Shown piece by piece: positions 1-64,000 of a DNA stretch of 64,000 bases (the first letter of the stretch is position 1; each line of letters begins with the position of its first letter). The stretch is taken from positions 558,001-622,000 of the forward strand of contig NZ_JACHIU010000001.1 in assembly GCF_014207705.1 (NCBI RefSeq). The letters are read 5' to 3'. Source of the stretch: Sphaerisporangium rubeum. GTDB lineage: Bacteria; Actinomycetota; Actinomycetes; Streptosporangiales; Streptosporangiaceae. Made by a program: the position numbers and the translations under genes. Under the pieces are notes generated by a model. It searched no databases. It had not been told where the DNA came from and saw only the letters and a program-made list of their open reading frames with translations.

Positions 1-156
1 GAAGCCGACCGACAGCACGAGGGCCGCCGCGACACCGGTCCAGACGAGGGGGAGCCGGTCCCGGCGGTCGCTCTTGACGAGGAAGGCGACGAGGATCGAC
101 ACGACGAGCGTCGCCTCAAGGCCCTCCCGCAGACCGATGAGATAGCTGGCGAACAA
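1..156 (-). CDS. efeU: FTR1/EfeU-family iron permease, N-terminal fragment
   Basis: The reverse strand reads about 52 residues from a TTG start, with LREGLEATL near residue 10. This is the REGLE iron-coordinating motif of the first transmembrane helix of FTR1/EfeU high-affinity iron permeases. It is followed by a basic loop (KSDRRDR) and a second hydrophobic helix. The start was chosen because an AGGGG stretch lies about 8 bases upstream. The gene runs off the left edge, so only helices 1-2 are visible. The family imports ferric iron across the cytoplasmic membrane, usually with EfeO and EfeB, which would lie outside the window. An iron-box-like sequence lies just upstream. Confidence 0.8.
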
Positions 157-168
157 CCTGGTCCCCCT

Positions 169-187
169 ACGACTTAGCCTTACCTAA
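169..187. promoter_or_regulatory. Candidate DtxR/IdeR iron box
   Basis: On the reverse strand this 19-mer begins TTAGGTAAGGCTAA and matches the IdeR/DtxR consensus TTAGGTTAGGCTAACCTAA at 13 of 19 positions. The left half is nearly perfect and the right half poor. It sits 13 bases upstream of the iron permease start, where binding of the iron-loaded repressor would block transcription. The surrounding 160-215 is clearly AT-richer than the flanks. Regulation is inferred from the match and position only. Confidence 0.55.
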
Positions 188-391
188 ATTAGGGCAGCTT
201 AACCTTAGCGCGGCGAGGGCTCGCGCTGTAGCCTAGGGGGCTTGATCGGTCAGGGGTCGCGCGGAGACTTTTCACCGCATGACCCCCCACCACCTTGCTC
301 TCTGGTAATACCCTCGTGAGCGGACAGGTGGACCATTCCGACCTGTGCTGACTCCACCCCAGCCCGGCGAGCACCTGGATACGCTGACATC

Positions 392-2452
392 ATGACCACG
401 TCCGGCCGGTCCGCTCCGCGGCGCAAAACCTCCCACGTGCTGGCGAATGCCCCGTTCCGCCGGCTGTGGACGGCCATGTCGGTCTGCAGTCTCGGCGACT
501 GGCTCAACATCATCGCGATCACCGCGTTCGCGGCCTTCCTGACCCGCGGCTCCGGCTACCAGGCGCAGAGCCTCGCCATCGGCGGCGTCTTCGTCGTCAA
601 GATGCTCCCCGCCATCGTGCTCGGCCCGCTCGCCGGCGCCTTCGCCGACCGGTTCGACCGCCGGCTGACGATGTTCGTCAGCGACCTGCTGCGGTTCGCG
701 CTGGTGCTGTCCATCCCGATCGTCGGCAGCTACCGCTGGGTCATCATCGCGACGTTGCTCGTCGAGTGCGTGAACCTCTTCTGGGTCCCCGCCAAGGACG
801 CCACCGTTCCCAACCTCGTCCCCAAGGAGCGACTCGAGGAGGCCAACCAGCTCAACCTGCTGGTGACGTACGGCACCGCTCCGGTCGCCGCGGCCTTGTT
901 CGCCGTCCTGTCGCTGGTCGTCGATCTCACCGCGCAGGCCGTGCCGAGCTTCACGTGGGAGCCCGCGCGGCTCGCGCTGATCGTCAACGCCGTGGCCTAC
1001 CTCGTGTCCGCGGCGCTGATCTTCACGCTGAAAGGCATTCCCAGGGGCCACGCCGGCCAGGTCGCCGCGCCGTCGGTGCTCCGCCAGATCATCGACGGCT
1101 GGCGGTATGTCGGCGCCAACCGCATGGTGCGGGGGCTGGTCATCGGCATGCTCGGCGCGTTCGCCGCAGGCGGCGCCGTCATCGGCGTGGCCAAGGTCTA
1201 CGTCCTGTCGCTCGGCGGGGGAGACGCGGCGTACGGCACCGTGTTCGCCGCGGTGTTCGCCGGCATGGGCCTCGGCATCTTCTTCGGGCCCCGGGTGCTG
1301 AGCGAGCTGTCCAGGCGGCGGCTGTTCGGCCTCGCCATCGTCACCGCCGGCGTGGTGCTCGCCGGCACCGCGCTCATCCACAACCTCGTCATCCTGGTGC
1401 TGCTGACGGTGGTGCTCGGCGCGTGCGCCGGCATCGCGTGGATCATCGGGTACACCTTGATCGGCCTTGAGGTCGAGGACGCCATCCGGGGCCGCACCTT
1501 CTCGTTCCTGCAGTCCCTGGCCCGGGTCACCCTGCTGCTCGTGGTCGCCGTGGCCCCCGCGCTCGCGGGCCTGCTCGGCGAGCACAGGTTCTCCGTCGGG
1601 GCCGGCATCGCCTACCGCTTCGACGGCACCCACCTCGTCATGCTGATCGGCGGCCTGCTCGCCGTGATCGTCGGCGTGCTGGCCCTGCGGCACATGGACG
1701 ACCGGCGCCACGTCCCGCTGCGCTCGGACCTGCTGGCCGCGCTGCGCGGCGAGCGGTACGTCGCCGAGACGGCCGAGCAGGCGCGCGGCACGTTCATCGC
1801 GTTCGAAGGCGGCGAGGGCTCCGGCAAGACCACCCAGTCGCGGCTGCTCGCCATCTGGCTGCGCGACCAGGGGTTCGACGTCGTGCAGACCCGAGAGCCG
1901 GGGTCCACCAAGGTCGGCATGCGGCTGCGCGCCATCCTGCTCGACTCCACCCACCAGGGCCTGTCCGCGCGGTCGGAGACCCTGCTGTACGCCGCGGACC
2001 GCGCCGAGCACGTCGAGAAGGTCATCCTCCCCGCGCTGTACCGCGGCGCGATGGTGATCTCCGACCGTTACGTCGACTCCTCGCTGGCCTACCAGGGAGC
2101 GGGTCGCGAGCTGGAACCCCAGGACGTCGTCAAGGTCAACTCCTGGGCCACCGGCGGGCTGGTCCCCGACCTGACCGTGCTGATCGACGTGCCGCCTTCG
2201 GTGGGTCTGTCGCGGTTCGCCTCGCCGGCCGACCGCATCGAGTCCGAGCCGCTCGACTTCCACGAGCGCGTGCGCCGCGAGTTCCGCGCGCTCGCGGCGG
2301 CCGACCCCGACCGGTACTTCGTGGTGGACGGCCTGCGCACCCAGCAGGAGATCGCGGCCCTGATCCAGGACCGCGTGCGCGAGATCCTCCCCGACCCCGT
2401 GCCGCAGGAGACCGAGGCGATCACCGGCACCATGCCGATCATCCGCGACTAG
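392..2452 (+). CDS. tmk: Fused MFS-type transporter / thymidylate kinase
   Basis: This 686-residue protein has two parts. Residues about 10-440 are an MFS-like membrane domain with many hydrophobic helices and the loop motif GPLAGAFADRFDRR. Residues about 465-670 are a thymidylate kinase: P-loop FEGGEGSGKTTQ near residue 472, the TREPG motif, ISDRYVDSSLAYQG with the catalytic DR pair, and a LID-like region. The kinase phosphorylates dTMP to dTDP for DNA synthesis. Fusions of this type are known in actinobacteria, so this is not an assembly artefact. It lies 55 bases upstream of holB, the usual tmk-holB order. The substrate of the transporter part is unknown. Confidence 0.9.
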   Translation: MTTSGRSAPRRKTSHVLANAPFRRLWTAMSVCSLGDWLNIIAITAFAAFLTRGSGYQAQSLAIGGVFVVKMLPAIVLGPLAGAFADRFDRRLTMFVSDLLRFALVLSIPIVGSYRWVIIATLLVECVNLFWVPAKDATVPNLVPKERLEEANQLNLLVTYGTAPVAAALFAVLSLVVDLTAQAVPSFTWEPARLALIVNAVAYLVSAALIFTLKGIPRGHAGQVAAPSVLRQIIDGWRYVGANRMVRGLVIGMLGAFAAGGAVIGVAKVYVLSLGGGDAAYGTVFAAVFAGMGLGIFFGPRVLSELSRRRLFGLAIVTAGVVLAGTALIHNLVILVLLTVVLGACAGIAWIIGYTLIGLEVEDAIRGRTFSFLQSLARVTLLLVVAVAPALAGLLGEHRFSVGAGIAYRFDGTHLVMLIGGLLAVIVGVLALRHMDDRRHVPLRSDLLAALRGERYVAETAEQARGTFIAFEGGEGSGKTTQSRLLAIWLRDQGFDVVQTREPGSTKVGMRLRAILLDSTHQGLSARSETLLYAADRAEHVEKVILPALYRGAMVISDRYVDSSLAYQGAGRELEPQDVVKVNSWATGGLVPDLTVLIDVPPSVGLSRFASPADRIESEPLDFHERVRREFRALAAADPDRYFVVDGLRTQQEIAALIQDRVREILPDPVPQETEAITGTMPIIRD

Positions 2453-2507
2453 ACGGTTGTCCACAGGCCGCGCCACGGCCGTCCGGCCGACGGCTAACCT
2501 GGCCTGC

Positions 2508-3689
2508 GTGACAGTCTTCGACGACCTCGTGGGGCAGGACCGCTCGGTGGACGTCCTGCGGCAGGCCGCCACCGCGGGTGCCGAGGTCCTCGCCGGCGGC
2601 CCCGGCACCGGCATGACCCACGCGTGGCTGTTCACCGGCCCGCCGGGGTCGGGCCGCACCGAGGCCGCGCAGGCGTTCGCCGCCGCGCTGCTGTGCCACT
2701 CCGGCGGCTGCGGCCACTGCGAGCTGTGCCACCAGGTCGCCGTCGGCTCCCACCCCGACGTCGAGACCGTGCGGCCCCAGGGGCTGTCGTACGGCGTCAA
2801 GGAGACCCGCGAGCTGGTGCTGCGCGCCGCCGGCGCGCCGACGCTCGGCCGGTGGCGGGTCATCCTGTTCGAGGACGCGCAGCGTGCCACCGAGGCCGCG
2901 GCCAACGCGCTGCTCAAGGCCATCGAGGAGCCGCCGCCGCGCACCGTCTGGCTGCTGTGCGCGCCGTCCCCCGACGACATGATGATCACTATCAGGTCGC
3001 GCTGCCGCGTGGTCACCCTGCGCACCCCGTCCACCGAGGCCGTGGCCCACGTGCTCGCCACCCGCGACGACGTCCCCCCGGAGCTCGCCGCGTTCGCCGC
3101 GCGCGCCGCACAGGGCAACGTGAGCCGTGCGCGCCGCCTGGCCCTGGACGCCGAGGTGCGGCGCCGGCGCGAGTCCGTGCTGTCCCTGCCGCGCGGCCTC
3201 ACCAGCCTCGGCGCGTGCGTGGAGGCGGCGGAGCGGCTGGTCAAGACCTCCGCCGAGGACGCCGAGGAGGCCACGACCCGGCTCAACGAGACCGAGACCG
3301 CCGAGCTCCGCAAGATCTACGGCGAGGGCTCCTCAGGCAAGGGCCTCAACAAGGGCCTGGTGCGCGGCGGCGCCGGCGCCGTCAAGGAGCTGGAGGACCG
3401 GCAGAAGTCCCGCGCCACCCGCGTCCGCCGCGACTCCCTCGACTCGGCCCTGCTCGACCTCGCCTCCTTCTACCGCGACGTCCTCGCCGTCCAGCTCGGC
3501 GCCGTGGTCGAGCTCCCCACCGAGGACCGCAGAGCCGACCTCGACGCGCTGGCCGTGGTCTCCACCCCTGAGGACAGCCTGCGGCGCATCGACGCCATCA
3601 TGCTCTGCCGCGAGCGCCTGGAGGCCAACGTCAACCCGCAGATGGCGCTGGAGTCCATGACGATCAGCCTGTGGAAACCCCGCCTCTGA
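2508..3689 (+). CDS. holB: DNA polymerase III subunit delta'
   Basis: This clamp-loader subunit is 393 residues long from the GTG start. The reading frame opens further upstream, but VTVFDDLVGQ at 2508 is the conserved N-terminus. Visible are a Walker A-like segment GPPGSGRTEAAQ (GR rather than GK, normal for delta', which does not hydrolyse ATP), the zinc-binding cluster CHSGGCGHCELCH near residues 64-76, a KAIEEPP segment and the sensor SRCR. It works with DnaX and HolA to load the sliding clamp. It directly follows tmk, as in many actinobacteria. Confidence 0.92.
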   Translation: MTVFDDLVGQDRSVDVLRQAATAGAEVLAGGPGTGMTHAWLFTGPPGSGRTEAAQAFAAALLCHSGGCGHCELCHQVAVGSHPDVETVRPQGLSYGVKETRELVLRAAGAPTLGRWRVILFEDAQRATEAAANALLKAIEEPPPRTVWLLCAPSPDDMMITIRSRCRVVTLRTPSTEAVAHVLATRDDVPPELAAFAARAAQGNVSRARRLALDAEVRRRRESVLSLPRGLTSLGACVEAAERLVKTSAEDAEEATTRLNETETAELRKIYGEGSSGKGLNKGLVRGGAGAVKELEDRQKSRATRVRRDSLDSALLDLASFYRDVLAVQLGAVVELPTEDRRADLDALAVVSTPEDSLRRIDAIMLCRERLEANVNPQMALESMTISLWKPRL

Positions 3690-3803
3690 GCCGCCTGTCT
3701 CACACATGCGGCGGCCGATTTGTGGGCTGATGCCACCTCTGAGCGTAGGGTGGTCGGCAACGCATCGGCATGGCCCGTATCGGCAAGGAGCGGAGGCGTT
3801 CGC

Positions 3804-4646
3804 GTGGGCATGATGATGGCTGTGAGCTTCACCCGATATGGGAGGCTCTACTATCTCGATCCCGGCGGACACAGCCCCAAGGTCGGCGACAAGGTCCTCG
3901 TCCCCACCGACGCGGGTCCCGAGGTCGCCGAATGCGTCTGGGCACCGCAATGGGTCAGCGAGGACGTCGAGGGTCTCCCCGTGTGCGCCGGCATCGCCGC
4001 CGACGAGCAACTGGAACGCGACGAGACCAACCGCCGCCACCGCGCCGAGGCCCGCAGCGTGTCCAAGCGCCTGATCCGCCGGCACGAGCTCCCCATGAAG
4101 GTCGTCGGCGTCGACTACCTGGACGCCGACAACGTCTACACCGTCTACTTCTCCGCTCCCCACCGCGTCGACTTCCGCGCGCTCGTCCGCGACCTGGCCC
4201 GCAACCTCCGCGCACGGGTGGAGTTACGCCAGATCGGCCCCCGAGACGAGGCCCGCCTGCAAGGCGGCATCGGCCCCTGCGGCCGTGACCTGTGCTGCGC
4301 CACGTTCCTCAAGGACTTCGAGCCGGTGTCGGTCCGCATGGCCAAGGACCAGGACCTTCCCGTCAACCCCCTGCGCATCGCCGGCGCGTGCGGCCGCCTG
4401 ATGTGCTGCCTGAAGTACGAGCACCCTCTGTACCAGGAGTTCCGTGCCGGGGCTCCCCGCGCAGGCGCCACTGTGGACACCCCTGAGGGCCGCGGCACCG
4501 TCGTCGGCCACAACGTGCCGTCCGACTCGGTGGTGGTCCGCCTCGACGACGGCGGCCGCCGCTGCGCCTGCTCCCGCGCGGACGTCTGCGCGCCACGTAA
4601 GCAGCATGACGAAAAGTATGGAGGACAGACGGCCGGCGAGGAGTGA
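3804..4646 (+). CDS. ricT: PSP1-domain protein, RicT/YaaT family
   Basis: This 280-residue protein begins at GTG 3804, placed 7 bases after GGAGG. It carries the PSP1 C-terminal domain with the cysteine motifs CGRDLCCATF and CGRLMCCLKYE, typical of RicT (YaaT). In Bacillus, RicT forms an iron-sulfur-containing complex with RicA and RicF that affects RNA maturation and phosphorelay. Its role in actinomycetes is not established. The holB-ricT order is a conserved neighbourhood. One rare TTA leucine codon is in frame at 4224-4226. Confidence 0.88.
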   Translation: MGMMMAVSFTRYGRLYYLDPGGHSPKVGDKVLVPTDAGPEVAECVWAPQWVSEDVEGLPVCAGIAADEQLERDETNRRHRAEARSVSKRLIRRHELPMKVVGVDYLDADNVYTVYFSAPHRVDFRALVRDLARNLRARVELRQIGPRDEARLQGGIGPCGRDLCCATFLKDFEPVSVRMAKDQDLPVNPLRIAGACGRLMCCLKYEHPLYQEFRAGAPRAGATVDTPEGRGTVVGHNVPSDSVVVRLDDGGRRCACSRADVCAPRKQHDEKYGGQTAGEE

Positions 4647-4734
4647 AAGCGCACGTCGGAGGGGTACTACCTTAGAGCTGTGGCGTTGATCAGGGCCACG
4701 GTCACACCGAATCGGGGGATAAGGTGGTCGGCGC

Positions 4735-6303
4735 ATGACGCGCTGTAAAGGCATGGGCAGGACCAGACGTACAGCCGCCGTTCTCGCAGCGGCGGCACTG
4801 CTCGCCACGGCGTGCTCCGCGAAAGGCGACGCCGACCCAGCAGGCGGCCCGTCCCCCGCAGGCGACCCGGCCGCCGGCCGCAATGCTCCCTCCGCGGCGC
4901 TGGCCCCGTTCTACAACCAGAAGATCACCTGGACGGCGTGCCGCCAGGGCTTCGAGTGCGGCAAGATCAAGGTCCCCCTCGACTACGCGAACCCCGGCGG
5001 CGAAAGCATCCAGATCAGCGTGATCCGCCTCCCCGCCACCGGCGACCGCATCGGCTCCATACTTCTCAACCCCGGCGGTCCCGGCGGCTCCGGCATCGAG
5101 TACGCGCGCGCCGCCAAGTCCGTCCTCACCCCCGCCGTCCTGTCCCGCTTCGACGCCGTAGGCTTCGACCCCCGCGGCGTAGGCGAGTCCGCCCCCGTCC
5201 GCTGCCTCACCGGCCCGCAACTCGACAAGTTCATCGGCCTCGACGGCACTCCCGACACCCCCGCGGAAGTCGACGCACTGGCCACCGGCGCCAAGGAGTT
5301 CGCTCAAGGCTGCGAAGCCAAGTCCGCCAAACTCCTCCCCCACGTAGGCACCGCCGACGCGGCCCGCGACATGGACGTCCTGCGCGCCGCACTGGGTGAC
5401 ACCGGCCTCACCTACCTCGGCAAGTCCTACGGCACCTACCTGGGGGCCGTCTACGCCGACCTGTTCCCCAAGAACGTGCGAGCCCTGGTCCTGGACGGCG
5501 CCGTGGACCCCGCACTGCCTCCCGTCCCCGACGTCAACGCCGCACAGGCCAGAGGCTTCCAGGTGGCCCTCCGCTCCTTCCTGGCCGACTGCTTCACCCA
5601 CACCTCCTGCCCCTTCCCCGCCAAGAACATCGACGAGGCCCAGTCCCGCATAGGCACCATGCTGAAGAACGCCGACCAGACCCCCCTGCGCAACAGCACC
5701 GGCGACACCCGCAAGATCGACGAATCCTGGGCCACCCTGGGCGTCGTCACAGCCCTGTACGACAAACGCTCCTGGCCCGTACTCCGAGTAGCCCTGTCCC
5801 AAGCCTTCAAAGGCGACGGCACCACTCTCCTCCGCCTGGCCGACGTCCTGATAGACCGCCACCAGGACGGCACCTACAGCAACCAGACCGAAGCCAACAT
5901 GGCCATCAACTGCGTGGACCACCCCTACCCCAAAACCACCCAGGCCTACGAACAAGCCGCCACAGCCGCTCAGAAGGAAAGCCCGCTGTTCGGCGCCTAC
6001 GTGATGTGGGGCTCCCTCCCCTGCGAGTACTGGCCCGTCCCCCCCACCGGCACCGACAAGCCCCTGAAAGCCGAAGGCGCCCCACCCATCCTGGTGGTAG
6101 GCACCCAACGCGACCCCGCCACCCCCTACCAGTGGGCCGAGGCCCTGGCAGGCCAACTCTCCTCAGGCGTCCTCCTGAGCTACGACGGCGACGGCCACAC
6201 CGCGTACCGCACCAACAGCACCTGCATCGACAAGGCCGTAGACACCTACCTGATCACCCAAACCCCCCCAAAACCCAACACCCTCTGCCCCAAAGTAACC
6301 TGA
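4735..6303 (+). CDS. Secreted alpha/beta hydrolase, tripeptidyl aminopeptidase (TAP/SlpD) family lipoprotein
   Basis: The N-terminus is a lipoprotein signal: basic MTRCKGMGRTRR, a hydrophobic alanine-rich core and lipobox LATAC with the cysteine at about residue 27. A low-complexity Pro/Gly/Ala linker follows. The catalytic domain has the oxyanion segment NPGGPGGSG, the nucleophile elbow GKSYGTYLG, and a C-terminal TAP-like domain with the probable catalytic His in DGDGHTAY. The length of 522 residues fits Streptomyces SlpD/SlpE and TAP enzymes, which remove N-terminal tripeptides from exported proteins. It would be anchored on the outer face of the membrane. Confidence 0.87.
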   Translation: MTRCKGMGRTRRTAAVLAAAALLATACSAKGDADPAGGPSPAGDPAAGRNAPSAALAPFYNQKITWTACRQGFECGKIKVPLDYANPGGESIQISVIRLPATGDRIGSILLNPGGPGGSGIEYARAAKSVLTPAVLSRFDAVGFDPRGVGESAPVRCLTGPQLDKFIGLDGTPDTPAEVDALATGAKEFAQGCEAKSAKLLPHVGTADAARDMDVLRAALGDTGLTYLGKSYGTYLGAVYADLFPKNVRALVLDGAVDPALPPVPDVNAAQARGFQVALRSFLADCFTHTSCPFPAKNIDEAQSRIGTMLKNADQTPLRNSTGDTRKIDESWATLGVVTALYDKRSWPVLRVALSQAFKGDGTTLLRLADVLIDRHQDGTYSNQTEANMAINCVDHPYPKTTQAYEQAATAAQKESPLFGAYVMWGSLPCEYWPVPPTGTDKPLKAEGAPPILVVGTQRDPATPYQWAEALAGQLSSGVLLSYDGDGHTAYRTNSTCIDKAVDTYLITQTPPKPNTLCPKVT

Positions 6304-6372
6304 CCAAGATCCACGTCCCCCAACCCACCCGAACCCTGTAGACTGCCTCACGCTACGGTTCAACCGAAGCAC

Positions 6373-6446
6373 GCCGCCTTAGCTCAGTCGGCCAGAGCGA
6401 CGCACTCGTAATGCGTAGGTCTGGGGTTCGATTCCCCAAGGCGGCT
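6373..6446 (+). tRNA. tRNA-Thr (anticodon CGT)
   Basis: A 74-base cloverleaf is visible. The acceptor arm GCCGCCT pairs with AGGCGGC and is followed by discriminator T. The D-arm is AGCTCAGTCGG. The anticodon stem ACGCA/TGCGT encloses loop CTCGTAA, giving anticodon CGT, which reads ACG (threonine). The T-arm is GGGG-TTCGATT-CCCC. No CCA is encoded. Confidence 0.93.
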
Positions 6447-6480
6447 CAGCGCATAACCGCTGGCCACAGGTCAGTTGATC

Positions 6481-6511
6481 ACCGCCTGTCAGGCTACGCC
6501 TGGCGGGCGGT
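6481..6511. terminator. Stem-loop after tRNA-Thr
   Basis: An inverted repeat with 14-base arms (two mismatches) and loop TAC: ACCGCCTGTCAGGC and GCCTGGCGGGCGGT. It lies between the tRNA gene and the converging ABC-F gene, so it could end transcription from either side. No T-tract follows. Confidence 0.5.
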
Positions 6512-6564
6512 TCGCATTGGGTCCCGGGGTGTCCCTTGATCACAAGGGGGTGTCCTTGTGCGGG

Positions 6565-8193
6565 TCAGTGGGTGCGTTCGACGCGGCCTTCGTGCCAGAC
6601 CGGTTCGGCGCTTTCGTACACTGTGCCGTCGGCGCCGAAGATGAGGAAACGGTCGAAGTCGGAGGCGAACCAGCGGTCGTGCGTGACGGCCAGGACGGTG
6701 CCGGAGAACTCGGCGAGGCCCTGCTGCAACGCCTCGGCGCTGGCGAGGTCCAGGTTGTCGGTGGGCTCGTCCAGGAGCAGCAGCGTCGCGCCGGACAGTT
6801 CGAGCAGCAGGATCTGCAGGCGCGCCTGCTGTCCGCCGGACAGTGTCTCGAACGGCTGGTTGGCGGCCGGGGCGAGTTCGTAGCGGGCCATCGCGGCCAT
6901 GGCGTCGTTCAGTGTGAGCGTGTGGCCGTCCATGACCAGGTCCACCGCGACGCGGCCGTGCAGGTCGGGCCGGGCATGGGTCTGCACGAACAGGCCGGGG
7001 ACCACCCGCGCGCCGAGCCGGGCCGTGCCTGTGTGCCGTACGGTGGGGACCGCGCCGTCGGCGGCCTGGTTGAGGAGCTGCAAGAAGTGCGACTTGCCTG
7101 AGCCGTTCGAGCCGAGCACGCCGATGCGTTCCCCGTACCAGATCTCGGCGTCGAACGGCTTCATCAGCCCGGTCAGCTCCAGCCGCTCGCAGATGACGGC
7201 GCGTTTGCCGGTGCGTCCTCCGCGTAGCCGCATGCGGACGTTCTGCCGTTTCGGCGGCCGGGCGGGTGGGCCGGCCTCCTCGAACCGGGCCAGGCGGGTG
7301 CGTGCGGCGCGGTAGGTCGACGACAGCGCGTCGTTGTTGGCGGCGGTCTGCTGCAGGGTGCCGACGAGCTGCCGCAGCTTGGTGTGTTCCTCGTTCCAGC
7401 GGCGCAGACGTTCCTCCAGGCGGGCTATGCGGTCCTGTCGGCCCTGCGCGTAGCTGGCGAAGCCGCCACCATGTACCCAGACGCCGCGGTCCTCGACCGT
7501 GATGATGCGGTCGACCGCGCCGACCAGGAGCTGGCGGTCGTGCGACACGAGCAGCACCGTTTTGGAGGTGGCCCGGAGCTGCGCCTCCAGCCATTCCTTG
7601 GCGGGGACGTCCAGGTAGTTGTCCGGCTCGTCCAGCAGGAGGACCTCGTCGGGGCCGCGGAACAGGGCCTCCAGCACGACTCTCTTCTGCTCGCCCCCCG
7701 ACAACGTGTTCACCGGCCGCTCACGCACGGCGTCGTAGGGGAGCCCCAGGGCGAGGGTCGCGACCGTGTCCCAGACGACCTCCATGTCGTAGCCGCCGGC
7801 GTCGGCGTAGTCGCTGATGGCTTGGGCGTACGCGAGCTGGGTCCGTTCGTCGTCGTGTTCGGCCAGCCGCTTCTCGGCCCGCGCCAGCCCCGCGGCCGTG
7901 GCGCGCACCCGGTCGGGGGCCACCGACAGCAGCAGGTCGTGCAGGGTCCGCCCGTCGCGGATGTCGCCGATGAACTGCCGCATCGTGCCGAGCCCGCCGG
8001 AGTGGACCACGCGGCCGTCGTCGGGCTGGAGGTCGCCGGCGATGAGGCGCAGCAGGGTGGTCTTGCCCGCGCCGTTCGGCCCGATCAGACCGGCCTTGAC
8101 GCCGTCGCCGACACGGAAGGACACCTCGTGGAGAAGCAGCCGCCCGTCCGGCAGCACATAGGTCAGTCGGTCGGCCTCGACATGCCCCGCCAC
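6565..8193 (-). CDS. ABC-F family ATPase, probable antibiotic-resistance ribosome protection protein
   Basis: This protein of 542 residues has two ATP-binding cassettes and no membrane segments, as in ABC-F proteins that act on the ribosome. All motifs are canonical: Walker A GPNGAGKTT and GSNGSGKSH, signatures LSGGE and LSGGQ, Walker B LLLLDEPDNYLD and LLLLDEPTDNLD, and H-loops VSHDR and THDRW. A charged linker (RLEERLRRWNEEHTKLRQL) separates them. The frame is open up to ATG 8286, but I chose GTG 8193. An AAGGGGGG stretch lies 6 bases before it, and the resulting N-terminus aligns with that of the second ABC-F protein at 35965-37440. It is divergent from a TetR gene and borders the cluster, which suggests self-resistance. 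Confidence 0.87.
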   Translation of the reverse strand: MAGHVEADRLTYVLPDGRLLLHEVSFRVGDGVKAGLIGPNGAGKTTLLRLIAGDLQPDDGRVVHSGGLGTMRQFIGDIRDGRTLHDLLLSVAPDRVRATAAGLARAEKRLAEHDDERTQLAYAQAISDYADAGGYDMEVVWDTVATLALGLPYDAVRERPVNTLSGGEQKRVVLEALFRGPDEVLLLDEPDNYLDVPAKEWLEAQLRATSKTVLLVSHDRQLLVGAVDRIITVEDRGVWVHGGGFASYAQGRQDRIARLEERLRRWNEEHTKLRQLVGTLQQTAANNDALSSTYRAARTRLARFEEAGPPARPPKRQNVRMRLRGGRTGKRAVICERLELTGLMKPFDAEIWYGERIGVLGSNGSGKSHFLQLLNQAADGAVPTVRHTGTARLGARVVPGLFVQTHARPDLHGRVAVDLVMDGHTLTLNDAMAAMARYELAPAANQPFETLSGGQQARLQILLLELSGATLLLLDEPTDNLDLASAEALQQGLAEFSGTVLAVTHDRWFASDFDRFLIFGADGTVYESAEPVWHEGRVERTH

Positions 8194-8277
8194 CACCGTC
8201 CCCCCTTCGCGGACCCGGCACGCGGCCCGAATCGCCTGGATCGTTGTTCTGGCGACCGGATCGACGATCCAGTCCTC

Positions 8278-8298
8278 GAACATCATACTAAACTGTTC
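8278..8298. promoter_or_regulatory. Candidate TetR operator
   Basis: An inverted repeat GAACA...TGTTC with an 11-base AT-rich centre (tcatactaaac) lies between the divergent ABC-F and TetR genes, 4 bases before the TetR start. The position suits autorepression and control of the ABC-F gene. Binding is inferred from the symmetry only; the arms are just 5 bases. Confidence 0.4.
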
Positions 8299-8301
8299 CG
8301 C

Positions 8302-9066
8302 GTGAGCACCGGCAAGACGGGATCAGGAAAAGTGTCATCAGGGACGGAACCGGCTCCGGAAGCCAAGGCCGCGGTGAACGTCTGGCTGCGCGCCTCCGAA
8401 CGACAGGGGCGGGACGCGCCGCCGCTCAGCCGTGACCGCATCATCGAGGAAGCCGTGGCGCTCCTGGACGAGGAGGGCACCGGCAGGCTCACGATGCGCC
8501 GGCTGGCAGAGCGGCTCGGCACGGGTTCCACGACGCTGTACTGGCATGTCAAGACCAAGGACGATGTGCTGGACCTCGCGCTGGACACCATTTTCTCGGA
8601 GGTCGACATCCCGCGCGCCGGCCGGGACGGCTGGCGCGCGGACGTCTCGGCGCTGATCAACCGCTGGCGGGAAACCCTCCTGCGGCACCCATGGTCGGCG
8701 GCGCTGCTGGGCCGTCCGATGCTCGGGCCGAACGTGCTGGCCCGCAGCGAGTTCCTTTACGCCACCCTGCTGAAGGCGGGAGTCGGCGAGTCACAGATCA
8801 TCGCCGCCGCATACGGCCTGTCCAACTACGTCATCGGTTCCGCGCTGATGCAGGCGTCGTGGATGACCAACGTGGACCAGGCGACACGGCAGGCTGCCGA
8901 ACAGCACCTGCGCGCCAACCGCGACCGCTACCCGTCGCTGGCCGAACACGGCCCGCTCGTCGTGGACGACCAGTGGGATGCGGGCTTCTCGCGCGGCCTG
9001 ACCTGGCTGCTCGACGGTATCCAGGCGTGCGCCGACGGAGCGGACGGGCCTGGCACCCGGGCCTGA
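8302..9066 (+). CDS. TetR-family regulator with TetR_C-type ligand domain
   Basis: This 254-residue protein starts at GTG 8302 after a very short intergenic gap. After about 40 disordered residues comes the helix-turn-helix segment LTMRRLAERLGTGSTTLYWH followed by VKTKDDVLDLALD, the TetR signature of the tetracycline-repressor subclass. The C-terminal part resembles TetR_C ligand-binding domains. It faces the ABC-F gene, so it probably represses that gene until the cluster product or an intermediate binds. GTG codons farther downstream in the loose N-terminus are alternative starts. Confidence 0.82.
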   Translation: MSTGKTGSGKVSSGTEPAPEAKAAVNVWLRASERQGRDAPPLSRDRIIEEAVALLDEEGTGRLTMRRLAERLGTGSTTLYWHVKTKDDVLDLALDTIFSEVDIPRAGRDGWRADVSALINRWRETLLRHPWSAALLGRPMLGPNVLARSEFLYATLLKAGVGESQIIAAAYGLSNYVIGSALMQASWMTNVDQATRQAAEQHLRANRDRYPSLAEHGPLVVDDQWDAGFSRGLTWLLDGIQACADGADGPGTRA

Positions 9067-9199
9067 CCCCCGCTCCGCCAGGCGGGATACCCGGAACTCA
9101 CGAAGAGCTGCCGCCGTGGGCCCGGCGGACGGCCGAGGTGGACGCCAGAGCCCCGGCCACCCGTGCGCCGGGTGTGCGCCGGGTCGTCGACCTCACCGG

Positions 9200-10567
9200 T
9201 CAGAACCCAGGCGCCGTGGCGGGGGTGCGCAGCGTGCCGAGGTAGGGACGCCACAGGTGGCCGGGATCGTCCTCCACGACTTTGACGATCTCCCGCATGG
9301 CGGCCAGCACCTTCGGCTCGTCGTCATAGACGTCTCCCTGCAGCATCTTCAGCACGTCGACCCGGTAGCGGTCGTCCTGGACGAACGCGGTGAAGAGGAT
9401 GTTCAGCCGGTAGTAGATCGAGATGAACTCGTACCAGTTGCGCATGGCTCGGCGCAGCTTGGCCTCGTAGGTGGTGAACCGGTGCCGGCCGAAGTCGCCG
9501 GCCTCGGCGGCGGCGATGATGTCCCGCGCGGCGAGGCGCGCGCTGTTGAGCGCGACGCTCACTCCACTGGAGAAGATCGGATCGACGAACCTTGCCGCGT
9601 CGCCGATGAGCAGGTGCCGATCGCCGATGATCTGCTTCATCCCGTAGCTGTAGTCGCCCTCGGCCTTGAGCGGGCGGACCTGCTTGGTGTTCTTGAGAAC
9701 GTCGAGCAGTTCGGGGCGGCTGGCGATGGTGTCCCAGAAGAACTTCTCCCGGTCCCCGTCGTAGGCGCGCAGGCGGTCACGCTGGCTGACCACACCGACC
9801 GAGGTGACCGTGTCGGTGATCGGGATCTGCCACACCCAGGTGTCGGCCACCGGCAGGAAGTGGATGAAGATGAAGTCGGCCTGCTCCTTGTTCACCGCCA
9901 GAGCGGTCCGGTCCAGCCCCTCGAACCAGGCGTGCACCGCGTACTGGTTGAACACCGGGTCGGTGACCTTGATCTTGAGCTGGTTGCCCAGGTGGGTGCG
10001 TCGGCCACTGGCGTCCACGACCATGCGCACCTTGATCGGGACCTGGCGCCGGCCCAGGCGGACGTTCATCACCGGAGACGTGGATGAGAAGTCCACCGCG
10101 CCGACCGCCACGCCCTGGAACACCGACGCACCCAGGCTCTCGGCGTTCTTCAGCAGGATCTGGTCGAAGAGGCCACGGTCCACGTGAAATGTGTAGTCAC
10201 GGTCCACCCCGGTCTGGTCGCGCTCGGCGAACAGTACCTCGGCGGAGCGGAAGCCGTTGGTCAGGTTGCGGAACCCCATCCGGTCGATCTCGCGGCTCTC
10301 GGCCGAGGTCCAGGCCGCCCCGTACTTCTTGGGGAAGCCGGCCTGTTCGACCTTGTCGATGCAGCCGGTCTCGACGAGCACGGGGGTGGTGGCGGGAACC
10401 AGCGACTCTCCGACGTGCTCGCGGGGGAAGGTGTCACGTTCGAAGACGGCGACCGACAGACCCGCCTTCGCCAGGTAGGCGGCGACGGTCGCACCCGCCG
10501 GACCGCCGCCGATGACGCCGATGTCGAAGTCGGCGTCCACGGCGTCCGCGCTGTTCATGCTGTTCAT
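9200..10567 (-). CDS. PltA-like FAD-dependent halogenase acting on carrier-bound pyrrole
   Basis: This protein of 455 residues is collinear with PltA of pyoluteorin biosynthesis over its whole length, as far as I recall that sequence. It has the FAD motif GGGPAG (residues 20-25), GESLVPATTP, FPKKYGAAWTSA with the likely catalytic lysine, the halogenase motif WVWQIPI near residue 242, and GDAARFVDPIFSSGV. PltA-type enzymes chlorinate pyrrolyl-2-carboxyl bound to a peptidyl carrier protein, using FADH2, chloride and O2. The gene lies 19 bases downstream of the matching carrier protein gene, in the same orientation. FADH2 could come from the flavin reductase at 27724-28308. Confidence 0.9.
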   Translation of the reverse strand: MNSMNSADAVDADFDIGVIGGGPAGATVAAYLAKAGLSVAVFERDTFPREHVGESLVPATTPVLVETGCIDKVEQAGFPKKYGAAWTSAESREIDRMGFRNLTNGFRSAEVLFAERDQTGVDRDYTFHVDRGLFDQILLKNAESLGASVFQGVAVGAVDFSSTSPVMNVRLGRRQVPIKVRMVVDASGRRTHLGNQLKIKVTDPVFNQYAVHAWFEGLDRTALAVNKEQADFIFIHFLPVADTWVWQIPITDTVTSVGVVSQRDRLRAYDGDREKFFWDTIASRPELLDVLKNTKQVRPLKAEGDYSYGMKQIIGDRHLLIGDAARFVDPIFSSGVSVALNSARLAARDIIAAAEAGDFGRHRFTTYEAKLRRAMRNWYEFISIYYRLNILFTAFVQDDRYRVDVLKMLQGDVYDDEPKVLAAMREIVKVVEDDPGHLWRPYLGTLRTPATAPGF

Positions 10568-10586
10568 GGCGTTCTCCCTCTTCGGG

Positions 10587-10874
10587 TCAGGCGCGGGAGG
10601 AGTGCTCGGCCTGGGTCGACAGTTCGTGAACCATGTCGGTGATGGCTCGCAGGTTCTGGAGGTGCCGCCATGTGATGTGCGCGGGCGGGACGATCACACC
10701 GAACTCCTGCCTGATGTAGGCGAGCAGAGTGCTGGTGTTCATGCTGTTGAGGACGCCCCACTCCAGCAGGGGGGTCTCCTGGTCCAGTTCGGACAGCTCC
10801 GTGTCGTCGAGAAACTGCACGCTGACGTAGCCGGTGATCGCGGCGTTGATCTTTTCGCGGTCGGTGACAGGCAT
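10587..10874 (-). CDS. Stand-alone peptidyl carrier protein for prolyl/pyrrolyl thioester (PltL-like)
   Basis: This acidic 95-residue carrier protein contains TPLLEWGVLNSMN, closely matching the phosphopantetheine site of PltL. The serine after N is the attachment point. In the pyrrole pathway proline is loaded onto this carrier, oxidised twice to pyrrole and then chlorinated. The adenylase, dehydrogenase and halogenase for these steps are all in the window. It is downstream of the thioesterase gene and directly upstream of the PltA-like halogenase on the same strand, suggesting one operon. Confidence 0.9.
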   Translation of the reverse strand: MPVTDREKINAAITGYVSVQFLDDTELSELDQETPLLEWGVLNSMNTSTLLAYIRQEFGVIVPPAHITWRHLQNLRAITDMVHELSTQAEHSSRA

Positions 10875-10956
10875 TCGGTCCTCCCCAGATCGCCGGGTGT
10901 CTTCCGCCGGTGTTCCCGACGATCGGGGGAGTGGGTAGAGGAACGCTTGGGCGCGG

Positions 10957-11685
10957 CTACCGCGACACGGCGGCGGCCATCCGGTCCAGCCGTGCGCGCA
11001 GGAGAACAGGGAAGCCGGGGTCGCGGAGGAAGAAGTGTCCGCCTGGCAGCATGGCCAGCTCGAACGGGCCGGTCGTCTCCCGTGCCCAGGCGGCCAGGCC
11101 GTCCGGCCGGGTGAGGTCGTCGTCCCAGGCGCCGAACACGGTGATCGGTGCGCGCAGACGAGGATCAGCCGCCGGGCGACCGGTCGCGGACATCTCCAGG
11201 TCGGCGCGTAGCGCCGGCAGGTAGAGCCGCAGCAGTCCGGGGTCGTCCAGCAGCTCTTCGGGCATGCCGCCAAGCCGCCGCAGCCGGGCGATGAACGGGC
11301 CGTCAGGCAGCACGTGCAGCGGATCGGCGGCCGGCGGTTCGGAGGGGGCGTTACGGCCGCTGACGACCAGGCCGGCCAGCGACTCGGGGGGGAGCCGCAG
11401 CGCCAGCTCGTAGGCCACCAGTGCTCCGAAGCTGTGCCCGAACAGGACGAACGGGATGGTTGTGCTGATCGTGGCGACGAGCGACGCGACCAAGGCGTTC
11501 ATGTCGCGGATCGGCGGCTCGGCCAGACGGGTGCCGTGGCCGGGCAGTTCCAGTGGCGTGACGAGTACGCCGGGCAGTACGGGCCGCCAGCGGTTGTAGT
11601 GGGCGGCGCCGCCGCCGGCGTGCGGGAGGCAGTACAGCCGCAGCCGCGGCTCCGGCGAGGGCTCCAGATGAGCGCGTTGTTTCAC
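10957..11685 (-). CDS. Type II thioesterase (PltG-like)
   Basis: An alpha/beta hydrolase of about 242 residues from GTG 11685. It has the type II thioesterase N-terminus RLYCLPHAGGGA, the nucleophile elbow GHSFG, an Asp in the late GAWDDD segment and the catalytic His in GGHFFL. These enzymes remove wrong or stalled acyl groups from carrier proteins. Neither PKS protein carries a thioesterase domain, so this one may also release the product, as proposed for PltG. The frame is open up to 11778, but the extra residues are low-complexity and basic, and a GGAAGG stretch precedes 11685. Confidence 0.85.
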   Translation of the reverse strand: MKQRAHLEPSPEPRLRLYCLPHAGGGAAHYNRWRPVLPGVLVTPLELPGHGTRLAEPPIRDMNALVASLVATISTTIPFVLFGHSFGALVAYELALRLPPESLAGLVVSGRNAPSEPPAADPLHVLPDGPFIARLRRLGGMPEELLDDPGLLRLYLPALRADLEMSATGRPAADPRLRAPITVFGAWDDDLTRPDGLAAWARETTGPFELAMLPGGHFFLRDPGFPVLLRARLDRMAAAVSR

Positions 11686-11836
11686 CGCGGAGGTCCTTCC
11701 CTTGGCCGGCCCAGGACCGGCATTCAAGCGGGGCACTAGTGGCCGGGGCGATGGTCGTTGACACCTACGCGCTCGCATTCAGCTTAAGAAGACCGTGGCC
11801 TGGCTGGGAAGCGACCCAGGCCGGAGAGGAGCCCGG
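11686..11836. promoter_or_regulatory. Divergent promoter region for thioesterase and PKS operons
   Basis: This 151-base gap separates the leftward thioesterase-carrier-halogenase operon from the rightward PKS operon. A perfect TTGACA occurs at 11758-11763 on the plus strand. The sequence 17-18 bases downstream (AGCTTAA) is only a weak -10. An AGGAGCCC/GGAGAGGA ribosome site precedes the PKS start. Confidence 0.4.
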
Positions 11837-22592
<10,756 letters not shown>

Positions 22593-22596
<4 letters not shown>

Positions 22597-24254
22597 AGCG
22601 GGTGAACGGCGCATCGGCCAGGGATCGATACGACGTCGCGATCCTCGGCAGCGGCATGGCGGGCTCGATGCTCGCCGCCGTCCTGGCGCGCAACGGGGTC
22701 AGCGTCCTCCTGCTCGACCAGGGCACCCATCCTCGGTTCGCCGTGGGAGAGTCGACCATCCCCTACACCTCGGCGATGACGCGGATCATCGCCGACCGGT
22801 ACCAGGTGCCGGAGATCGCGGCGCTGGCGAGTTTCACGACCATCCAGCGGCACATCTCACGCAACTCCGGGATCAAGCAGAACTTCGGCTTCGTGTACCA
22901 CCGGGAAGGGAGATTGCAGAACCCCGAGGAGATCAATCAGCTCAAGATTCCCACCGCGTTGCGTACCGAGTCGCACCTGTACCGGCAGGACACCGACGCC
23001 TACCTGTTCGCCGTCGCGGTCAAGTACGGCGCGGACCCACGGCCCGGCACCCGCGTGGAGGAGGTCGAGATCGACCCCGACACCGGCGTTGAGCTGCGTA
23101 CGGCAGGCGGTGAACGGTACAGGGCCGACTACGTGGTCGACGCGGGAGGCTATCGCTCGCCGTTGGCCGAGCGGTTCGACCTGCGCGAGCAGCCCACCCG
23201 GGCCCGGCACCACTCGCGCAGCCTGTTCACCCACATGATCGGCGTGCGGCCGTTCGACGGGTCGCCGGCGGCGCGGCTGCACCGCCAGCCCAGCCCGTGG
23301 CACAACGGCACGCTGCACCACATCTTCGACGGCGGCTGGCTGTGGGTGATCCCGTTCGACAATCACCGAGGCTCCACCAACCCGCTGTGCAGTGTCGGCC
23401 TGACCCTGGACCCCCGGCGCTTCCCCCGTGATGAGCCCGACCCCCAGCGTGAGTTCGGCTCCTTCCTGAAGCGCTTCCCGGACATCGCCTGGCAGTTCGA
23501 GGACGCGGTGGCCACACGGCCGTGGGTCTCCACCGACCGGCTGCAGTACTCGGCCAAACGCCTGGTCGGCGACCGTTTCTGCCTGACCTCACACGCGGCG
23601 GGGTTCATCGACGCTCTGTACTCGCGGGGCCTGACGAACACCATGGACGTGGTCAACGCCTTGGCCTGGCGGCTCATCGAGGCCACCCGCGACGGCGACT
23701 GGTCCACCGAGCGGTTCGAGTATGTGGAGACGTTGCAGCAGGGTCTGTTCGACGTGCACGACGACCTGGTCTACAGCTCGTTCGTCGGATTCCGGGACTA
23801 CGAGCTGTGGAACGCCGTCTACCGCACTTGGAAGATCGGAACGGTGCTGGGGACCCTGGTGCTCGAGGACGCCTACTACAAGTTCTTGCGCACCGGCGAC
23901 GACGGCCTGTTCCGGGCGCTGGAGCAGACCGAACACCCCGGGTCACCGTTCCCGATCAGTGACCAGTTCAATCGGTTCGGCCCGCTCACGCGTGACGTGT
24001 GCATCGCCGTGGAGAACGGCTCGATGACCCCGTCGGCGGCGGCGGCCAAGGTGATGCACCACATCCAGGACGCCGACTACATCCCGCCGGTGTTCAACCT
24101 CGGCGACCCGGCCAACCACTTCTTCCACGCGACGCCACCCAAGATGCTGAGCGCCGCCCGCTGGGGTGGGACCGAGGCGCCTCCTCACGTCGGCGCGGTG
24201 ATCCGTGGCGCCATCGGCGGAGTCGTCCGTAGCCGGTTCAGCCGTCGTCATTGA
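22593..24254 (+). CDS. PltM-like FAD-dependent halogenase
   Basis: A 553-residue flavin-dependent halogenase. The FAD motif GSGMAG is at 19-24, GESTIPYT at 52-59, the likely catalytic Lys95 is in SGIKQNFGF, and the halogenase WxWxIP motif appears as GGWLWVIPFDN near 247. The late segment LTSHAAGFIDALYSRGLTNT also fits the family. It resembles PltM-type enzymes, which chlorinate free phenolic rings. The start ATG overlaps the PKS stop codon, so it is translationally coupled. It probably chlorinates the benzene ring of the core. Its division of labour with the next gene cannot be read from sequence. Confidence 0.88.
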
Positions 24255-24290
24255 CCGTTTCTCCGACAGATCCGACAGAAAGGCATCGGC

Positions 24291-25961
24291 ATGAGGCGGA
24301 ACAGCAGCATGGAGAAGACCGTCTACGACGTCGCGATCCTCGGTTCGGGGATCGCCGGATCGTTGCTGGGGGCGATCCTGGCCCGGCACGGCGCCAAGGT
24401 CCTGCTGGTGGACGCGGCGTCGCACCCCCGGTTCGCGGTCGGCGAGTCGACGATCCCGTACACCCTGCTCTATCTGCGCGCGCTGGCCGACCGCTACGAC
24501 GTTCCGGAGATCAAGAACCTGGCGACCTTCACCCGTACCCGGAAGGCGATGGGGGAGCGGTTCGGCGTCAAGCGGCACTTCGGGTTTCTCATGCACCATC
24601 CGGGTCAGCCGCAGAACCCTCGTGAGGCCAACGAGTTCAACACCCCGAAGAACCTGCTCAACGAGGCCGCGCACTACTTCCGCCAGGACACCGACTCCTA
24701 TCTGTTCCATGTGGCGATGAAGTACGGCTGCAAGGCGCGCCAGAACTTCCGTGTCGACGAGGTCGATTTCGGCGACGACGGCGTCACGCTCAGCGGCGGC
24801 GACGCCGAGTACCGGGCCCGCTACGTGGTGGACGCCAGCGGATTCCGCTCGCCGCTCGCCGACAAGTTCGGCCTGCGGGAGAACCCGTGCCGGCTCAAGC
24901 ATCACTCCCGCTCGGTGTGGAACCACATGCTGGACGTGCCGCGTACCGACGACCTGTGGCGGCACGGCAAGGAGAACCGTCCGCCGTTCCCCTGGTATGA
25001 GGGCACCGTGCACCACGTGTTCGAGCGCGGCTGGGCCTGGGTGATCGCCTTCGACAACAACAAGTGGTCCACCAACCCTCTGTGCAGCGTCGGCATGACC
25101 GTGGACCCACGCACCTTCCCCAAGCCCGCCGATCTGACCCCCGAGGAGGACTTCCACGCGCTGGCCGCTCCTTACCCCGACATCGCGCGGCAGTTCGAGG
25201 GCGCCAAGCCGGTGCGCGAATGGGTGTCCACGCCACGCCTGCAGTACTCCTCCAGCCGCTGCGCCGGCGACCGCTGGTTCCTGCTGTCGCACGCGGCCGG
25301 GTTCATCGACCCGCTGTTCTCCCGGGGACTGTCCAACACCGCCGAGTCGGTGCACGCGCTGGCGTGGCGGCTGCTGGAGGCCGTCAAGGACGGCGACTTC
25401 TCCGCCGAGCGGTTCGAGTTCGTCGAGCGGCTGCAGCAGAAGCTGTTCGACTACAACGATTCCCTGGTCAACGCGGCGTTCATCTCCTGGCAGGAGTACG
25501 ACCTGTGGACAGCGGTGTTCCGGTTCTGGGCCTGGGGTGCCAACGCCGGCTGCTACCAGATCCAAAGAGCGTTGAGCCGGTTCGCCGAGGACGGTGACGA
25601 CCGGCACTTCCTGGAACTGGAGAAGGCGCCGCACCTGGGCCACTACTGGGGGTTCAACGACGGTTTCGCCAAGGCGTACGACAGCATGGTCGAGCAGGTG
25701 GACGCCGTGGAGGCCGGTGAGCTGGACGCGAGTGAAGCGGCCGACGACCTCTACGACCAGATGCGGCTGGCGGACTTCTGGCCCAAGGGTTTCGGTTTCG
25801 CCGAGCGGGATGTGCGGTTCATCAGCCCGCGTCCCAAGACGTTCCTCAAGATGGCGCGCTGGGCCAGAACCGAGGCCGACCCGGAGCTCGGCCGGCTCAT
25901 GATCGACACCGGCAAGGCGGCGCTGAAGTCGCGCCTGCTCAAAGGCCGGAAGCTGTTCTGA
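24291..25961 (+). CDS. PltM-like FAD-dependent halogenase, second copy
   Basis: A 556-residue paralogue of the preceding protein. GSGIAG is at 18-23, GESTIPYT follows, Lys94 is in GVKRHFGF, and the motif near 247 is GWAWVIAFDN, with Ala where Pro is usual. LLSHAAGFIDPLFSRGLSNT is intact. The start follows AGAAAGG 36 bases after the previous stop; an in-frame ATG at 24309 is an alternative. It probably adds a second chlorine to the aromatic ring or acts on a different intermediate. Confidence 0.87.
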   Translation: MRRNSSMEKTVYDVAILGSGIAGSLLGAILARHGAKVLLVDAASHPRFAVGESTIPYTLLYLRALADRYDVPEIKNLATFTRTRKAMGERFGVKRHFGFLMHHPGQPQNPREANEFNTPKNLLNEAAHYFRQDTDSYLFHVAMKYGCKARQNFRVDEVDFGDDGVTLSGGDAEYRARYVVDASGFRSPLADKFGLRENPCRLKHHSRSVWNHMLDVPRTDDLWRHGKENRPPFPWYEGTVHHVFERGWAWVIAFDNNKWSTNPLCSVGMTVDPRTFPKPADLTPEEDFHALAAPYPDIARQFEGAKPVREWVSTPRLQYSSSRCAGDRWFLLSHAAGFIDPLFSRGLSNTAESVHALAWRLLEAVKDGDFSAERFEFVERLQQKLFDYNDSLVNAAFISWQEYDLWTAVFRFWAWGANAGCYQIQRALSRFAEDGDDRHFLELEKAPHLGHYWGFNDGFAKAYDSMVEQVDAVEAGELDASEAADDLYDQMRLADFWPKGFGFAERDVRFISPRPKTFLKMARWARTEADPELGRLMIDTGKAALKSRLLKGRKLF

Positions 25962-26001
25962 GATGGGCCCATCCAGCGGAGGATCAGGACAAGGAGGAGT
26001 G

Positions 26002-27633
26002 ATGGCCGTCGCGGACCGTGCCATCCGATACGACGTGGCCGTGCTCGGCGCGCACCTCGGCGGGTGCCTTCTGGCCGCGGTGCTGGCCAGGCACGGGCTG
26101 CGGGTGCTCCTGGTGGACGCTCCGTCCGACTCCGATGAGTTCGCCGGCGAGACGACCGTGCCCTACACCGCCGAGGTCTTCTTCACGATGGCCCGCCGGT
26201 TCGGCATGCCGGAACTGGCGGGCTTCGGTCTCACCAGCGCGCTGCCCTCCGAGGTACGCCGTTCCAGCGGGGTCAAGCGGAGCCTGGGATTCCTGTACCA
26301 CCGTGAGGGCCACGAGCACGACCCGGCACTCGCGGTGCAGTTCAACGTGCCCGGCGAGCACGCCGAGTGGCACCCCTACCGGCCGCACGTCGATCGGTAC
26401 GCCTACCTGCTCGCCCTGAGGTACGGAGCGGTGGCGCCACCTCAGCGTCCCGTCCTCGCCGATGTCAGGGTTGGAGAGGAGGAGGTGAACGTGCTGTTGC
26501 GCGACGGCTCGCTCCACCACGCGCGGTTCGTCGTGGACGGCGCCGGGGCGGGCTCGCCGTTGTCGGACAGGCTCGGCGCCGAGGACGAGATTCCGCGGCT
26601 GCGCCTGCGGTCGCGGCTCCTCGCCACACACATGCAGGGTGTGACGCCCTTCGAGGAGTGTGTCCGGCTGGAGGACTACGGCCAGGCCACTCCCTGGTCC
26701 AAGGGAACCCTGACCCACGTGTTCCCCGGCGCCTGGGTGCAGGTGGCGCACTTCGACAACGGCGAGGACCCGGTCAACCCGCTGGCCAGCGTGGTGGCGA
26801 GCGTGGACCCGGTGCGGTACGCCGACCTGCCCGCCGATCCGGAGGATGCGTTCCGTGAGCTGATCGGCCGGTTCCCCAGCCTGGCCCGGTCGTTCTCCAA
26901 CGCGATCGCGTGCAGGCCGTGGACCTCGGCCCGCCGCTGGCAGCGTACGGCGGGTACCACCGCGGGCGAGCGGTGGTTCCTGTGGGACCGTACGGCCGCG
27001 CGCAACGACTTCCTGCTGTCCCGAGATGTCACCATGACCGCCGAGATGGTGCACGCGCTGGCCCCGGCGCTCATCGAGGCGGCGGCCGGCGACGACTGGA
27101 CGGGCCACGTCCGGCCGGTCGCGGTGTTCCAGGAGCGTCTGGTGGACTTCCATGACCGGCTGCTGACCGCGGCCCGCGCCGCGACGGAGGATTTCCGGCT
27201 GTGGAACGCCTACTCGCGGGTCTGGCTGCTGTGGTCGATGCTGTCGGCGCTGTCGTTGAAGAGCGCTCGTAACGACTGCCTGGCGCGGGGTCGCTGGGAT
27301 GGGGTGCGGGGCCATCACGGGCACGCGTTCTGGTTCGCCCCACCCAAGGGACTGAACCGGTTGCTGTCCCAGGTGTTCGAGGAGTTCGGCGAGGTCGAGG
27401 CCGGGACACGATCGGCCGGCGCCGCGGCAGGACGCGTTTTCGCGCTGCTGCGGGAGGCGCCGTTCGTGCCTCCTGTGTACCGGTTCGCCGATCCCAAGGC
27501 ACGGTACTACCACTTCTCGGCGGCGCGGCGGCTGCGGATGATGCTGTGGTCCAAGACCACGGCCCCGGTGGAGTTCCGCCGAATGATGACCAAGGAGAAC
27601 CTGACCAGTGTCCAGCCGGACGCGCTGCACTGA
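26002..27633 (+). CDS. PltD-like degenerate halogenase homologue, probably without flavin chemistry
   Basis: A 543-residue protein related along its whole length to the two preceding halogenases but with changed key motifs. The dinucleotide motif GxGxxG reads GAHLGG (16-21), with His in place of the second Gly. The WxWxIP motif reads GAWVQVAHFDNG near 244, and the active-site loop after GERWFLWD lacks the usual HAAGFIDPLFSRG. The lysine in SGVKRSLGF is kept. The pattern and the C-terminal FVPPVYRFADPKARYY resemble PltD of pyoluteorin biosynthesis, a halogenase-like protein also lacking the FAD motif. Start ATG 26002 follows AAGGAGGA; an earlier start at 25963 has none. Function unknown; a scaffold, or a cyclase for ring closure, is possible. 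Confidence 0.85.
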   Translation: MAVADRAIRYDVAVLGAHLGGCLLAAVLARHGLRVLLVDAPSDSDEFAGETTVPYTAEVFFTMARRFGMPELAGFGLTSALPSEVRRSSGVKRSLGFLYHREGHEHDPALAVQFNVPGEHAEWHPYRPHVDRYAYLLALRYGAVAPPQRPVLADVRVGEEEVNVLLRDGSLHHARFVVDGAGAGSPLSDRLGAEDEIPRLRLRSRLLATHMQGVTPFEECVRLEDYGQATPWSKGTLTHVFPGAWVQVAHFDNGEDPVNPLASVVASVDPVRYADLPADPEDAFRELIGRFPSLARSFSNAIACRPWTSARRWQRTAGTTAGERWFLWDRTAARNDFLLSRDVTMTAEMVHALAPALIEAAAGDDWTGHVRPVAVFQERLVDFHDRLLTAARAATEDFRLWNAYSRVWLLWSMLSALSLKSARNDCLARGRWDGVRGHHGHAFWFAPPKGLNRLLSQVFEEFGEVEAGTRSAGAAAGRVFALLREAPFVPPVYRFADPKARYYHFSAARRLRMMLWSKTTAPVEFRRMMTKENLTSVQPDALH

Positions 27634-27670
27634 TCCGGCCCGTGACGTCCGGGTTGACGTGCGTACACGA

Positions 27671-27708
27671 TGAGCGGCGCCCCCGGAGTGGTCCGCCGGC
27701 GCCGCTCA
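27671..27708. terminator. Bidirectional terminator between converging operons
   Basis: A perfect 11-base stem TGAGCGGCGCC/GGCGCCGCTCA with a 16-base loop lies in the 90-base gap between the ends of the PltD-like gene (plus strand) and the flavin reductase gene (minus strand). No T-tract. Confidence 0.7.
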
Positions 27709-27723
27709 CGTCGTGGCACAGGG

Positions 27724-28308
27724 TCAGCGCAGCACCTCGGCGTAGCCGCCTCGCCAGTAGGCCAGCGGGTGGCGGTCGAGGCCGATACCGCCGCCGATGA
27801 GCCGGCCCACCAGGAGTGTGTGATCGCCCGCCGTCACCGTCTGGTCCAGCTCGCACTCGGCGTAGGCGACGATGCCGTCCAGCACGGGCATGCCGCCTAC
27901 CCGGCCGCGGCTCCACCGCACCCGGTCGAACTTGTCGGCGACGGGGGAGGCGAAGATCTGCGACACCCGGCGGCCGTCCCGGCCCAGCATGTTGACCGCG
28001 AACCGGCCGCGGTCCAGCACGGCCGCGAGCGTGCCGCTCCTGCTGCTCACACCGGACAACAGCAGTGGCGGGTCCGCCGACACGCTGCACACGGCCGAGC
28101 AGGTGAAACCGCGCGGCCGTCCCTCGGCGTCGACGGTGGTGGTCACGCAGACGCCGCTGGCGAACGACCCCATGACGGCGCGGAAGGTCTGCGCGTCCAC
28201 CGAGGGCGATCCCCGGCCGGTGACGTCCCGGCCGGAGGTGGGGAACATGTCCATCCAGCCGGGGTCGCTCTCCATGAACGCCATCGGGAACACCTCCCAG
28301 CCGCTCAT
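27724..28308 (-). CDS. Flavin reductase (FMN-binding split-barrel family)
   Basis: A 194-residue protein of the flavin reductase-like domain family: FRAVMGSFASGVCVTTTV, GFTCSAVCSVSADPPLLL, and SGTLAAVLDRGRFAVNML followed by a DKFDRVRW segment. Such enzymes use NAD(P)H to make free FADH2, which flavin-dependent halogenases need and cannot make themselves. Its place in the same cluster as three intact halogenases supports that role. The ATG start overlaps the TGA of the adenylase gene; the frame is open further upstream but only as antisense of that gene. Confidence 0.87.
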   Translation of the reverse strand: MSGWEVFPMAFMESDPGWMDMFPTSGRDVTGRGSPSVDAQTFRAVMGSFASGVCVTTTVDAEGRPRGFTCSAVCSVSADPPLLLSGVSSRSGTLAAVLDRGRFAVNMLGRDGRRVSQIFASPVADKFDRVRWSRGRVGGMPVLDGIVAYAECELDQTVTAGDHTLLVGRLIGGGIGLDRHPLAYWRGGYAEVLR

Positions 28309-29786
28309 CGGCCATCCTCCCGCTCCTGCGTGGCCGCGAGCAGGCGTACGCGATCGGTCTTGCCGTTCGGCGTTCGTGGCAGCGCGTCGAGCACCCGCAG
28401 ATGGTCCACGATCATGTACGGCGGCAGCCGTTCCGCGCACCGGCGTTTCACCTCCAAGAGGGAAGGACGCCGGCCCGGTGCGGGCACCACGAACGCGTGC
28501 AGGCGCGAGCGCACACCTTCGCCGGCCGCGAGCACCGCGACCTCGGCCACCGAGCCGAGGGAACCCAGCGCCGCCTCGATCTCGCCGAGCTCGACGCGGT
28601 GGCCGCGCACTTTGACCAGGTCGTCGCGCCGGCCGACGAAGTGCAGCTCGCCCCCGGCGCCGCGTCTTCCGTAGTCGCCGGTGCGGTACGGCCCCGCCTG
28701 CGGCGCGCGTCCCCAGTAGCCGCGCATCACGGTCGGCCCGGACACGACGATCTCGCCGACGCCGTCGGCGTCGGCCGCATCGAGCTCCACCGTGTTTCCC
28801 GAGCACGCGCGGCCGATGGGCAGTGGCCGGTCGCCGGTCAGATCCTCGCCGGTCACCTCATGGGAGCAGCACACGTTGGTCTCGGTCGGGCCGTACCAGT
28901 TCAGCAGCCTGACCTTGGGCCAGTGCTCCCGCAGCGCACGCACGTGCCGCGGGGCGAACGGCTCCCCGGCGAACAGGCACGCGCGCAGCCGCGGCGGCGG
29001 TTCCCGGTCCAGCAGGCCGCCCTCACGGATCATCAGGCTCAGCGCCGACGGCACGGAGTACCACACGGTGATGTCCCGCTCGTACAGGAACGCGGTGAGC
29101 GATTCAGGAGCGTACGCCGTCTCCTCGGGTACCAGGTGCACTGACGCACCCGCCGCGAAAGCCGCGTACAGATCGAACACCGACAGGTCGAAGTTGAACG
29201 GCGCGTGGTTGGCCAGCCGGTCGCCGGCCCGCACGTCTACTTCCCGCACGGCCCAGTCGACGAAGGCCAGCGCGTTGCGGTGGCTCAGGCACACCCCTTT
29301 GGGGCTGCCGGTGGAACCGGAGGTGTAGAGGATGTACGCCGGGTCGTCGCCCGCGCCGGACTCATCCCTGGTCCCGATGGCGTCCTCATGGCCGGCCAGG
29401 TCCGCCAGGTCCGCCAGCGCGGTCACCGGCGGGCCGTCCCCGGACGCGCCGGCGCGCCGGACGCCGTCCTCGTCGGCGACGATCAGCGCGGCCCGCGCGT
29501 CGGCGGCGATCCCGGTGAGCCGGAGCACCGGGTTGGTGCCGCTCACCGGGACGTACACGGCGCCGAGGCGCAGCGCGGCCTGGGTCACGGCGACCGCCGC
29601 GGTGCTCTTGCCGGACCACACCACGACGCGGTCGCCCCGGCGGACGCCGAGCCGCCGAAGCGCCGCGGCGTACCGGCCGGCCAGCTCGTCGAGCTCGTGA
29701 TAGGTCGCGGGTCCGGTCCGGTCGTGGACGGCGACGGCAGTGGGTCGCCGCCGAGCGGCGTCGATGAGCAACTGGTGCAGCTTCAC
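28305..29786 (-). CDS. Prolyl adenylation enzyme, PltF-like (proline:carrier protein ligase)
   Basis: A stand-alone 493-residue adenylation domain. Core motifs are visible: A3 YTSGSTGSPKG, A5 NWYGPTETN, A7 YRTGDY, A8 VKVRGHRVELGEIE and A10 PRTPNGKTDR with the catalytic Lys. PltF homologues activate L-proline and load it onto the stand-alone carrier. It sits between the dehydrogenase (upstream, GTGA overlap) and the flavin reductase (downstream, ATGA overlap), so the three form a tightly coupled operon. Proline specificity is inferred from context and overall resemblance, not from a computed pocket code. Confidence 0.9.
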   Translation of the reverse strand: MKLHQLLIDAARRRPTAVAVHDRTGPATYHELDELAGRYAAALRRLGVRRGDRVVVWSGKSTAAVAVTQAALRLGAVYVPVSGTNPVLRLTGIAADARAALIVADEDGVRRAGASGDGPPVTALADLADLAGHEDAIGTRDESGAGDDPAYILYTSGSTGSPKGVCLSHRNALAFVDWAVREVDVRAGDRLANHAPFNFDLSVFDLYAAFAAGASVHLVPEETAYAPESLTAFLYERDITVWYSVPSALSLMIREGGLLDREPPPRLRACLFAGEPFAPRHVRALREHWPKVRLLNWYGPTETNVCCSHEVTGEDLTGDRPLPIGRACSGNTVELDAADADGVGEIVVSGPTVMRGYWGRAPQAGPYRTGDYGRRGAGGELHFVGRRDDLVKVRGHRVELGEIEAALGSLGSVAEVAVLAAGEGVRSRLHAFVVPAPGRRPSLLEVKRRCAERLPPYMIVDHLRVLDALPRTPNGKTDRVRLLAATQEREDGR

Positions 29787-30922
29787 AGGTGGAGCTCCCT
29801 CGCGATGAGCTGTCGTTGGATGTCCGAGGTGCCGGAGAAGATCACTGAGGGGATCGCGTCCCGCAGCGCCGTCTCGACGCCGTCGCCGCGCAGGTAGCCG
29901 CGGGCGCCGAACAGGCGGACGGCGTCGAGGGTGCTCTGGAGCACCCCCTCCGACACCGAGAGCTTGGACAGGGCGGTCGCCAGGGTCGCCGGTTCACCCT
30001 GGTCCATCAGCCAGCACGCCCGGTACAGCAGCAGGCGGGAGCTCTCCACGCGCAGCACCATGTCGGCGATCCGGTGTGACACCGCCTGGAAGCGGGAGAT
30101 AGGCGCGCCGAACTGGCGCCGGTCACGGGTGTGCCCGGTGACCTGCTCGAGGACCCGGTCGGTCAGCCCCAGGTAACCGGCGAACAGACAGGCCCGTTCC
30201 CAGTCCATGGACCGCTGGAAGATAGGGCCGCCTTGCCCTGGTTCGCCGAGCACCCGCTCGTCGGATACGAAGCAGTCCTCGAAGCGGACCCGGCCCGCCA
30301 GGCAGTCGTGCAGCCCCATCTTCTCCATCGGGGGGCCGACGTGGACGCCGTCGGCGCTCCGGTCCACCACGAACGCCGTCTGCCCGAGATACCCGGCCTC
30401 AGGGTGGGTGGTGACGTAGGTCAGGAACACGTCGGCGATCGGGCCGTTGCTGACGAAAGACTTCTCGGCACTGATCACCCAGCCGCCGTCCACCCGCCGC
30501 GCTGTGCCCGCCAGCCGGGACACATCCGACCCGGCGTCCTCCTCGGTCATCGCGTTGCCCGCCACCAGGGCCCCGGAGATCAGGCCGGGCAGCAGGCGGT
30601 CGCGCAGCTCGGCGGCGCCGAACTCGGCGATCGGCATCGAGCAGGCGAACAGGTGTGCGCTCGCCCCGAACACCAGCCCGGTGTGCGGGCAGGCGCGGCC
30701 GAGCGCCTCGAACAGGCGTGCGGTGTCCAGCGCGCCGAGCCCCAGCCCGCCGTAGCCGACCGGCAGGCTCGCGCCGAGTACCCCCAAGGTGCCCAGCCCC
30801 AGCCAGCTCTCCCGCGCGCCGCCCAACGGCTCCGCGGTGTGCGTGCGCGCGCACAGATCCCGGGCCCGCGCCAGCAGGTCGTCATAGCGCGCGGACTGTT
30901 CCCCGGTCCAGCCGAAGTCCAC
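29783..30922 (-). CDS. Prolyl-carrier protein dehydrogenase (PltE-like acyl-CoA dehydrogenase)
   Basis: A 379-residue flavoprotein of the acyl-CoA dehydrogenase fold: AMTEEDAGSDVSRL and the FVSNGP segment bind flavin, DRRQFGAPISRFQAVSHRIADM is the family signature, and the C-terminal FSGTSDIQRQLIAREL fits PltE/RedW types. These enzymes oxidise prolyl-S-carrier by four electrons to pyrrolyl-2-carboxyl-S-carrier. GTG start 30922 follows AGGAGGC. The downstream neighbour is the adenylase that loads the substrate. Confidence 0.9.
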   Translation of the reverse strand: MDFGWTGEQSARYDDLLARARDLCARTHTAEPLGGARESWLGLGTLGVLGASLPVGYGGLGLGALDTARLFEALGRACPHTGLVFGASAHLFACSMPIAEFGAAELRDRLLPGLISGALVAGNAMTEEDAGSDVSRLAGTARRVDGGWVISAEKSFVSNGPIADVFLTYVTTHPEAGYLGQTAFVVDRSADGVHVGPPMEKMGLHDCLAGRVRFEDCFVSDERVLGEPGQGGPIFQRSMDWERACLFAGYLGLTDRVLEQVTGHTRDRRQFGAPISRFQAVSHRIADMVLRVESSRLLLYRACWLMDQGEPATLATALSKLSVSEGVLQSTLDAVRLFGARGYLRGDGVETALRDAIPSVIFSGTSDIQRQLIARELHL

Positions 30923-30968
30923 CGTGCCTCCTGTTCTCCGCTTCTCCGTGCGGTCTTCTCCGGTGCGG

Positions 30969-32279
30969 TCAGCGCACCGACATGGCCGACACCGGCATCC
31001 CGGCGTCGATCCGCAGGTCCGGCTCGGCCGGCGAGGCGGCGGCGCGGCGCAGCATCACCGTCAGCAGGGGAGAGGCCATGGCGGTGGTGACCACGGCCAT
31101 CACGACCATGGCGCTGAAGAGTTGGTTGTTGAGCAACCCCAGCTCCAGGCCGACGTTGAGGATCACGAGCTGGGTCAGCCCACGGGTGTTCATCAGCAGC
31201 CCCAGCGCGACCGAGGCATTCGTGCTCATCCCGCTGAGCCTGGCCGGCAGCGCCACCCCGCCGAGTTTCCCCAGGCACGCCACCGCGACGATGGCCAGCG
31301 TGACCAGCAGGGTCATGCCGGTGAGCCGGGTCAGGTCCACCGACAGCCCGGTGACCACGAAGAACACCGGCATCAGCAGCACCGCGACCCGCTCCAGCGG
31401 AGCCTGCACGGCGGACCTCAGCACCGACGTGGGGGGCCGCGGCATCACCAGGCCGAACATGAACGCCCCGAAGATGGCGTGGATGCCGATCAACGAGGTG
31501 GCGTACGAGGACAGCAGCACCCCGGCGGTGGTCACCATGGCCAGCCACGGCCGGGAGGACGGGCCGGTGCGCTCGTACGCGTATGCCAGCAGGGGGCGTA
31601 CCACCCACCACATGCCGGCGACGTAGACCGACGACCAGGCCAGCACCAGGCCGAAACCACTCAGGCCGGTGGCCGACACGAGAGCGACGACCACCGCCAG
31701 CGCCGACCAGGCGATCACGTCGTCGGCGGCCGCCATCGCCATCGCCATCGTCCCTATCCGGGTGGCCTGCATCCGGTGCTCGGCGATGATCCGGGCCAGC
31801 ACGGGAAAGGCCGTGACGGCCATCGCGACGCTCAAGTAGAGAACGAACCCCGGCATGGCGATCCGCTTCCCGTCCACCACGTTGTACGACGGGTACAGCC
31901 ACCAGGCCAGCGCCAGGCCGAGCAGCATCGGCGTGACCATCGACGACAGCCAGATCAGGCCGACGCTGCGCCGCCGCCCACGCAACGAGGACGGGTCGAA
32001 CTCCCAGCCGACGACGAACAGGAACAACAGCACGCCGACCTGTGCCACCACCGACAGGTGCGAGCGCAGCGCCGGCGGGAACACCACCTCGGTGAGGTCG
32101 CCGGGCAGCAGTCCCAGCACGCTTGGACCGAGCATGATCCCCGCGATGATCTCCCCGATCACGGCCGGCTGTCGCAACCGTCGGGCGAGGAGGACGACGC
32201 CGGTCACGACCAGCAGGATCAGTCCGATGCCGGCGAGCGTCGTCATGATCTGCCATTCCGCGTCCTGCGGCTTTGACAC
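30969..32279 (-). CDS. Cation:proton antiporter, CPA2 (KefB/GerN-like) family
   Basis: A 436-residue membrane protein with about 12 hydrophobic helices. RQPAVIGEIIAGIMLGPSVLG at the N-terminus and the ADDVIAWSALAVVVAL helix, with the conserved DD-type acidic residues, are hallmarks of CPA2 exchangers. GTG start at 32279. It lies 46 bases downstream... of nothing on this strand but just upstream of the prolyl dehydrogenase gene, so it may lead that operon. Antiporters occur in several secondary-metabolite clusters; a role in export or pH balance here is a guess. Confidence 0.82.
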   Translation of the reverse strand: MSKPQDAEWQIMTTLAGIGLILLVVTGVVLLARRLRQPAVIGEIIAGIMLGPSVLGLLPGDLTEVVFPPALRSHLSVVAQVGVLLFLFVVGWEFDPSSLRGRRRSVGLIWLSSMVTPMLLGLALAWWLYPSYNVVDGKRIAMPGFVLYLSVAMAVTAFPVLARIIAEHRMQATRIGTMAMAMAAADDVIAWSALAVVVALVSATGLSGFGLVLAWSSVYVAGMWWVVRPLLAYAYERTGPSSRPWLAMVTTAGVLLSSYATSLIGIHAIFGAFMFGLVMPRPPTSVLRSAVQAPLERVAVLLMPVFFVVTGLSVDLTRLTGMTLLVTLAIVAVACLGKLGGVALPARLSGMSTNASVALGLLMNTRGLTQLVILNVGLELGLLNNQLFSAMVVMAVVTTAMASPLLTVMLRRAAASPAEPDLRIDAGMPVSAMSVR

Positions 32280-32506
32280 GGCAACTCCCTGTCTTGTCCG
32301 GAGTCCTCGTCGGTCACCCGGTGCGGTGCGCGGCCCCAGGCGACCGGTGCGGCCTCGGCGCGACTCTCCGCGACCGTGCTTGAGATCCGGTCAAGCGAGG
32401 CGCCGGGCCTTCGATTCGAGGCAACTTCCACCGGAGGCGCATACATGTGTCTCGCAGGCGGCCGTCACGCCGCCGGTGGACACCGCGAAGGAGAGGAGTG
32501 AGCCGA

Positions 32507-33814
32507 ATGCGGCGGATCCTGGTCGCCACCACCCCCGGTGAGGGCCACGTGAACGGCATGGTGGAGGTCGCCCGTGCTCTCGTCCAGGCCGGGCACACCG
32601 TGCGCTGGTACACCGGACGAGCGTTCCGAGGAAAGGTCGAGTCGACCGGCGCCGAATACGTGCCGATGCGCCATGGCCTGGACTGGGGCGGCAAGACCCG
32701 GGAGGAGGCGTTCCCCCACCACGCCGGGCTCACCGGCGTCGCCAGCATGACCGCGGCCTTCCGCGACATCTTCTTCCGCCCGGCCTACGGGCAGATGATC
32801 GACATCCTGGCGGTCCTGGACGAGTACCCAGCCGACGTGATCGTCACCGGGGAGACCATCTTCGGGGCCTGCTTCGCCGCCGAACGCCGTGGCGTGCCGA
32901 TCGCCTGGGTCGCCACCTCCATCTACATCTTCGGCAGCCGCGACACGGCGCCGCTGGGCCTCGGCCTGCCGCCGAGCTCCTCGCCGGCGGGCCGGCTGCG
33001 CAACCGCGTGCTCAAGGTGGCCTCGCGCAATCTGCTCGGCCCGTTACGGGAGCTGCGCAGGGAAGCCGATGTGACCCGGTCGCGCGCCGGGTTGCGGCCC
33101 ATCCCCAAGGGCCCGTTCGAGAACATCGTGGACCCGCCGGATCTGTACCTCATGGGTACGGTGCCGTCCTTCGAGTACCCGCGCAGCGACATGCTGCCGC
33201 AGACACACTTTGTCGGCCCGTTCGTCGGCCCTCCACCCCAGGGGTTCGACAAGCCCGCCTGGTGGGGTGAGCTGGACGGCGGCCGCCCGGTCGTGCACGT
33301 CACCCAGGGCACCGTCGCCAACGACGCCGACCGGCTGCTGGTGCCGGCGCTGCGAGCGCTCGGTGACATGGACGTGCTGGTCGTGGCCACCACCGGCGTC
33401 CCACCCGAGTCCCTCGGCCTCGGTCCGCTGCCGGCGAACGTCCGGCTGGAGCGCTTCGTCCCCCACTTCGAGCTGTTGCCCCACGTGGACGTCATGGTGA
33501 CCAACGGCGGGTACGGCGGGGTGAACACCGCGCTGTCTCATGGTGTCCCGCTGGTGGTCGCGCCGGCCTCGGAGGAGAAGCACGAGGTGGCGGCCCGGGT
33601 GTCCTGGTCCGGGGTCGGCATAGGTCTGCGGCGGCAGGCGCTGACCGCCGCCGGGCTGCGGTCGGCCGTCGACACGGTACTGACCGAGCCGTCCTACCGC
33701 CGGCGGGCCCAGACGGTGCGCGAGGAGTACCGCAGGCACGACGGGCCGCGACAGGCGGTCCGGCTCATCGAACGACTCGCCCTGACCGACGGCCGCTTCT
33801 CCGGTGACGGCTGA
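32507..33814 (+). CDS. prlH: Glycosyltransferase, probable N-glycosyltransferase joining sugar or cyclitol to the pyrrole nitrogen
   Basis: A 435-residue GT-B glycosyltransferase of the macrolide/MGT type: N-terminal RRILVATTPGEGHVNGM (acceptor domain) and C-terminal donor site FVPHFELLPHVDVMVTNGGYGGVN then SHGVPLVVAP. Start ATG 32507 lies 8 bases after GAGGAG; GTG 32498 is an alternative. It is followed 28 bases later by the GalT-like gene. I recall that in the published pyralomicin cluster prlH is the N-glycosyltransferase whose disruption abolished production, transferring glucose or the cyclitol. The symbol is given on that recollection. A TTA codon is in frame at 33044-33046. Confidence 0.83.
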   Translation: MRRILVATTPGEGHVNGMVEVARALVQAGHTVRWYTGRAFRGKVESTGAEYVPMRHGLDWGGKTREEAFPHHAGLTGVASMTAAFRDIFFRPAYGQMIDILAVLDEYPADVIVTGETIFGACFAAERRGVPIAWVATSIYIFGSRDTAPLGLGLPPSSSPAGRLRNRVLKVASRNLLGPLRELRREADVTRSRAGLRPIPKGPFENIVDPPDLYLMGTVPSFEYPRSDMLPQTHFVGPFVGPPPQGFDKPAWWGELDGGRPVVHVTQGTVANDADRLLVPALRALGDMDVLVVATTGVPPESLGLGPLPANVRLERFVPHFELLPHVDVMVTNGGYGGVNTALSHGVPLVVAPASEEKHEVAARVSWSGVGIGLRRQALTAAGLRSAVDTVLTEPSYRRRAQTVREEYRRHDGPRQAVRLIERLALTDGRFSGDG

Positions 33815-33842
33815 GCACCTCCACGACACGAAGGAGACGGTT

Positions 33843-34940
33843 GTGAAGAAGACCGTGACCCAGATGCCCGACGGACGCCGGCTCATCTACTATGACGTCC
33901 GCGACGACGTGGCACGGGACGAGGTCGACGCGCGTTACGCCACGCGGGCCGTGACCACCTCGGAGGTGCGCTACGACCCGCTGCGCGGCGAATGGGTGCT
34001 GATCGCCGCACACCGCCAGGGACGCACCTACCAGCCACCGTCCGACGAATGCCCGCTGTGTCCGTCACCGGCCGGGCACAGCGAGATCATGGCGGCCGGT
34101 TACGACGTGGTCGTCTTCGAGAACCGTTTCCCCTCCCTCACGGGGCACGGCGGCCCGGACGCGCTGAGGGCCGTCCAGGGCCTGCGCGCGCCGGGCCGTC
34201 ACTGGGAGTCGGCACCGAGCGCGGGCCGGTGCGAGGTCATGTGCTTCAGTTCCGACCACGAAGCCTCCTTCGCAGACCTCCCGCCGGCCCAGGTCGCGCT
34301 GGTCCTTGCGGCGTGGACCGACCGCACCGCCGAACTGTCGCGGACGCCGGGTGTCGAGCAGGTGTTCCTGTTCGAGGACCGCGGCAAGGAGACCGGCATG
34401 AGCTTGGTACACCCACACGGTCAGATCTACGCCTACCCGTTCGTCACCCCGCGCACCGAGCGCGTGCTCGCCGCCGTGGCGGCTCATCGGGACCGCACCG
34501 GCCGCAATCTCTTCGACGACCTGTTGGCGACGGAGTCGCGCGGTGAGCGGGTGGTGATCCAGGGACGGCACTGGACGGCGTTCGTGCCGAACGCCGCGCA
34601 CTGGCCCTACGAGGTGCATCTGTACCCGCGCAGGCGGGTGCCGGACCTGACGGCGCTGGACGACGACGCTCGTGCCGAGTTCCCCGATCTCTACCTGGAC
34701 CTGCTGCGCCGCTTCGACAGGCTGTTCGGCGCGGAGCCGGGCCCCGTACCGTACATCTCCGCCTGGCTGCAGGCCCCGGTCGCGGCACCCGAGGACTTCG
34801 CCCTGCACCTGGAGCTGTTCACCGTGCGCCGCAGCCCGGTCAAGCTCAAGCACCTGGCCGGGTCCGAGCTGCTCATGGATGTGTACGTCAACGAGATCGC
34901 GCCGGAGGCCGCGGCGGCCCGGTTGCGCGAGCTGGGCTGA
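33843..34940 (+). CDS. Galactose-1-phosphate uridylyltransferase-family protein, probable cyclitol nucleotidyl carrier
   Basis: A 365-residue HIT-superfamily protein of the GalT type. The active-site motif VHPHGQIYAYPF holds the nucleophilic His; zinc-type cysteines are in ECPLCP; an N-terminal RYDPLRGEWVLIA matches GalT. GalT swaps UMP between UDP-glucose and a sugar 1-phosphate. Next to a glycosyltransferase in a cyclitol cluster it may make UDP-cyclitol from cyclitol 1-phosphate, a job done by the unrelated ValB in validamycin. GTG start follows AAGGAG by 6 bases. A purely galactose-salvage role is less likely because no galK or galE is adjacent. Confidence 0.85.
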   Translation: MKKTVTQMPDGRRLIYYDVRDDVARDEVDARYATRAVTTSEVRYDPLRGEWVLIAAHRQGRTYQPPSDECPLCPSPAGHSEIMAAGYDVVVFENRFPSLTGHGGPDALRAVQGLRAPGRHWESAPSAGRCEVMCFSSDHEASFADLPPAQVALVLAAWTDRTAELSRTPGVEQVFLFEDRGKETGMSLVHPHGQIYAYPFVTPRTERVLAAVAAHRDRTGRNLFDDLLATESRGERVVIQGRHWTAFVPNAAHWPYEVHLYPRRRVPDLTALDDDARAEFPDLYLDLLRRFDRLFGAEPGPVPYISAWLQAPVAAPEDFALHLELFTVRRSPVKLKHLAGSELLMDVYVNEIAPEAAAARLRELG

Positions 34941-34960
34941 GGAGCCCACGGCACGTGAAC

Positions 34961-34997
34961 GCGCGCGGGCCGGCCGGGTGACGGTCGGCCCGCGCGC
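34961..34997. terminator. Bidirectional terminator
   Basis: A 15-base stem (14 Watson-Crick pairs and one G-T) GCGCGCGGGCCGGCC/GGTCGGCCCGCGCGC with a 7-base loop, between the converging GalT-like and methyltransferase genes. It is exceptionally GC-rich. Confidence 0.7.
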
Positions 34998-35025
34998 GCC
35001 GGCCGGAGGACTCCCGGGTGGAGCG

Positions 35026-35859
35026 TCAGCCGCTCCGCAGCCGGCCGTTGCCCTTGAGCACGACATAGCCGAACTCGGGCAGCGCGGCGTACCGGTCGGT
35101 CAGACCGGCCATCTCCTCCAGCCGGTCCGCGCCGACGATCGGCCCGAGAGTCCCGCGGGCGGCGCGGACGGCGGCGGCGTGCTGCGACATGGACGGCCGC
35201 ACCTGGTCGCTGATGTCGATGACCTCGGTCAGGTCCAGTCCGGAGACGGTGAACTCGCGCGCGTACTCGTCGATCTCGGTCAGCGTCACCAGGTTGCAGG
35301 CGGCGGAGAACCGGTCCACCAGATCTCGGTGCCGCTCGGGGACCGGGGCGCGCAGCGCGAAGTCGGCGATGACCACCGACCCGCCGGGGCGCACCACCCG
35401 GGCGATCTCCCTCAGCGCACGGCCCCGGTCGGGCATGTGGTGCAGGACCTCCAGACACATGACCGCGTCGAAGGACGCGTCGGGGAACGGCAGGTCCATG
35501 GCGTCGGCGGTCTGGAAGGACACCCGGCTCGGCAGCGAGACGCTGGTCAGGGACGCGTTGGCGATCTCGATCTGCTGCTCGCTGATCGACACGCCTACGA
35601 CGTCGACCTTGCGCTCGCGGGCCAGTCGCAGCGCGGGCCTGCCGATCCCGCACCCGACGTCCAGGACGCGATCGCCCGGGTCCGCCCGCAACGCGCTGAT
35701 GACCTCCCCGGTCAGGCGCTCCGTCGCCTCGGTGATCGAGGGAGCGGCGTCAGGCGTCTCCCAGTAGCCCATGTGGAGATTCCCGTCCCACGCCTGGACG
35801 TAGGGGTCGGTGACATCGTCGTAGAACTTCCCGATCTCGTCTGCGGTCTGTCGGCTCAT
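35026..35859 (-). CDS. SAM-dependent methyltransferase, probable O-methyltransferase
   Basis: A 277-residue class I methyltransferase. Motif I is VLDVGCGIGRPALRLA near residue 66, followed by DAMDLPFPDASFD and RPGGSVVIADF. It resembles cyclopropane-synthase-like small-molecule O-methyltransferases (RifMT27-like). Some pyralomicins carry an O-methyl on the sugar or cyclitol, and this is the only methyltransferase in the cluster, so it is the best candidate. It is transcribed leftward toward the terminator at 34961-34997. Confidence 0.87.
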   Translation of the reverse strand: MSRQTADEIGKFYDDVTDPYVQAWDGNLHMGYWETPDAAPSITEATERLTGEVISALRADPGDRVLDVGCGIGRPALRLARERKVDVVGVSISEQQIEIANASLTSVSLPSRVSFQTADAMDLPFPDASFDAVMCLEVLHHMPDRGRALREIARVVRPGGSVVIADFALRAPVPERHRDLVDRFSAACNLVTLTEIDEYAREFTVSGLDLTEVIDISDQVRPSMSQHAAAVRAARGTLGPIVGADRLEEMAGLTDRYAALPEFGYVVLKGNGRLRSG

Positions 35860-35964
35860 GAGTCGTCAACCTCGATGTCGGAGGGGTACACGGCTCCCCC
35901 GCACGCTAGGGACGTGGACTCGAGCCGAGCTTGAACACGTGGGTCACGACACCTGTCCGTAGGC

Positions 35965-37440
35965 CTAACAGTCCGCGTCCTGACCGCGCGCTCGGCCGCC
36001 GTCGCCTACCGGCTCCCACACCGGAGCGCCGACCTCCCGCACCCGGCCGTCCGCGGCGAAGTGCAGGTAGCGGGTGAAGTCGGCGGTGAACCATCGGTCG
36101 CTGGTGATCGCGACGATCGGACCGGGAAAGTCGCGCAGGGCGCGCTGCAGTGCGTCGGCGCTGACGGTGTCCAGATCGCGGGTGGGCTCGTCGAGCAGGA
36201 GCAGGTCGGCGTGGGCCAGTTCGAGCAGCAAGATCTGTAATCGGGTGCGCTGGCCGACCGTCAGGGTGTCGAACGTCTGACGCCAGGCGTTGGCCATCGC
36301 GTAACGGTCGAGTGCCGCCATGGCCTCGTCACGGCCGAGCCGGTAGTCGCCGGCGACGATGTCACCCACGCTCCTGCCGTCCAGGTCGGGACGGACACCG
36401 CCCGGAGTGAAGTGACCGGGCCACACGCCTGGGCTCAGGTCCACGACGCCTGTGAACGGGATCGTGGGCTCGCGCGGACCGGCCGACTCGGTGATCAGCC
36501 GCAGGAACAGCGACTTGGCGGTGTCGTTGGGGCCGACCACGGCGATTCGCTCACCGGGGTGGGCCACCAGCTCGAACGGCTCGGTCAGCCCGGTGAGTGC
36601 CAGGCGGCGGCAGGCGAGCGTGCGCTCGCCGTGCCGCGCGGGCGAGGAAGGCCGCGTACCCGGAAGGCCGTGCCGGCGGGTGACCCCCCGGCTGCCGGCG
36701 AACGTGGCGTACCCGCCGACGTGTACCCGCACGCCGCCGTTCTCCACCGAGATGATGCGGTTGGCGGCGTTGGCCAGGAGCTGGCGGTCCCGGGACACCA
36801 GAAGGATCGTCTTGGGACTGACACGGAGCTGGTCCTCCAGCAACTCCTTGCCGCGCACGTCGAAACCGTCGTCCGGCTCGTCGAGCAGCAGTAGTTGCTC
36901 GGTCCCGTGCAGCAGCGTCTCCAGCGCGAGCCGTTTGCGGTCGCCGCATGACAGCGTGGTCAGTGCGTGGTCGGCCACCTGCTCGAAGGGCAGGCCCAGC
37001 ACGTTCCTGGCGCACACGTCCCAGATCGCTTCCAGCTCGTACCCACCGGAGTCATAGTGGTCGGTCAGCGCTCGCGCGTGGCGCGTCCGGGTCCTCTCGT
37101 CGTCGCGGGTGACCAGGGACGCCTCGGCGGCGGCCAAGGTGGCGGCGGTGGCCCGCACCTTGGGTGGAGCGATGCTGAAGAGCATGTCGCGCACGGTACG
37201 GTGGCCGCCTGCCGCGCCGGTGGAACGGCGCATGAAGCCGATGCCGCCGTGGACGCCGATCCGGCCGGAGGCGGGCCGCAGATCGCCCGCGATCAGCCGC
37301 AGCAGCGTCGTCTTGCCCGCACCGTCCGGGCCGACCAATCCGGCGGTGAGACCCTCACCGACGTGGAACGACACCCCTGCCAGCAGGGGACGTCCGTCGG
37401 GCATGGCATAGGAAAGGCCGGTTACGCGCACGTCTCCCAC
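35965..37440 (-). CDS. Degenerate ABC-F family protein (pseudo-ATPase candidate)
   Basis: A 491-residue homologue of the ABC-F protein at 6565-8193 that keeps the two-cassette layout but has lost much of the inter-domain linker. Cassette 1 retains Walker A GPDGAGKTT, but its signature is LSCGD (about 163) and its H-loop is VSRDR (Arg217 for His). Cassette 2 has Walker A GPNDTAKS (303-310, Ala for Gly), signature LTVGQ (about 393) and SDRW with Ser447 for the H-loop His. Both Walker B DEP motifs remain. The frame is intact. Normal ATP cycling seems unlikely. GTG start overlaps the MFS stop codon (TAGTG), so it is coupled to the exporter. Confidence 0.87.
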   Translation of the reverse strand: MGDVRVTGLSYAMPDGRPLLAGVSFHVGEGLTAGLVGPDGAGKTTLLRLIAGDLRPASGRIGVHGGIGFMRRSTGAAGGHRTVRDMLFSIAPPKVRATAATLAAAEASLVTRDDERTRTRHARALTDHYDSGGYELEAIWDVCARNVLGLPFEQVADHALTTLSCGDRKRLALETLLHGTEQLLLLDEPDDGFDVRGKELLEDQLRVSPKTILLVSRDRQLLANAANRIISVENGGVRVHVGGYATFAGSRGVTRRHGLPGTRPSSPARHGERTLACRRLALTGLTEPFELVAHPGERIAVVGPNDTAKSLFLRLITESAGPREPTIPFTGVVDLSPGVWPGHFTPGGVRPDLDGRSVGDIVAGDYRLGRDEAMAALDRYAMANAWRQTFDTLTVGQRTRLQILLLELAHADLLLLDEPTRDLDTVSADALQRALRDFPGPIVAITSDRWFTADFTRYLHFAADGRVREVGAPVWEPVGDGGRARGQDADC

Positions 37441-38921
37441 TAGGAGAGCCCTTCTCGGGAGGCCTCCGGCCCTGGTGCGACGGCGGGCCGGCGCGTCCTC
37501 AGCATGACCGCGGCGATCAGCGCCGTCACGGCGACGACCGTGACGGCGACGATCAACGCGATGTCGAACCCGTGCACGGTGGCGCGAAGCGTCGCGCCGG
37601 GATGTGTGGCCAGGTAGGTGCCCGCGGCGGCGGTGGCGATCGTGTTGAGGAGCGCGGTACCCACCGACCCGCCGAGTTGCTGGACCACGTTGACCGTGGC
37701 CGAGGCCACACCCGCGTCGTCGGGATCCACCCCGGCCGTGGCCATGCTGATGGCCGGGGCGATCACGCATCCCAGCCCGAGGCCGATGAGGAGTTCCGCG
37801 GGCAGGAGACGCGTGAGGTACACACCGGGCCCTCCGGCACCGAGGCCGATCATGAGCGCGATACCGGCCGCCATCATCAGCAACGCGGGGACGATGATCG
37901 CGCGTGGGGACAGCCGGGGTGCCAGTACACCGCTGATGGCGGTGGAACCGATGCCGATGGCCAGCGACAGCGGCAGGAACGCCAGCCCGGTTCGCAGTGG
38001 GCTGTAGCCGAGGACGCCCTGCAGGTAATAGGTGAGGAACAGGAAGAAACCGAACATGGAGATCTGTGGGAGGCCCAGCACGAGGAAGGCCCCGGCGCGG
38101 GTGCGGTCGCTCACCACCCGCAGCGGAAGCAGCGGACGCGTGGTGCGCCTCTCGTGGAGTACGAACCCCACCATCAACAGCAGCCCGGCGGCCAGCACGG
38201 CCAGCACCACCGGGTCGGACCAGCCGTGGTCGGCCATGTCCGAGAAGGAGAACACGACGGCGAGCATGCCAAGCACGCTCAGCGCCGTCCCGGGCAGGTC
38301 CAGTGAGATCGCGCCGGACGCGGGTGCGTCGGACGGAAGGAGGACCGCGCGCGCGAGGACGAGAGCAGCGATCGGCAGGTTGATCAGCAGGCACCAGTTC
38401 CAGGACAGGTACTCGGTCAGCAGCCCGCCGACAAGCAGTCCGACCGCGGCACCCACACCGGTGAGCGCGCCGAACACCCCGAAGGCCATGCCGCGCTCGC
38501 GCGGCTCGACGAACATGGTGGAGATCAGCGACAGCGCCGCCGGGGCCAGAACGGCCGCGAAGGCTCCTTGAGCGGCGCGGCCGACGAACAACAGGTCCGC
38601 GGTGGAGGCCATCCCGGCGATCCCCGAGGCGATCGCGAACCCCACCAGGCCGCCGATGAAGGCGCGTTTCTGCCCGAACCGGTCCGACACCCGGCCGCCG
38701 ATCAGCAGCAGCCCGCCGAACGCCAGCGCGTAGGCGGTCACCACCCATCCGCGCGCCGCGTCCGACAGGCCGAGATCGGACTGGACCGACGGCAGCGCGA
38801 TGTTGACCACCGTCGAGTCCAGAACCACCATGAGCTGCGCTGCACCGGCGGTCGCCAAGGCCCACCAGCGCGCCGTCGCTCGAGGCGCGCTCGCCGGCGG
38901 GGACCCCTGGGTAATCTCCAT
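37440..38921 (-). CDS. MFS exporter, DHA2 (EmrB/QacA) family
   Basis: A 493-residue protein with about 14 predicted helices: LMVVLDSTVVNIALPSVQ (motif D1 of DHA2), GRVSDRFGQKR (motif A), and GVFGALTGVGAAVGLLVGG (motif C). It probably exports the cluster product by proton exchange. I chose ATG 38921, which follows AGGAAG by about 4 bases; an upstream ATG at 38969 would put the tandem repeat at 38933-38970 inside the coding region. It overlaps the degenerate ABC-F gene by one base. Confidence 0.87.
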   Translation of the reverse strand: MEITQGSPPASAPRATARWWALATAGAAQLMVVLDSTVVNIALPSVQSDLGLSDAARGWVVTAYALAFGGLLLIGGRVSDRFGQKRAFIGGLVGFAIASGIAGMASTADLLFVGRAAQGAFAAVLAPAALSLISTMFVEPRERGMAFGVFGALTGVGAAVGLLVGGLLTEYLSWNWCLLINLPIAALVLARAVLLPSDAPASGAISLDLPGTALSVLGMLAVVFSFSDMADHGWSDPVVLAVLAAGLLLMVGFVLHERRTTRPLLPLRVVSDRTRAGAFLVLGLPQISMFGFFLFLTYYLQGVLGYSPLRTGLAFLPLSLAIGIGSTAISGVLAPRLSPRAIIVPALLMMAAGIALMIGLGAGGPGVYLTRLLPAELLIGLGLGCVIAPAISMATAGVDPDDAGVASATVNVVQQLGGSVGTALLNTIATAAAGTYLATHPGATLRATVHGFDIALIVAVTVVAVTALIAAVMLRTRRPAVAPGPEASREGLS

Positions 38922-38932
38922 GTGGCTTCCTA

Positions 38933-38970
38933 GAACGTTGGACTGGTAATCGAACATTGGTCGAGTCATC
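38933..38970. repeat. Two 19-base tandem direct repeats upstream of the MFS exporter
   Basis: GAACGTTGGACTGGTAATC (38933-38951) is followed immediately by GAACATTGGTCGAGTCATC; 14 of 19 positions agree. The pair ends 49 bases upstream of the exporter start and is AT-richer than its surroundings. Adjacent direct repeats of about two helical turns suit a regulator that binds head to tail (SARP or response regulator). The function is inferred. Confidence 0.45.
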
Positions 38971-39515
38971 GATCAACGTACTAGGCTGTGTTCCAGGCAC
39001 GCAATCGGTTCCGCCGTACGTGTCGGCACGGGGCCTTCACCGGGCTCCGGACGCCTCGCCTGGCTGCCGGCCCGGAGGTCCCCACAGCCTCCGGGCCGGT
39101 GCCTGCGTGCGGCGGACCCGCGTGCGGCCCGTGGATCTTCTCCATGGCGCAGGCGCCGCGGGGAATTCCTGAAGATCGGATGTCGATACGGGACGGAGGT
39201 CGGCTGCCGTGAACCGGGTGGCCCTGCACGGAACAGTTCTGGAGGAAGGTCCGGTGGATGGCGGTCGTCCCGCCGGCATCTTCCGATAACGAAATTCTCC
39301 GGAGGTGACCCACTCCCACTGACCACAAAAAGAACACAGATCCCGCCATGCCGCCTGGTCGCTCTACTGATCGTCCGTCAGGCGGAAACTCGGCATATCA
39401 TCACGCGGTTACCCTGTGTAAGTACGTTGGCCCGTGCCGTTCAATACCGACATAATGACTACGGTCATCCGAAAATGTTCATCTGACAAGGGCGAAGTAC
39501 TTCAGTCATGGCGGG
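38971..39515. other. Non-coding spacer upstream of the LuxR-type regulator
   Basis: No convincing gene was found. Short open frames here have coding statistics unlike their neighbours. The stretch from about 39270 is markedly AT-richer than the rest of the window and leads to the promoter at 39516. An AATTCTCCGGAGG segment near 39292 looks like a ribosome site but no open frame follows it. Confidence 0.5.
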
Positions 39516-39544
39516 TTGACATCGATGCGTCCTATATCTAGTCT
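39516..39544 (+). promoter_or_regulatory. Housekeeping-sigma-type promoter for the LuxR-type regulator
   Basis: A perfect -35 TTGACA (39516-39521), then a 17-base spacer and -10 TAGTCT (39539-39544), matching the actinomycete consensus well. The start of transcription would fall near 39551, leaving a leader of about 230 bases before the chosen start codon, or a near-leaderless message if ATG 39556 is used. Confidence 0.6.
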
Positions 39545-39780
39545 CGCATCAGATCATGGACAGGCATGACAGACGCAATTACCGGGCCGGTTCATATTCG
39601 TATCAAGAACATCGATTCCGGCCGCCACGCCGACGTGCGCTGTCACCGGATATGCTCACGGACGGTGTACGCGGCCCACGAAGTGCTGGGCCGGCGCGGG
39701 TGTCGATAATCGAGATGGGGGTCGACCTCAGGCTGTCGAGCGCTCGGGTGCCGGCTCATATCGACGTGGTGGGGGAGCGG

Positions 39781-40422
39781 ATGTTCAGCGTTATGCTGGC
39801 GATGGAATTGCAAATGATCCGGGACGCGTTCTCCGCGATACTGGAAATGGATTCCGACCTGACCGTGGTAGGCGAGGCCGACCGGGCGGAGACCGTGCTG
39901 CGCACGGCCCAGCGCTGCCGTCCGGACGTGGTCGTGCTTGACGCCGACATGACCGACGGGTCGGCGATCACCGTCGCGGCCGATCTGCACCGGCACATGC
40001 CCGCCTGCCGTACGCTGCTGATCGCGGCGCGTAAGTCACCCGAACTGCTACGTCGCGCGATGAAGGCCAGCGCCTCTGGGCTGCTCCTGAAGGACTCCCC
40101 GGCCGGCGACCTGGTGAACGGCATCAAGGTGGTCGCCTCGGGTGAGCAGATCGTGGACCAGGAGCTGGCCATCGCGGCGCTCAACGCGCGGCCGAACCCG
40201 CTGACCCCGCGTGAGGTGGACGTCCTGGTCCTGGTGTCGGCGGGTGCCGAGCCCACCGAGATCGCCAAGCGTCTGGACCTGCGGGTCGGCACCGTGCGCA
40301 ACTACCTGGCGACCATCGTCACCAAATTGGAGGCCCGCAACCGCGTGGACGCGATCCGCATCGCCGACGAGTCCGGATGGCTGCTCCCGGCGGTCGACCC
40401 CGTGCTGCCCGACGCCTGCTGA
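39781..40422 (+). CDS. LuxR/NarL-type response regulator with atypical receiver
   Basis: A 213-residue protein. The receiver part (1-120) keeps the phospho-acceptor position in VVVLDADMTDG and the lysine in LLLKDSP, but the N-terminal acidic pair is replaced (MLAMELQMIRDAF where VLLADDHALVREGL is usual). The C-terminal LuxR helix-turn-helix is intact: LTPREVDVLVLVSAGAEPTEIAKRLDLRVGTVRNY. No sensor kinase is adjacent, so it may act without phosphorylation, as in other atypical cluster regulators. The start is uncertain: the frame is open to ATG 39556, but that part has poor third-position GC and no family homology. Confidence 0.8.
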   Translation: MFSVMLAMELQMIRDAFSAILEMDSDLTVVGEADRAETVLRTAQRCRPDVVVLDADMTDGSAITVAADLHRHMPACRTLLIAARKSPELLRRAMKASASGLLLKDSPAGDLVNGIKVVASGEQIVDQELAIAALNARPNPLTPREVDVLVLVSAGAEPTEIAKRLDLRVGTVRNYLATIVTKLEARNRVDAIRIADESGWLLPAVDPVLPDAC

Positions 40423-40441
40423 ACCGGCGCGTGCCGCCTGA

Positions 40442-40455
40442 CCCGCGTACGCGGG
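40442..40455. terminator. Short perfect palindrome between converging genes
   Basis: CCCGCGTACGCGGG, a 14-base perfect palindrome, lies in the 37-base gap between the ends of the regulator gene and the NUDIX gene. It may act as a terminator hairpin, although the loop would be minimal. Confidence 0.35.
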
Positions 40456-40459
40456 ACCG

Positions 40460-41017
40460 TCAGCGCGCCGCGCGCCGGATCCGGTCGAGCAGCGTGAGCG
40501 CGGCCAGCGACAGCGCGTCGACGAACCGGCCCTCCACCACCATCCGGTCCAGTTCCACCTCACTCACCCAGCGCTGGCGCATGTCGGACTCGGTGGCCTC
40601 GCGCTGCGGACGCCCCTGGGTGAAGCCCTCCGCAAGGAACACGTGGCATCGCTGGCTGGAGTAACCGTGGGCGACGTGGACTCGTCCCAGGTACTGGAAC
40701 GAGGCCGCGACGAGCCCCGTCTCCTCCCGCAGTTCGGCCGCCGCCAGCGACGCCGGATCAGGACCGGGGGTCTGCGCCGCGTGGCCGTCCTCAGCCGGCC
40801 AGGAACCTTGGGGGAACTCCCAGAACCGGTCCGCGACGGGGTAGCGGAACTGTTCGACGATATGAAACCCGTTGTTCTCGGCAGGCACGACCAAGGCGAA
40901 GTCCTGTTTGTCGACGACGCCGTACAGGCCGATGGAACCGTCCGGCAACTCGACATCGTCCTCGCGCACCGACATCCAGGCGTTCTGGTACACCAGCCGC
41001 GAGCGGACCCTCTGCAC
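40460..41017 (-). CDS. NUDIX hydrolase (ADP-ribose pyrophosphatase-like)
   Basis: A 185-residue protein from GTG 41017, which follows GGAGGT by 6 bases. The NUDIX box ends AAAELREETGLVAAS, with an insertion after the leading glycine region EFPQGSWPAEDG. The N-terminus (YQNAWMSVREDDVELPDGS) resembles ADP-sugar pyrophosphatases such as NudF. It cleaves nucleoside diphosphates linked to another group. It lies downstream of the cyclitol synthase on the same strand with a 118-base gap, so it could act on a nucleotide-cyclitol, or be unrelated. Confidence 0.82.
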   Translation of the reverse strand: MQRVRSRLVYQNAWMSVREDDVELPDGSIGLYGVVDKQDFALVVPAENNGFHIVEQFRYPVADRFWEFPQGSWPAEDGHAAQTPGPDPASLAAAELREETGLVAASFQYLGRVHVAHGYSSQRCHVFLAEGFTQGRPQREATESDMRQRWVSEVELDRMVVEGRFVDALSLAALTLLDRIRRAAR

Positions 41018-41135
41018 GCCTACCTCCGGGCACTGTAGGTGATCTCCGTCGCACCAGCGTACGTCCCGGGCCGCCGCGGCGCAGGCGCGCGGAACACCGG
41101 TCGCGAACTCCGCCGCGTGGCGGGGAGGCCATCCC

Positions 41136-42362
41136 TCAGACGGCGATGTCTTTCCTGAGATGACCGAGGCGGCGCAGTTCGGCCAGCGCGGCGTCCAGTT
41201 CGGGACCGGTCAGGTCCTCAACGAAGCGTGCCTGTCCCAAGCCGACCGGAAGCGGCAGTCGCTGGTGACCGTCGCGATGCCGTACGGTCTCCTGGAGCGC
41301 GGCCCCGATCAGCGCGGGACTGCACACCGGATGCCAGGACGGCAACCGCATCGCGCGCATCACCTCCATGATCCGCTCCTGTTGCACCCCGGTCAGCCAG
41401 CCTCGCCGCCGGGCGATCACCGTGCATAACGCCATGTCCACGCTCACTGCCTCCCCGTGGTACAGCTCCGGCAGCGCCTGCATCTCGATGGCCGGGGAGA
41501 AGGAGTGGCCGTAGTCGACCAGCCGGCTGAGCCGGTGCTCCCACAGGTTGGGCTGGAGTTCGGCCAGCATGCCCTGGATGGCCCGGCGCATGACCTCCTC
41601 CGCGCACACCCCGTCGTCCATGCTGCCATGGGCCTGCATCCGCTCGGCGATGAGCCGCTCGCCGTGTGCCTCCAGCAGTTCGAGCAGCGCCTCGTCCTTG
41701 ACCAGGGCGACCTTCAGGATCTCGGCGAGCCCGTTGGCGATGTGCCGGCGACTGAGCGTGTGCAGGAAGCGCCGGTCGATCAGCGTGGCGACGGCCGGGT
41801 GGTAGGCACCCAGGCGGTTCTTGCGGTGGCCCAGATTCACCCCCGTCTTGGCGCCGACACCCGCGTCCACCATGCCCATCAAGGTGGTCGGCACCCGCAC
41901 ATGCGGGGTCGCGCGCCGGTAGAGACTGCAGGCCAGCCCGACCACGTCGGTCAGGACGCCGCCGCCGACGGCGATCACCGGCTCGGCCCGGCGGACGATG
42001 CCGAACGCGTCCATGGCCGCGACCACGGTCATCACCGTGTCCATGGTCTTGACCTGCTCGTGTGCCTCGATCACCAGGATCTCGTGCCGCACTCCCTGCC
42101 CGGTGAAGTACGCGTTGATCTCCTGGCCGTACAACTCGTACACCGTGCTCTCGACGACGACGAGGCGGCGCGCCACCCTCGGCTGCTCTGGCGCTCCGGC
42201 GTCGGCGAGGGTCGGGTCGGCCGGATCGAGAAGACCGGGGTGTACCCGCACCTCGTAGCTCACCGGCTGCCTGGTGGTCAGGCGCCACCACGGCCCGGAC
42301 GCCCCGTCGGAGGCCAACAGCCCCTGCTCGGCCGTGTGGTCGACCTGTGCTGATCCCGGCAT
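41136..42362 (-). CDS. prlA: Sugar phosphate cyclase: 2-epi-5-epi-valiolone synthase
   Basis: A 408-residue dehydroquinate synthase-superfamily enzyme. It has the NAD-binding GGGVLTDVVGLACSLYRR and the signature DAGVGAKTGVNLGHRKNRLG, in which AGVGAKTGVN replaces ASVGGKTGIN of dehydroquinate synthases; this is the EEVS pattern. Metal ligands are expected in the GLAEILKVALVKDE and YGHSFSPAIE segments. It cyclises sedoheptulose 7-phosphate to 2-epi-5-epi-valiolone, the first step to C7-cyclitols. I recall PrlA of the pyralomicin cluster being confirmed as such a cyclase. ATG 42362 follows GGGAG; GTG 42386 is an alternative. Confidence 0.88.
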   Translation of the reverse strand: MPGSAQVDHTAEQGLLASDGASGPWWRLTTRQPVSYEVRVHPGLLDPADPTLADAGAPEQPRVARRLVVVESTVYELYGQEINAYFTGQGVRHEILVIEAHEQVKTMDTVMTVVAAMDAFGIVRRAEPVIAVGGGVLTDVVGLACSLYRRATPHVRVPTTLMGMVDAGVGAKTGVNLGHRKNRLGAYHPAVATLIDRRFLHTLSRRHIANGLAEILKVALVKDEALLELLEAHGERLIAERMQAHGSMDDGVCAEEVMRRAIQGMLAELQPNLWEHRLSRLVDYGHSFSPAIEMQALPELYHGEAVSVDMALCTVIARRRGWLTGVQQERIMEVMRAMRLPSWHPVCSPALIGAALQETVRHRDGHQRLPLPVGLGQARFVEDLTGPELDAALAELRRLGHLRKDIAV

Positions 42363-42567
42363 GACGCTCCCTTGCCCGCCCTCCACCGGGCGGTCTGCTC
42401 GCGTGGAATACCTTCTGGCGCCGGACCCGGCGGAGCCGGGACGGCGGCTGACACAAGGGAGCCTCCGCGTGGCTGCTCAAATCCAACTCGACCCGCACGG
42501 TCCACCGGCGCTCCAGTGGCGCCTGCCTAGGCTCGCGTGGCCTGTCACCTACGGGAGGGAGCCGGTC
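42363..42567. promoter_or_regulatory. Divergent promoter region of the cyclitol genes
   Basis: A 205-base gap between the leftward cyclase gene and the rightward kinase-dehydrogenase operon. A TAGGCT at 42531-42536 could be a -10 for the rightward operon, with GGGAGGGA before the GTG start of the kinase. No clear -35 or operator was seen. Confidence 0.3.
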
Positions 42568-43581
42568 GTGTCGCAGCCGATCGTGGTGCTGGACGTGGGG
42601 GGTACCCACTTCCGCTGGGCCACCTGGAGCCGGGACGGCGGCCTCGGCCAGATCCGGCAGGTGCCGACACCCAGCGTCGCGAACGGGACGGCCGGGCCGG
42701 TGGAGGAACTGCGCGCGCGGCTGGTGGCGATGATGGCCGAGGCCGTGCCGCACGGCGGCGTGGCCGGGGTGTCCTTCGGTGCGGCGCTGGACCACCGCTC
42801 AGGCACCGTCTACGCCTCCGCCCCGCTGTGGGGAGCCTGCACCCGTCCGTTCGACCTGATGGGTGCGCTGTCGGCGGCCCGGCCCGACGTACGCTGGCAT
42901 GTCGTCAACGACGTGACCGCGGCCCTGCGCCATCTGGCGGCCGGGCCGGTCGGCCGGGATCGCCGCAAACTGCTGCTGGTCACGGTCAGCACCGGCGTCG
43001 CCTGCCGTGTGCTGGACCTGCGCAGCGGCCTGATCCCGGTGGACGGCTGCGGGCTGCAGGGGGAGATCGGGCACCTGCCCGCGGCGACGTCCGTCGCGGG
43101 TGGTCCCGTGGAGCTGTGCTGCGACTGCGGCGGGAGCAACCATGTGGCGTCCTTCTCCTCAGGGCCGGGCCTTCGGCGGCTGGCTGGTGTGCTGCGCGAC
43201 CGCGACCCGCGTGGCTGGGACGCCGGCCCCCTGGCCGGCCCCGCGCCGTTCGGGCAGGCGCTGGTCAGCGCGCTGGACGCGGGTGATCCGGTGGCCGGGG
43301 AGCTGACGCGCGCGGCGACCTCGCCGATGGCCGACGTGACGCGCACCGCGCTCTGCTTGGATCCCGAGCTGGACATGGTGGCGTTCACCGGTGGGGTCGC
43401 GACCGCGCTTGGCGGCCACTATCGGGCGGCGCTGCTGGGGCACCTCGGGGACCAGGGCCTCTACCTGACCAGCGGACTGGCCCCGGCCTGGGTCGCGGAG
43501 CGCCTGCTGGTCTGCGCGCGCGGGGAGGCCGACTGCCTGGTCGGCGCGGGGATGGCGGCCGAACAGGCGTGGGTGTCGTGA
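42568..43581 (+). CDS. ROK-family kinase, probable C7-cyclitol kinase
   Basis: A 337-residue ROK protein from GTG 42568, placed 7 bases after GGGAGGGA. It has the ATP motif VLDVGGTHFRWATW near residue 8, the substrate/metal motif GLQGEIGHLP with the catalytic-site His, and a CDCGG segment in place of the usual CxCGxxGC zinc motif, so the zinc site is altered. ValC of validamycin, a valienone/validone 7-kinase, is also a glucokinase-like ROK member. It probably phosphorylates the cyclitol. It begins a four-gene operon in which every junction overlaps (GTGA, ATGA, GTGA). Confidence 0.82.
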   Translation: MSQPIVVLDVGGTHFRWATWSRDGGLGQIRQVPTPSVANGTAGPVEELRARLVAMMAEAVPHGGVAGVSFGAALDHRSGTVYASAPLWGACTRPFDLMGALSAARPDVRWHVVNDVTAALRHLAAGPVGRDRRKLLLVTVSTGVACRVLDLRSGLIPVDGCGLQGEIGHLPAATSVAGGPVELCCDCGGSNHVASFSSGPGLRRLAGVLRDRDPRGWDAGPLAGPAPFGQALVSALDAGDPVAGELTRAATSPMADVTRTALCLDPELDMVAFTGGVATALGGHYRAALLGHLGDQGLYLTSGLAPAWVAERLLVCARGEADCLVGAGMAAEQAWVS

Positions 43582-44690
43582 CCGGCACACATCGGGCCAT
43601 CGTCCGCGACGGTGGGTCACCGTACCTGGCGCCGCGGCTCACCGCCGAGCCTGGGCCCGGCGAGCTCAGCGTGGCGGTGGAGGTGGCCGGACTGTGCGGT
43701 ACCGATATCCAGATGCTGCGCGGACTGCGGGACGACGCCGCCGCGGTCATCGGCCACGAGGGAACGGCCCGGGTGGTCCGTGCCGGGCCAGGTGTGGACC
43801 TGGCGCCGGGGACCACGGTGGTCGTCAACCCCACCCACCCCGGCGATCCCTCATTCCTTCTCGGCCATACCGTGGACGGACTGTTCCAGGAACGGGTGCT
43901 CATTCCCGCGTCCGCGGTCACCGGCGGACTGGTGCTCCCCCTGGACGAGGGCCGCACACCGGAACTCGCGCTGGCCGCCCTGCTGGAGCCGCTGGCCGTG
44001 GCGCGCTACGCGCTGGAGATGCTCGGCCGGTTCGCACCCGCCACGTTGCTGGTCGTCGGCGACGGCACCGTCGGGCACCTGGCCGTCCGGGCGGCGCGTC
44101 ACCGTCTCGGCCGCACGAGAATCGCGCACGTCCATCACACCGCGGCAGGGCTCGCGTGGAGCGCCGGCCGCGCCGGCCGTGCCGACGTGCTGCTCCAGGC
44201 CGGCGACCTGGAAAGGTTCCGGCCGGAGGGGGGAGTGATGTGCGTGCTGCTGGCCACCCCGCGCGATGCCACCGTCCTCATGCTGGAGAAGGTGCTCGCG
44301 CTCGGGGCCGACGTGGTGGATCTGGTCGGCGGAGTGCCGGCCGGCGCGGCGACTCCGCTGCTGCCGGGTGTCGACCTGGCAGGTGTGCGCGCGGCCAACT
44401 GCGCGGGTGTCCCGGCCGAGCCCGAGATGACGTTCGCGGTGACCGCGACCGGACGGCGGGTGGTGCTGTGCGGGCACCGGGGTGTGGCGAACCGGCATCT
44501 GGCCGAGGCCGCCGCGGAGCTGACGGCCGCGCCGTGGCGCTACCGGGACCTGGTGACCCACGAGACCGGCCTCACCGGCGCGGTCGCCGTCATGCGCACG
44601 CTGGCCGGGTCGGCCGGCCGGACGATCGAGGGCAGGCGGCTGGTGAAGCTCGCGGTGCGAATCGGCGCGGAGCGGAGGGAGCGGCGATGA
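43578..44690 (+). CDS. Zinc-type medium-chain dehydrogenase, probable cyclitol oxidoreductase
   Basis: A 370-residue MDR-family protein. Catalytic zinc ligands are visible in GLCGTDIQ (Cys) and GHEGTARVV (His-Glu). The cofactor motif is VVGDGTVGHLAV. The structural-zinc loop with four cysteines normally near residues 95-110 is missing: that stretch reads NPTHPGDPSFLLGHTVDGL and has no cysteine. It probably oxidises or reduces a ring hydroxyl of the cyclitol. Overlaps the kinase by GTGA; a GTG nine bases upstream is a second possible start. Confidence 0.8.
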   Translation: MTGTHRAIVRDGGSPYLAPRLTAEPGPGELSVAVEVAGLCGTDIQMLRGLRDDAAAVIGHEGTARVVRAGPGVDLAPGTTVVVNPTHPGDPSFLLGHTVDGLFQERVLIPASAVTGGLVLPLDEGRTPELALAALLEPLAVARYALEMLGRFAPATLLVVGDGTVGHLAVRAARHRLGRTRIAHVHHTAAGLAWSAGRAGRADVLLQAGDLERFRPEGGVMCVLLATPRDATVLMLEKVLALGADVVDLVGGVPAGAATPLLPGVDLAGVRAANCAGVPAEPEMTFAVTATGRRVVLCGHRGVANRHLAEAAAELTAAPWRYRDLVTHETGLTGAVAVMRTLAGSAGRTIEGRRLVKLAVRIGAERRERR

Positions 44691-45448
44691 GCGGTCTGCT
44701 GGAGGGCCCCCTGAGCGGCCGGAGGGCACTGGTGGTCGGTGGTTCGGCCGGGATCGGACGTGCGGTCGCGCAGGCGTGGGCCGACGCGGGAGCCGATGTC
44801 GTCGTGTGCAGCCGCAGCGAGCCCTGCGGTGCTCGCTCGCTGCGCTGGCGGCACCTGGACCTCACCGACACGGGGCGGGCTCGCGCGGTCTTGGCCGAGC
44901 AGGGGGCGGGACCGCTGCACCTGGTGTGCTACTCGGCGGTTCACTACGGCTCCGGACGCGCCCCCTTCCGGGAGGTCGCCGAGGAGGAGTGGCGCCGCCA
45001 GGTCGAGGTGAACGTCACCGGGCTGTGGCTCACGCTGGCCGCGACTTTGCCCGCGCTGCGCCGTGCGGCTCCCGGCCTGCTGCTCGGGGTGTCCTCCGAG
45101 GTCGCCTTCAACGCCGGGCCGGGCCGGAGCGGGTACGCCGCTTCCAAGGCCGCCGCCAAGTCGCTGCTGGACTCGGTGGCTCAGGAGGAGGACCCGGCGG
45201 ACGTGCGGATCGTGCAGATACTGCCCGAGGGCATGGTCGACACCCCGGGGATCCGCAGGCGCAGGCCGGCTGGTTTCGACTACGCCGCCTACATGCGTCC
45301 GGAGGCGTTCGCGCAGGTGGCGGTTCGGCTCGGTGTGACCCGCGGGTCACGGCACCACGGTGACAGCCTGGTCATCGGTCAGGACGGCACATGGTGGTCG
45401 GCCGGCGATCGCGCGCCGCGCTCGCAGAGCCGGCCGGTGACGACGTGA
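44687..45448 (+). CDS. Short-chain dehydrogenase/reductase
   Basis: A 253-residue classical SDR: cofactor motif ALVVGGSAGIGRAVA near residue 13, catalytic Ser in LLGVSSEVAF and Tyr-Lys in SGYAASKAAAKS. The usual NAG motif region reads CYSAVHYG. It probably works on a cyclitol ketone or alcohol in the same pathway as the preceding dehydrogenase. ATG overlaps the previous stop (ATGA). Confidence 0.85.
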   Translation: MSGLLEGPLSGRRALVVGGSAGIGRAVAQAWADAGADVVVCSRSEPCGARSLRWRHLDLTDTGRARAVLAEQGAGPLHLVCYSAVHYGSGRAPFREVAEEEWRRQVEVNVTGLWLTLAATLPALRRAAPGLLLGVSSEVAFNAGPGRSGYAASKAAAKSLLDSVAQEEDPADVRIVQILPEGMVDTPGIRRRRPAGFDYAAYMRPEAFAQVAVRLGVTRGSRHHGDSLVIGQDGTWWSAGDRAPRSQSRPVTT

Positions 45449-46284
45449 ACGCGCCGGCCGATCCACCGATGGTCGGACTGGCCGAGTGGCGGTTGCCGTC
45501 TTCCGGCGCCGGCGCGCTGCGATTGGCGGCTCAGGCCGGCGCCGACGGCATGCAGGTCGAGTTCGGTGGGCCAGGACGCGGGGAGTGGGCCGACGCTCCC
45601 GGCCGGGTCGCGGTTCTGCGTGAGGCCGCGTCGGCGGCGAACGTCCGGTTGCTCGCTGTCGCGGGCAACGTGCTCAACGACGTCGGGTTGCCGGCCCCCC
45701 CGGGTGGCCCGGCCGAGACGCGGGTACGCCGGCTGCTGACGCGGCTGCTGGACACCGCGCGCGACCTCGGCGTGCCGCTGGCTTTCGTGCCGAGTTTCCG
45801 CCGCAGCGCTATCGATGGCCCGATCGCTTTCACGCGGACGGCACGCGCGCTGGCCTGGGCCGCGAGGGAGGCGCACGCTCGCGGTCTGGTGCTGGCCAGC
45901 GAGAATGTGCTGCCGGAGGCCGCCGCCTGCCGGTTGGTGGCGACGGTCGCTTCGCCGGCGTTCCGGCTGGTTCTGGACACCTTCAACCCTGTAGGAGCCG
46001 GCCTGGACCCGGCTGGGCTGACCGCCGGGCTGGCACCGGCGCTCGCGGACCAGGTGCATGTCAAGGACGGTCCTCCCGCCACCGGCGACACCCCGCCGCT
46101 CGGCCGCGGGCAGGGGCGCCTGGATGCCACATTGGCCGTGCTGGGACGCCACCGGGTCCCCGTGCGGGCATTGGTGCTGGAGAACGACTACCGCGGCGGC
46201 CGGGAGCATCTGATCGCGGCCGACCTCGCCTGGGCACGCACCGCCGCGGCGCGGCACGGGCTTTCCGGCTCACCGGCACGATGA
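45445..46284 (+). CDS. Sugar phosphate isomerase/epimerase (xylose isomerase-like TIM barrel)
   Basis: A 279-residue protein of the AP endonuclease 2/xylose isomerase-like TIM-barrel family. Metal-binding positions fit the family: Glu in VLASENVLPE, Asp in LVLDTFNP, the Asp-His-like VHVKDG segment (Lys/Asp) and Glu in LVLENDY near the C-terminus. IolE and IolI, which act on inosose, are relatives, so a role as the epimerase or dehydratase of 2-epi-5-epi-valiolone is plausible. This would replace the unrelated VOC-family epimerase ValD of validamycin. GTG start overlaps the SDR stop. Confidence 0.78.
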   Translation: MNAPADPPMVGLAEWRLPSSGAGALRLAAQAGADGMQVEFGGPGRGEWADAPGRVAVLREAASAANVRLLAVAGNVLNDVGLPAPPGGPAETRVRRLLTRLLDTARDLGVPLAFVPSFRRSAIDGPIAFTRTARALAWAAREAHARGLVLASENVLPEAAACRLVATVASPAFRLVLDTFNPVGAGLDPAGLTAGLAPALADQVHVKDGPPATGDTPPLGRGQGRLDATLAVLGRHRVPVRALVLENDYRGGREHLIAADLAWARTAAARHGLSGSPAR

Positions 46285-46506
46285 GCGTCGGAGAAATTCC
46301 GGTGCGTCACTTCATTGTGCAGCTCATGAGTAATTAATGGCCGGCGATGTCATCTATCCCAGGACGCGGATGACGGACGCACTGGTCCACTCTCCCGGGT
46401 CCTGGAAGTATATAGGCTGCAATGGCACTCGGAATTCACATGTTCCATGAAGCGCATGGGTTCGATGCTGATCCCTGTGCCCGACAGCGTGAGGAGGCCA
46501 GCTTAA

Positions 46507-47385
46507 TTGGAGGTCAAGCTTCTCGGACCGCTCAGCGCTCTGCAAAACCATGTCGACATTCTCCCCACCGCCGACAAACCACGGCAGATCTTCGCGGTCC
46601 TCGCGCTCAATCCGAACAAGATCGTCCCGGCTCATGTCCTCATTGAGGAGGTGTGGGGGGAACGGCCGCCGCGCAGCGCGGGAACGACGCTGCAGACCTA
46701 CATTCTCCAGCTCCGTAAGAAGCTGGCGGTGGCGCTGGGTGCGGACTCCTGGGCCGGCCCCAAGGACGTGCTCGCCACCCGCAACGGCGGCTACGTTCTG
46801 GCCGCACCCGCCGGTACGAGAGACCTCGACGGGTTCGAGCGGCTGTCGCGGGAGGCCGGGCTGGCGGCCGATCCCGCCGACGCGTACGCGCTGTTCAATG
46901 ACGCTCTGGCGCTGTGGCGCGGCCCTGCCCTGGCGGACGTGCCGGTCGGGTACACCCTCGAACGCGAGGTGGTGCGCCTCGAGGAACGGAGAATGAAGGC
47001 GCTGTACGAGCGCAACGAGGTCGGCCTGCGACTCGGACTGCACCTCGACCTGCTCAGCGAACTGGCGTCGCTCGCCATGCACAATCCGATGGACGAGTCC
47101 CTGCACGCGCAATATATCGTCGCCCTTTATCGGGCCGGACGGATATTTGACGCGCTGGAGGCTTATCGAAGGCTGCGCAAGACGATGGTCGAGGAACTCG
47201 GACTGGAACCGTCGGCACGATTGCGAAGGCTTCAGCAGGCGGTCCTCGCCGCCGCGCCGGAACTGGAACCCCCCACCGGCCGCCACAGATCGCACACACG
47301 ACCCGCACCCGCCACGCCGAGTACCTGGGTCTGCGCCTTCTGCAGCGCACTCTCTGCCGGCGCAGGCGTGCCCACCCTCGCCTGA
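46507..47385 (+). CDS. Small SARP-family transcriptional activator
   Basis: A 292-residue SARP from TTG 46507, 8 bases after GAGGAGG. Residues 1-95 form the OmpR-type winged helix (VKLLGPLSAL, IEEVWGERPPRSAGTTLQTYILQLRKKL, NGGYVLA) and 100-250 the bacterial transcriptional activation domain (FERLSREAGLA, HNPMDESLHAQYIVALYRAGR, RLRKTMVEELGLEPSARLRRL). SARPs activate antibiotic genes by binding direct repeats near -35 boxes. It closes the cluster, and the tandem repeat before the exporter is one possible target. The last 30 residues, including VCAFC, are not typical. A TATATAGG sequence at about 46409 may be its -10. Confidence 0.88.
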   Translation: MEVKLLGPLSALQNHVDILPTADKPRQIFAVLALNPNKIVPAHVLIEEVWGERPPRSAGTTLQTYILQLRKKLAVALGADSWAGPKDVLATRNGGYVLAAPAGTRDLDGFERLSREAGLAADPADAYALFNDALALWRGPALADVPVGYTLEREVVRLEERRMKALYERNEVGLRLGLHLDLLSELASLAMHNPMDESLHAQYIVALYRAGRIFDALEAYRRLRKTMVEELGLEPSARLRRLQQAVLAAAPELEPPTGRHRSHTRPAPATPSTWVCAFCSALSAGAGVPTLA

Positions 47386-47648
47386 CGCCGAGGGCTCTCG
47401 TGCCGGCCCGGTGATGTTCATGCTTGACTTCTCAGAGTGATCAGCTTCATGGAGGCTATGTCCCTGGTGTGCGGACGTGGGTCGGTTGACCAGGTGGACG
47501 GTACGGCTGCCGTGCGCGGCGCCACCGTCCACATCGGTCTCGTAAGGGACAGATCATCACGAGCTGTGTCCGAACCCGGACATGGGGACAACCGGTGTTC
47601 TTCGTTCTCCGTCTCCTCTGCGTCACTTCATTCACACGAGGAGCCACG

Positions 47649-48329
47649 TTGCGCGTCCGTCTCTTACTCGCCGGGACCTTGACCGCCGGCGGCCTGGCCG
47701 TTCTGTCGGTTCCGGCCGATGCCGCCGCCGTTCCACGGGGGACGGTGACCGCGAAGGTGAAGGCGGTGGTCGACGGGGACACCGTGGATGTCTCCTACAA
47801 GGGCAAGACGCTCCGGGTGCGCCTGCTGGACGTGAACGCGCCGAACAAGGGCCGGTGCTGGTCGGCGGCCGCGACCGCACGTGCCGCGGCGTTGCTCCCC
47901 GCCGGGAGCAAGGTCCGCCTGCTTCGCGACAAGACGGCGCGGGACTCCGCCGGTCGCTATCTTTTCTACGCTTGGAACAGCGCAGGTACGTTCGTCAACC
48001 GCAATCTGGTCCGTTACGGGTACGCCAAGGCTGTTCAGGTAGGGGACAACGTCAGGTACCTCAAGCCGTTGCGTGAGGACCAGGCCGCCGCCAAGGCCGC
48101 ACGGTTGCGCATCTGGTCCGGCCGGTGCGACGACGGCGCTCAGCAGACCCCCAAGCCGACGCCGAAACCCACTCCCAAGCCGACGCCTCCGCCGTCGGGG
48201 GACGACCCGCGGTTCAGGACCTGCGCCGAGGCCAACAAGAACGGTTACGGGCCGTACTACCGTGACCGGGACCCCGAGTACCACTGGTACCAGGACCGCG
48301 ACGGAGACGGCATCGTCTGCGAACGCTAG
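47649..48329 (+). CDS. Secreted thermonuclease-like protein with C-terminal excalibur domain
   Basis: A 226-residue exported protein from TTG 47649, 5 bases after GAGGAG. The signal peptide (about 1-30) ends VPADAAA. An SNase domain follows (about 33-150): KVKAVVDGDTVDVSY with the metal-binding Asp, RVRLLDVNAP with Arg, and AGRYLFYAW. A (PKPT)n linker leads to a C-terminal excalibur calcium-binding domain with RTCAEANKNGYGPYYRDRDP and DRDGDGIVCE. It probably degrades extracellular nucleic acid or acts at the cell wall. It lies just outside the cluster. Confidence 0.87.
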   Translation: MRVRLLLAGTLTAGGLAVLSVPADAAAVPRGTVTAKVKAVVDGDTVDVSYKGKTLRVRLLDVNAPNKGRCWSAAATARAAALLPAGSKVRLLRDKTARDSAGRYLFYAWNSAGTFVNRNLVRYGYAKAVQVGDNVRYLKPLREDQAAAKAARLRIWSGRCDDGAQQTPKPTPKPTPKPTPPPSGDDPRFRTCAEANKNGYGPYYRDRDPEYHWYQDRDGDGIVCER

Positions 48330-48369
48330 GCCCCGCACAGGGTGACGGCGAGTTCGTACCACAGGCCTG

Positions 48370-48406
48370 GGCCGAGGCGCACCTCCCGTGGAGGTGCGCC
48401 TCGGCC
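48370..48406. terminator. Strong bidirectional terminator hairpin
   Basis: A perfect 17-base stem (GGCCGAGGCGCACCTCC and its complement) with a 3-base loop CGT, between the converging nuclease and cellulase genes. Confidence 0.8.
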
Positions 48407-48445
48407 GTGTGCCGCCGTACGGGCTCACCGCCGGCGGGCCGGTCC

Positions 48446-50542
48446 TCAGCTGGTGCTGCCGGTCACCGTGCTACCTGACTTGGTGATGTAGTAGGTGACC
48501 TGCTTCCCGCTCCAGAAGTGGAACGTGAGAGTGACGCGGCCGTCGTTCACCTCGGCGAAGAAGTCGGGCTTCAGGATGATGGCGCCGACCGTGTAGTCGG
48601 GCTGGAAGTTGCTCCAGAACTCCTTGTAGCTGGTCCAGTTGGCCGGGCCGGCGGGACTGCCGTCGGCGTACTTGGCCTCCATCGTGGCGAGTTGGTCGCC
48701 GCGGAACTGGGTGGGGATGGTGAAGGAACTGGTGGTGCCGGTGGCGGCGGACTGGGTCGGGGTGTCGGAGGTGATGATGCTGATCTGCCACGGCACGCCT
48801 TGGGAGAAGCGGGCCTCGATGGTGGAGTTCACGCCGTAGGCGCGGTTTCCGGCCAGGCGGGTGAGGGCCGAGGCGGTCAGGGTGAGGGTGTTTCCTGAGA
48901 CGGTGTAGTCGGTGCCCTGGGTGAGGTTGGTGGTGCCTTGCCGCAGGCCCTGGAACGTGGTGCCGTTGAGGTTGAGCGTGAGGGTCCGGCTGGTGATCGT
49001 GCCGGTGCGTGGCAGGTACACCTGGTCGGACGAGGCGGTGCCTGAGCGGGTGGTCCAGCTCGCCTTGAACATCTCGTAGACGCCTTGGTCGCGCCATTTC
49101 AGTTCGGGGCGGTTCAGGAACTGGCCGGCGTCCCAGACCATGGTGGTGAGGTTGCGGATCCTGGCGTTGTAGCCGACCGCCTCCAGGTATTTCAGGAACT
49201 CGCCGCGTTCGATGATGCCGGGCCGGGTGTGATCCCAGCTCAGAAGGGCCCACTCTCCGATGATCACCGGGATTCCCCGGGAGACGAACGTGGTGCGCGC
49301 TCGCTCGAAGGTGCCGACGAGGTCCTGTTCCACATTGGTGTCGTACCGGGTGCCACCGGCGATGTTCACGCTGAACGGCCACCATCCGTAGAAGTGGATC
49401 GTCGCGGCCAGGTTGGGGTCGCGCAACGCGGTGATGGTCGCGTTCAACGCGTCCATGCGGGCCTGCTCGCCGCTGGTGTGCAGGGTCGGCAGCACGAGGA
49501 GCCGGGTGGCGTTGCCGCCGCCTGACTGCCGTACGAGGCGGACGAACTCGGTGTTGAAGGTGTTCACGATCTGGTCGCCCTGGTCGTCGCCGGACGTGCC
49601 GGTGAACTGCGGCTCGTTGATGCTCTCGAACACGAGCTTCGGCGAGTGGTCGCGGAAGGCGCCGGCGAGCTGCCGCCACAGGGCCTTGTAGCGGTTCATC
49701 ACGGTGGTGTTGTCGGCCGGGTAGCCGTTGATCCACTGCCAGGAGTCATGGTGGAGGTTGATCATCACGTAGAAGCCCTCGGCGAGGGACCAGTCGACGA
49801 TCTGGCGTACGCGGTTCAGCCAGGCGGTGTCGATGGTGTAGTCCGGAGCAGGACCGTGGTGGTTGCTCCAGGTGATGGGGAGCCGGATGCTGTTGTACCC
49901 CTGGGTACGCACGTGGTGGAGCAGCGCCTGGGTCGTCAGCGGGTTGCCCCACGCCGTCTCGTCGGGGATCGCGTCGAGCGTGTTGCCGAGGTTCCACCCG
50001 GGCTGCATGGCCGCCACCGTGGCCATCGCGTTCCCCGGGGTGGGGGTGGGGGACGGCGACGCGCTGGGGGACGGGGACGGCGACGGACTGGCGGACGGGC
50101 TGGGGGACGGTCCGACGTTCCCGGTGCATGTGGTGCCGTTGAGGGTGAATGCCGACGGTTTGGTGTTGCTGCCTGACCACGAGCCGTTGAACCCGAAGGA
50201 GACCGAGGCGTTGGTCGCGATGGAGCCGTTGTAGCTCATGTTCGCCGCGGTCGTCTGTCCCCCGGACGTGGTGATCGTCGCGTTCCACGCCTGGGTGACC
50301 TGCTGTCCCGAGGGGAACGTCCAGGCGAGCCGCCAGCTCGTGACCGGGTCGCCGAGGTTGGTGACGTTCACGTCGGCGGTGAACCCGCCGGTCCACTGGG
50401 ACGAGACCGTGTATGTCACGCGGCAACCGGCGGCGGCCTGCGCGTGGAAAGCCGTCATCGTGCCGATGGTCAGTAGTGCGATCACGGCGGCGACGACCGC
50501 TCCGACCCTGGAGCGGGCTGGTCGTGACCCGTGTGGTTCCAC
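48446..50542 (-). CDS. Secreted cellulase: CBM2 - GH5 - CBM_X2 - CBM46
   Basis: A 698-residue secreted enzyme from GTG 50542, 6 bases after AAGGAGGA. A Sec signal ends near TAFHAQAAA. A CBM2 cellulose-binding module (CRVTYTVSSQWTGGFTADV) comes first, then a Ser-Pro-rich linker, then a GH5 domain with the acid/base Glu in FESINEPQF and the nucleophile Glu in PVIIGEWALL. The C-terminus holds an X2 Ig-like module (GTDYTVSGNTLTLTASAL) and a CBM46-like module (ILKPDFFAEVNDGRVTLTFHFWSG), an arrangement known from Bacillus Cel5B. It probably cleaves beta-1,4-glucans outside the cell. The divergent LacI gene and the operators next to it suggest induction by cello- or xylo-oligosaccharides. Confidence 0.9.
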   Translation of the reverse strand: MEPHGSRPARSRVGAVVAAVIALLTIGTMTAFHAQAAAGCRVTYTVSSQWTGGFTADVNVTNLGDPVTSWRLAWTFPSGQQVTQAWNATITTSGGQTTAANMSYNGSIATNASVSFGFNGSWSGSNTKPSAFTLNGTTCTGNVGPSPSPSASPSPSPSPSASPSPTPTPGNAMATVAAMQPGWNLGNTLDAIPDETAWGNPLTTQALLHHVRTQGYNSIRLPITWSNHHGPAPDYTIDTAWLNRVRQIVDWSLAEGFYVMINLHHDSWQWINGYPADNTTVMNRYKALWRQLAGAFRDHSPKLVFESINEPQFTGTSGDDQGDQIVNTFNTEFVRLVRQSGGGNATRLLVLPTLHTSGEQARMDALNATITALRDPNLAATIHFYGWWPFSVNIAGGTRYDTNVEQDLVGTFERARTTFVSRGIPVIIGEWALLSWDHTRPGIIERGEFLKYLEAVGYNARIRNLTTMVWDAGQFLNRPELKWRDQGVYEMFKASWTTRSGTASSDQVYLPRTGTITSRTLTLNLNGTTFQGLRQGTTNLTQGTDYTVSGNTLTLTASALTRLAGNRAYGVNSTIEARFSQGVPWQISIITSDTPTQSAATGTTSSFTIPTQFRGDQLATMEAKYADGSPAGPANWTSYKEFWSNFQPDYTVGAIILKPDFFAEVNDGRVTLTFHFWSGKQVTYYITKSGSTVTGSTS

Positions 50543-50559
50543 GGTTGTCCTCCTTGGTC

Positions 50560-50571
50560 GGAAACTTTCTC
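50560..50571. promoter_or_regulatory. Operator-like GAAACTTTC box near the cellulase start
   Basis: GGAAACTTTCTC, a near-palindromic GAAA-N-TTTC element, lies 18 bases upstream of the cellulase start. GAAANTTTC elements are known upstream of actinomycete xylanase/cellulase genes. A second copy lies at 50757-50769. Binding by the adjacent LacI-family protein is inferred. Confidence 0.55.
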
Positions 50572-50756
50572 TAGATCGCAACGGAAACATAAAATAGGAA
50601 GGCGGTGTGAGGCTGTCCATCCCGGGTGGCCGGGTCGCTCGGGGAGGCAGCGGCCGGGTCGCGGAGATATCGCCACCCCTCAAGGCCGAACCGGGAGGCC
50701 ACGGGCTTCGTGTCCTTCGCCGTACTGGTTCGCCTGCCACTACCGGAGAGTCAGAG

Positions 50757-50769
50757 GAGAAACTTTCTC
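50757..50769. promoter_or_regulatory. Second operator-like box, GAGAAACTTTCTC
   Basis: A 13-base palindrome apart from its centre base, sharing GAAACTTTCTC with the box at 50560-50571. It lies in the 425-base gap between the divergent cellulase and LacI genes; nothing else in that gap was recognised as a gene. Spacing of about 197 bases could allow looping. Confidence 0.55.
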
Positions 50770-50967
50770 GGTGAATCGTGCTGAATATTTCAGCCGGCTG
50801 ATCGGTCACGACGCCGTGACGGCGCCGTCCGGTTCGGCTGGTCCGGCGATGAGCCGCCGGCCGGGGCCGCACGACCACTGCTGAGCGGAACCGGCGGGTT
50901 ATCCTTGCGCCGTGGACGCGCCTGCCACGGCTCGCCTGGTGGGGACGGAACGGCGAGGAAAGGGGCC

Positions 50968-52023
50968 ATGTTGTCTCACGCCGAGGCAGGCGGTTCGGTC
51001 GCTGACAGGGAGCAGCCCCCCGGAGGCGACCCCACGCGTCCGGTGACCATCTCCTACATCGCCGAGACCGCCGGAGTCTCCATCCCGACGGTCTCCAAGG
51101 TCATCAACGGCCGCTCCGGCGTCTCCGCCGGCACCCGGGCCCGGGTGGAGGCGCTGATCAGCGAGTACGGCTACCGGAAGAGCAACCGCAAGAACATGAT
51201 GGAGCTCGTCTTCGGCGAGCTCGAGGACATGTGGGGCCTGGAGATCATCCGAGGCGTCGAGCGCGTGGCCCGCGAGCATCGCGTAGGTGTCGTGCTGACG
51301 GAGTTCGGCCCCGAGCGTGATCCCATGGACCATCCCATCGACGAGACCCTGGCCCGCCGTCCGGCGTGCGTCGTGTCGGTGGCCCAGCTCTCCGAGGAGC
51401 AGCGGAACCAGTTACGCGCCAAGGACATCCCGTTCGTGGTCTTCGATCCCACCGTCGAACTGCCGGACGGCGTCCCCTTCGTCGGCGCGACCAACTGGTC
51501 CGGCGGACGCTCCGCCACCCGGCACCTGATCGACCTCGGCCACCGGCGCATCGCGATGATCGCGGGCCCTGACCACGTCCTGTGCTGCCGCGCCAGACTC
51601 GACGGCTACCGTTCGGCACTGGAGGCGGCGGGCCTGCCGATGGACGACCGCCTCGTCCTGCGTACCGAACTCACCAGGGAGCACGGCCGTGAGGCGGCGC
51701 TCGGTCTCCTCACCGCCGAGGCACGGCCGACCGCGATCTTCGCCTGTAACGACCTACAGGCGCTCGGGGTCTACCAGGCCGCTCGCGAACTGGACCTGCG
51801 CATCCCCGCCGACCTCAGCGTCGTCGGCTTCGACGACCTGCCGGTCGCGGCGTTCGTCGACCCACCACTGACCACCGTCCACCAACCGCTGACCGAGATG
51901 GCGGCCGCGGCCACCGAACTGGCGCTCGCACTGGGCCGCGGCGAGGAGACCCAGCGGATCGGCCTGGAACTGGCGACCACTCTCACGATCCGGGACAGCA
52001 CCGCCTCCCCCGCGGACGGGTGA
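50968..52023 (+). CDS. LacI-family transcriptional regulator
   Basis: A 351-residue LacI/GalR protein. The helix-turn-helix is at about 26-70 (VTISYIAETAGVSIPTVSKV then INGRSGVSAGTRARVEALI), followed by a periplasmic-binding-like domain with RPTAIFACNDLQALGVYQAA and LSVVGFDDLPVAAFVDPPLTTVHQP. Such proteins repress sugar-use genes until an inducer binds. It is divergent from the cellulase gene, which it likely controls. ATG 50968 follows GGAAAGGGG. One TTA codon is in frame at 51412-51414. Confidence 0.88.
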   Translation: MLSHAEAGGSVADREQPPGGDPTRPVTISYIAETAGVSIPTVSKVINGRSGVSAGTRARVEALISEYGYRKSNRKNMMELVFGELEDMWGLEIIRGVERVAREHRVGVVLTEFGPERDPMDHPIDETLARRPACVVSVAQLSEEQRNQLRAKDIPFVVFDPTVELPDGVPFVGATNWSGGRSATRHLIDLGHRRIAMIAGPDHVLCCRARLDGYRSALEAAGLPMDDRLVLRTELTREHGREAALGLLTAEARPTAIFACNDLQALGVYQAARELDLRIPADLSVVGFDDLPVAAFVDPPLTTVHQPLTEMAAAATELALALGRGEETQRIGLELATTLTIRDSTASPADG

Positions 52024-52194
52024 CGACCGGCCCTGTGGTGTCACTAATGATCTTGGAGTGGAAGGGATAGATGTCCGTCCGATCCTGGCTTGCGGCATCC
52101 CTGATGATCATTTGACCAGGGGGCCGGCCGGATTCCTCGTGGTGGGGCCATGTGTGAGCTGACGTGACGGGGTGTGCGCCGTACTGTGGGGGCC

Positions 52195-52557
52195 ATGAGT
52201 GCTCAGCCGTACGTGCCGGGGTCGCGGTCGTCGCCGGAGCGGATCCGGGAGTCGGTGAAGGACGATCGGAGTCCGCGAGCGTTGCGTGCCGTGCTTCCGG
52301 TCGAGGATCACGCGGCGTTCGACGAGGAGTATCGTGCGGCGCTCGACGAGGCCAGGGACACCTACGATCTGGCGGCTGTGCAGCGGTTCCAGGATCGGTG
52401 GTGGGGGATCGTCATGCTGAAGGCTGATCCTGTCGAGTATCGGCGTGTTCTGGATCGGGCCGAGGAGCTTCAGGGGAGGGCCGATCGAGGGGAGGCGGTC
52501 GGTGGGGTGCCGTGGGACGAGGGGTATGCCGCGCGGTTGCGGTCGCGGCAAGGTTGA
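52195..52557 (+). CDS. DUF6247-like small protein, probable antitoxin partner
   Basis: A 120-residue acidic protein. The central LPVEDHAAFDEEYRAALDEA and DLAAVQRFQDRWWGIV resemble the actinobacterial DUF6247 family, as I remember it. It has no signal peptide or membrane segment. Its stop codon overlaps the TTG start of the next gene, and that gene looks like a RelE/ParE-type toxin. A two-gene toxin-antitoxin arrangement with the antitoxin first is therefore likely but unproven. Confidence 0.65.
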   Translation: MSAQPYVPGSRSSPERIRESVKDDRSPRALRAVLPVEDHAAFDEEYRAALDEARDTYDLAAVQRFQDRWWGIVMLKADPVEYRRVLDRAEELQGRADRGEAVGGVPWDEGYAARLRSRQG

Positions 52558-52814
52558 GCGTGCGGGTGTACACGGTCGAGTCGGATCCGGCCGTCGTCGA
52601 GCAGGCCGCGGCGTTGCCTGGTGAGGTGCTCAACGTTTATCTGGAGATGCGGGCCCTGCTTGAGGTCTCGCCTTGGTGTGGTGTGTCGGCCAACCCCGGG
52701 AATCCGAAGGCCAATCTGCTCAACCTGACTTTCGGCCGGTACGGGCTGATTGTTTATGTGGTGCTGGAGGAGCTCAGGGTCGTGTACATCGTGCGTCTCA
52801 TGTGGGCTGGTTGA
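52554..52814 (+). CDS. RelE/ParE-like small protein, probable toxin
   Basis: An 86-residue basic/hydrophobic protein starting at TTG 52554 within the stop codon of the preceding gene (TTGA); GTG 52560 is an alternative. NLLNLTFGRYGLIVYVVLEELRVVYIV has the alternating beta pattern of the RelE/ParE fold C-terminus (typically R-Y-hydrophobic-V...V-hydrophobic). In RelE-type toxins this fold cleaves mRNA on the ribosome. Catalytic residues cannot be assigned with confidence. Confidence 0.6.
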   Translation: MSVRVYTVESDPAVVEQAAALPGEVLNVYLEMRALLEVSPWCGVSANPGNPKANLLNLTFGRYGLIVYVVLEELRVVYIVRLMWAG

Positions 52815-52931
52815 CACCACAGGCTGCCGGTCATTGGGGTTGGTTCGGGCCTCATGCGGTTTTTAAATGGATTGCTGGCGAATGACGCGCGCTGCGATGC
52901 TCGGCCGAGCAGCAGCGGGGAGGAGTTCGCG

Positions 52932-54455
52932 ATGGTCGTCCGTGCGTCCCGTGAGTCGTCCGGGCCGGAGGTTCGTACGGTGGCCGGGGTCATCCGTGGC
53001 TGCTGGGAGGCGGGGGCCGGGGTTTTCCGGGGGGTTTCGTTCGCTGACGCGCCTGTCGGGCCGCTTCGGTTCGGTGCGCCGCGGCCGGTCAGTGGGTGGG
53101 ACGGGGTGCGGACGGCGGTGGAGTTCGGGCCGCCGCCTCCGCAGTCGCGTGTGCTCGGGGGGTCGTCCGACGGCGGTGGGGAAGACTGGCTGACGGTCAA
53201 TGTGTGGACGCCGGAGCCGGGGGCCACGGCGGGACTGCCGGTCATGGTGTGGATTCCCGGTGGGGGTTACGCCATGGGGGACGCCGGCCTTCCGGAGTAC
53301 GACGCCGGATGCCTGGCGCGGGGTGGGGTCGTGGTGGTGACGCTCAACTACCGGCTCGGGGTCGAGGGGTTCGCGTGGATCGACGGAGCGCCGGCCAATC
53401 GGGGGCTGCTCGACCAGGTCGCGGCTCTGGAGTGGGTGCGGGACAACATCCGGGGGTTCGGTGGTGATCCGGAGCAGGTGACGGTTTTCGGGCAGTCGGC
53501 GGGGGGTGGGTCGGTCGCGGCGCTGCTCGCCGTGCCGCGTGCGGCGGGGCTCTTCCGGCGAGCGATCGCGCAAAGTGTGCCGGGGACGTTCTTCTCACCG
53601 GAGCTGGCCGCCGACATCGCGGAGGCCTTCGCGGCCGAGCTCGGGATGCGGCCCGCGGTCTCCGATCTGTCGAAGGTGCCGCCGGACCGGTTGCCGGCCG
53701 TGGGGGACGCGGTCTTCGCCGGCATGGGACGGCGGCGGGAACGCTGGGGACAGATCACGCATCGGCCGATCCCGTTCGCGCCGGTGGTCGACGGGGACGT
53801 GCTGCCGGCCACACCCTGGGAGGCGCTGGCCGGTGGCGCGGCGCGGGACGTCGCGCTTGTCGTCGGCCACACTCGCGACGAGCACCGGTTGTTCAGCCTG
53901 ATCGACGGTGTCCTCGGCGCGGTCACGCCGGAGCGGACCGAGACCGCTCTGCGTCTGCTCGCTCCTGGTCCGGACGGCGCGCGGCGGTACCGGGAGGCGT
54001 TCGGCGACGCCGCCGACGAGGAGCTGTACGAGCTGGTCAACGGTGACTGGCTGTTCCGCATGCCGAGCCTGCACCTCGCCGAGGCGCAGATCGACGGTGG
54101 CGGCCGGGCCCATCTGTACGAGCTGACGTGGTCCGCTCCGGGGGTCGGTGGCGGCCTCGGTGCCTGCCACGGCCTGGACGTGCCGCTGGTCTTCGGCAAC
54201 CTGAGCAGCGGACAGCCCGCCATGTTGATCGGCGACCCGCCGCCGCCTGAGGCCGAGGAACTGTCGGCGCGGATCCGACAGGCGTGGACGGCGTTCGCCG
54301 TACAGGGTGACCCGGGGTGGCCCGCGTACGACGCCGGCCGGCGCCTCACGCAGGTCTTCGGCACACCCTCGACGGTCACCGCCTACCCGGAGGAGGCGTC
54401 GCGGCTGCTGTGGCAGGGCCACACCTTCGCCGCGCTGCCGCTGCTCGCGCGGTAG
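52932..54455 (+). CDS. Type B carboxylesterase
   Basis: A 507-residue esterase from ATG 52932, 6 bases after GGGGAGGAG. The family pattern is clear: N-terminal GVSFADAPVGPLRF, oxyanion-hole WIPGGGYAMG, nucleophile VTVFGQSAGGGSVAAL, and the catalytic His in CHGLDVPLVFGN. The N-terminal half starts AGVIRG as in para-nitrobenzyl esterases. It has no signal peptide, so it is probably cytosolic and hydrolyses small carboxylic esters; the natural substrate is unknown. Confidence 0.88.
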   Translation: MVVRASRESSGPEVRTVAGVIRGCWEAGAGVFRGVSFADAPVGPLRFGAPRPVSGWDGVRTAVEFGPPPPQSRVLGGSSDGGGEDWLTVNVWTPEPGATAGLPVMVWIPGGGYAMGDAGLPEYDAGCLARGGVVVVTLNYRLGVEGFAWIDGAPANRGLLDQVAALEWVRDNIRGFGGDPEQVTVFGQSAGGGSVAALLAVPRAAGLFRRAIAQSVPGTFFSPELAADIAEAFAAELGMRPAVSDLSKVPPDRLPAVGDAVFAGMGRRRERWGQITHRPIPFAPVVDGDVLPATPWEALAGGAARDVALVVGHTRDEHRLFSLIDGVLGAVTPERTETALRLLAPGPDGARRYREAFGDAADEELYELVNGDWLFRMPSLHLAEAQIDGGGRAHLYELTWSAPGVGGGLGACHGLDVPLVFGNLSSGQPAMLIGDPPPPEAEELSARIRQAWTAFAVQGDPGWPAYDAGRRLTQVFGTPSTVTAYPEEASRLLWQGHTFAALPLLAR

Positions 54456-54463
54456 CCGTTCGG

Positions 54464-55141
54464 TCAGGTGGGTCGCGGGACCGTGGCCCACGGGTGGAGG
54501 GTGAACCAGCCGGGTACGGCGCGGCGGAGCGACTCCGGGCCGTTCACCGTCAGTGCGTTGGCGCGCAGCGCGTCGGACCAGGTCAGGTTGCCGCGCCAGA
54601 TGTCGATCATGCTGCGGAGGTCGGTGGTCACCGTGACGGCCACGGTGTGGCCGGGGTCGGTGTCGCAGACGTCCACCTCTTCGCCGCTGATCACCAGCCA
54701 CCAGTGGCGGTTGGCCGGCGGGATGTCCGGGAAGCGGAACTGGATCACGGTGCGGCCAGGAGGCACGGTGGTCCGGTCGATGTTGCGGTGCATGTCCCAG
54801 AGCAGGAGTTTGGGGTCCAGGTCCTCGTCCCCCAGTTCACCGATCCAGCGGATCCCCCACACCGCCAGTGCCTCGACCACGGGACGTAGCTCCTGGCCGG
54901 CCTGGGTCAGCGTGTAGCGGACCTCGTCGTTCTCGGTGCGGCGGTCGACGACCCCGGCGTTGGTGAGCTGGTTCAGGCGGCGGGACAGCAAGGTGGGGGA
55001 CATGCGGGGGAGGCCGCGGCGCAGGTCGTTGAAGCGTGCGGGGCCGCACACCAGTTCGCGGACGATGAGCAGTGTCCAGCGTTCGTCGAGTAGTTCCATG
55101 GCTTTGGCCACCGGGCAGAACTGGTGGTACGAGGAGCCCAT
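54464..55141 (-). CDS. HxlR-family regulator with C-terminal SCP2-like domain
   Basis: A 225-residue protein. Residues 1-100 are an HxlR winged helix: FCPVAKAMELLDERWTLLIV, RFNDLRRGLPRMSPTLLSRRL, and DRRTENDEVRYTLTQAG. Residues about 120-220 resemble an SCP2/sterol-carrier-like domain (VIQFRFPDI, WLVISGEEVDVC, SMIDIWRGNLTWSDAL), a known fusion in actinobacteria. Cys9 could be a redox sensor as in YodB/HypR relatives. It is divergent from the methyltransferase gene with a palindrome between them. Confidence 0.85.
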   Translation of the reverse strand: MGSSYHQFCPVAKAMELLDERWTLLIVRELVCGPARFNDLRRGLPRMSPTLLSRRLNQLTNAGVVDRRTENDEVRYTLTQAGQELRPVVEALAVWGIRWIGELGDEDLDPKLLLWDMHRNIDRTTVPPGRTVIQFRFPDIPPANRHWWLVISGEEVDVCDTDPGHTVAVTVTTDLRSMIDIWRGNLTWSDALRANALTVNGPESLRRAVPGWFTLHPWATVPRPT

Positions 55142-55205
55142 GCGCGCAGTTTAGAGTCGGATGCCGGGGGTGGCACCAGGTGATCGGCGCAGGGTCTCAG
55201 CAGCG

Positions 55206-55220
55206 GTACACATCGTGTAC
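55206..55220. promoter_or_regulatory. Palindromic operator candidate GTACAC-N3-GTGTAC
   Basis: A perfect inverted repeat with 6-base arms and a 3-base centre lies midway in the 147-base gap between the divergent HxlR and methyltransferase genes. It also fits the GTAC-N7-GTAC spacing reported for HxlR-type sites. A CTAGAGGCT just downstream may include a -10 element. Confidence 0.6.
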
Positions 55221-55288
55221 TAGAGGCTGATGCGCGTCTCTTCTTACCGTCGAACCGAGACAACCGCGGAAAACGGGGAGAACGTGCG

Positions 55289-56128
55289 ATGAATGCAAAG
55301 ATCGACGCTTCAGGGGCCGACGGGGCACTCAAGGCGAAGCACCGCGCCATGTGGGCCCTGGGGGACTATCCCGCGGTCGCCGAGGAGGTCATCCCCGATC
55401 TCGGCGCGATCCTGGTCGAGGCGTGCGGCGTCGGACGCGGGGACCGGGTGCTCGACGTGGCGGCCGGGTCGGGGAACGCGGCCATTCCCGCGGCGCTGGC
55501 GGGGGCCGGCGTGGTGGCGAGCGACCTGACGCCGGAGCTGCTGGAGGTCGGACGGGGACTGGCCGCGCGGCGTGGAGCGCAGGTCGAGTGGCGTCGGGCC
55601 GACGCGGAGGCGCTGCCGTTCGGGGACGGCGAGTTCGACACGGTCCTGTCGTGTGTCGGCGTCATGTTCGCGCCGCATCACCAGGCCGCCGCCGACGAAC
55701 TGGTCCGGGTCTGCCGGCCCGGTGGGACCATCGGGCTGGTCAACTGGACGCCTGAGGGCTTCGTCGGCCAGATGTTCGCCACCATGAAGCCGTACGCGCC
55801 ACCGCCGCCGGCCGGTGCGCAGCCGCCTCCGCTGTGGGGCAGCGAGGAGCACGTCCGCGGGTTGTTCGGAGACCGGGTCACCGAGGTCGGCGTGCGCCGG
55901 CAGTCGGTCACGGTGGACCGGTTCGACTCACCGGACGCCTTCCGCGACTTCTTCAAGGCCAACTACGGGCCTACCGTCGCGGTGTACCGGGCCGTCGCGG
56001 GGGATGCCGAGCGGGTCGCGGCGCTGGATCACGATCTCAGTGAGCTGGCTCGCCGGCACATGCAGGGTGGGGAGAAATCGGTGATGGAGTGGGAGTATCT
56101 GCTCTTCACCGCGCGCAGGAACGGCTGA
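55289..56128 (+). CDS. SAM-dependent methyltransferase (UbiE/COQ5-like)
   Basis: A 279-residue class I methyltransferase. Motif I is VLDVAAGSGNAAIPAA near residue 53, motif II region DLTPELLEVGRGLA, and RRADAEALPFGDGEFDTVLS and RPGGTIGLVNW follow. The closest type is the UbiE/ArsM-like group acting on unknown small molecules. It is divergent from the HxlR regulator, so it is probably that regulator's target. It is not close enough to the cluster to be counted in it. Confidence 0.85.
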   Translation: MNAKIDASGADGALKAKHRAMWALGDYPAVAEEVIPDLGAILVEACGVGRGDRVLDVAAGSGNAAIPAALAGAGVVASDLTPELLEVGRGLAARRGAQVEWRRADAEALPFGDGEFDTVLSCVGVMFAPHHQAAADELVRVCRPGGTIGLVNWTPEGFVGQMFATMKPYAPPPPAGAQPPPLWGSEEHVRGLFGDRVTEVGVRRQSVTVDRFDSPDAFRDFFKANYGPTVAVYRAVAGDAERVAALDHDLSELARRHMQGGEKSVMEWEYLLFTARRNG

Positions 56129-56202
56129 CGCCGCGAGAACGGGGGCCGCGCCGGCACGAACGGCCGGCTTCGAGGACCCTGGAGGAAGACTTGTCGATCG
56201 CG

Positions 56203-56235
56203 GGATCGGCGGGCTCCGGCCCGCCGATCCTCTTT
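56203..56235 (+). terminator. Rho-independent terminator
   Basis: A perfect 12-base stem GGATCGGCGGGC/GCCCGCCGATCC with loop TCCG, followed by TCTTT. It ends the methyltransferase transcript. The rest of the 302-base gap up to 56430 is AT-richer and probably holds the promoter of the next operon; no gene was seen in it. Confidence 0.8.
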
Positions 56236-56430
56236 ATCCGCTCAGCCAGGGTGATCTCCGGTCCAACGGGACTCCTGTCGAGCCGAATAAGCATTTTCGG
56301 GACGTCCGCAGAGGGCAATTATCGCCGGCTGTCGCATCGATACGATTTCGCCATTGTGAACTGATCTGATATCACGCCGCTTGATGTGTAATTGGGCTAG
56401 TGTCCCCGCAGTGAGCCCAAGGAAGGCGGT

Positions 56431-57393
56431 ATGACCGGTCCGATTGTCAGGTTGCTGGCGGGAGTGTTCCTGTTCGGCCTGGGTCTCGCCGGCCCGGCGA
56501 ACGCCGCCGTGGACGACGACCGGGAATCGAGAGACGCGCGCACGGTCTACTGCCTGCTTCCCGAGCACCGGCGCGACCTCGCCGAGGCGGTGGTCGTTCT
56601 CAGGCTGGTCACCCCAGGGCCTTCACCGGCCGCGACCCGGCGCGTGCCGTCGCCTTCGGCCTCCCCGCACGTCACCTCTCCTGCGGCCGTGCCGTCCTCG
56701 CCGTCTGCCGATGACGTGTGGGTCGAGGGGAAGTGGATTTCCCTGCTCGACTGGCGTACGGGTCATCAGGCCGCCTTCGACAAGGCGTGTGACGCCTTGA
56801 TCGGCGCCGACCCGCAGCGTCTGCGTGACGACGCGTCGATCTGGCCGGGTCTCATCGGCGGCATGGTGCCGGTCGCGGTGGGTGCGCTGCTCACGCTCGT
56901 GGCGACGGCGTGGCATGTGCGGCGCGACCGGGCCGCCAAGGTGGCGATGGACCTGCGGACGGCGGCGGTCGCGTACCGCAGAGCGGGGGTCGAGTACATC
57001 AAGCAGTGGCGCGGCGATGGGAACACACCGGAGGATCGTGAGGTACAGGCCGCACAACACGCGCTCGAGGGACAGCTTTCCGTCATGGCGGGTCTTCGTC
57101 TGGCCGGCGCGAAACGGTGCCGGCTGTTGCTGACGGAAATGTACGAGCGGCAGGAGCCGCCGTGGGGGAGTTCCGGGCAATGGAAGAGGCAACGCAAAGC
57201 CGACCTGACCAAATTCTCCGCGCAGTGCTTCAAGGAACTCGAACATGAAGTGCACACGGTGATGGCCGCCGCCAGGGACGCGGAACGGTTGCTGCCTCGT
57301 CCGCGGGCCGGGTGGGGGGGTCTGCGGGCTCTGACCGGCGGTGTGCGTGACCGTGCCAGGAAGATGAAGGCGCTCGGAAGGAAAAAATCTTGA
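56431..57393 (+). CDS. Membrane-anchored protein of unknown function (first gene of ATPase operon)
   Basis: A 320-residue protein not recognised as a named family. It has a Sec-type N-terminus (about 1-27, ending GPANAA), a Pro/Ser/Ala-rich stretch (about 68-95), and one clear transmembrane helix at about 143-165 (LIGGMVPVAVGALLTLVATA) followed by positively charged RRDRAAK. The C-terminal half is helical and basic and should be cytoplasmic. The stop codon overlaps the TTG start of the P-loop gene, so the two proteins are probably made in proportion and work together at the membrane. Confidence 0.7.
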   Translation: MTGPIVRLLAGVFLFGLGLAGPANAAVDDDRESRDARTVYCLLPEHRRDLAEAVVVLRLVTPGPSPAATRRVPSPSASPHVTSPAAVPSSPSADDVWVEGKWISLLDWRTGHQAAFDKACDALIGADPQRLRDDASIWPGLIGGMVPVAVGALLTLVATAWHVRRDRAAKVAMDLRTAAVAYRRAGVEYIKQWRGDGNTPEDREVQAAQHALEGQLSVMAGLRLAGAKRCRLLLTEMYERQEPPWGSSGQWKRQRKADLTKFSAQCFKELEHEVHTVMAAARDAERLLPRPRAGWGGLRALTGGVRDRARKMKALGRKKS

Positions 57394-58406
57394 GCAACCC
57401 GTTCATGCATCCGAGTGCTCCGGAGGAGCGGCCGGACGAGCCGTTGCGGGGCTGGGTGGACTCGGACACGAATCCGGGTGACTTGCGTTTCTACACGCTG
57501 GTGGACGATCTGGGACGGGTCTTCGGAGAATTCCGGAAGCGGTTCAGGGACCTGAAGAGGCTGGACAGGCGCGGATTTCTCGTACTGGCCACCGGTCGTG
57601 AAAGTGATGGAAAGACGACCCTGCTGGGTAATTGCGCGGCCTACCTGCAGAAGTGTGGAATGCCGAGGGGAGTGGATGTCGCCAGGTCGCAGGTGGCCGA
57701 CGGCGTCTGGATGGATTCATCGGTAAAAGTGGTGGACATTTCGGGTTTGTCGTTGCAGCAGAACGCCGCACGGGGTGTCGACGCGGAGATGTACATTTTC
57801 AAAGAGGTGCTCTTATACTTGCGTAATCGGGGGGTCAGGTTGTCGGACCTGTGCGACTCGGCGACCGACCCGGGTACCGGATACAGGGTTCTTGGTGAGG
57901 CGCTGGGGGACGACATGTACCTCGTCGTGCTGCTCCCTCCCATGGACACCGTCGAGCAGGTGCGGACCTACCTGCATCTCGCCGGCAACAGGATCGTCTT
58001 CCTGGCGGAGAGCTCCTCTCTGCTGCTGGCGACGCTCGAGCGGCAGGCCGCTCAGCTACGGCAGGATCTCGGTACGTACCTGTACAGGATCATCCGCAAT
58101 CCTCCGGATCGTTTTTTCTACCACATGCATATCGGTCCGATGCGCGAGGAAGATTACTGGCGCTATGCCGACCGTCAGTTGCGCCGTATGAAACCGCCGG
58201 TGTTGATCACGAAGGCGGTGGTGCAAGAGGTTCGCGAGCACCGTCCGGATCGTCTGAGCATCGGTCAGTGGCGCGGTGTGCTGCGTCAGATATTCGACAA
58301 CAGGCCGGGACTGACGGTGGTGCAGTACCACCACTTCGCCGACGAGTTCGGCCTGACGAACCTCGCGGTGTGGCAGCAGCTCGAGGATCCGGAGGGGCAG
58401 GCGTGA
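57390..58406 (+). CDS. P-loop protein of unknown function (second gene of ATPase operon)
   Basis: A 338-residue protein with Walker A TGRESDGKTTLL (residues 68-79, Lys75) preceded by a hydrophobic strand FLVLA. A Walker B may lie in SVKVVDISGL or in MYLVVLLPPMD. The C-terminal third is rich in Tyr, Arg and His. No family was recognised. It starts at TTG overlapping the stop of the membrane protein and ends in TGATG overlapping the AAA-like gene. Third-position GC is lower than in the neighbours between 57590 and 57840, and a TTA codon lies at 57813-57815; both are compatible with acquired DNA. Confidence 0.68.
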   Translation: MSNPFMHPSAPEERPDEPLRGWVDSDTNPGDLRFYTLVDDLGRVFGEFRKRFRDLKRLDRRGFLVLATGRESDGKTTLLGNCAAYLQKCGMPRGVDVARSQVADGVWMDSSVKVVDISGLSLQQNAARGVDAEMYIFKEVLLYLRNRGVRLSDLCDSATDPGTGYRVLGEALGDDMYLVVLLPPMDTVEQVRTYLHLAGNRIVFLAESSSLLLATLERQAAQLRQDLGTYLYRIIRNPPDRFFYHMHIGPMREEDYWRYADRQLRRMKPPVLITKAVVQEVREHRPDRLSIGQWRGVLRQIFDNRPGLTVVQYHHFADEFGLTNLAVWQQLEDPEGQA

Positions 58407-60661
58407 TGAGCCGGACGAACGACCCGCCCCCCGACACGAACCCATTTCTCGAGACGGCGGCGGCGTTTCATGGCGGCGGCCAGAGGTCACTGACCGTGGA
58501 GACGGCCACCGTCGCACAAGCACGCCGGCAGGTCGAGAACTACCTCGACCGGGCCGCGTCCCGCACACTGGAGGGCACCAGGACCGCGGGTGGCGGGGTC
58601 TGTCTCCCCTTCACCGGCGGGTTAGGCGCGGGTAAGACCCACTTGCTGCGGACGGTCCTCGACGATCTCGAAGCCGTCATCCCGCGCGACGGGAGCGGCG
58701 ACCGGCTCGGTCCGCATTTCGCGCCTAAGCTTTTCTCCGCCGCCGGGCCGTCCGGCAGATTCTTCACGCTTTACAAAGAGACACTGATGAACGGCCTCGA
58801 TCTGCCGGGGTTCACCCGGGTCCTCGGTCGTTACTACGCGGAGGCGACGGCCGATCTCCTGACCCGGATGGGAGCGCCGGGACCACAGGTGCGAAGTGTG
58901 CGTGAGATGAAGATCCGCGCGGATCAGGTCGTGACCAGGTTCCGGCTGTCGGATCACGACATCCGCGCCATCATGAGCAAGAACCTTCTCGCCGTCACCG
59001 ATCAGGAGGCGCTGGCGAGTCAGTTCGCACTGCTGAACTTCGGTGAGATGCTGCGCTCGGAAGGCCGGGCCGCGGCGGTGTGGGAGTGGCTGAGCGGCGA
59101 TCATCTCGACCAGGATCTGAAGGAAGAGGGGATCACCGAGCCGATCGACAGCGACGTCAAGGCGTTCGGCGCGTTCACCATGCTCGCCTTCCTGTACGGC
59201 AGGGCCGGTGAGCCGTTCGTGTTCGTGATGGACGAGATCGAACGCATGCTGCAGGAGAGCGACCGCTCGCCGGCGTGGAACGTGGAACTGCTCCAGGGGT
59301 TCGAGCGCCTGGTCAACGTGCTGATCGAGAGCGGCGGACTGACGATCTTCACCGTGCTGCCGGACAATCTGGAAAGGTTCTCCGGCGGCTTCCACGATCG
59401 TGTGCGAGTGCTCCCCGTGGAGCCGTTCGACGTGCCGGAGACGAGGCGGCTCATCGACAAGTACGTGTCCCCCGGCTCACCGGTGCGGTTCTCCGAGAAG
59501 GCCGTGAGCGAGATCACCACGTCCGCGGAGGGCAACCCGCGGTTCATGCTCAACGTGTGCCGGGTCGGCTGGGACGAGGTCTACCGTCCCGATCAGGTCA
59601 ACGTGGTGACTCCTCCCACGGTTCGTGCCGCGATCCGCCTCATCCATGAGAGGCACAAACTCAGCAGCGTGGCTCGCGAGGTCCAGCAAGTGCTCGAAAC
59701 CGGCGGCTGGTCCGCCGACCAGGTGGGGGACCGTACGTTCCGGATCTCCCGGCGCGCGGACGACGCGGCGGTCACCGTGCTGCTCACGCTGTCGATCCTG
59801 GACGACCAGGAGAACACGCGGCTCCGCCGGGACGTCGACGCCATCCTGGCCCGGCCGGGCCAGGAGGTCATCGTGGTGGTCAACGGCTACATGCGGCCCT
59901 CCGATCGGCGCGCGCTCGCCGGCATGCTCTCCAGGCAGCCGCTGATCTACGACCATTACCGCTTCCGTGAGCTGCTGCGCGAGCAACTGGCCGAGGCGCA
60001 CGGCCGGCTGGAGCAGGCCGGCCGCGAGACCGTGCTGACCGGTATCCGCGAGGAGGTTCTGCGAATCGGCAGGCAGCAGAACCACACCCAGACGACGCTG
60101 GAGTTGCTGACCGCGCAGATCCAGCGCATGCAGACGGTGGCCGGGACGGGAACCGGTGCCGGCGACACGGGACATGGACTTCCCGAGCGGGTGGACCGCC
60201 ACTTCACCCGCGCGTTGTCGGCACTGCAAGGGCTGATCGGCATCCAGTCGCTGTTCCGTGACCATTTCGACGGCGAGCAACCGATGGCGCACCGCATGCG
60301 TCCCGCCTCCTCGCGCGAGTTCTTCGAGGTGATCGGCATCGTCGTGTTCTTCCAGCGGTTGGTGGAGACGTTCATGGACGCGGTGGCGCGCTGGCTGGAC
60401 CGGGCCGAGGCGCAGGCGTTCCGTAGCGGCCTGTCCAAGGAGCAGCGTGAGGAACTGCGGGCCATCTGCCAGCGGTACGACGCCACGGCGGAGATCATCC
60501 CGCTCTTCCGGCTGACCGAGCGGGGGCAGAGGGTCGAGATCCTCGGCCTGGCCGAGCAGGTGATCGAGAGCTCGGTACGGCGGGACGCCGAGGACGCGCT
60601 GACCCACCTGGCGACCCGCGTGCAGGAGGAGCTGCTCGGACCCGTCGGGCCGGTGCGCTGA
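58406..60661 (+). CDS. AAA/STAND-like ATPase of unknown function (third gene of ATPase operon)
   Basis: A 751-residue protein. Walker A GGLGAGKTHLL lies at about 71-81 (Lys77, preceded by a rare TTA codon at 58622-58624), Walker B FVFVMDEIERML near 272, followed by LLQGFERLVNVLIESGGLTI and a sensor-like FTVLPDNL. A winged-helix-like region with GNPRFMLNVCRVGWDEV around 380-395 recalls Orc1/Cdc6-type and BREX ATPases. After about 430 the protein changes to a nuclease- or effector-like unknown segment and a helical C-terminus. The gene is coupled to the P-loop gene by TGATG. Confidence 0.7.
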   Translation: MSRTNDPPPDTNPFLETAAAFHGGGQRSLTVETATVAQARRQVENYLDRAASRTLEGTRTAGGGVCLPFTGGLGAGKTHLLRTVLDDLEAVIPRDGSGDRLGPHFAPKLFSAAGPSGRFFTLYKETLMNGLDLPGFTRVLGRYYAEATADLLTRMGAPGPQVRSVREMKIRADQVVTRFRLSDHDIRAIMSKNLLAVTDQEALASQFALLNFGEMLRSEGRAAAVWEWLSGDHLDQDLKEEGITEPIDSDVKAFGAFTMLAFLYGRAGEPFVFVMDEIERMLQESDRSPAWNVELLQGFERLVNVLIESGGLTIFTVLPDNLERFSGGFHDRVRVLPVEPFDVPETRRLIDKYVSPGSPVRFSEKAVSEITTSAEGNPRFMLNVCRVGWDEVYRPDQVNVVTPPTVRAAIRLIHERHKLSSVAREVQQVLETGGWSADQVGDRTFRISRRADDAAVTVLLTLSILDDQENTRLRRDVDAILARPGQEVIVVVNGYMRPSDRRALAGMLSRQPLIYDHYRFRELLREQLAEAHGRLEQAGRETVLTGIREEVLRIGRQQNHTQTTLELLTAQIQRMQTVAGTGTGAGDTGHGLPERVDRHFTRALSALQGLIGIQSLFRDHFDGEQPMAHRMRPASSREFFEVIGIVVFFQRLVETFMDAVARWLDRAEAQAFRSGLSKEQREELRAICQRYDATAEIIPLFRLTERGQRVEILGLAEQVIESSVRRDAEDALTHLATRVQEELLGPVGPVR

Positions 60662-60720
60662 CGCGAGGGGCCGACGGCACCACCGAACTGCTCGAATGCG
60701 GCCGCTCGACCCCGCTGGGG

Positions 60721-61992
60721 TCAGCCGGTGTGGCGGTTCTGTGCCGTCGCGGCCGTCCGGTCGTCCCGCGTCGCCGCGCCAAGGACCGCTCTTTCGTTCC
60801 GCAGAGCGTCCTCCAGCCGCCGGCCGACATGCTCGCTGATGTGGCCCGCCCCGAGCACGCGCACCACGCGCGCGGCCAGTCCGGTGGTCTGTCTGCTCCG
60901 GATGCCGCCGAGCCAGGCGGGAACGGCCGTCCTGCGGTCCCACACCGCGTTGGTGAGGATATGCAAGATGTTGATCACCAGGATGGCGGGGGCCACGATC
61001 TGGATCGCCGGCGGATACACAGGGGCCAGCGCGAGCGCGAGCAGGATGGCCGTGACGCCGTTCTGCTGTCCGAGCGCCAGGTAGACCCGGTCGGTCACTC
61101 CGATGCCTCGCGGCGCGACCAGCAGGCCACCCACCACGATCTGCGCGGCGAACGCCGCCAGGCCGAGCACGAGCCCGGCTGTGACGAGCACCCCGTCGAT
61201 CAGCAACAGGCCGAGTGCCACGGACGCCAGGTAGAACGTCACCGTGACCAACCGGTCGAGCACCGCACCGAGGTCGAGACGGTAGAACAGCCCCAGCAGT
61301 GCCATCCCCAGCATGAGGAACTGCCAGACGGCCACGGCGCCGAGCACGATCAGCACGGCGACCGCGATCGCGAGGCGTGTCCGCTCGCCGACCGGCAGCC
61401 GTTTGATCAACTGCCACAGCAGCCACCCGGCGGCGGCGAGAAGAAGGTTGGCGGCGATGCCGAGCAGGTACGGCCCGAGTTCGGTCTCGAGGTGCGGTGC
61501 GCCGGCGGCGGCGCCGAACGCGAAGACGGACAGGTAGATGGTCAGCAGGGCCGTGATGGGGTCGTCGAAGGAGGCCCACGCCAGCAGGAGGCCCTTGGCC
61601 CGCGCGGACATCTGCGAATGCGTCAGCAGCGCGGCGACCGAGAGCGGGTCGATCTGGGCCACGGCCACACCGAGCACCAGCGACGCGGGGTGGGGTGAGA
61701 AGGCGAACATGACGCCGCCGATGAGCAGCGCCTTGAACAGCACCCCGACCGTCACCGCCAGTACCACCCGCCGGAGGTCGGTCACCGCCGCGCGGGGGAT
61801 GCCGGACGCACTGCCGTACAGACCGAGAGCGAGCAGTGCGCTCACCCCGGTCACATAGGCCGGGGAGGAAGGCGGATCGGCCCCGCTGAAGACACCGGCG
61901 ATCACCAGGCCGGCCCCGGCGCAGGTGAGGGCGAGCAGGAGTCTTCGCACGGACGGCCACAGCAGTGACCGGCCATCGGTGGCACTCGTCAT
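60721..61992 (-). CDS. Cation:proton antiporter, CPA1-like
   Basis: A 423-residue membrane protein with about 11-12 hydrophobic helices. AQIDPLSVAALLTHSQMSA and LLAWASFDDPITALLTIY hold the acidic residues expected in the transport site of Na+/H+ exchangers. The last 80 residues are soluble and charged (VLGAGHISEHVGRRLEDAL). It converges on the AAA-like gene with only a 59-base gap, so it belongs to a separate transcript. Confidence 0.8.
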   Translation of the reverse strand: MTSATDGRSLLWPSVRRLLLALTCAGAGLVIAGVFSGADPPSSPAYVTGVSALLALGLYGSASGIPRAAVTDLRRVVLAVTVGVLFKALLIGGVMFAFSPHPASLVLGVAVAQIDPLSVAALLTHSQMSARAKGLLLAWASFDDPITALLTIYLSVFAFGAAAGAPHLETELGPYLLGIAANLLLAAAGWLLWQLIKRLPVGERTRLAIAVAVLIVLGAVAVWQFLMLGMALLGLFYRLDLGAVLDRLVTVTFYLASVALGLLLIDGVLVTAGLVLGLAAFAAQIVVGGLLVAPRGIGVTDRVYLALGQQNGVTAILLALALAPVYPPAIQIVAPAILVINILHILTNAVWDRRTAVPAWLGGIRSRQTTGLAARVVRVLGAGHISEHVGRRLEDALRNERAVLGAATRDDRTAATAQNRHTG

Positions 61993-62163
61993 GCGGCCGC
62001 CTCTCGCGTGTGGCCTCCGCGTGCCCCGCTCCCCGGGGACGCGTCACCGCTGTCTCGCACCCGCCTGAGAAAGTGTAGTTGAATGGTGGCGAACGGTAAA
62101 CGCGTCCTGGGTGAAATGTCGCGAAATATGACTACATTCAGGGTTGTGGAGCTGAAATGTTCG

Positions 62164-63174
62164 TCAGTTGTCGGCTGGAGATCGGAGGATGTGCTGCACG
62201 ACTTTCTGCATACGTTTCTCGGCGCGGAAGACGGCCGACTGACGGAGAGTGACTCCCACCAGGAAGTCGCCGTCCAGATCGAGCACATGCGTGTAAACGG
62301 CACCGGACTCCACGTCGAGCACGATTCTGATCGGCCCCGCACCGATCACGTCGCGCACCGAACGTCCCAGGTGGTTGATGTCCCGCCGGGCCTTGTGCAC
62401 GAGGTCGTCGTACAGTTCACGGCGCCGATGCCTGGTCATCGTGAAGAAAGCGGACTTCAGCCGAGGCGCGTCGAAGACATCGCAGGAGTAGACCGGCCGC
62501 CAGTCCTTGTACAACGCCAGATAATGCAGGTCGTCGACGCTGAGGTTCGCGTCCATCACCTGCCGGACGTCCGGGGAGAACGCGCTCTCGCCGGGTCGGT
62601 TGCTGATCGGCCCTGATCTTTCCAGGCTGACGAGCGCGTCCGAGTAACCACCGGGATCCTCGTCGGACAGGCCGTGCAGTTCGTTCCTTATCTTGGTGAC
62701 GAGTGTGCAGAGCCGCCGGTCCGTCAGTTCGAGGTCGTCCACGTCACGGGCCGCCGCGACGAGATACTCCCCCGGCCGCACTCTGCCGCAGTGGACGATG
62801 CCGCTCCGGGTCTGCACGACCGTGCGCATCAGCGGGCCGGTGTCCAGCTCGCCGAGCATCTGGTCCAGCCGTTCGACGCCTAGCACGACCTGGCGGAAGG
62901 CGTGCCGCCGGGCCACGCGGACAGGCTCACGTTCCTCCTCGGGTTTCTCGCCGAGCAGGTCGATGGTGAAATCATGAAAACCTCGAGCGAAGCGGACCAG
63001 TGACTGTGGCCCCGCCGTATCGGGTATCGCCTCCGCACAGAGCTTGATGAGCGGATCGAACAGCGACGGGTCGCAGTGCTCGGCCCTCCAGACGGACAGG
63101 AGCCCCGCGAGCGGATGGTCCGCCGCCTCAGGCGAATGCTCCCAGCACTCGTCCGGTGGCTGGGGAAGGGTCAT
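62164..63174 (-). CDS. Unknown protein downstream of a TPR gene
   Basis: A 336-residue cytosolic protein with no recognised domain. Features: an acidic N-terminus, helical middle with RHAFRQVVLGVERLDQMLGEL, then a C-terminal beta-rich part with IRIVLDVESGAVYTHVLDLDGDFLVGVTLRQ. Start ATG 63174 follows AAGGAAGG. It is 21 bases downstream of the TPR gene on the same strand, so the two are co-transcribed and may interact. Confidence 0.65.
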   Translation of the reverse strand: MTLPQPPDECWEHSPEAADHPLAGLLSVWRAEHCDPSLFDPLIKLCAEAIPDTAGPQSLVRFARGFHDFTIDLLGEKPEEEREPVRVARRHAFRQVVLGVERLDQMLGELDTGPLMRTVVQTRSGIVHCGRVRPGEYLVAAARDVDDLELTDRRLCTLVTKIRNELHGLSDEDPGGYSDALVSLERSGPISNRPGESAFSPDVRQVMDANLSVDDLHYLALYKDWRPVYSCDVFDAPRLKSAFFTMTRHRRRELYDDLVHKARRDINHLGRSVRDVIGAGPIRIVLDVESGAVYTHVLDLDGDFLVGVTLRQSAVFRAEKRMQKVVQHILRSPADN

Positions 63175-63195
63175 CTGCGCCTTGCCTTCCTTGAG

Positions 63196-64000
63196 CTAGC
63201 TCGGAATCTCGATGTCAACGGCCTCTCGGCCCGTCACCTGATGTGACTCGGTACGGCTCAGGTTGGCCTTGACCAGGCGAGTGGTGGGGTGGCCGTGGCC
63301 ATGGACCGTGACAAGGCCTGACAACGCGGTGCGCTCACGCTCGATCGCCTCGTCCCACCGGCCTCGCGCGGCGAGGACGCCGGCGTGGTTGGCGGTGACG
63401 GCGAGATAGAAGGGGTGCAGGTCGCCGAGCCGAGCGAGCAGACCGTCCATGGCCCGGGTGCTGTGTGACTCGGCGTCGCCGAACTCGCCCAAGGCCGTCA
63501 GGTAGACCGCCAGGTTGGCGCGGCAGATGTGGGTGAACGGGTGGTCGTCTCCCATCAGGCCGCGGAACCGCCGCAGTGTCCGCGCCGCTCCCGCGGCGGC
63601 CTCAGGCCACATCCGCAGGACGTGACGGTCGGCGTTGGCGCTGACCTCGCCGGCCATGGTGAGGGGGTGCGAAGGGCCGAACTCCGCGTGCAGCTCGGCG
63701 AGAGTCTGGTCGTTACCCTGCAGGAGGCCGGTCGTGAGCCGGCCGAGCCGGCGTTCGGTGACGGCGAGCCCGAGGCGTGCCGTCAGGCGCTCCAACTCGG
63801 CCGGGGAGTCGAGCCAGCTCAGCCGCCGGACCGCTTGCCGCAGGAGGTTGCGCGCGTCCTCGAGCCGGCCGAGTTCGCGGTAGAAGTAAGCGATGTTGCA
63901 GGCCGTGTGCAAGGCGAATCGGTCGTTCTCTCCGAACAGCGACTTACGGCGCCTGACGCGGTCCGTCGCCACCCGCACCGCTTCTTCGAACTGGCCGATG
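63196..64000 (-). CDS. Tetratricopeptide-repeat protein, C-terminal part
   Basis: At least 268 residues, open through the right edge, so the N-terminus is missing. TPR-type helices repeat about every 42 residues: HTACNIAYFYRELGRLEDAR, ICRANLAVYLTALGEFGDAE and VTANHAGVLAARGRWDEAIE. The spacing is that of the 42-residue TPR_10/12 class common in actinobacterial NB-ARC/TPR proteins. The C-terminus ends DIEIPS. It probably mediates protein contacts; the missing part may hold an NTPase or TIR-type domain. Confidence 0.8.
   Translation of the reverse strand, partial: IGQFEEAVRVATDRVRRRKSLFGENDRFALHTACNIAYFYRELGRLEDARNLLRQAVRRLSWLDSPAELERLTARLGLAVTERRLGRLTTGLLQGNDQTLAELHAEFGPSHPLTMAGEVSANADRHVLRMWPEAAAGAARTLRRFRGLMGDDHPFTHICRANLAVYLTALGEFGDAESHSTRAMDGLLARLGDLHPFYLAVTANHAGVLAARGRWDEAIERERTALSGLVTVHGHGHPTTRLVKANLSRTESHQVTGREAVDIEIPS

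Follow-up and report, generated by a model that had tools for sequence, protein, structure and literature searches.

What an ABC-F protein may still do once most of its catalytic residues are gone is the question raised by a gene of Sphaerisporangium rubeum, lying within a stretch of 64,000 nucleotides hereafter called the window. The features needed for a job on the ribosome have been lost from the protein, yet the gene is kept in frame, under some constraint, at the end of an exporter gene. The features discussed first are as follows.

35965..37440, minus strand: ABC-F-derived pseudo-ATPase gene, 491 aa, GTG start, TAG stop, 7/10 catalytic motifs altered, linker of 36 aa
36613..36720, minus strand: shortened inter-domain linker of the pseudo-ATPase, residues 241-276, 36 aa (93 aa in 49/49 homologues), residues 254-270 with pLDDT <50
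37440..38969, minus strand: DHA2-type MFS efflux gene, TIGR00711 efflux_EmrB at 232.1 bits (cut-off 230.2), Pfam MFS_1, 75% identical to its orthologue in a second genome (G010)
6565..8193, minus strand: intact ABC-F paralogue, 542 aa if started at the GTG of position 8193 (the frame stays open up to an ATG at 8286), 93-aa linker, complete set of motifs

Motifs, linker and predicted fold

Frame 1 of the plus strand is interrupted by internal stops at 35965-37440; the open frame resides on the minus strand and runs through 491 codons, in agreement with the original prediction of an intact gene. The first base of its GTG is the final G of the TAG of the MFS gene (TAGTG, a one-base overlap), and the gene does start, as had been claimed, inside the exporter stop codon. 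In the product two ABC nucleotide-binding domains stand in tandem, and membrane domains are lacking (two Pfam ABC_tran stretches, no membrane family, fold matches to EttA and ABCF1). Its scores against NCBIfam models of resistance ABC-Fs are far below the cut-offs (NF000355, 179.9 vs. 380; NF000171, 171.4 vs. 800). The paralogue at 6565-8193, correctly described as intact since every motif is preserved in its 542 aa, is also under the same cut-offs (265.6 and 216.7, respectively).

All five motif changes originally listed are present, namely LSCGD and LTVGQ at signatures 1 and 2, VSRDR (H217R) and TSDRW (H447S) at H-loops 1 and 2, and GPNDTAKS at Walker A2, but the count was too low: changes at Q-loop 1 (Q72R) and Q-loop 2 (Q346P) had been missed, and the total is 7/10. 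Catalytic residues are unchanged at Walker A1, B1 and B2 only, and the full set of Walker A/B, Q-loop, signature and H-loop motifs which both NBDs of an ABC-F contain is not found. The altered residues are invariant in 49/49 full-length homologues aligned, loci fetched as best matches by score rather than at random, and the changes thus exceed chance. The homologues include the window paralogue and a third copy from the same genome; the window gene itself (L001), identical proteins, and L023 (genome G003, second half only) are left out of the counts. Motif loss of this extent predicts a protein with no active ATPase.

The linker, its length being taken as the number of residues between fixed alignment columns, is shortened as anticipated, 36 aa vs. 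93 in each of the 49 homologues. The long helical inter-domain linker of ABC-F proteins (PtIM/ARD), the arm of which is pushed toward the peptidyl transferase centre, is thus lacking in the window protein as in its orthologue in G010, where 38 residues are left.

AlphaFold models of the window and G010 proteins have a mean pLDDT of 87.9 and 85.1, respectively, figures favoured toward a good look because the input alignment is mostly made up by intact relatives. Linker and C-terminal tail are the poorly predicted parts of both models, the window linker appearing as a low-confidence coil. The best Foldseek matches by E-value are EttA structures and other ABC-Fs (4fin, 7mu0, 9nl5), for which the TM-score reaches no more than 0.36-0.57 owing to a different placement of the domains; against ATP-bound human ABCF1 the TM-score is 0.63-0.71.

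The retained twin-NBD fold, as modelled, and its EttA-like matches would suit a factor still acting on the ribosome, as E-site binder or decoy, with a short linker and without hydrolysis. Lengths of linker and arm vary indeed among ABC-Fs, according to the part of PMC6723617 drawn on here. Against such a role stands a linker of 36 rather than 93 residues. ABC-Fs bind the ribosome as an ATP-closed dimer (PMC10314930, in excerpt), the formation of which is doubtful for a protein having both composite ATP sites damaged. Moreover, according to PMC5909423, linker shortening abolished protection by VgaA(LC) in vitro, the shortened protein being inactive in inhibition as well, with the caution of the authors that linker deletion may harm the overall structure of the protein. 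By analogy, the armless pseudo-ATPase should not protect ribosomes. A role of this kind is on the whole quite improbable, and among the three functions originally suggested (decoy, sensor or regulator) that of a decoy bound to the ribosome has the lowest likelihood, because the ribosome-reaching linker is gone.

The orthologue in a second species and the constraint on both copies

One of the ten other genomes of the genus has an orthologue of the pseudo-ATPase (G010:C7:71452-72666, locus L009; 404 residues), 59% identical to the window protein over 398 aligned codons. The surrounding regions are syntenic (window 6565-47385 corresponds to G010:C7 42649-83039), and in G010 the gene has the same neighbours, with an MFS gene upstream and the same TAGTG one-base overlap.

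Motifs altered are 7/10 also in G010, and six of them are altered in both copies (both Q-loops, H-loop 1, Walker A2, both signatures). The change is identical in three cases, Q72R, H217R and Gly306->Asp (G306D, in Walker A2); Q-loop 2 and the two signatures were altered to different residues. Loss of the H-loop 2 His and further Walker A2 changes are found in the window copy only. G010 alone features Glu->Asp in Walker B2, Ser->Ala in signature 1, and an in-frame deletion, read from a draft assembly, of some 85 residues from the segment that separates Q-loop 1 and signature 1. The latter removes most of the helical subdomain of the first domain, corresponding to the run of helices predicted at residues 83-155 in the window protein. 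The G010 model still looks folded despite this loss.

Two findings had been named beforehand as adverse to a specific function, homologues with restored motifs and frameshifted pseudogene variants. The former were found in part, the H-loop 2 His being intact and Walker A2 less damaged (GPDDAGKS) in G010, but the H-loop 1 His->Arg change, the alteration of both Q-loops, the Walker A2 Gly->Asp change and the loss of the linker are common to both copies. The latter did not turn up, as neither copy contains frameshifts or stops.

Columns invariant in the family are 234. At 115 of them the two copies are unchanged from the family, and at 17 they agree in a new residue; both are derived but different at 17, one only is derived at 42, and the remainder are deleted in one copy (28) or in both (15), all of these being counts given without a computed null. 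The 17 shared derived columns, invariant in 49/49 homologues, include Q72R, H217R, G306D, and two Q->R changes adjoining signature motifs in both copies (Q168R, Q398R). In the tree the two proteins form one clade (100/100), apart from all 49 homologues on long branches, whose placement is unsure under the midpoint root used. Origin of the pseudo-ATPase by recent duplication of the paralogue at 6565 was considered and rejected, the protein being about equally distant (50-53% identity) from 26 intact homologues. The ancestor was presumably an actinobacterial ABC-F protein, from which the arm, both Q-loops, the first H-loop His and the Walker A2 Gly would most likely have been lost before the two species split.

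No orthologue was detected by a protein scan of a collection of genome contigs, a search reaching close relatives only because its patterns derive from the window protein; the ten loci recovered encode distant ABC proteins (23-35% identity). In the family sample (341 genomes, 280 matching at E <= 1e-60), only the window and G010 genes, among the matches listed, align through the linker into both domains. The order sample (345 genomes, largely the same set) contains five matching genomes at E <= 1e-88 and no further armless form; 29 genomes match at E <= 1e-75 in the class sample (394 genomes), where, among the matches listed, the alignment continues into the second domain for the window gene only. 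The 28 other matching genomes of the phylum sample (217 genomes) all span 43-79 residues beyond the model positions covered, i.e. the linker is present, and in each of seven plasmid records the best place exceeds the query in span by 46 residues or more. These results refer to the matches listed, and very diverged armless relatives may escape searches of this kind. The evidence base for retention is accordingly made up by two sequences from one genus, which limits the case.

Nei-Gojobori dN/dS values were obtained for 19 window-G010 gene pairs, a set that includes the paralogue but neither the two PKS genes nor the final ones (44690-47385). The value for the pseudo-ATPase, 0.446 (bootstrap 0.348-0.561), is the second highest, compared with 0.417 for the ROK gene, 0.412 for the antiporter, 0.307 for the MFS gene and 0.174 for the paralogue, all figures being approximate as synonymous sites are strongly GC-biased. 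The only gene above it is a thioesterase gene at 10957-11778 (0.613). dN is 0.308 in the pseudo-ATPase vs. 0.098 in the intact paralogue, i.e. protein change is about three times faster. By part, dN/dS is 0.37 at residues 1-75, 0.41 at 161-250, 0.67 in the linker stretch (40 codons) and 0.45 in the second domain.

In the simulations the window gene took the place of the ancestral sequence as starting point. At equilibrium GC 0.7-0.9, neutral runs gave a dN/dS of at least 0.81 in 540 cases out of 540, all above the observed value, and full neutrality was rejected. With one lineage neutral and the other held at 0.17 the range was 0.57-0.94 (60 runs), and 0.57-1.03 over 120 runs in which the other was held at 0.17 or 0.30; the low end barely clears the upper bootstrap bound of 0.561, and a lineage dead throughout is disfavoured narrowly. 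Lineages simulated at 0.31-0.45 each reproduce the observed figure. The constraint acting since the species split is judged on these comparisons weak but real, because dN/dS lies below all neutral and all one-lineage-neutral runs; function may have been lost recently in one lineage, or in part of it. Neutral evolution introduced a mean of 1.2-4.9 stops per lineage, and both lineages were stop-free in 0-1/60 runs per setting at GC 0.7-0.8, and in 3-4/60 at GC 0.9. Neither stops, nor frameshifts, nor a neutral pattern mark the two genes as pseudogenes, both frames being open and GC3 high (0.87 and 0.92). A freely drifting pseudogene appears unlikely from these data, as does an ordinary ribosome-protection factor.

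Weakened constraint is also what a relic in slow decay would display, an ABC-F once paired with the exporter which lost its use and now drifts, not yet interrupted. The high dN/dS is in line with this, as are end branches of 1.19 and 1.29 vs. 0.15 and 0.09 for the paralogue pair, and the further lesions by which the two copies differ, among them the removal of much of a subdomain in G010, look like continuing decay. Decay does occur in this group of genes, since a P2-like copy in G003 (L023; G003:C18:117824-118444 and around) is left as a half-length ORF, whose 302 aa match just the linker end plus the second domain, in what appears to be a broken gene. The observed dN/dS is however under all neutral runs, and narrowly under those with one neutral lineage; stop-free frames in both copies, infrequent in the simulations even at GC 0.9, and the high GC3 also speak against it. 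Slow decay is the chief competing explanation and a serious possibility, held with less than even confidence.

Exporter pairing and the biosynthetic cluster

35026..35859, minus strand: SAM-dependent methyltransferase gene, downstream of the pseudo-ATPase after a 105-base gap, order kept in G010
9200..47385, strand both or unstated: pyralomicin-type cluster (Pfam and NCBIfam matches), syntenic in G010

Coupling to the exporter, as originally proposed, holds as far as the genes are concerned, given that TAGTG junction and gene order are conserved in the second species; the pseudo-ATPase may in addition have a direct role on the exporter. The true start of the MFS gene is perhaps about 16 codons further on, as the matching G010 stretch has a TAG at the sixth codon. 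An ABC-F within about 1.5 kb was found at none of 18 other related MFS loci (best-scoring of the matches in 131 genomes), and among the 20 best-scoring loci fetched only those of the window and G010 have an adjoining one. The pairing is thus no general feature of this MFS family.

In both genomes the genes for MFS exporter, pseudo-ATPase and methyltransferase follow one another in the same direction, the last being set off by a gap of about 90-105 bases. The pseudo-ATPase frame might then be a spacer, the openness of which alone is kept since premature stops would be polar on the methyltransferase gene, and the lack of stops is what this would produce. Constraint at the amino acid level, as suggested by dN/dS <1 and by the family residue being shared by both copies at 115 of the 234 invariant columns, is not predicted by it, and a mere spacer is very improbable.

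The cluster includes halogenase-like genes (at 9200, 22512 and 24291), two type I PKS genes, and genes for an AMP ligase and an acyl-CoA dehydrogenase, enzymes by which, as a pair, pyrrole is usually formed. Further members encode a glycosyltransferase, a methyltransferase, a GalT-like protein, an AroB-family cyclase (EEVS-like), a ROK protein, dehydrogenases, and LuxR- and SARP-type regulators. An AroB-family C7-cyclitol synthase accompanied by halogenation, PKS, glycosyltransferase and methyltransferase genes presumably fits the outline of the pyralomicin cluster, and by gene content the cluster matches the pyralomicin type. Between the halogenase-like genes and the AMP ligase gene lies a 556-aa gene (25963-27633) with no Pfam match at 1e-5, 77% identical in G010.

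EEVS-like genes were found in 15/341 genomes of the family, those of the window and G010 included. At 8 of the 13 other EEVS-like loci (about 36-40 kb each, E <= 1e-20), neither exporter, nor pseudo-ATPase, nor halogenases were detected; the ROK/dehydrogenase cyclitol cassette is mostly present at 3/8. In the window this cassette (42274-46284) consists of ROK, dehydrogenase, SDR and TIM-barrel genes. It is found again together with an EEVS-like gene in G261, G265 and, lacking the SDR gene, in G124, the other cluster genes being absent there. The intact paralogue is at the cluster edge, back to back with a TetR-like gene (6565-9066, by eye). Its close relatives reside in genomes without a match to the cluster cyclase (G007, G004, G008), so that it possibly belongs to the chromosomal surroundings and not to the cluster.

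The related pyrrolomycins are protonophores and not ribosome inhibitors, as described in the part of PMC12670696 drawn on here. Should this extend to the product of the cluster, ribosome protection would be of no obvious use to the producer. The observation favours slow decay, one route to which would be a use lost because the product does not act on the ribosome.

The designation of ABC-F pseudo-ATPase is backed by sequence, predicted fold and orthologue. In the reading preferred, at even confidence, the protein derives from an ABC-F, performs no catalysis and has been retained. It would be co-translated with the exporter, within a cluster of the pyralomicin type, and would assist or regulate the exporter/self-resistance unit instead of acting as an enzyme. 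Since the split the protein would have kept its twin-NBD fold, its synthesis tied to that of the DHA2-type MFS exporter; site 1, having Walker A1 and B1 intact, may still bind ATP without turnover, and ribosome protection in the known way would no longer be possible. As catalytic parts and arm were lost and the gene was nonetheless kept intact in two related species, the job taken on may be non-enzymatic. A narrower version, a dead armless ABC-F repurposed as non-ATPase subunit or regulator of the MFS exporter (e.g. holding, gating, sensing nucleotide or drug), is tentative and rather doubtful.

Comparison with known systems

No catalytically dead or armless ABC-F, nor an ABC-F/MFS operon in a producer, was found by title and abstract in the open-licence literature, which does not imply absence from print. 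Degenerate ATP sites are known in ABC proteins such as heterodimeric exporters and CFTR, where H-loop, signature or Walker residues are lost and the fold stays. In those proteins one ATP site remains active and membrane domains are present; in contrast, both composite sites are damaged in the pseudo-ATPase, in which no membrane domain was found. By E-value, its model finds its best fold matches among translation-factor ABC-Fs, EttA included. With the resistance ABC-Fs (TlrC/OleB/CarA group, VgaA, MsrD) it shares two tandem NBDs in one chain, an exporter neighbour in an antibiotic cluster and clear homology, but differs by the 36-aa linker, the 7/10 altered motifs and the low NCBIfam scores.

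In the dispute on how resistance ABC-Fs work, ribosomal protection won over efflux. The matter had long been debated (PMC4807367, in excerpt). A pseudo-ATPase at the service of the exporter would come close, as a genuine example, to the abandoned efflux model, and would be a translation factor turned pseudo-enzyme; if repurposed, it would record an evolutionary passage, within a self-resistance operon, from protecting ribosomes to partnering an exporter. If decaying, the two copies would offer a two-point snapshot of a self-resistance module falling apart. The mefA-msrD operon, in which an MFS efflux gene is followed by an ABC-F gene and the two products act together (PMC10314930, in excerpt), has the same co-directional order, exporter first and ABC-F second, the two genes meeting in the window and in G010 by a one-base overlap. 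MsrD is, in the same excerpts, an active ABC-F under leader-peptide control, whereas the pseudo-ATPase is devoid of key catalytic residues and arm, and starts on the stop codon of the exporter.
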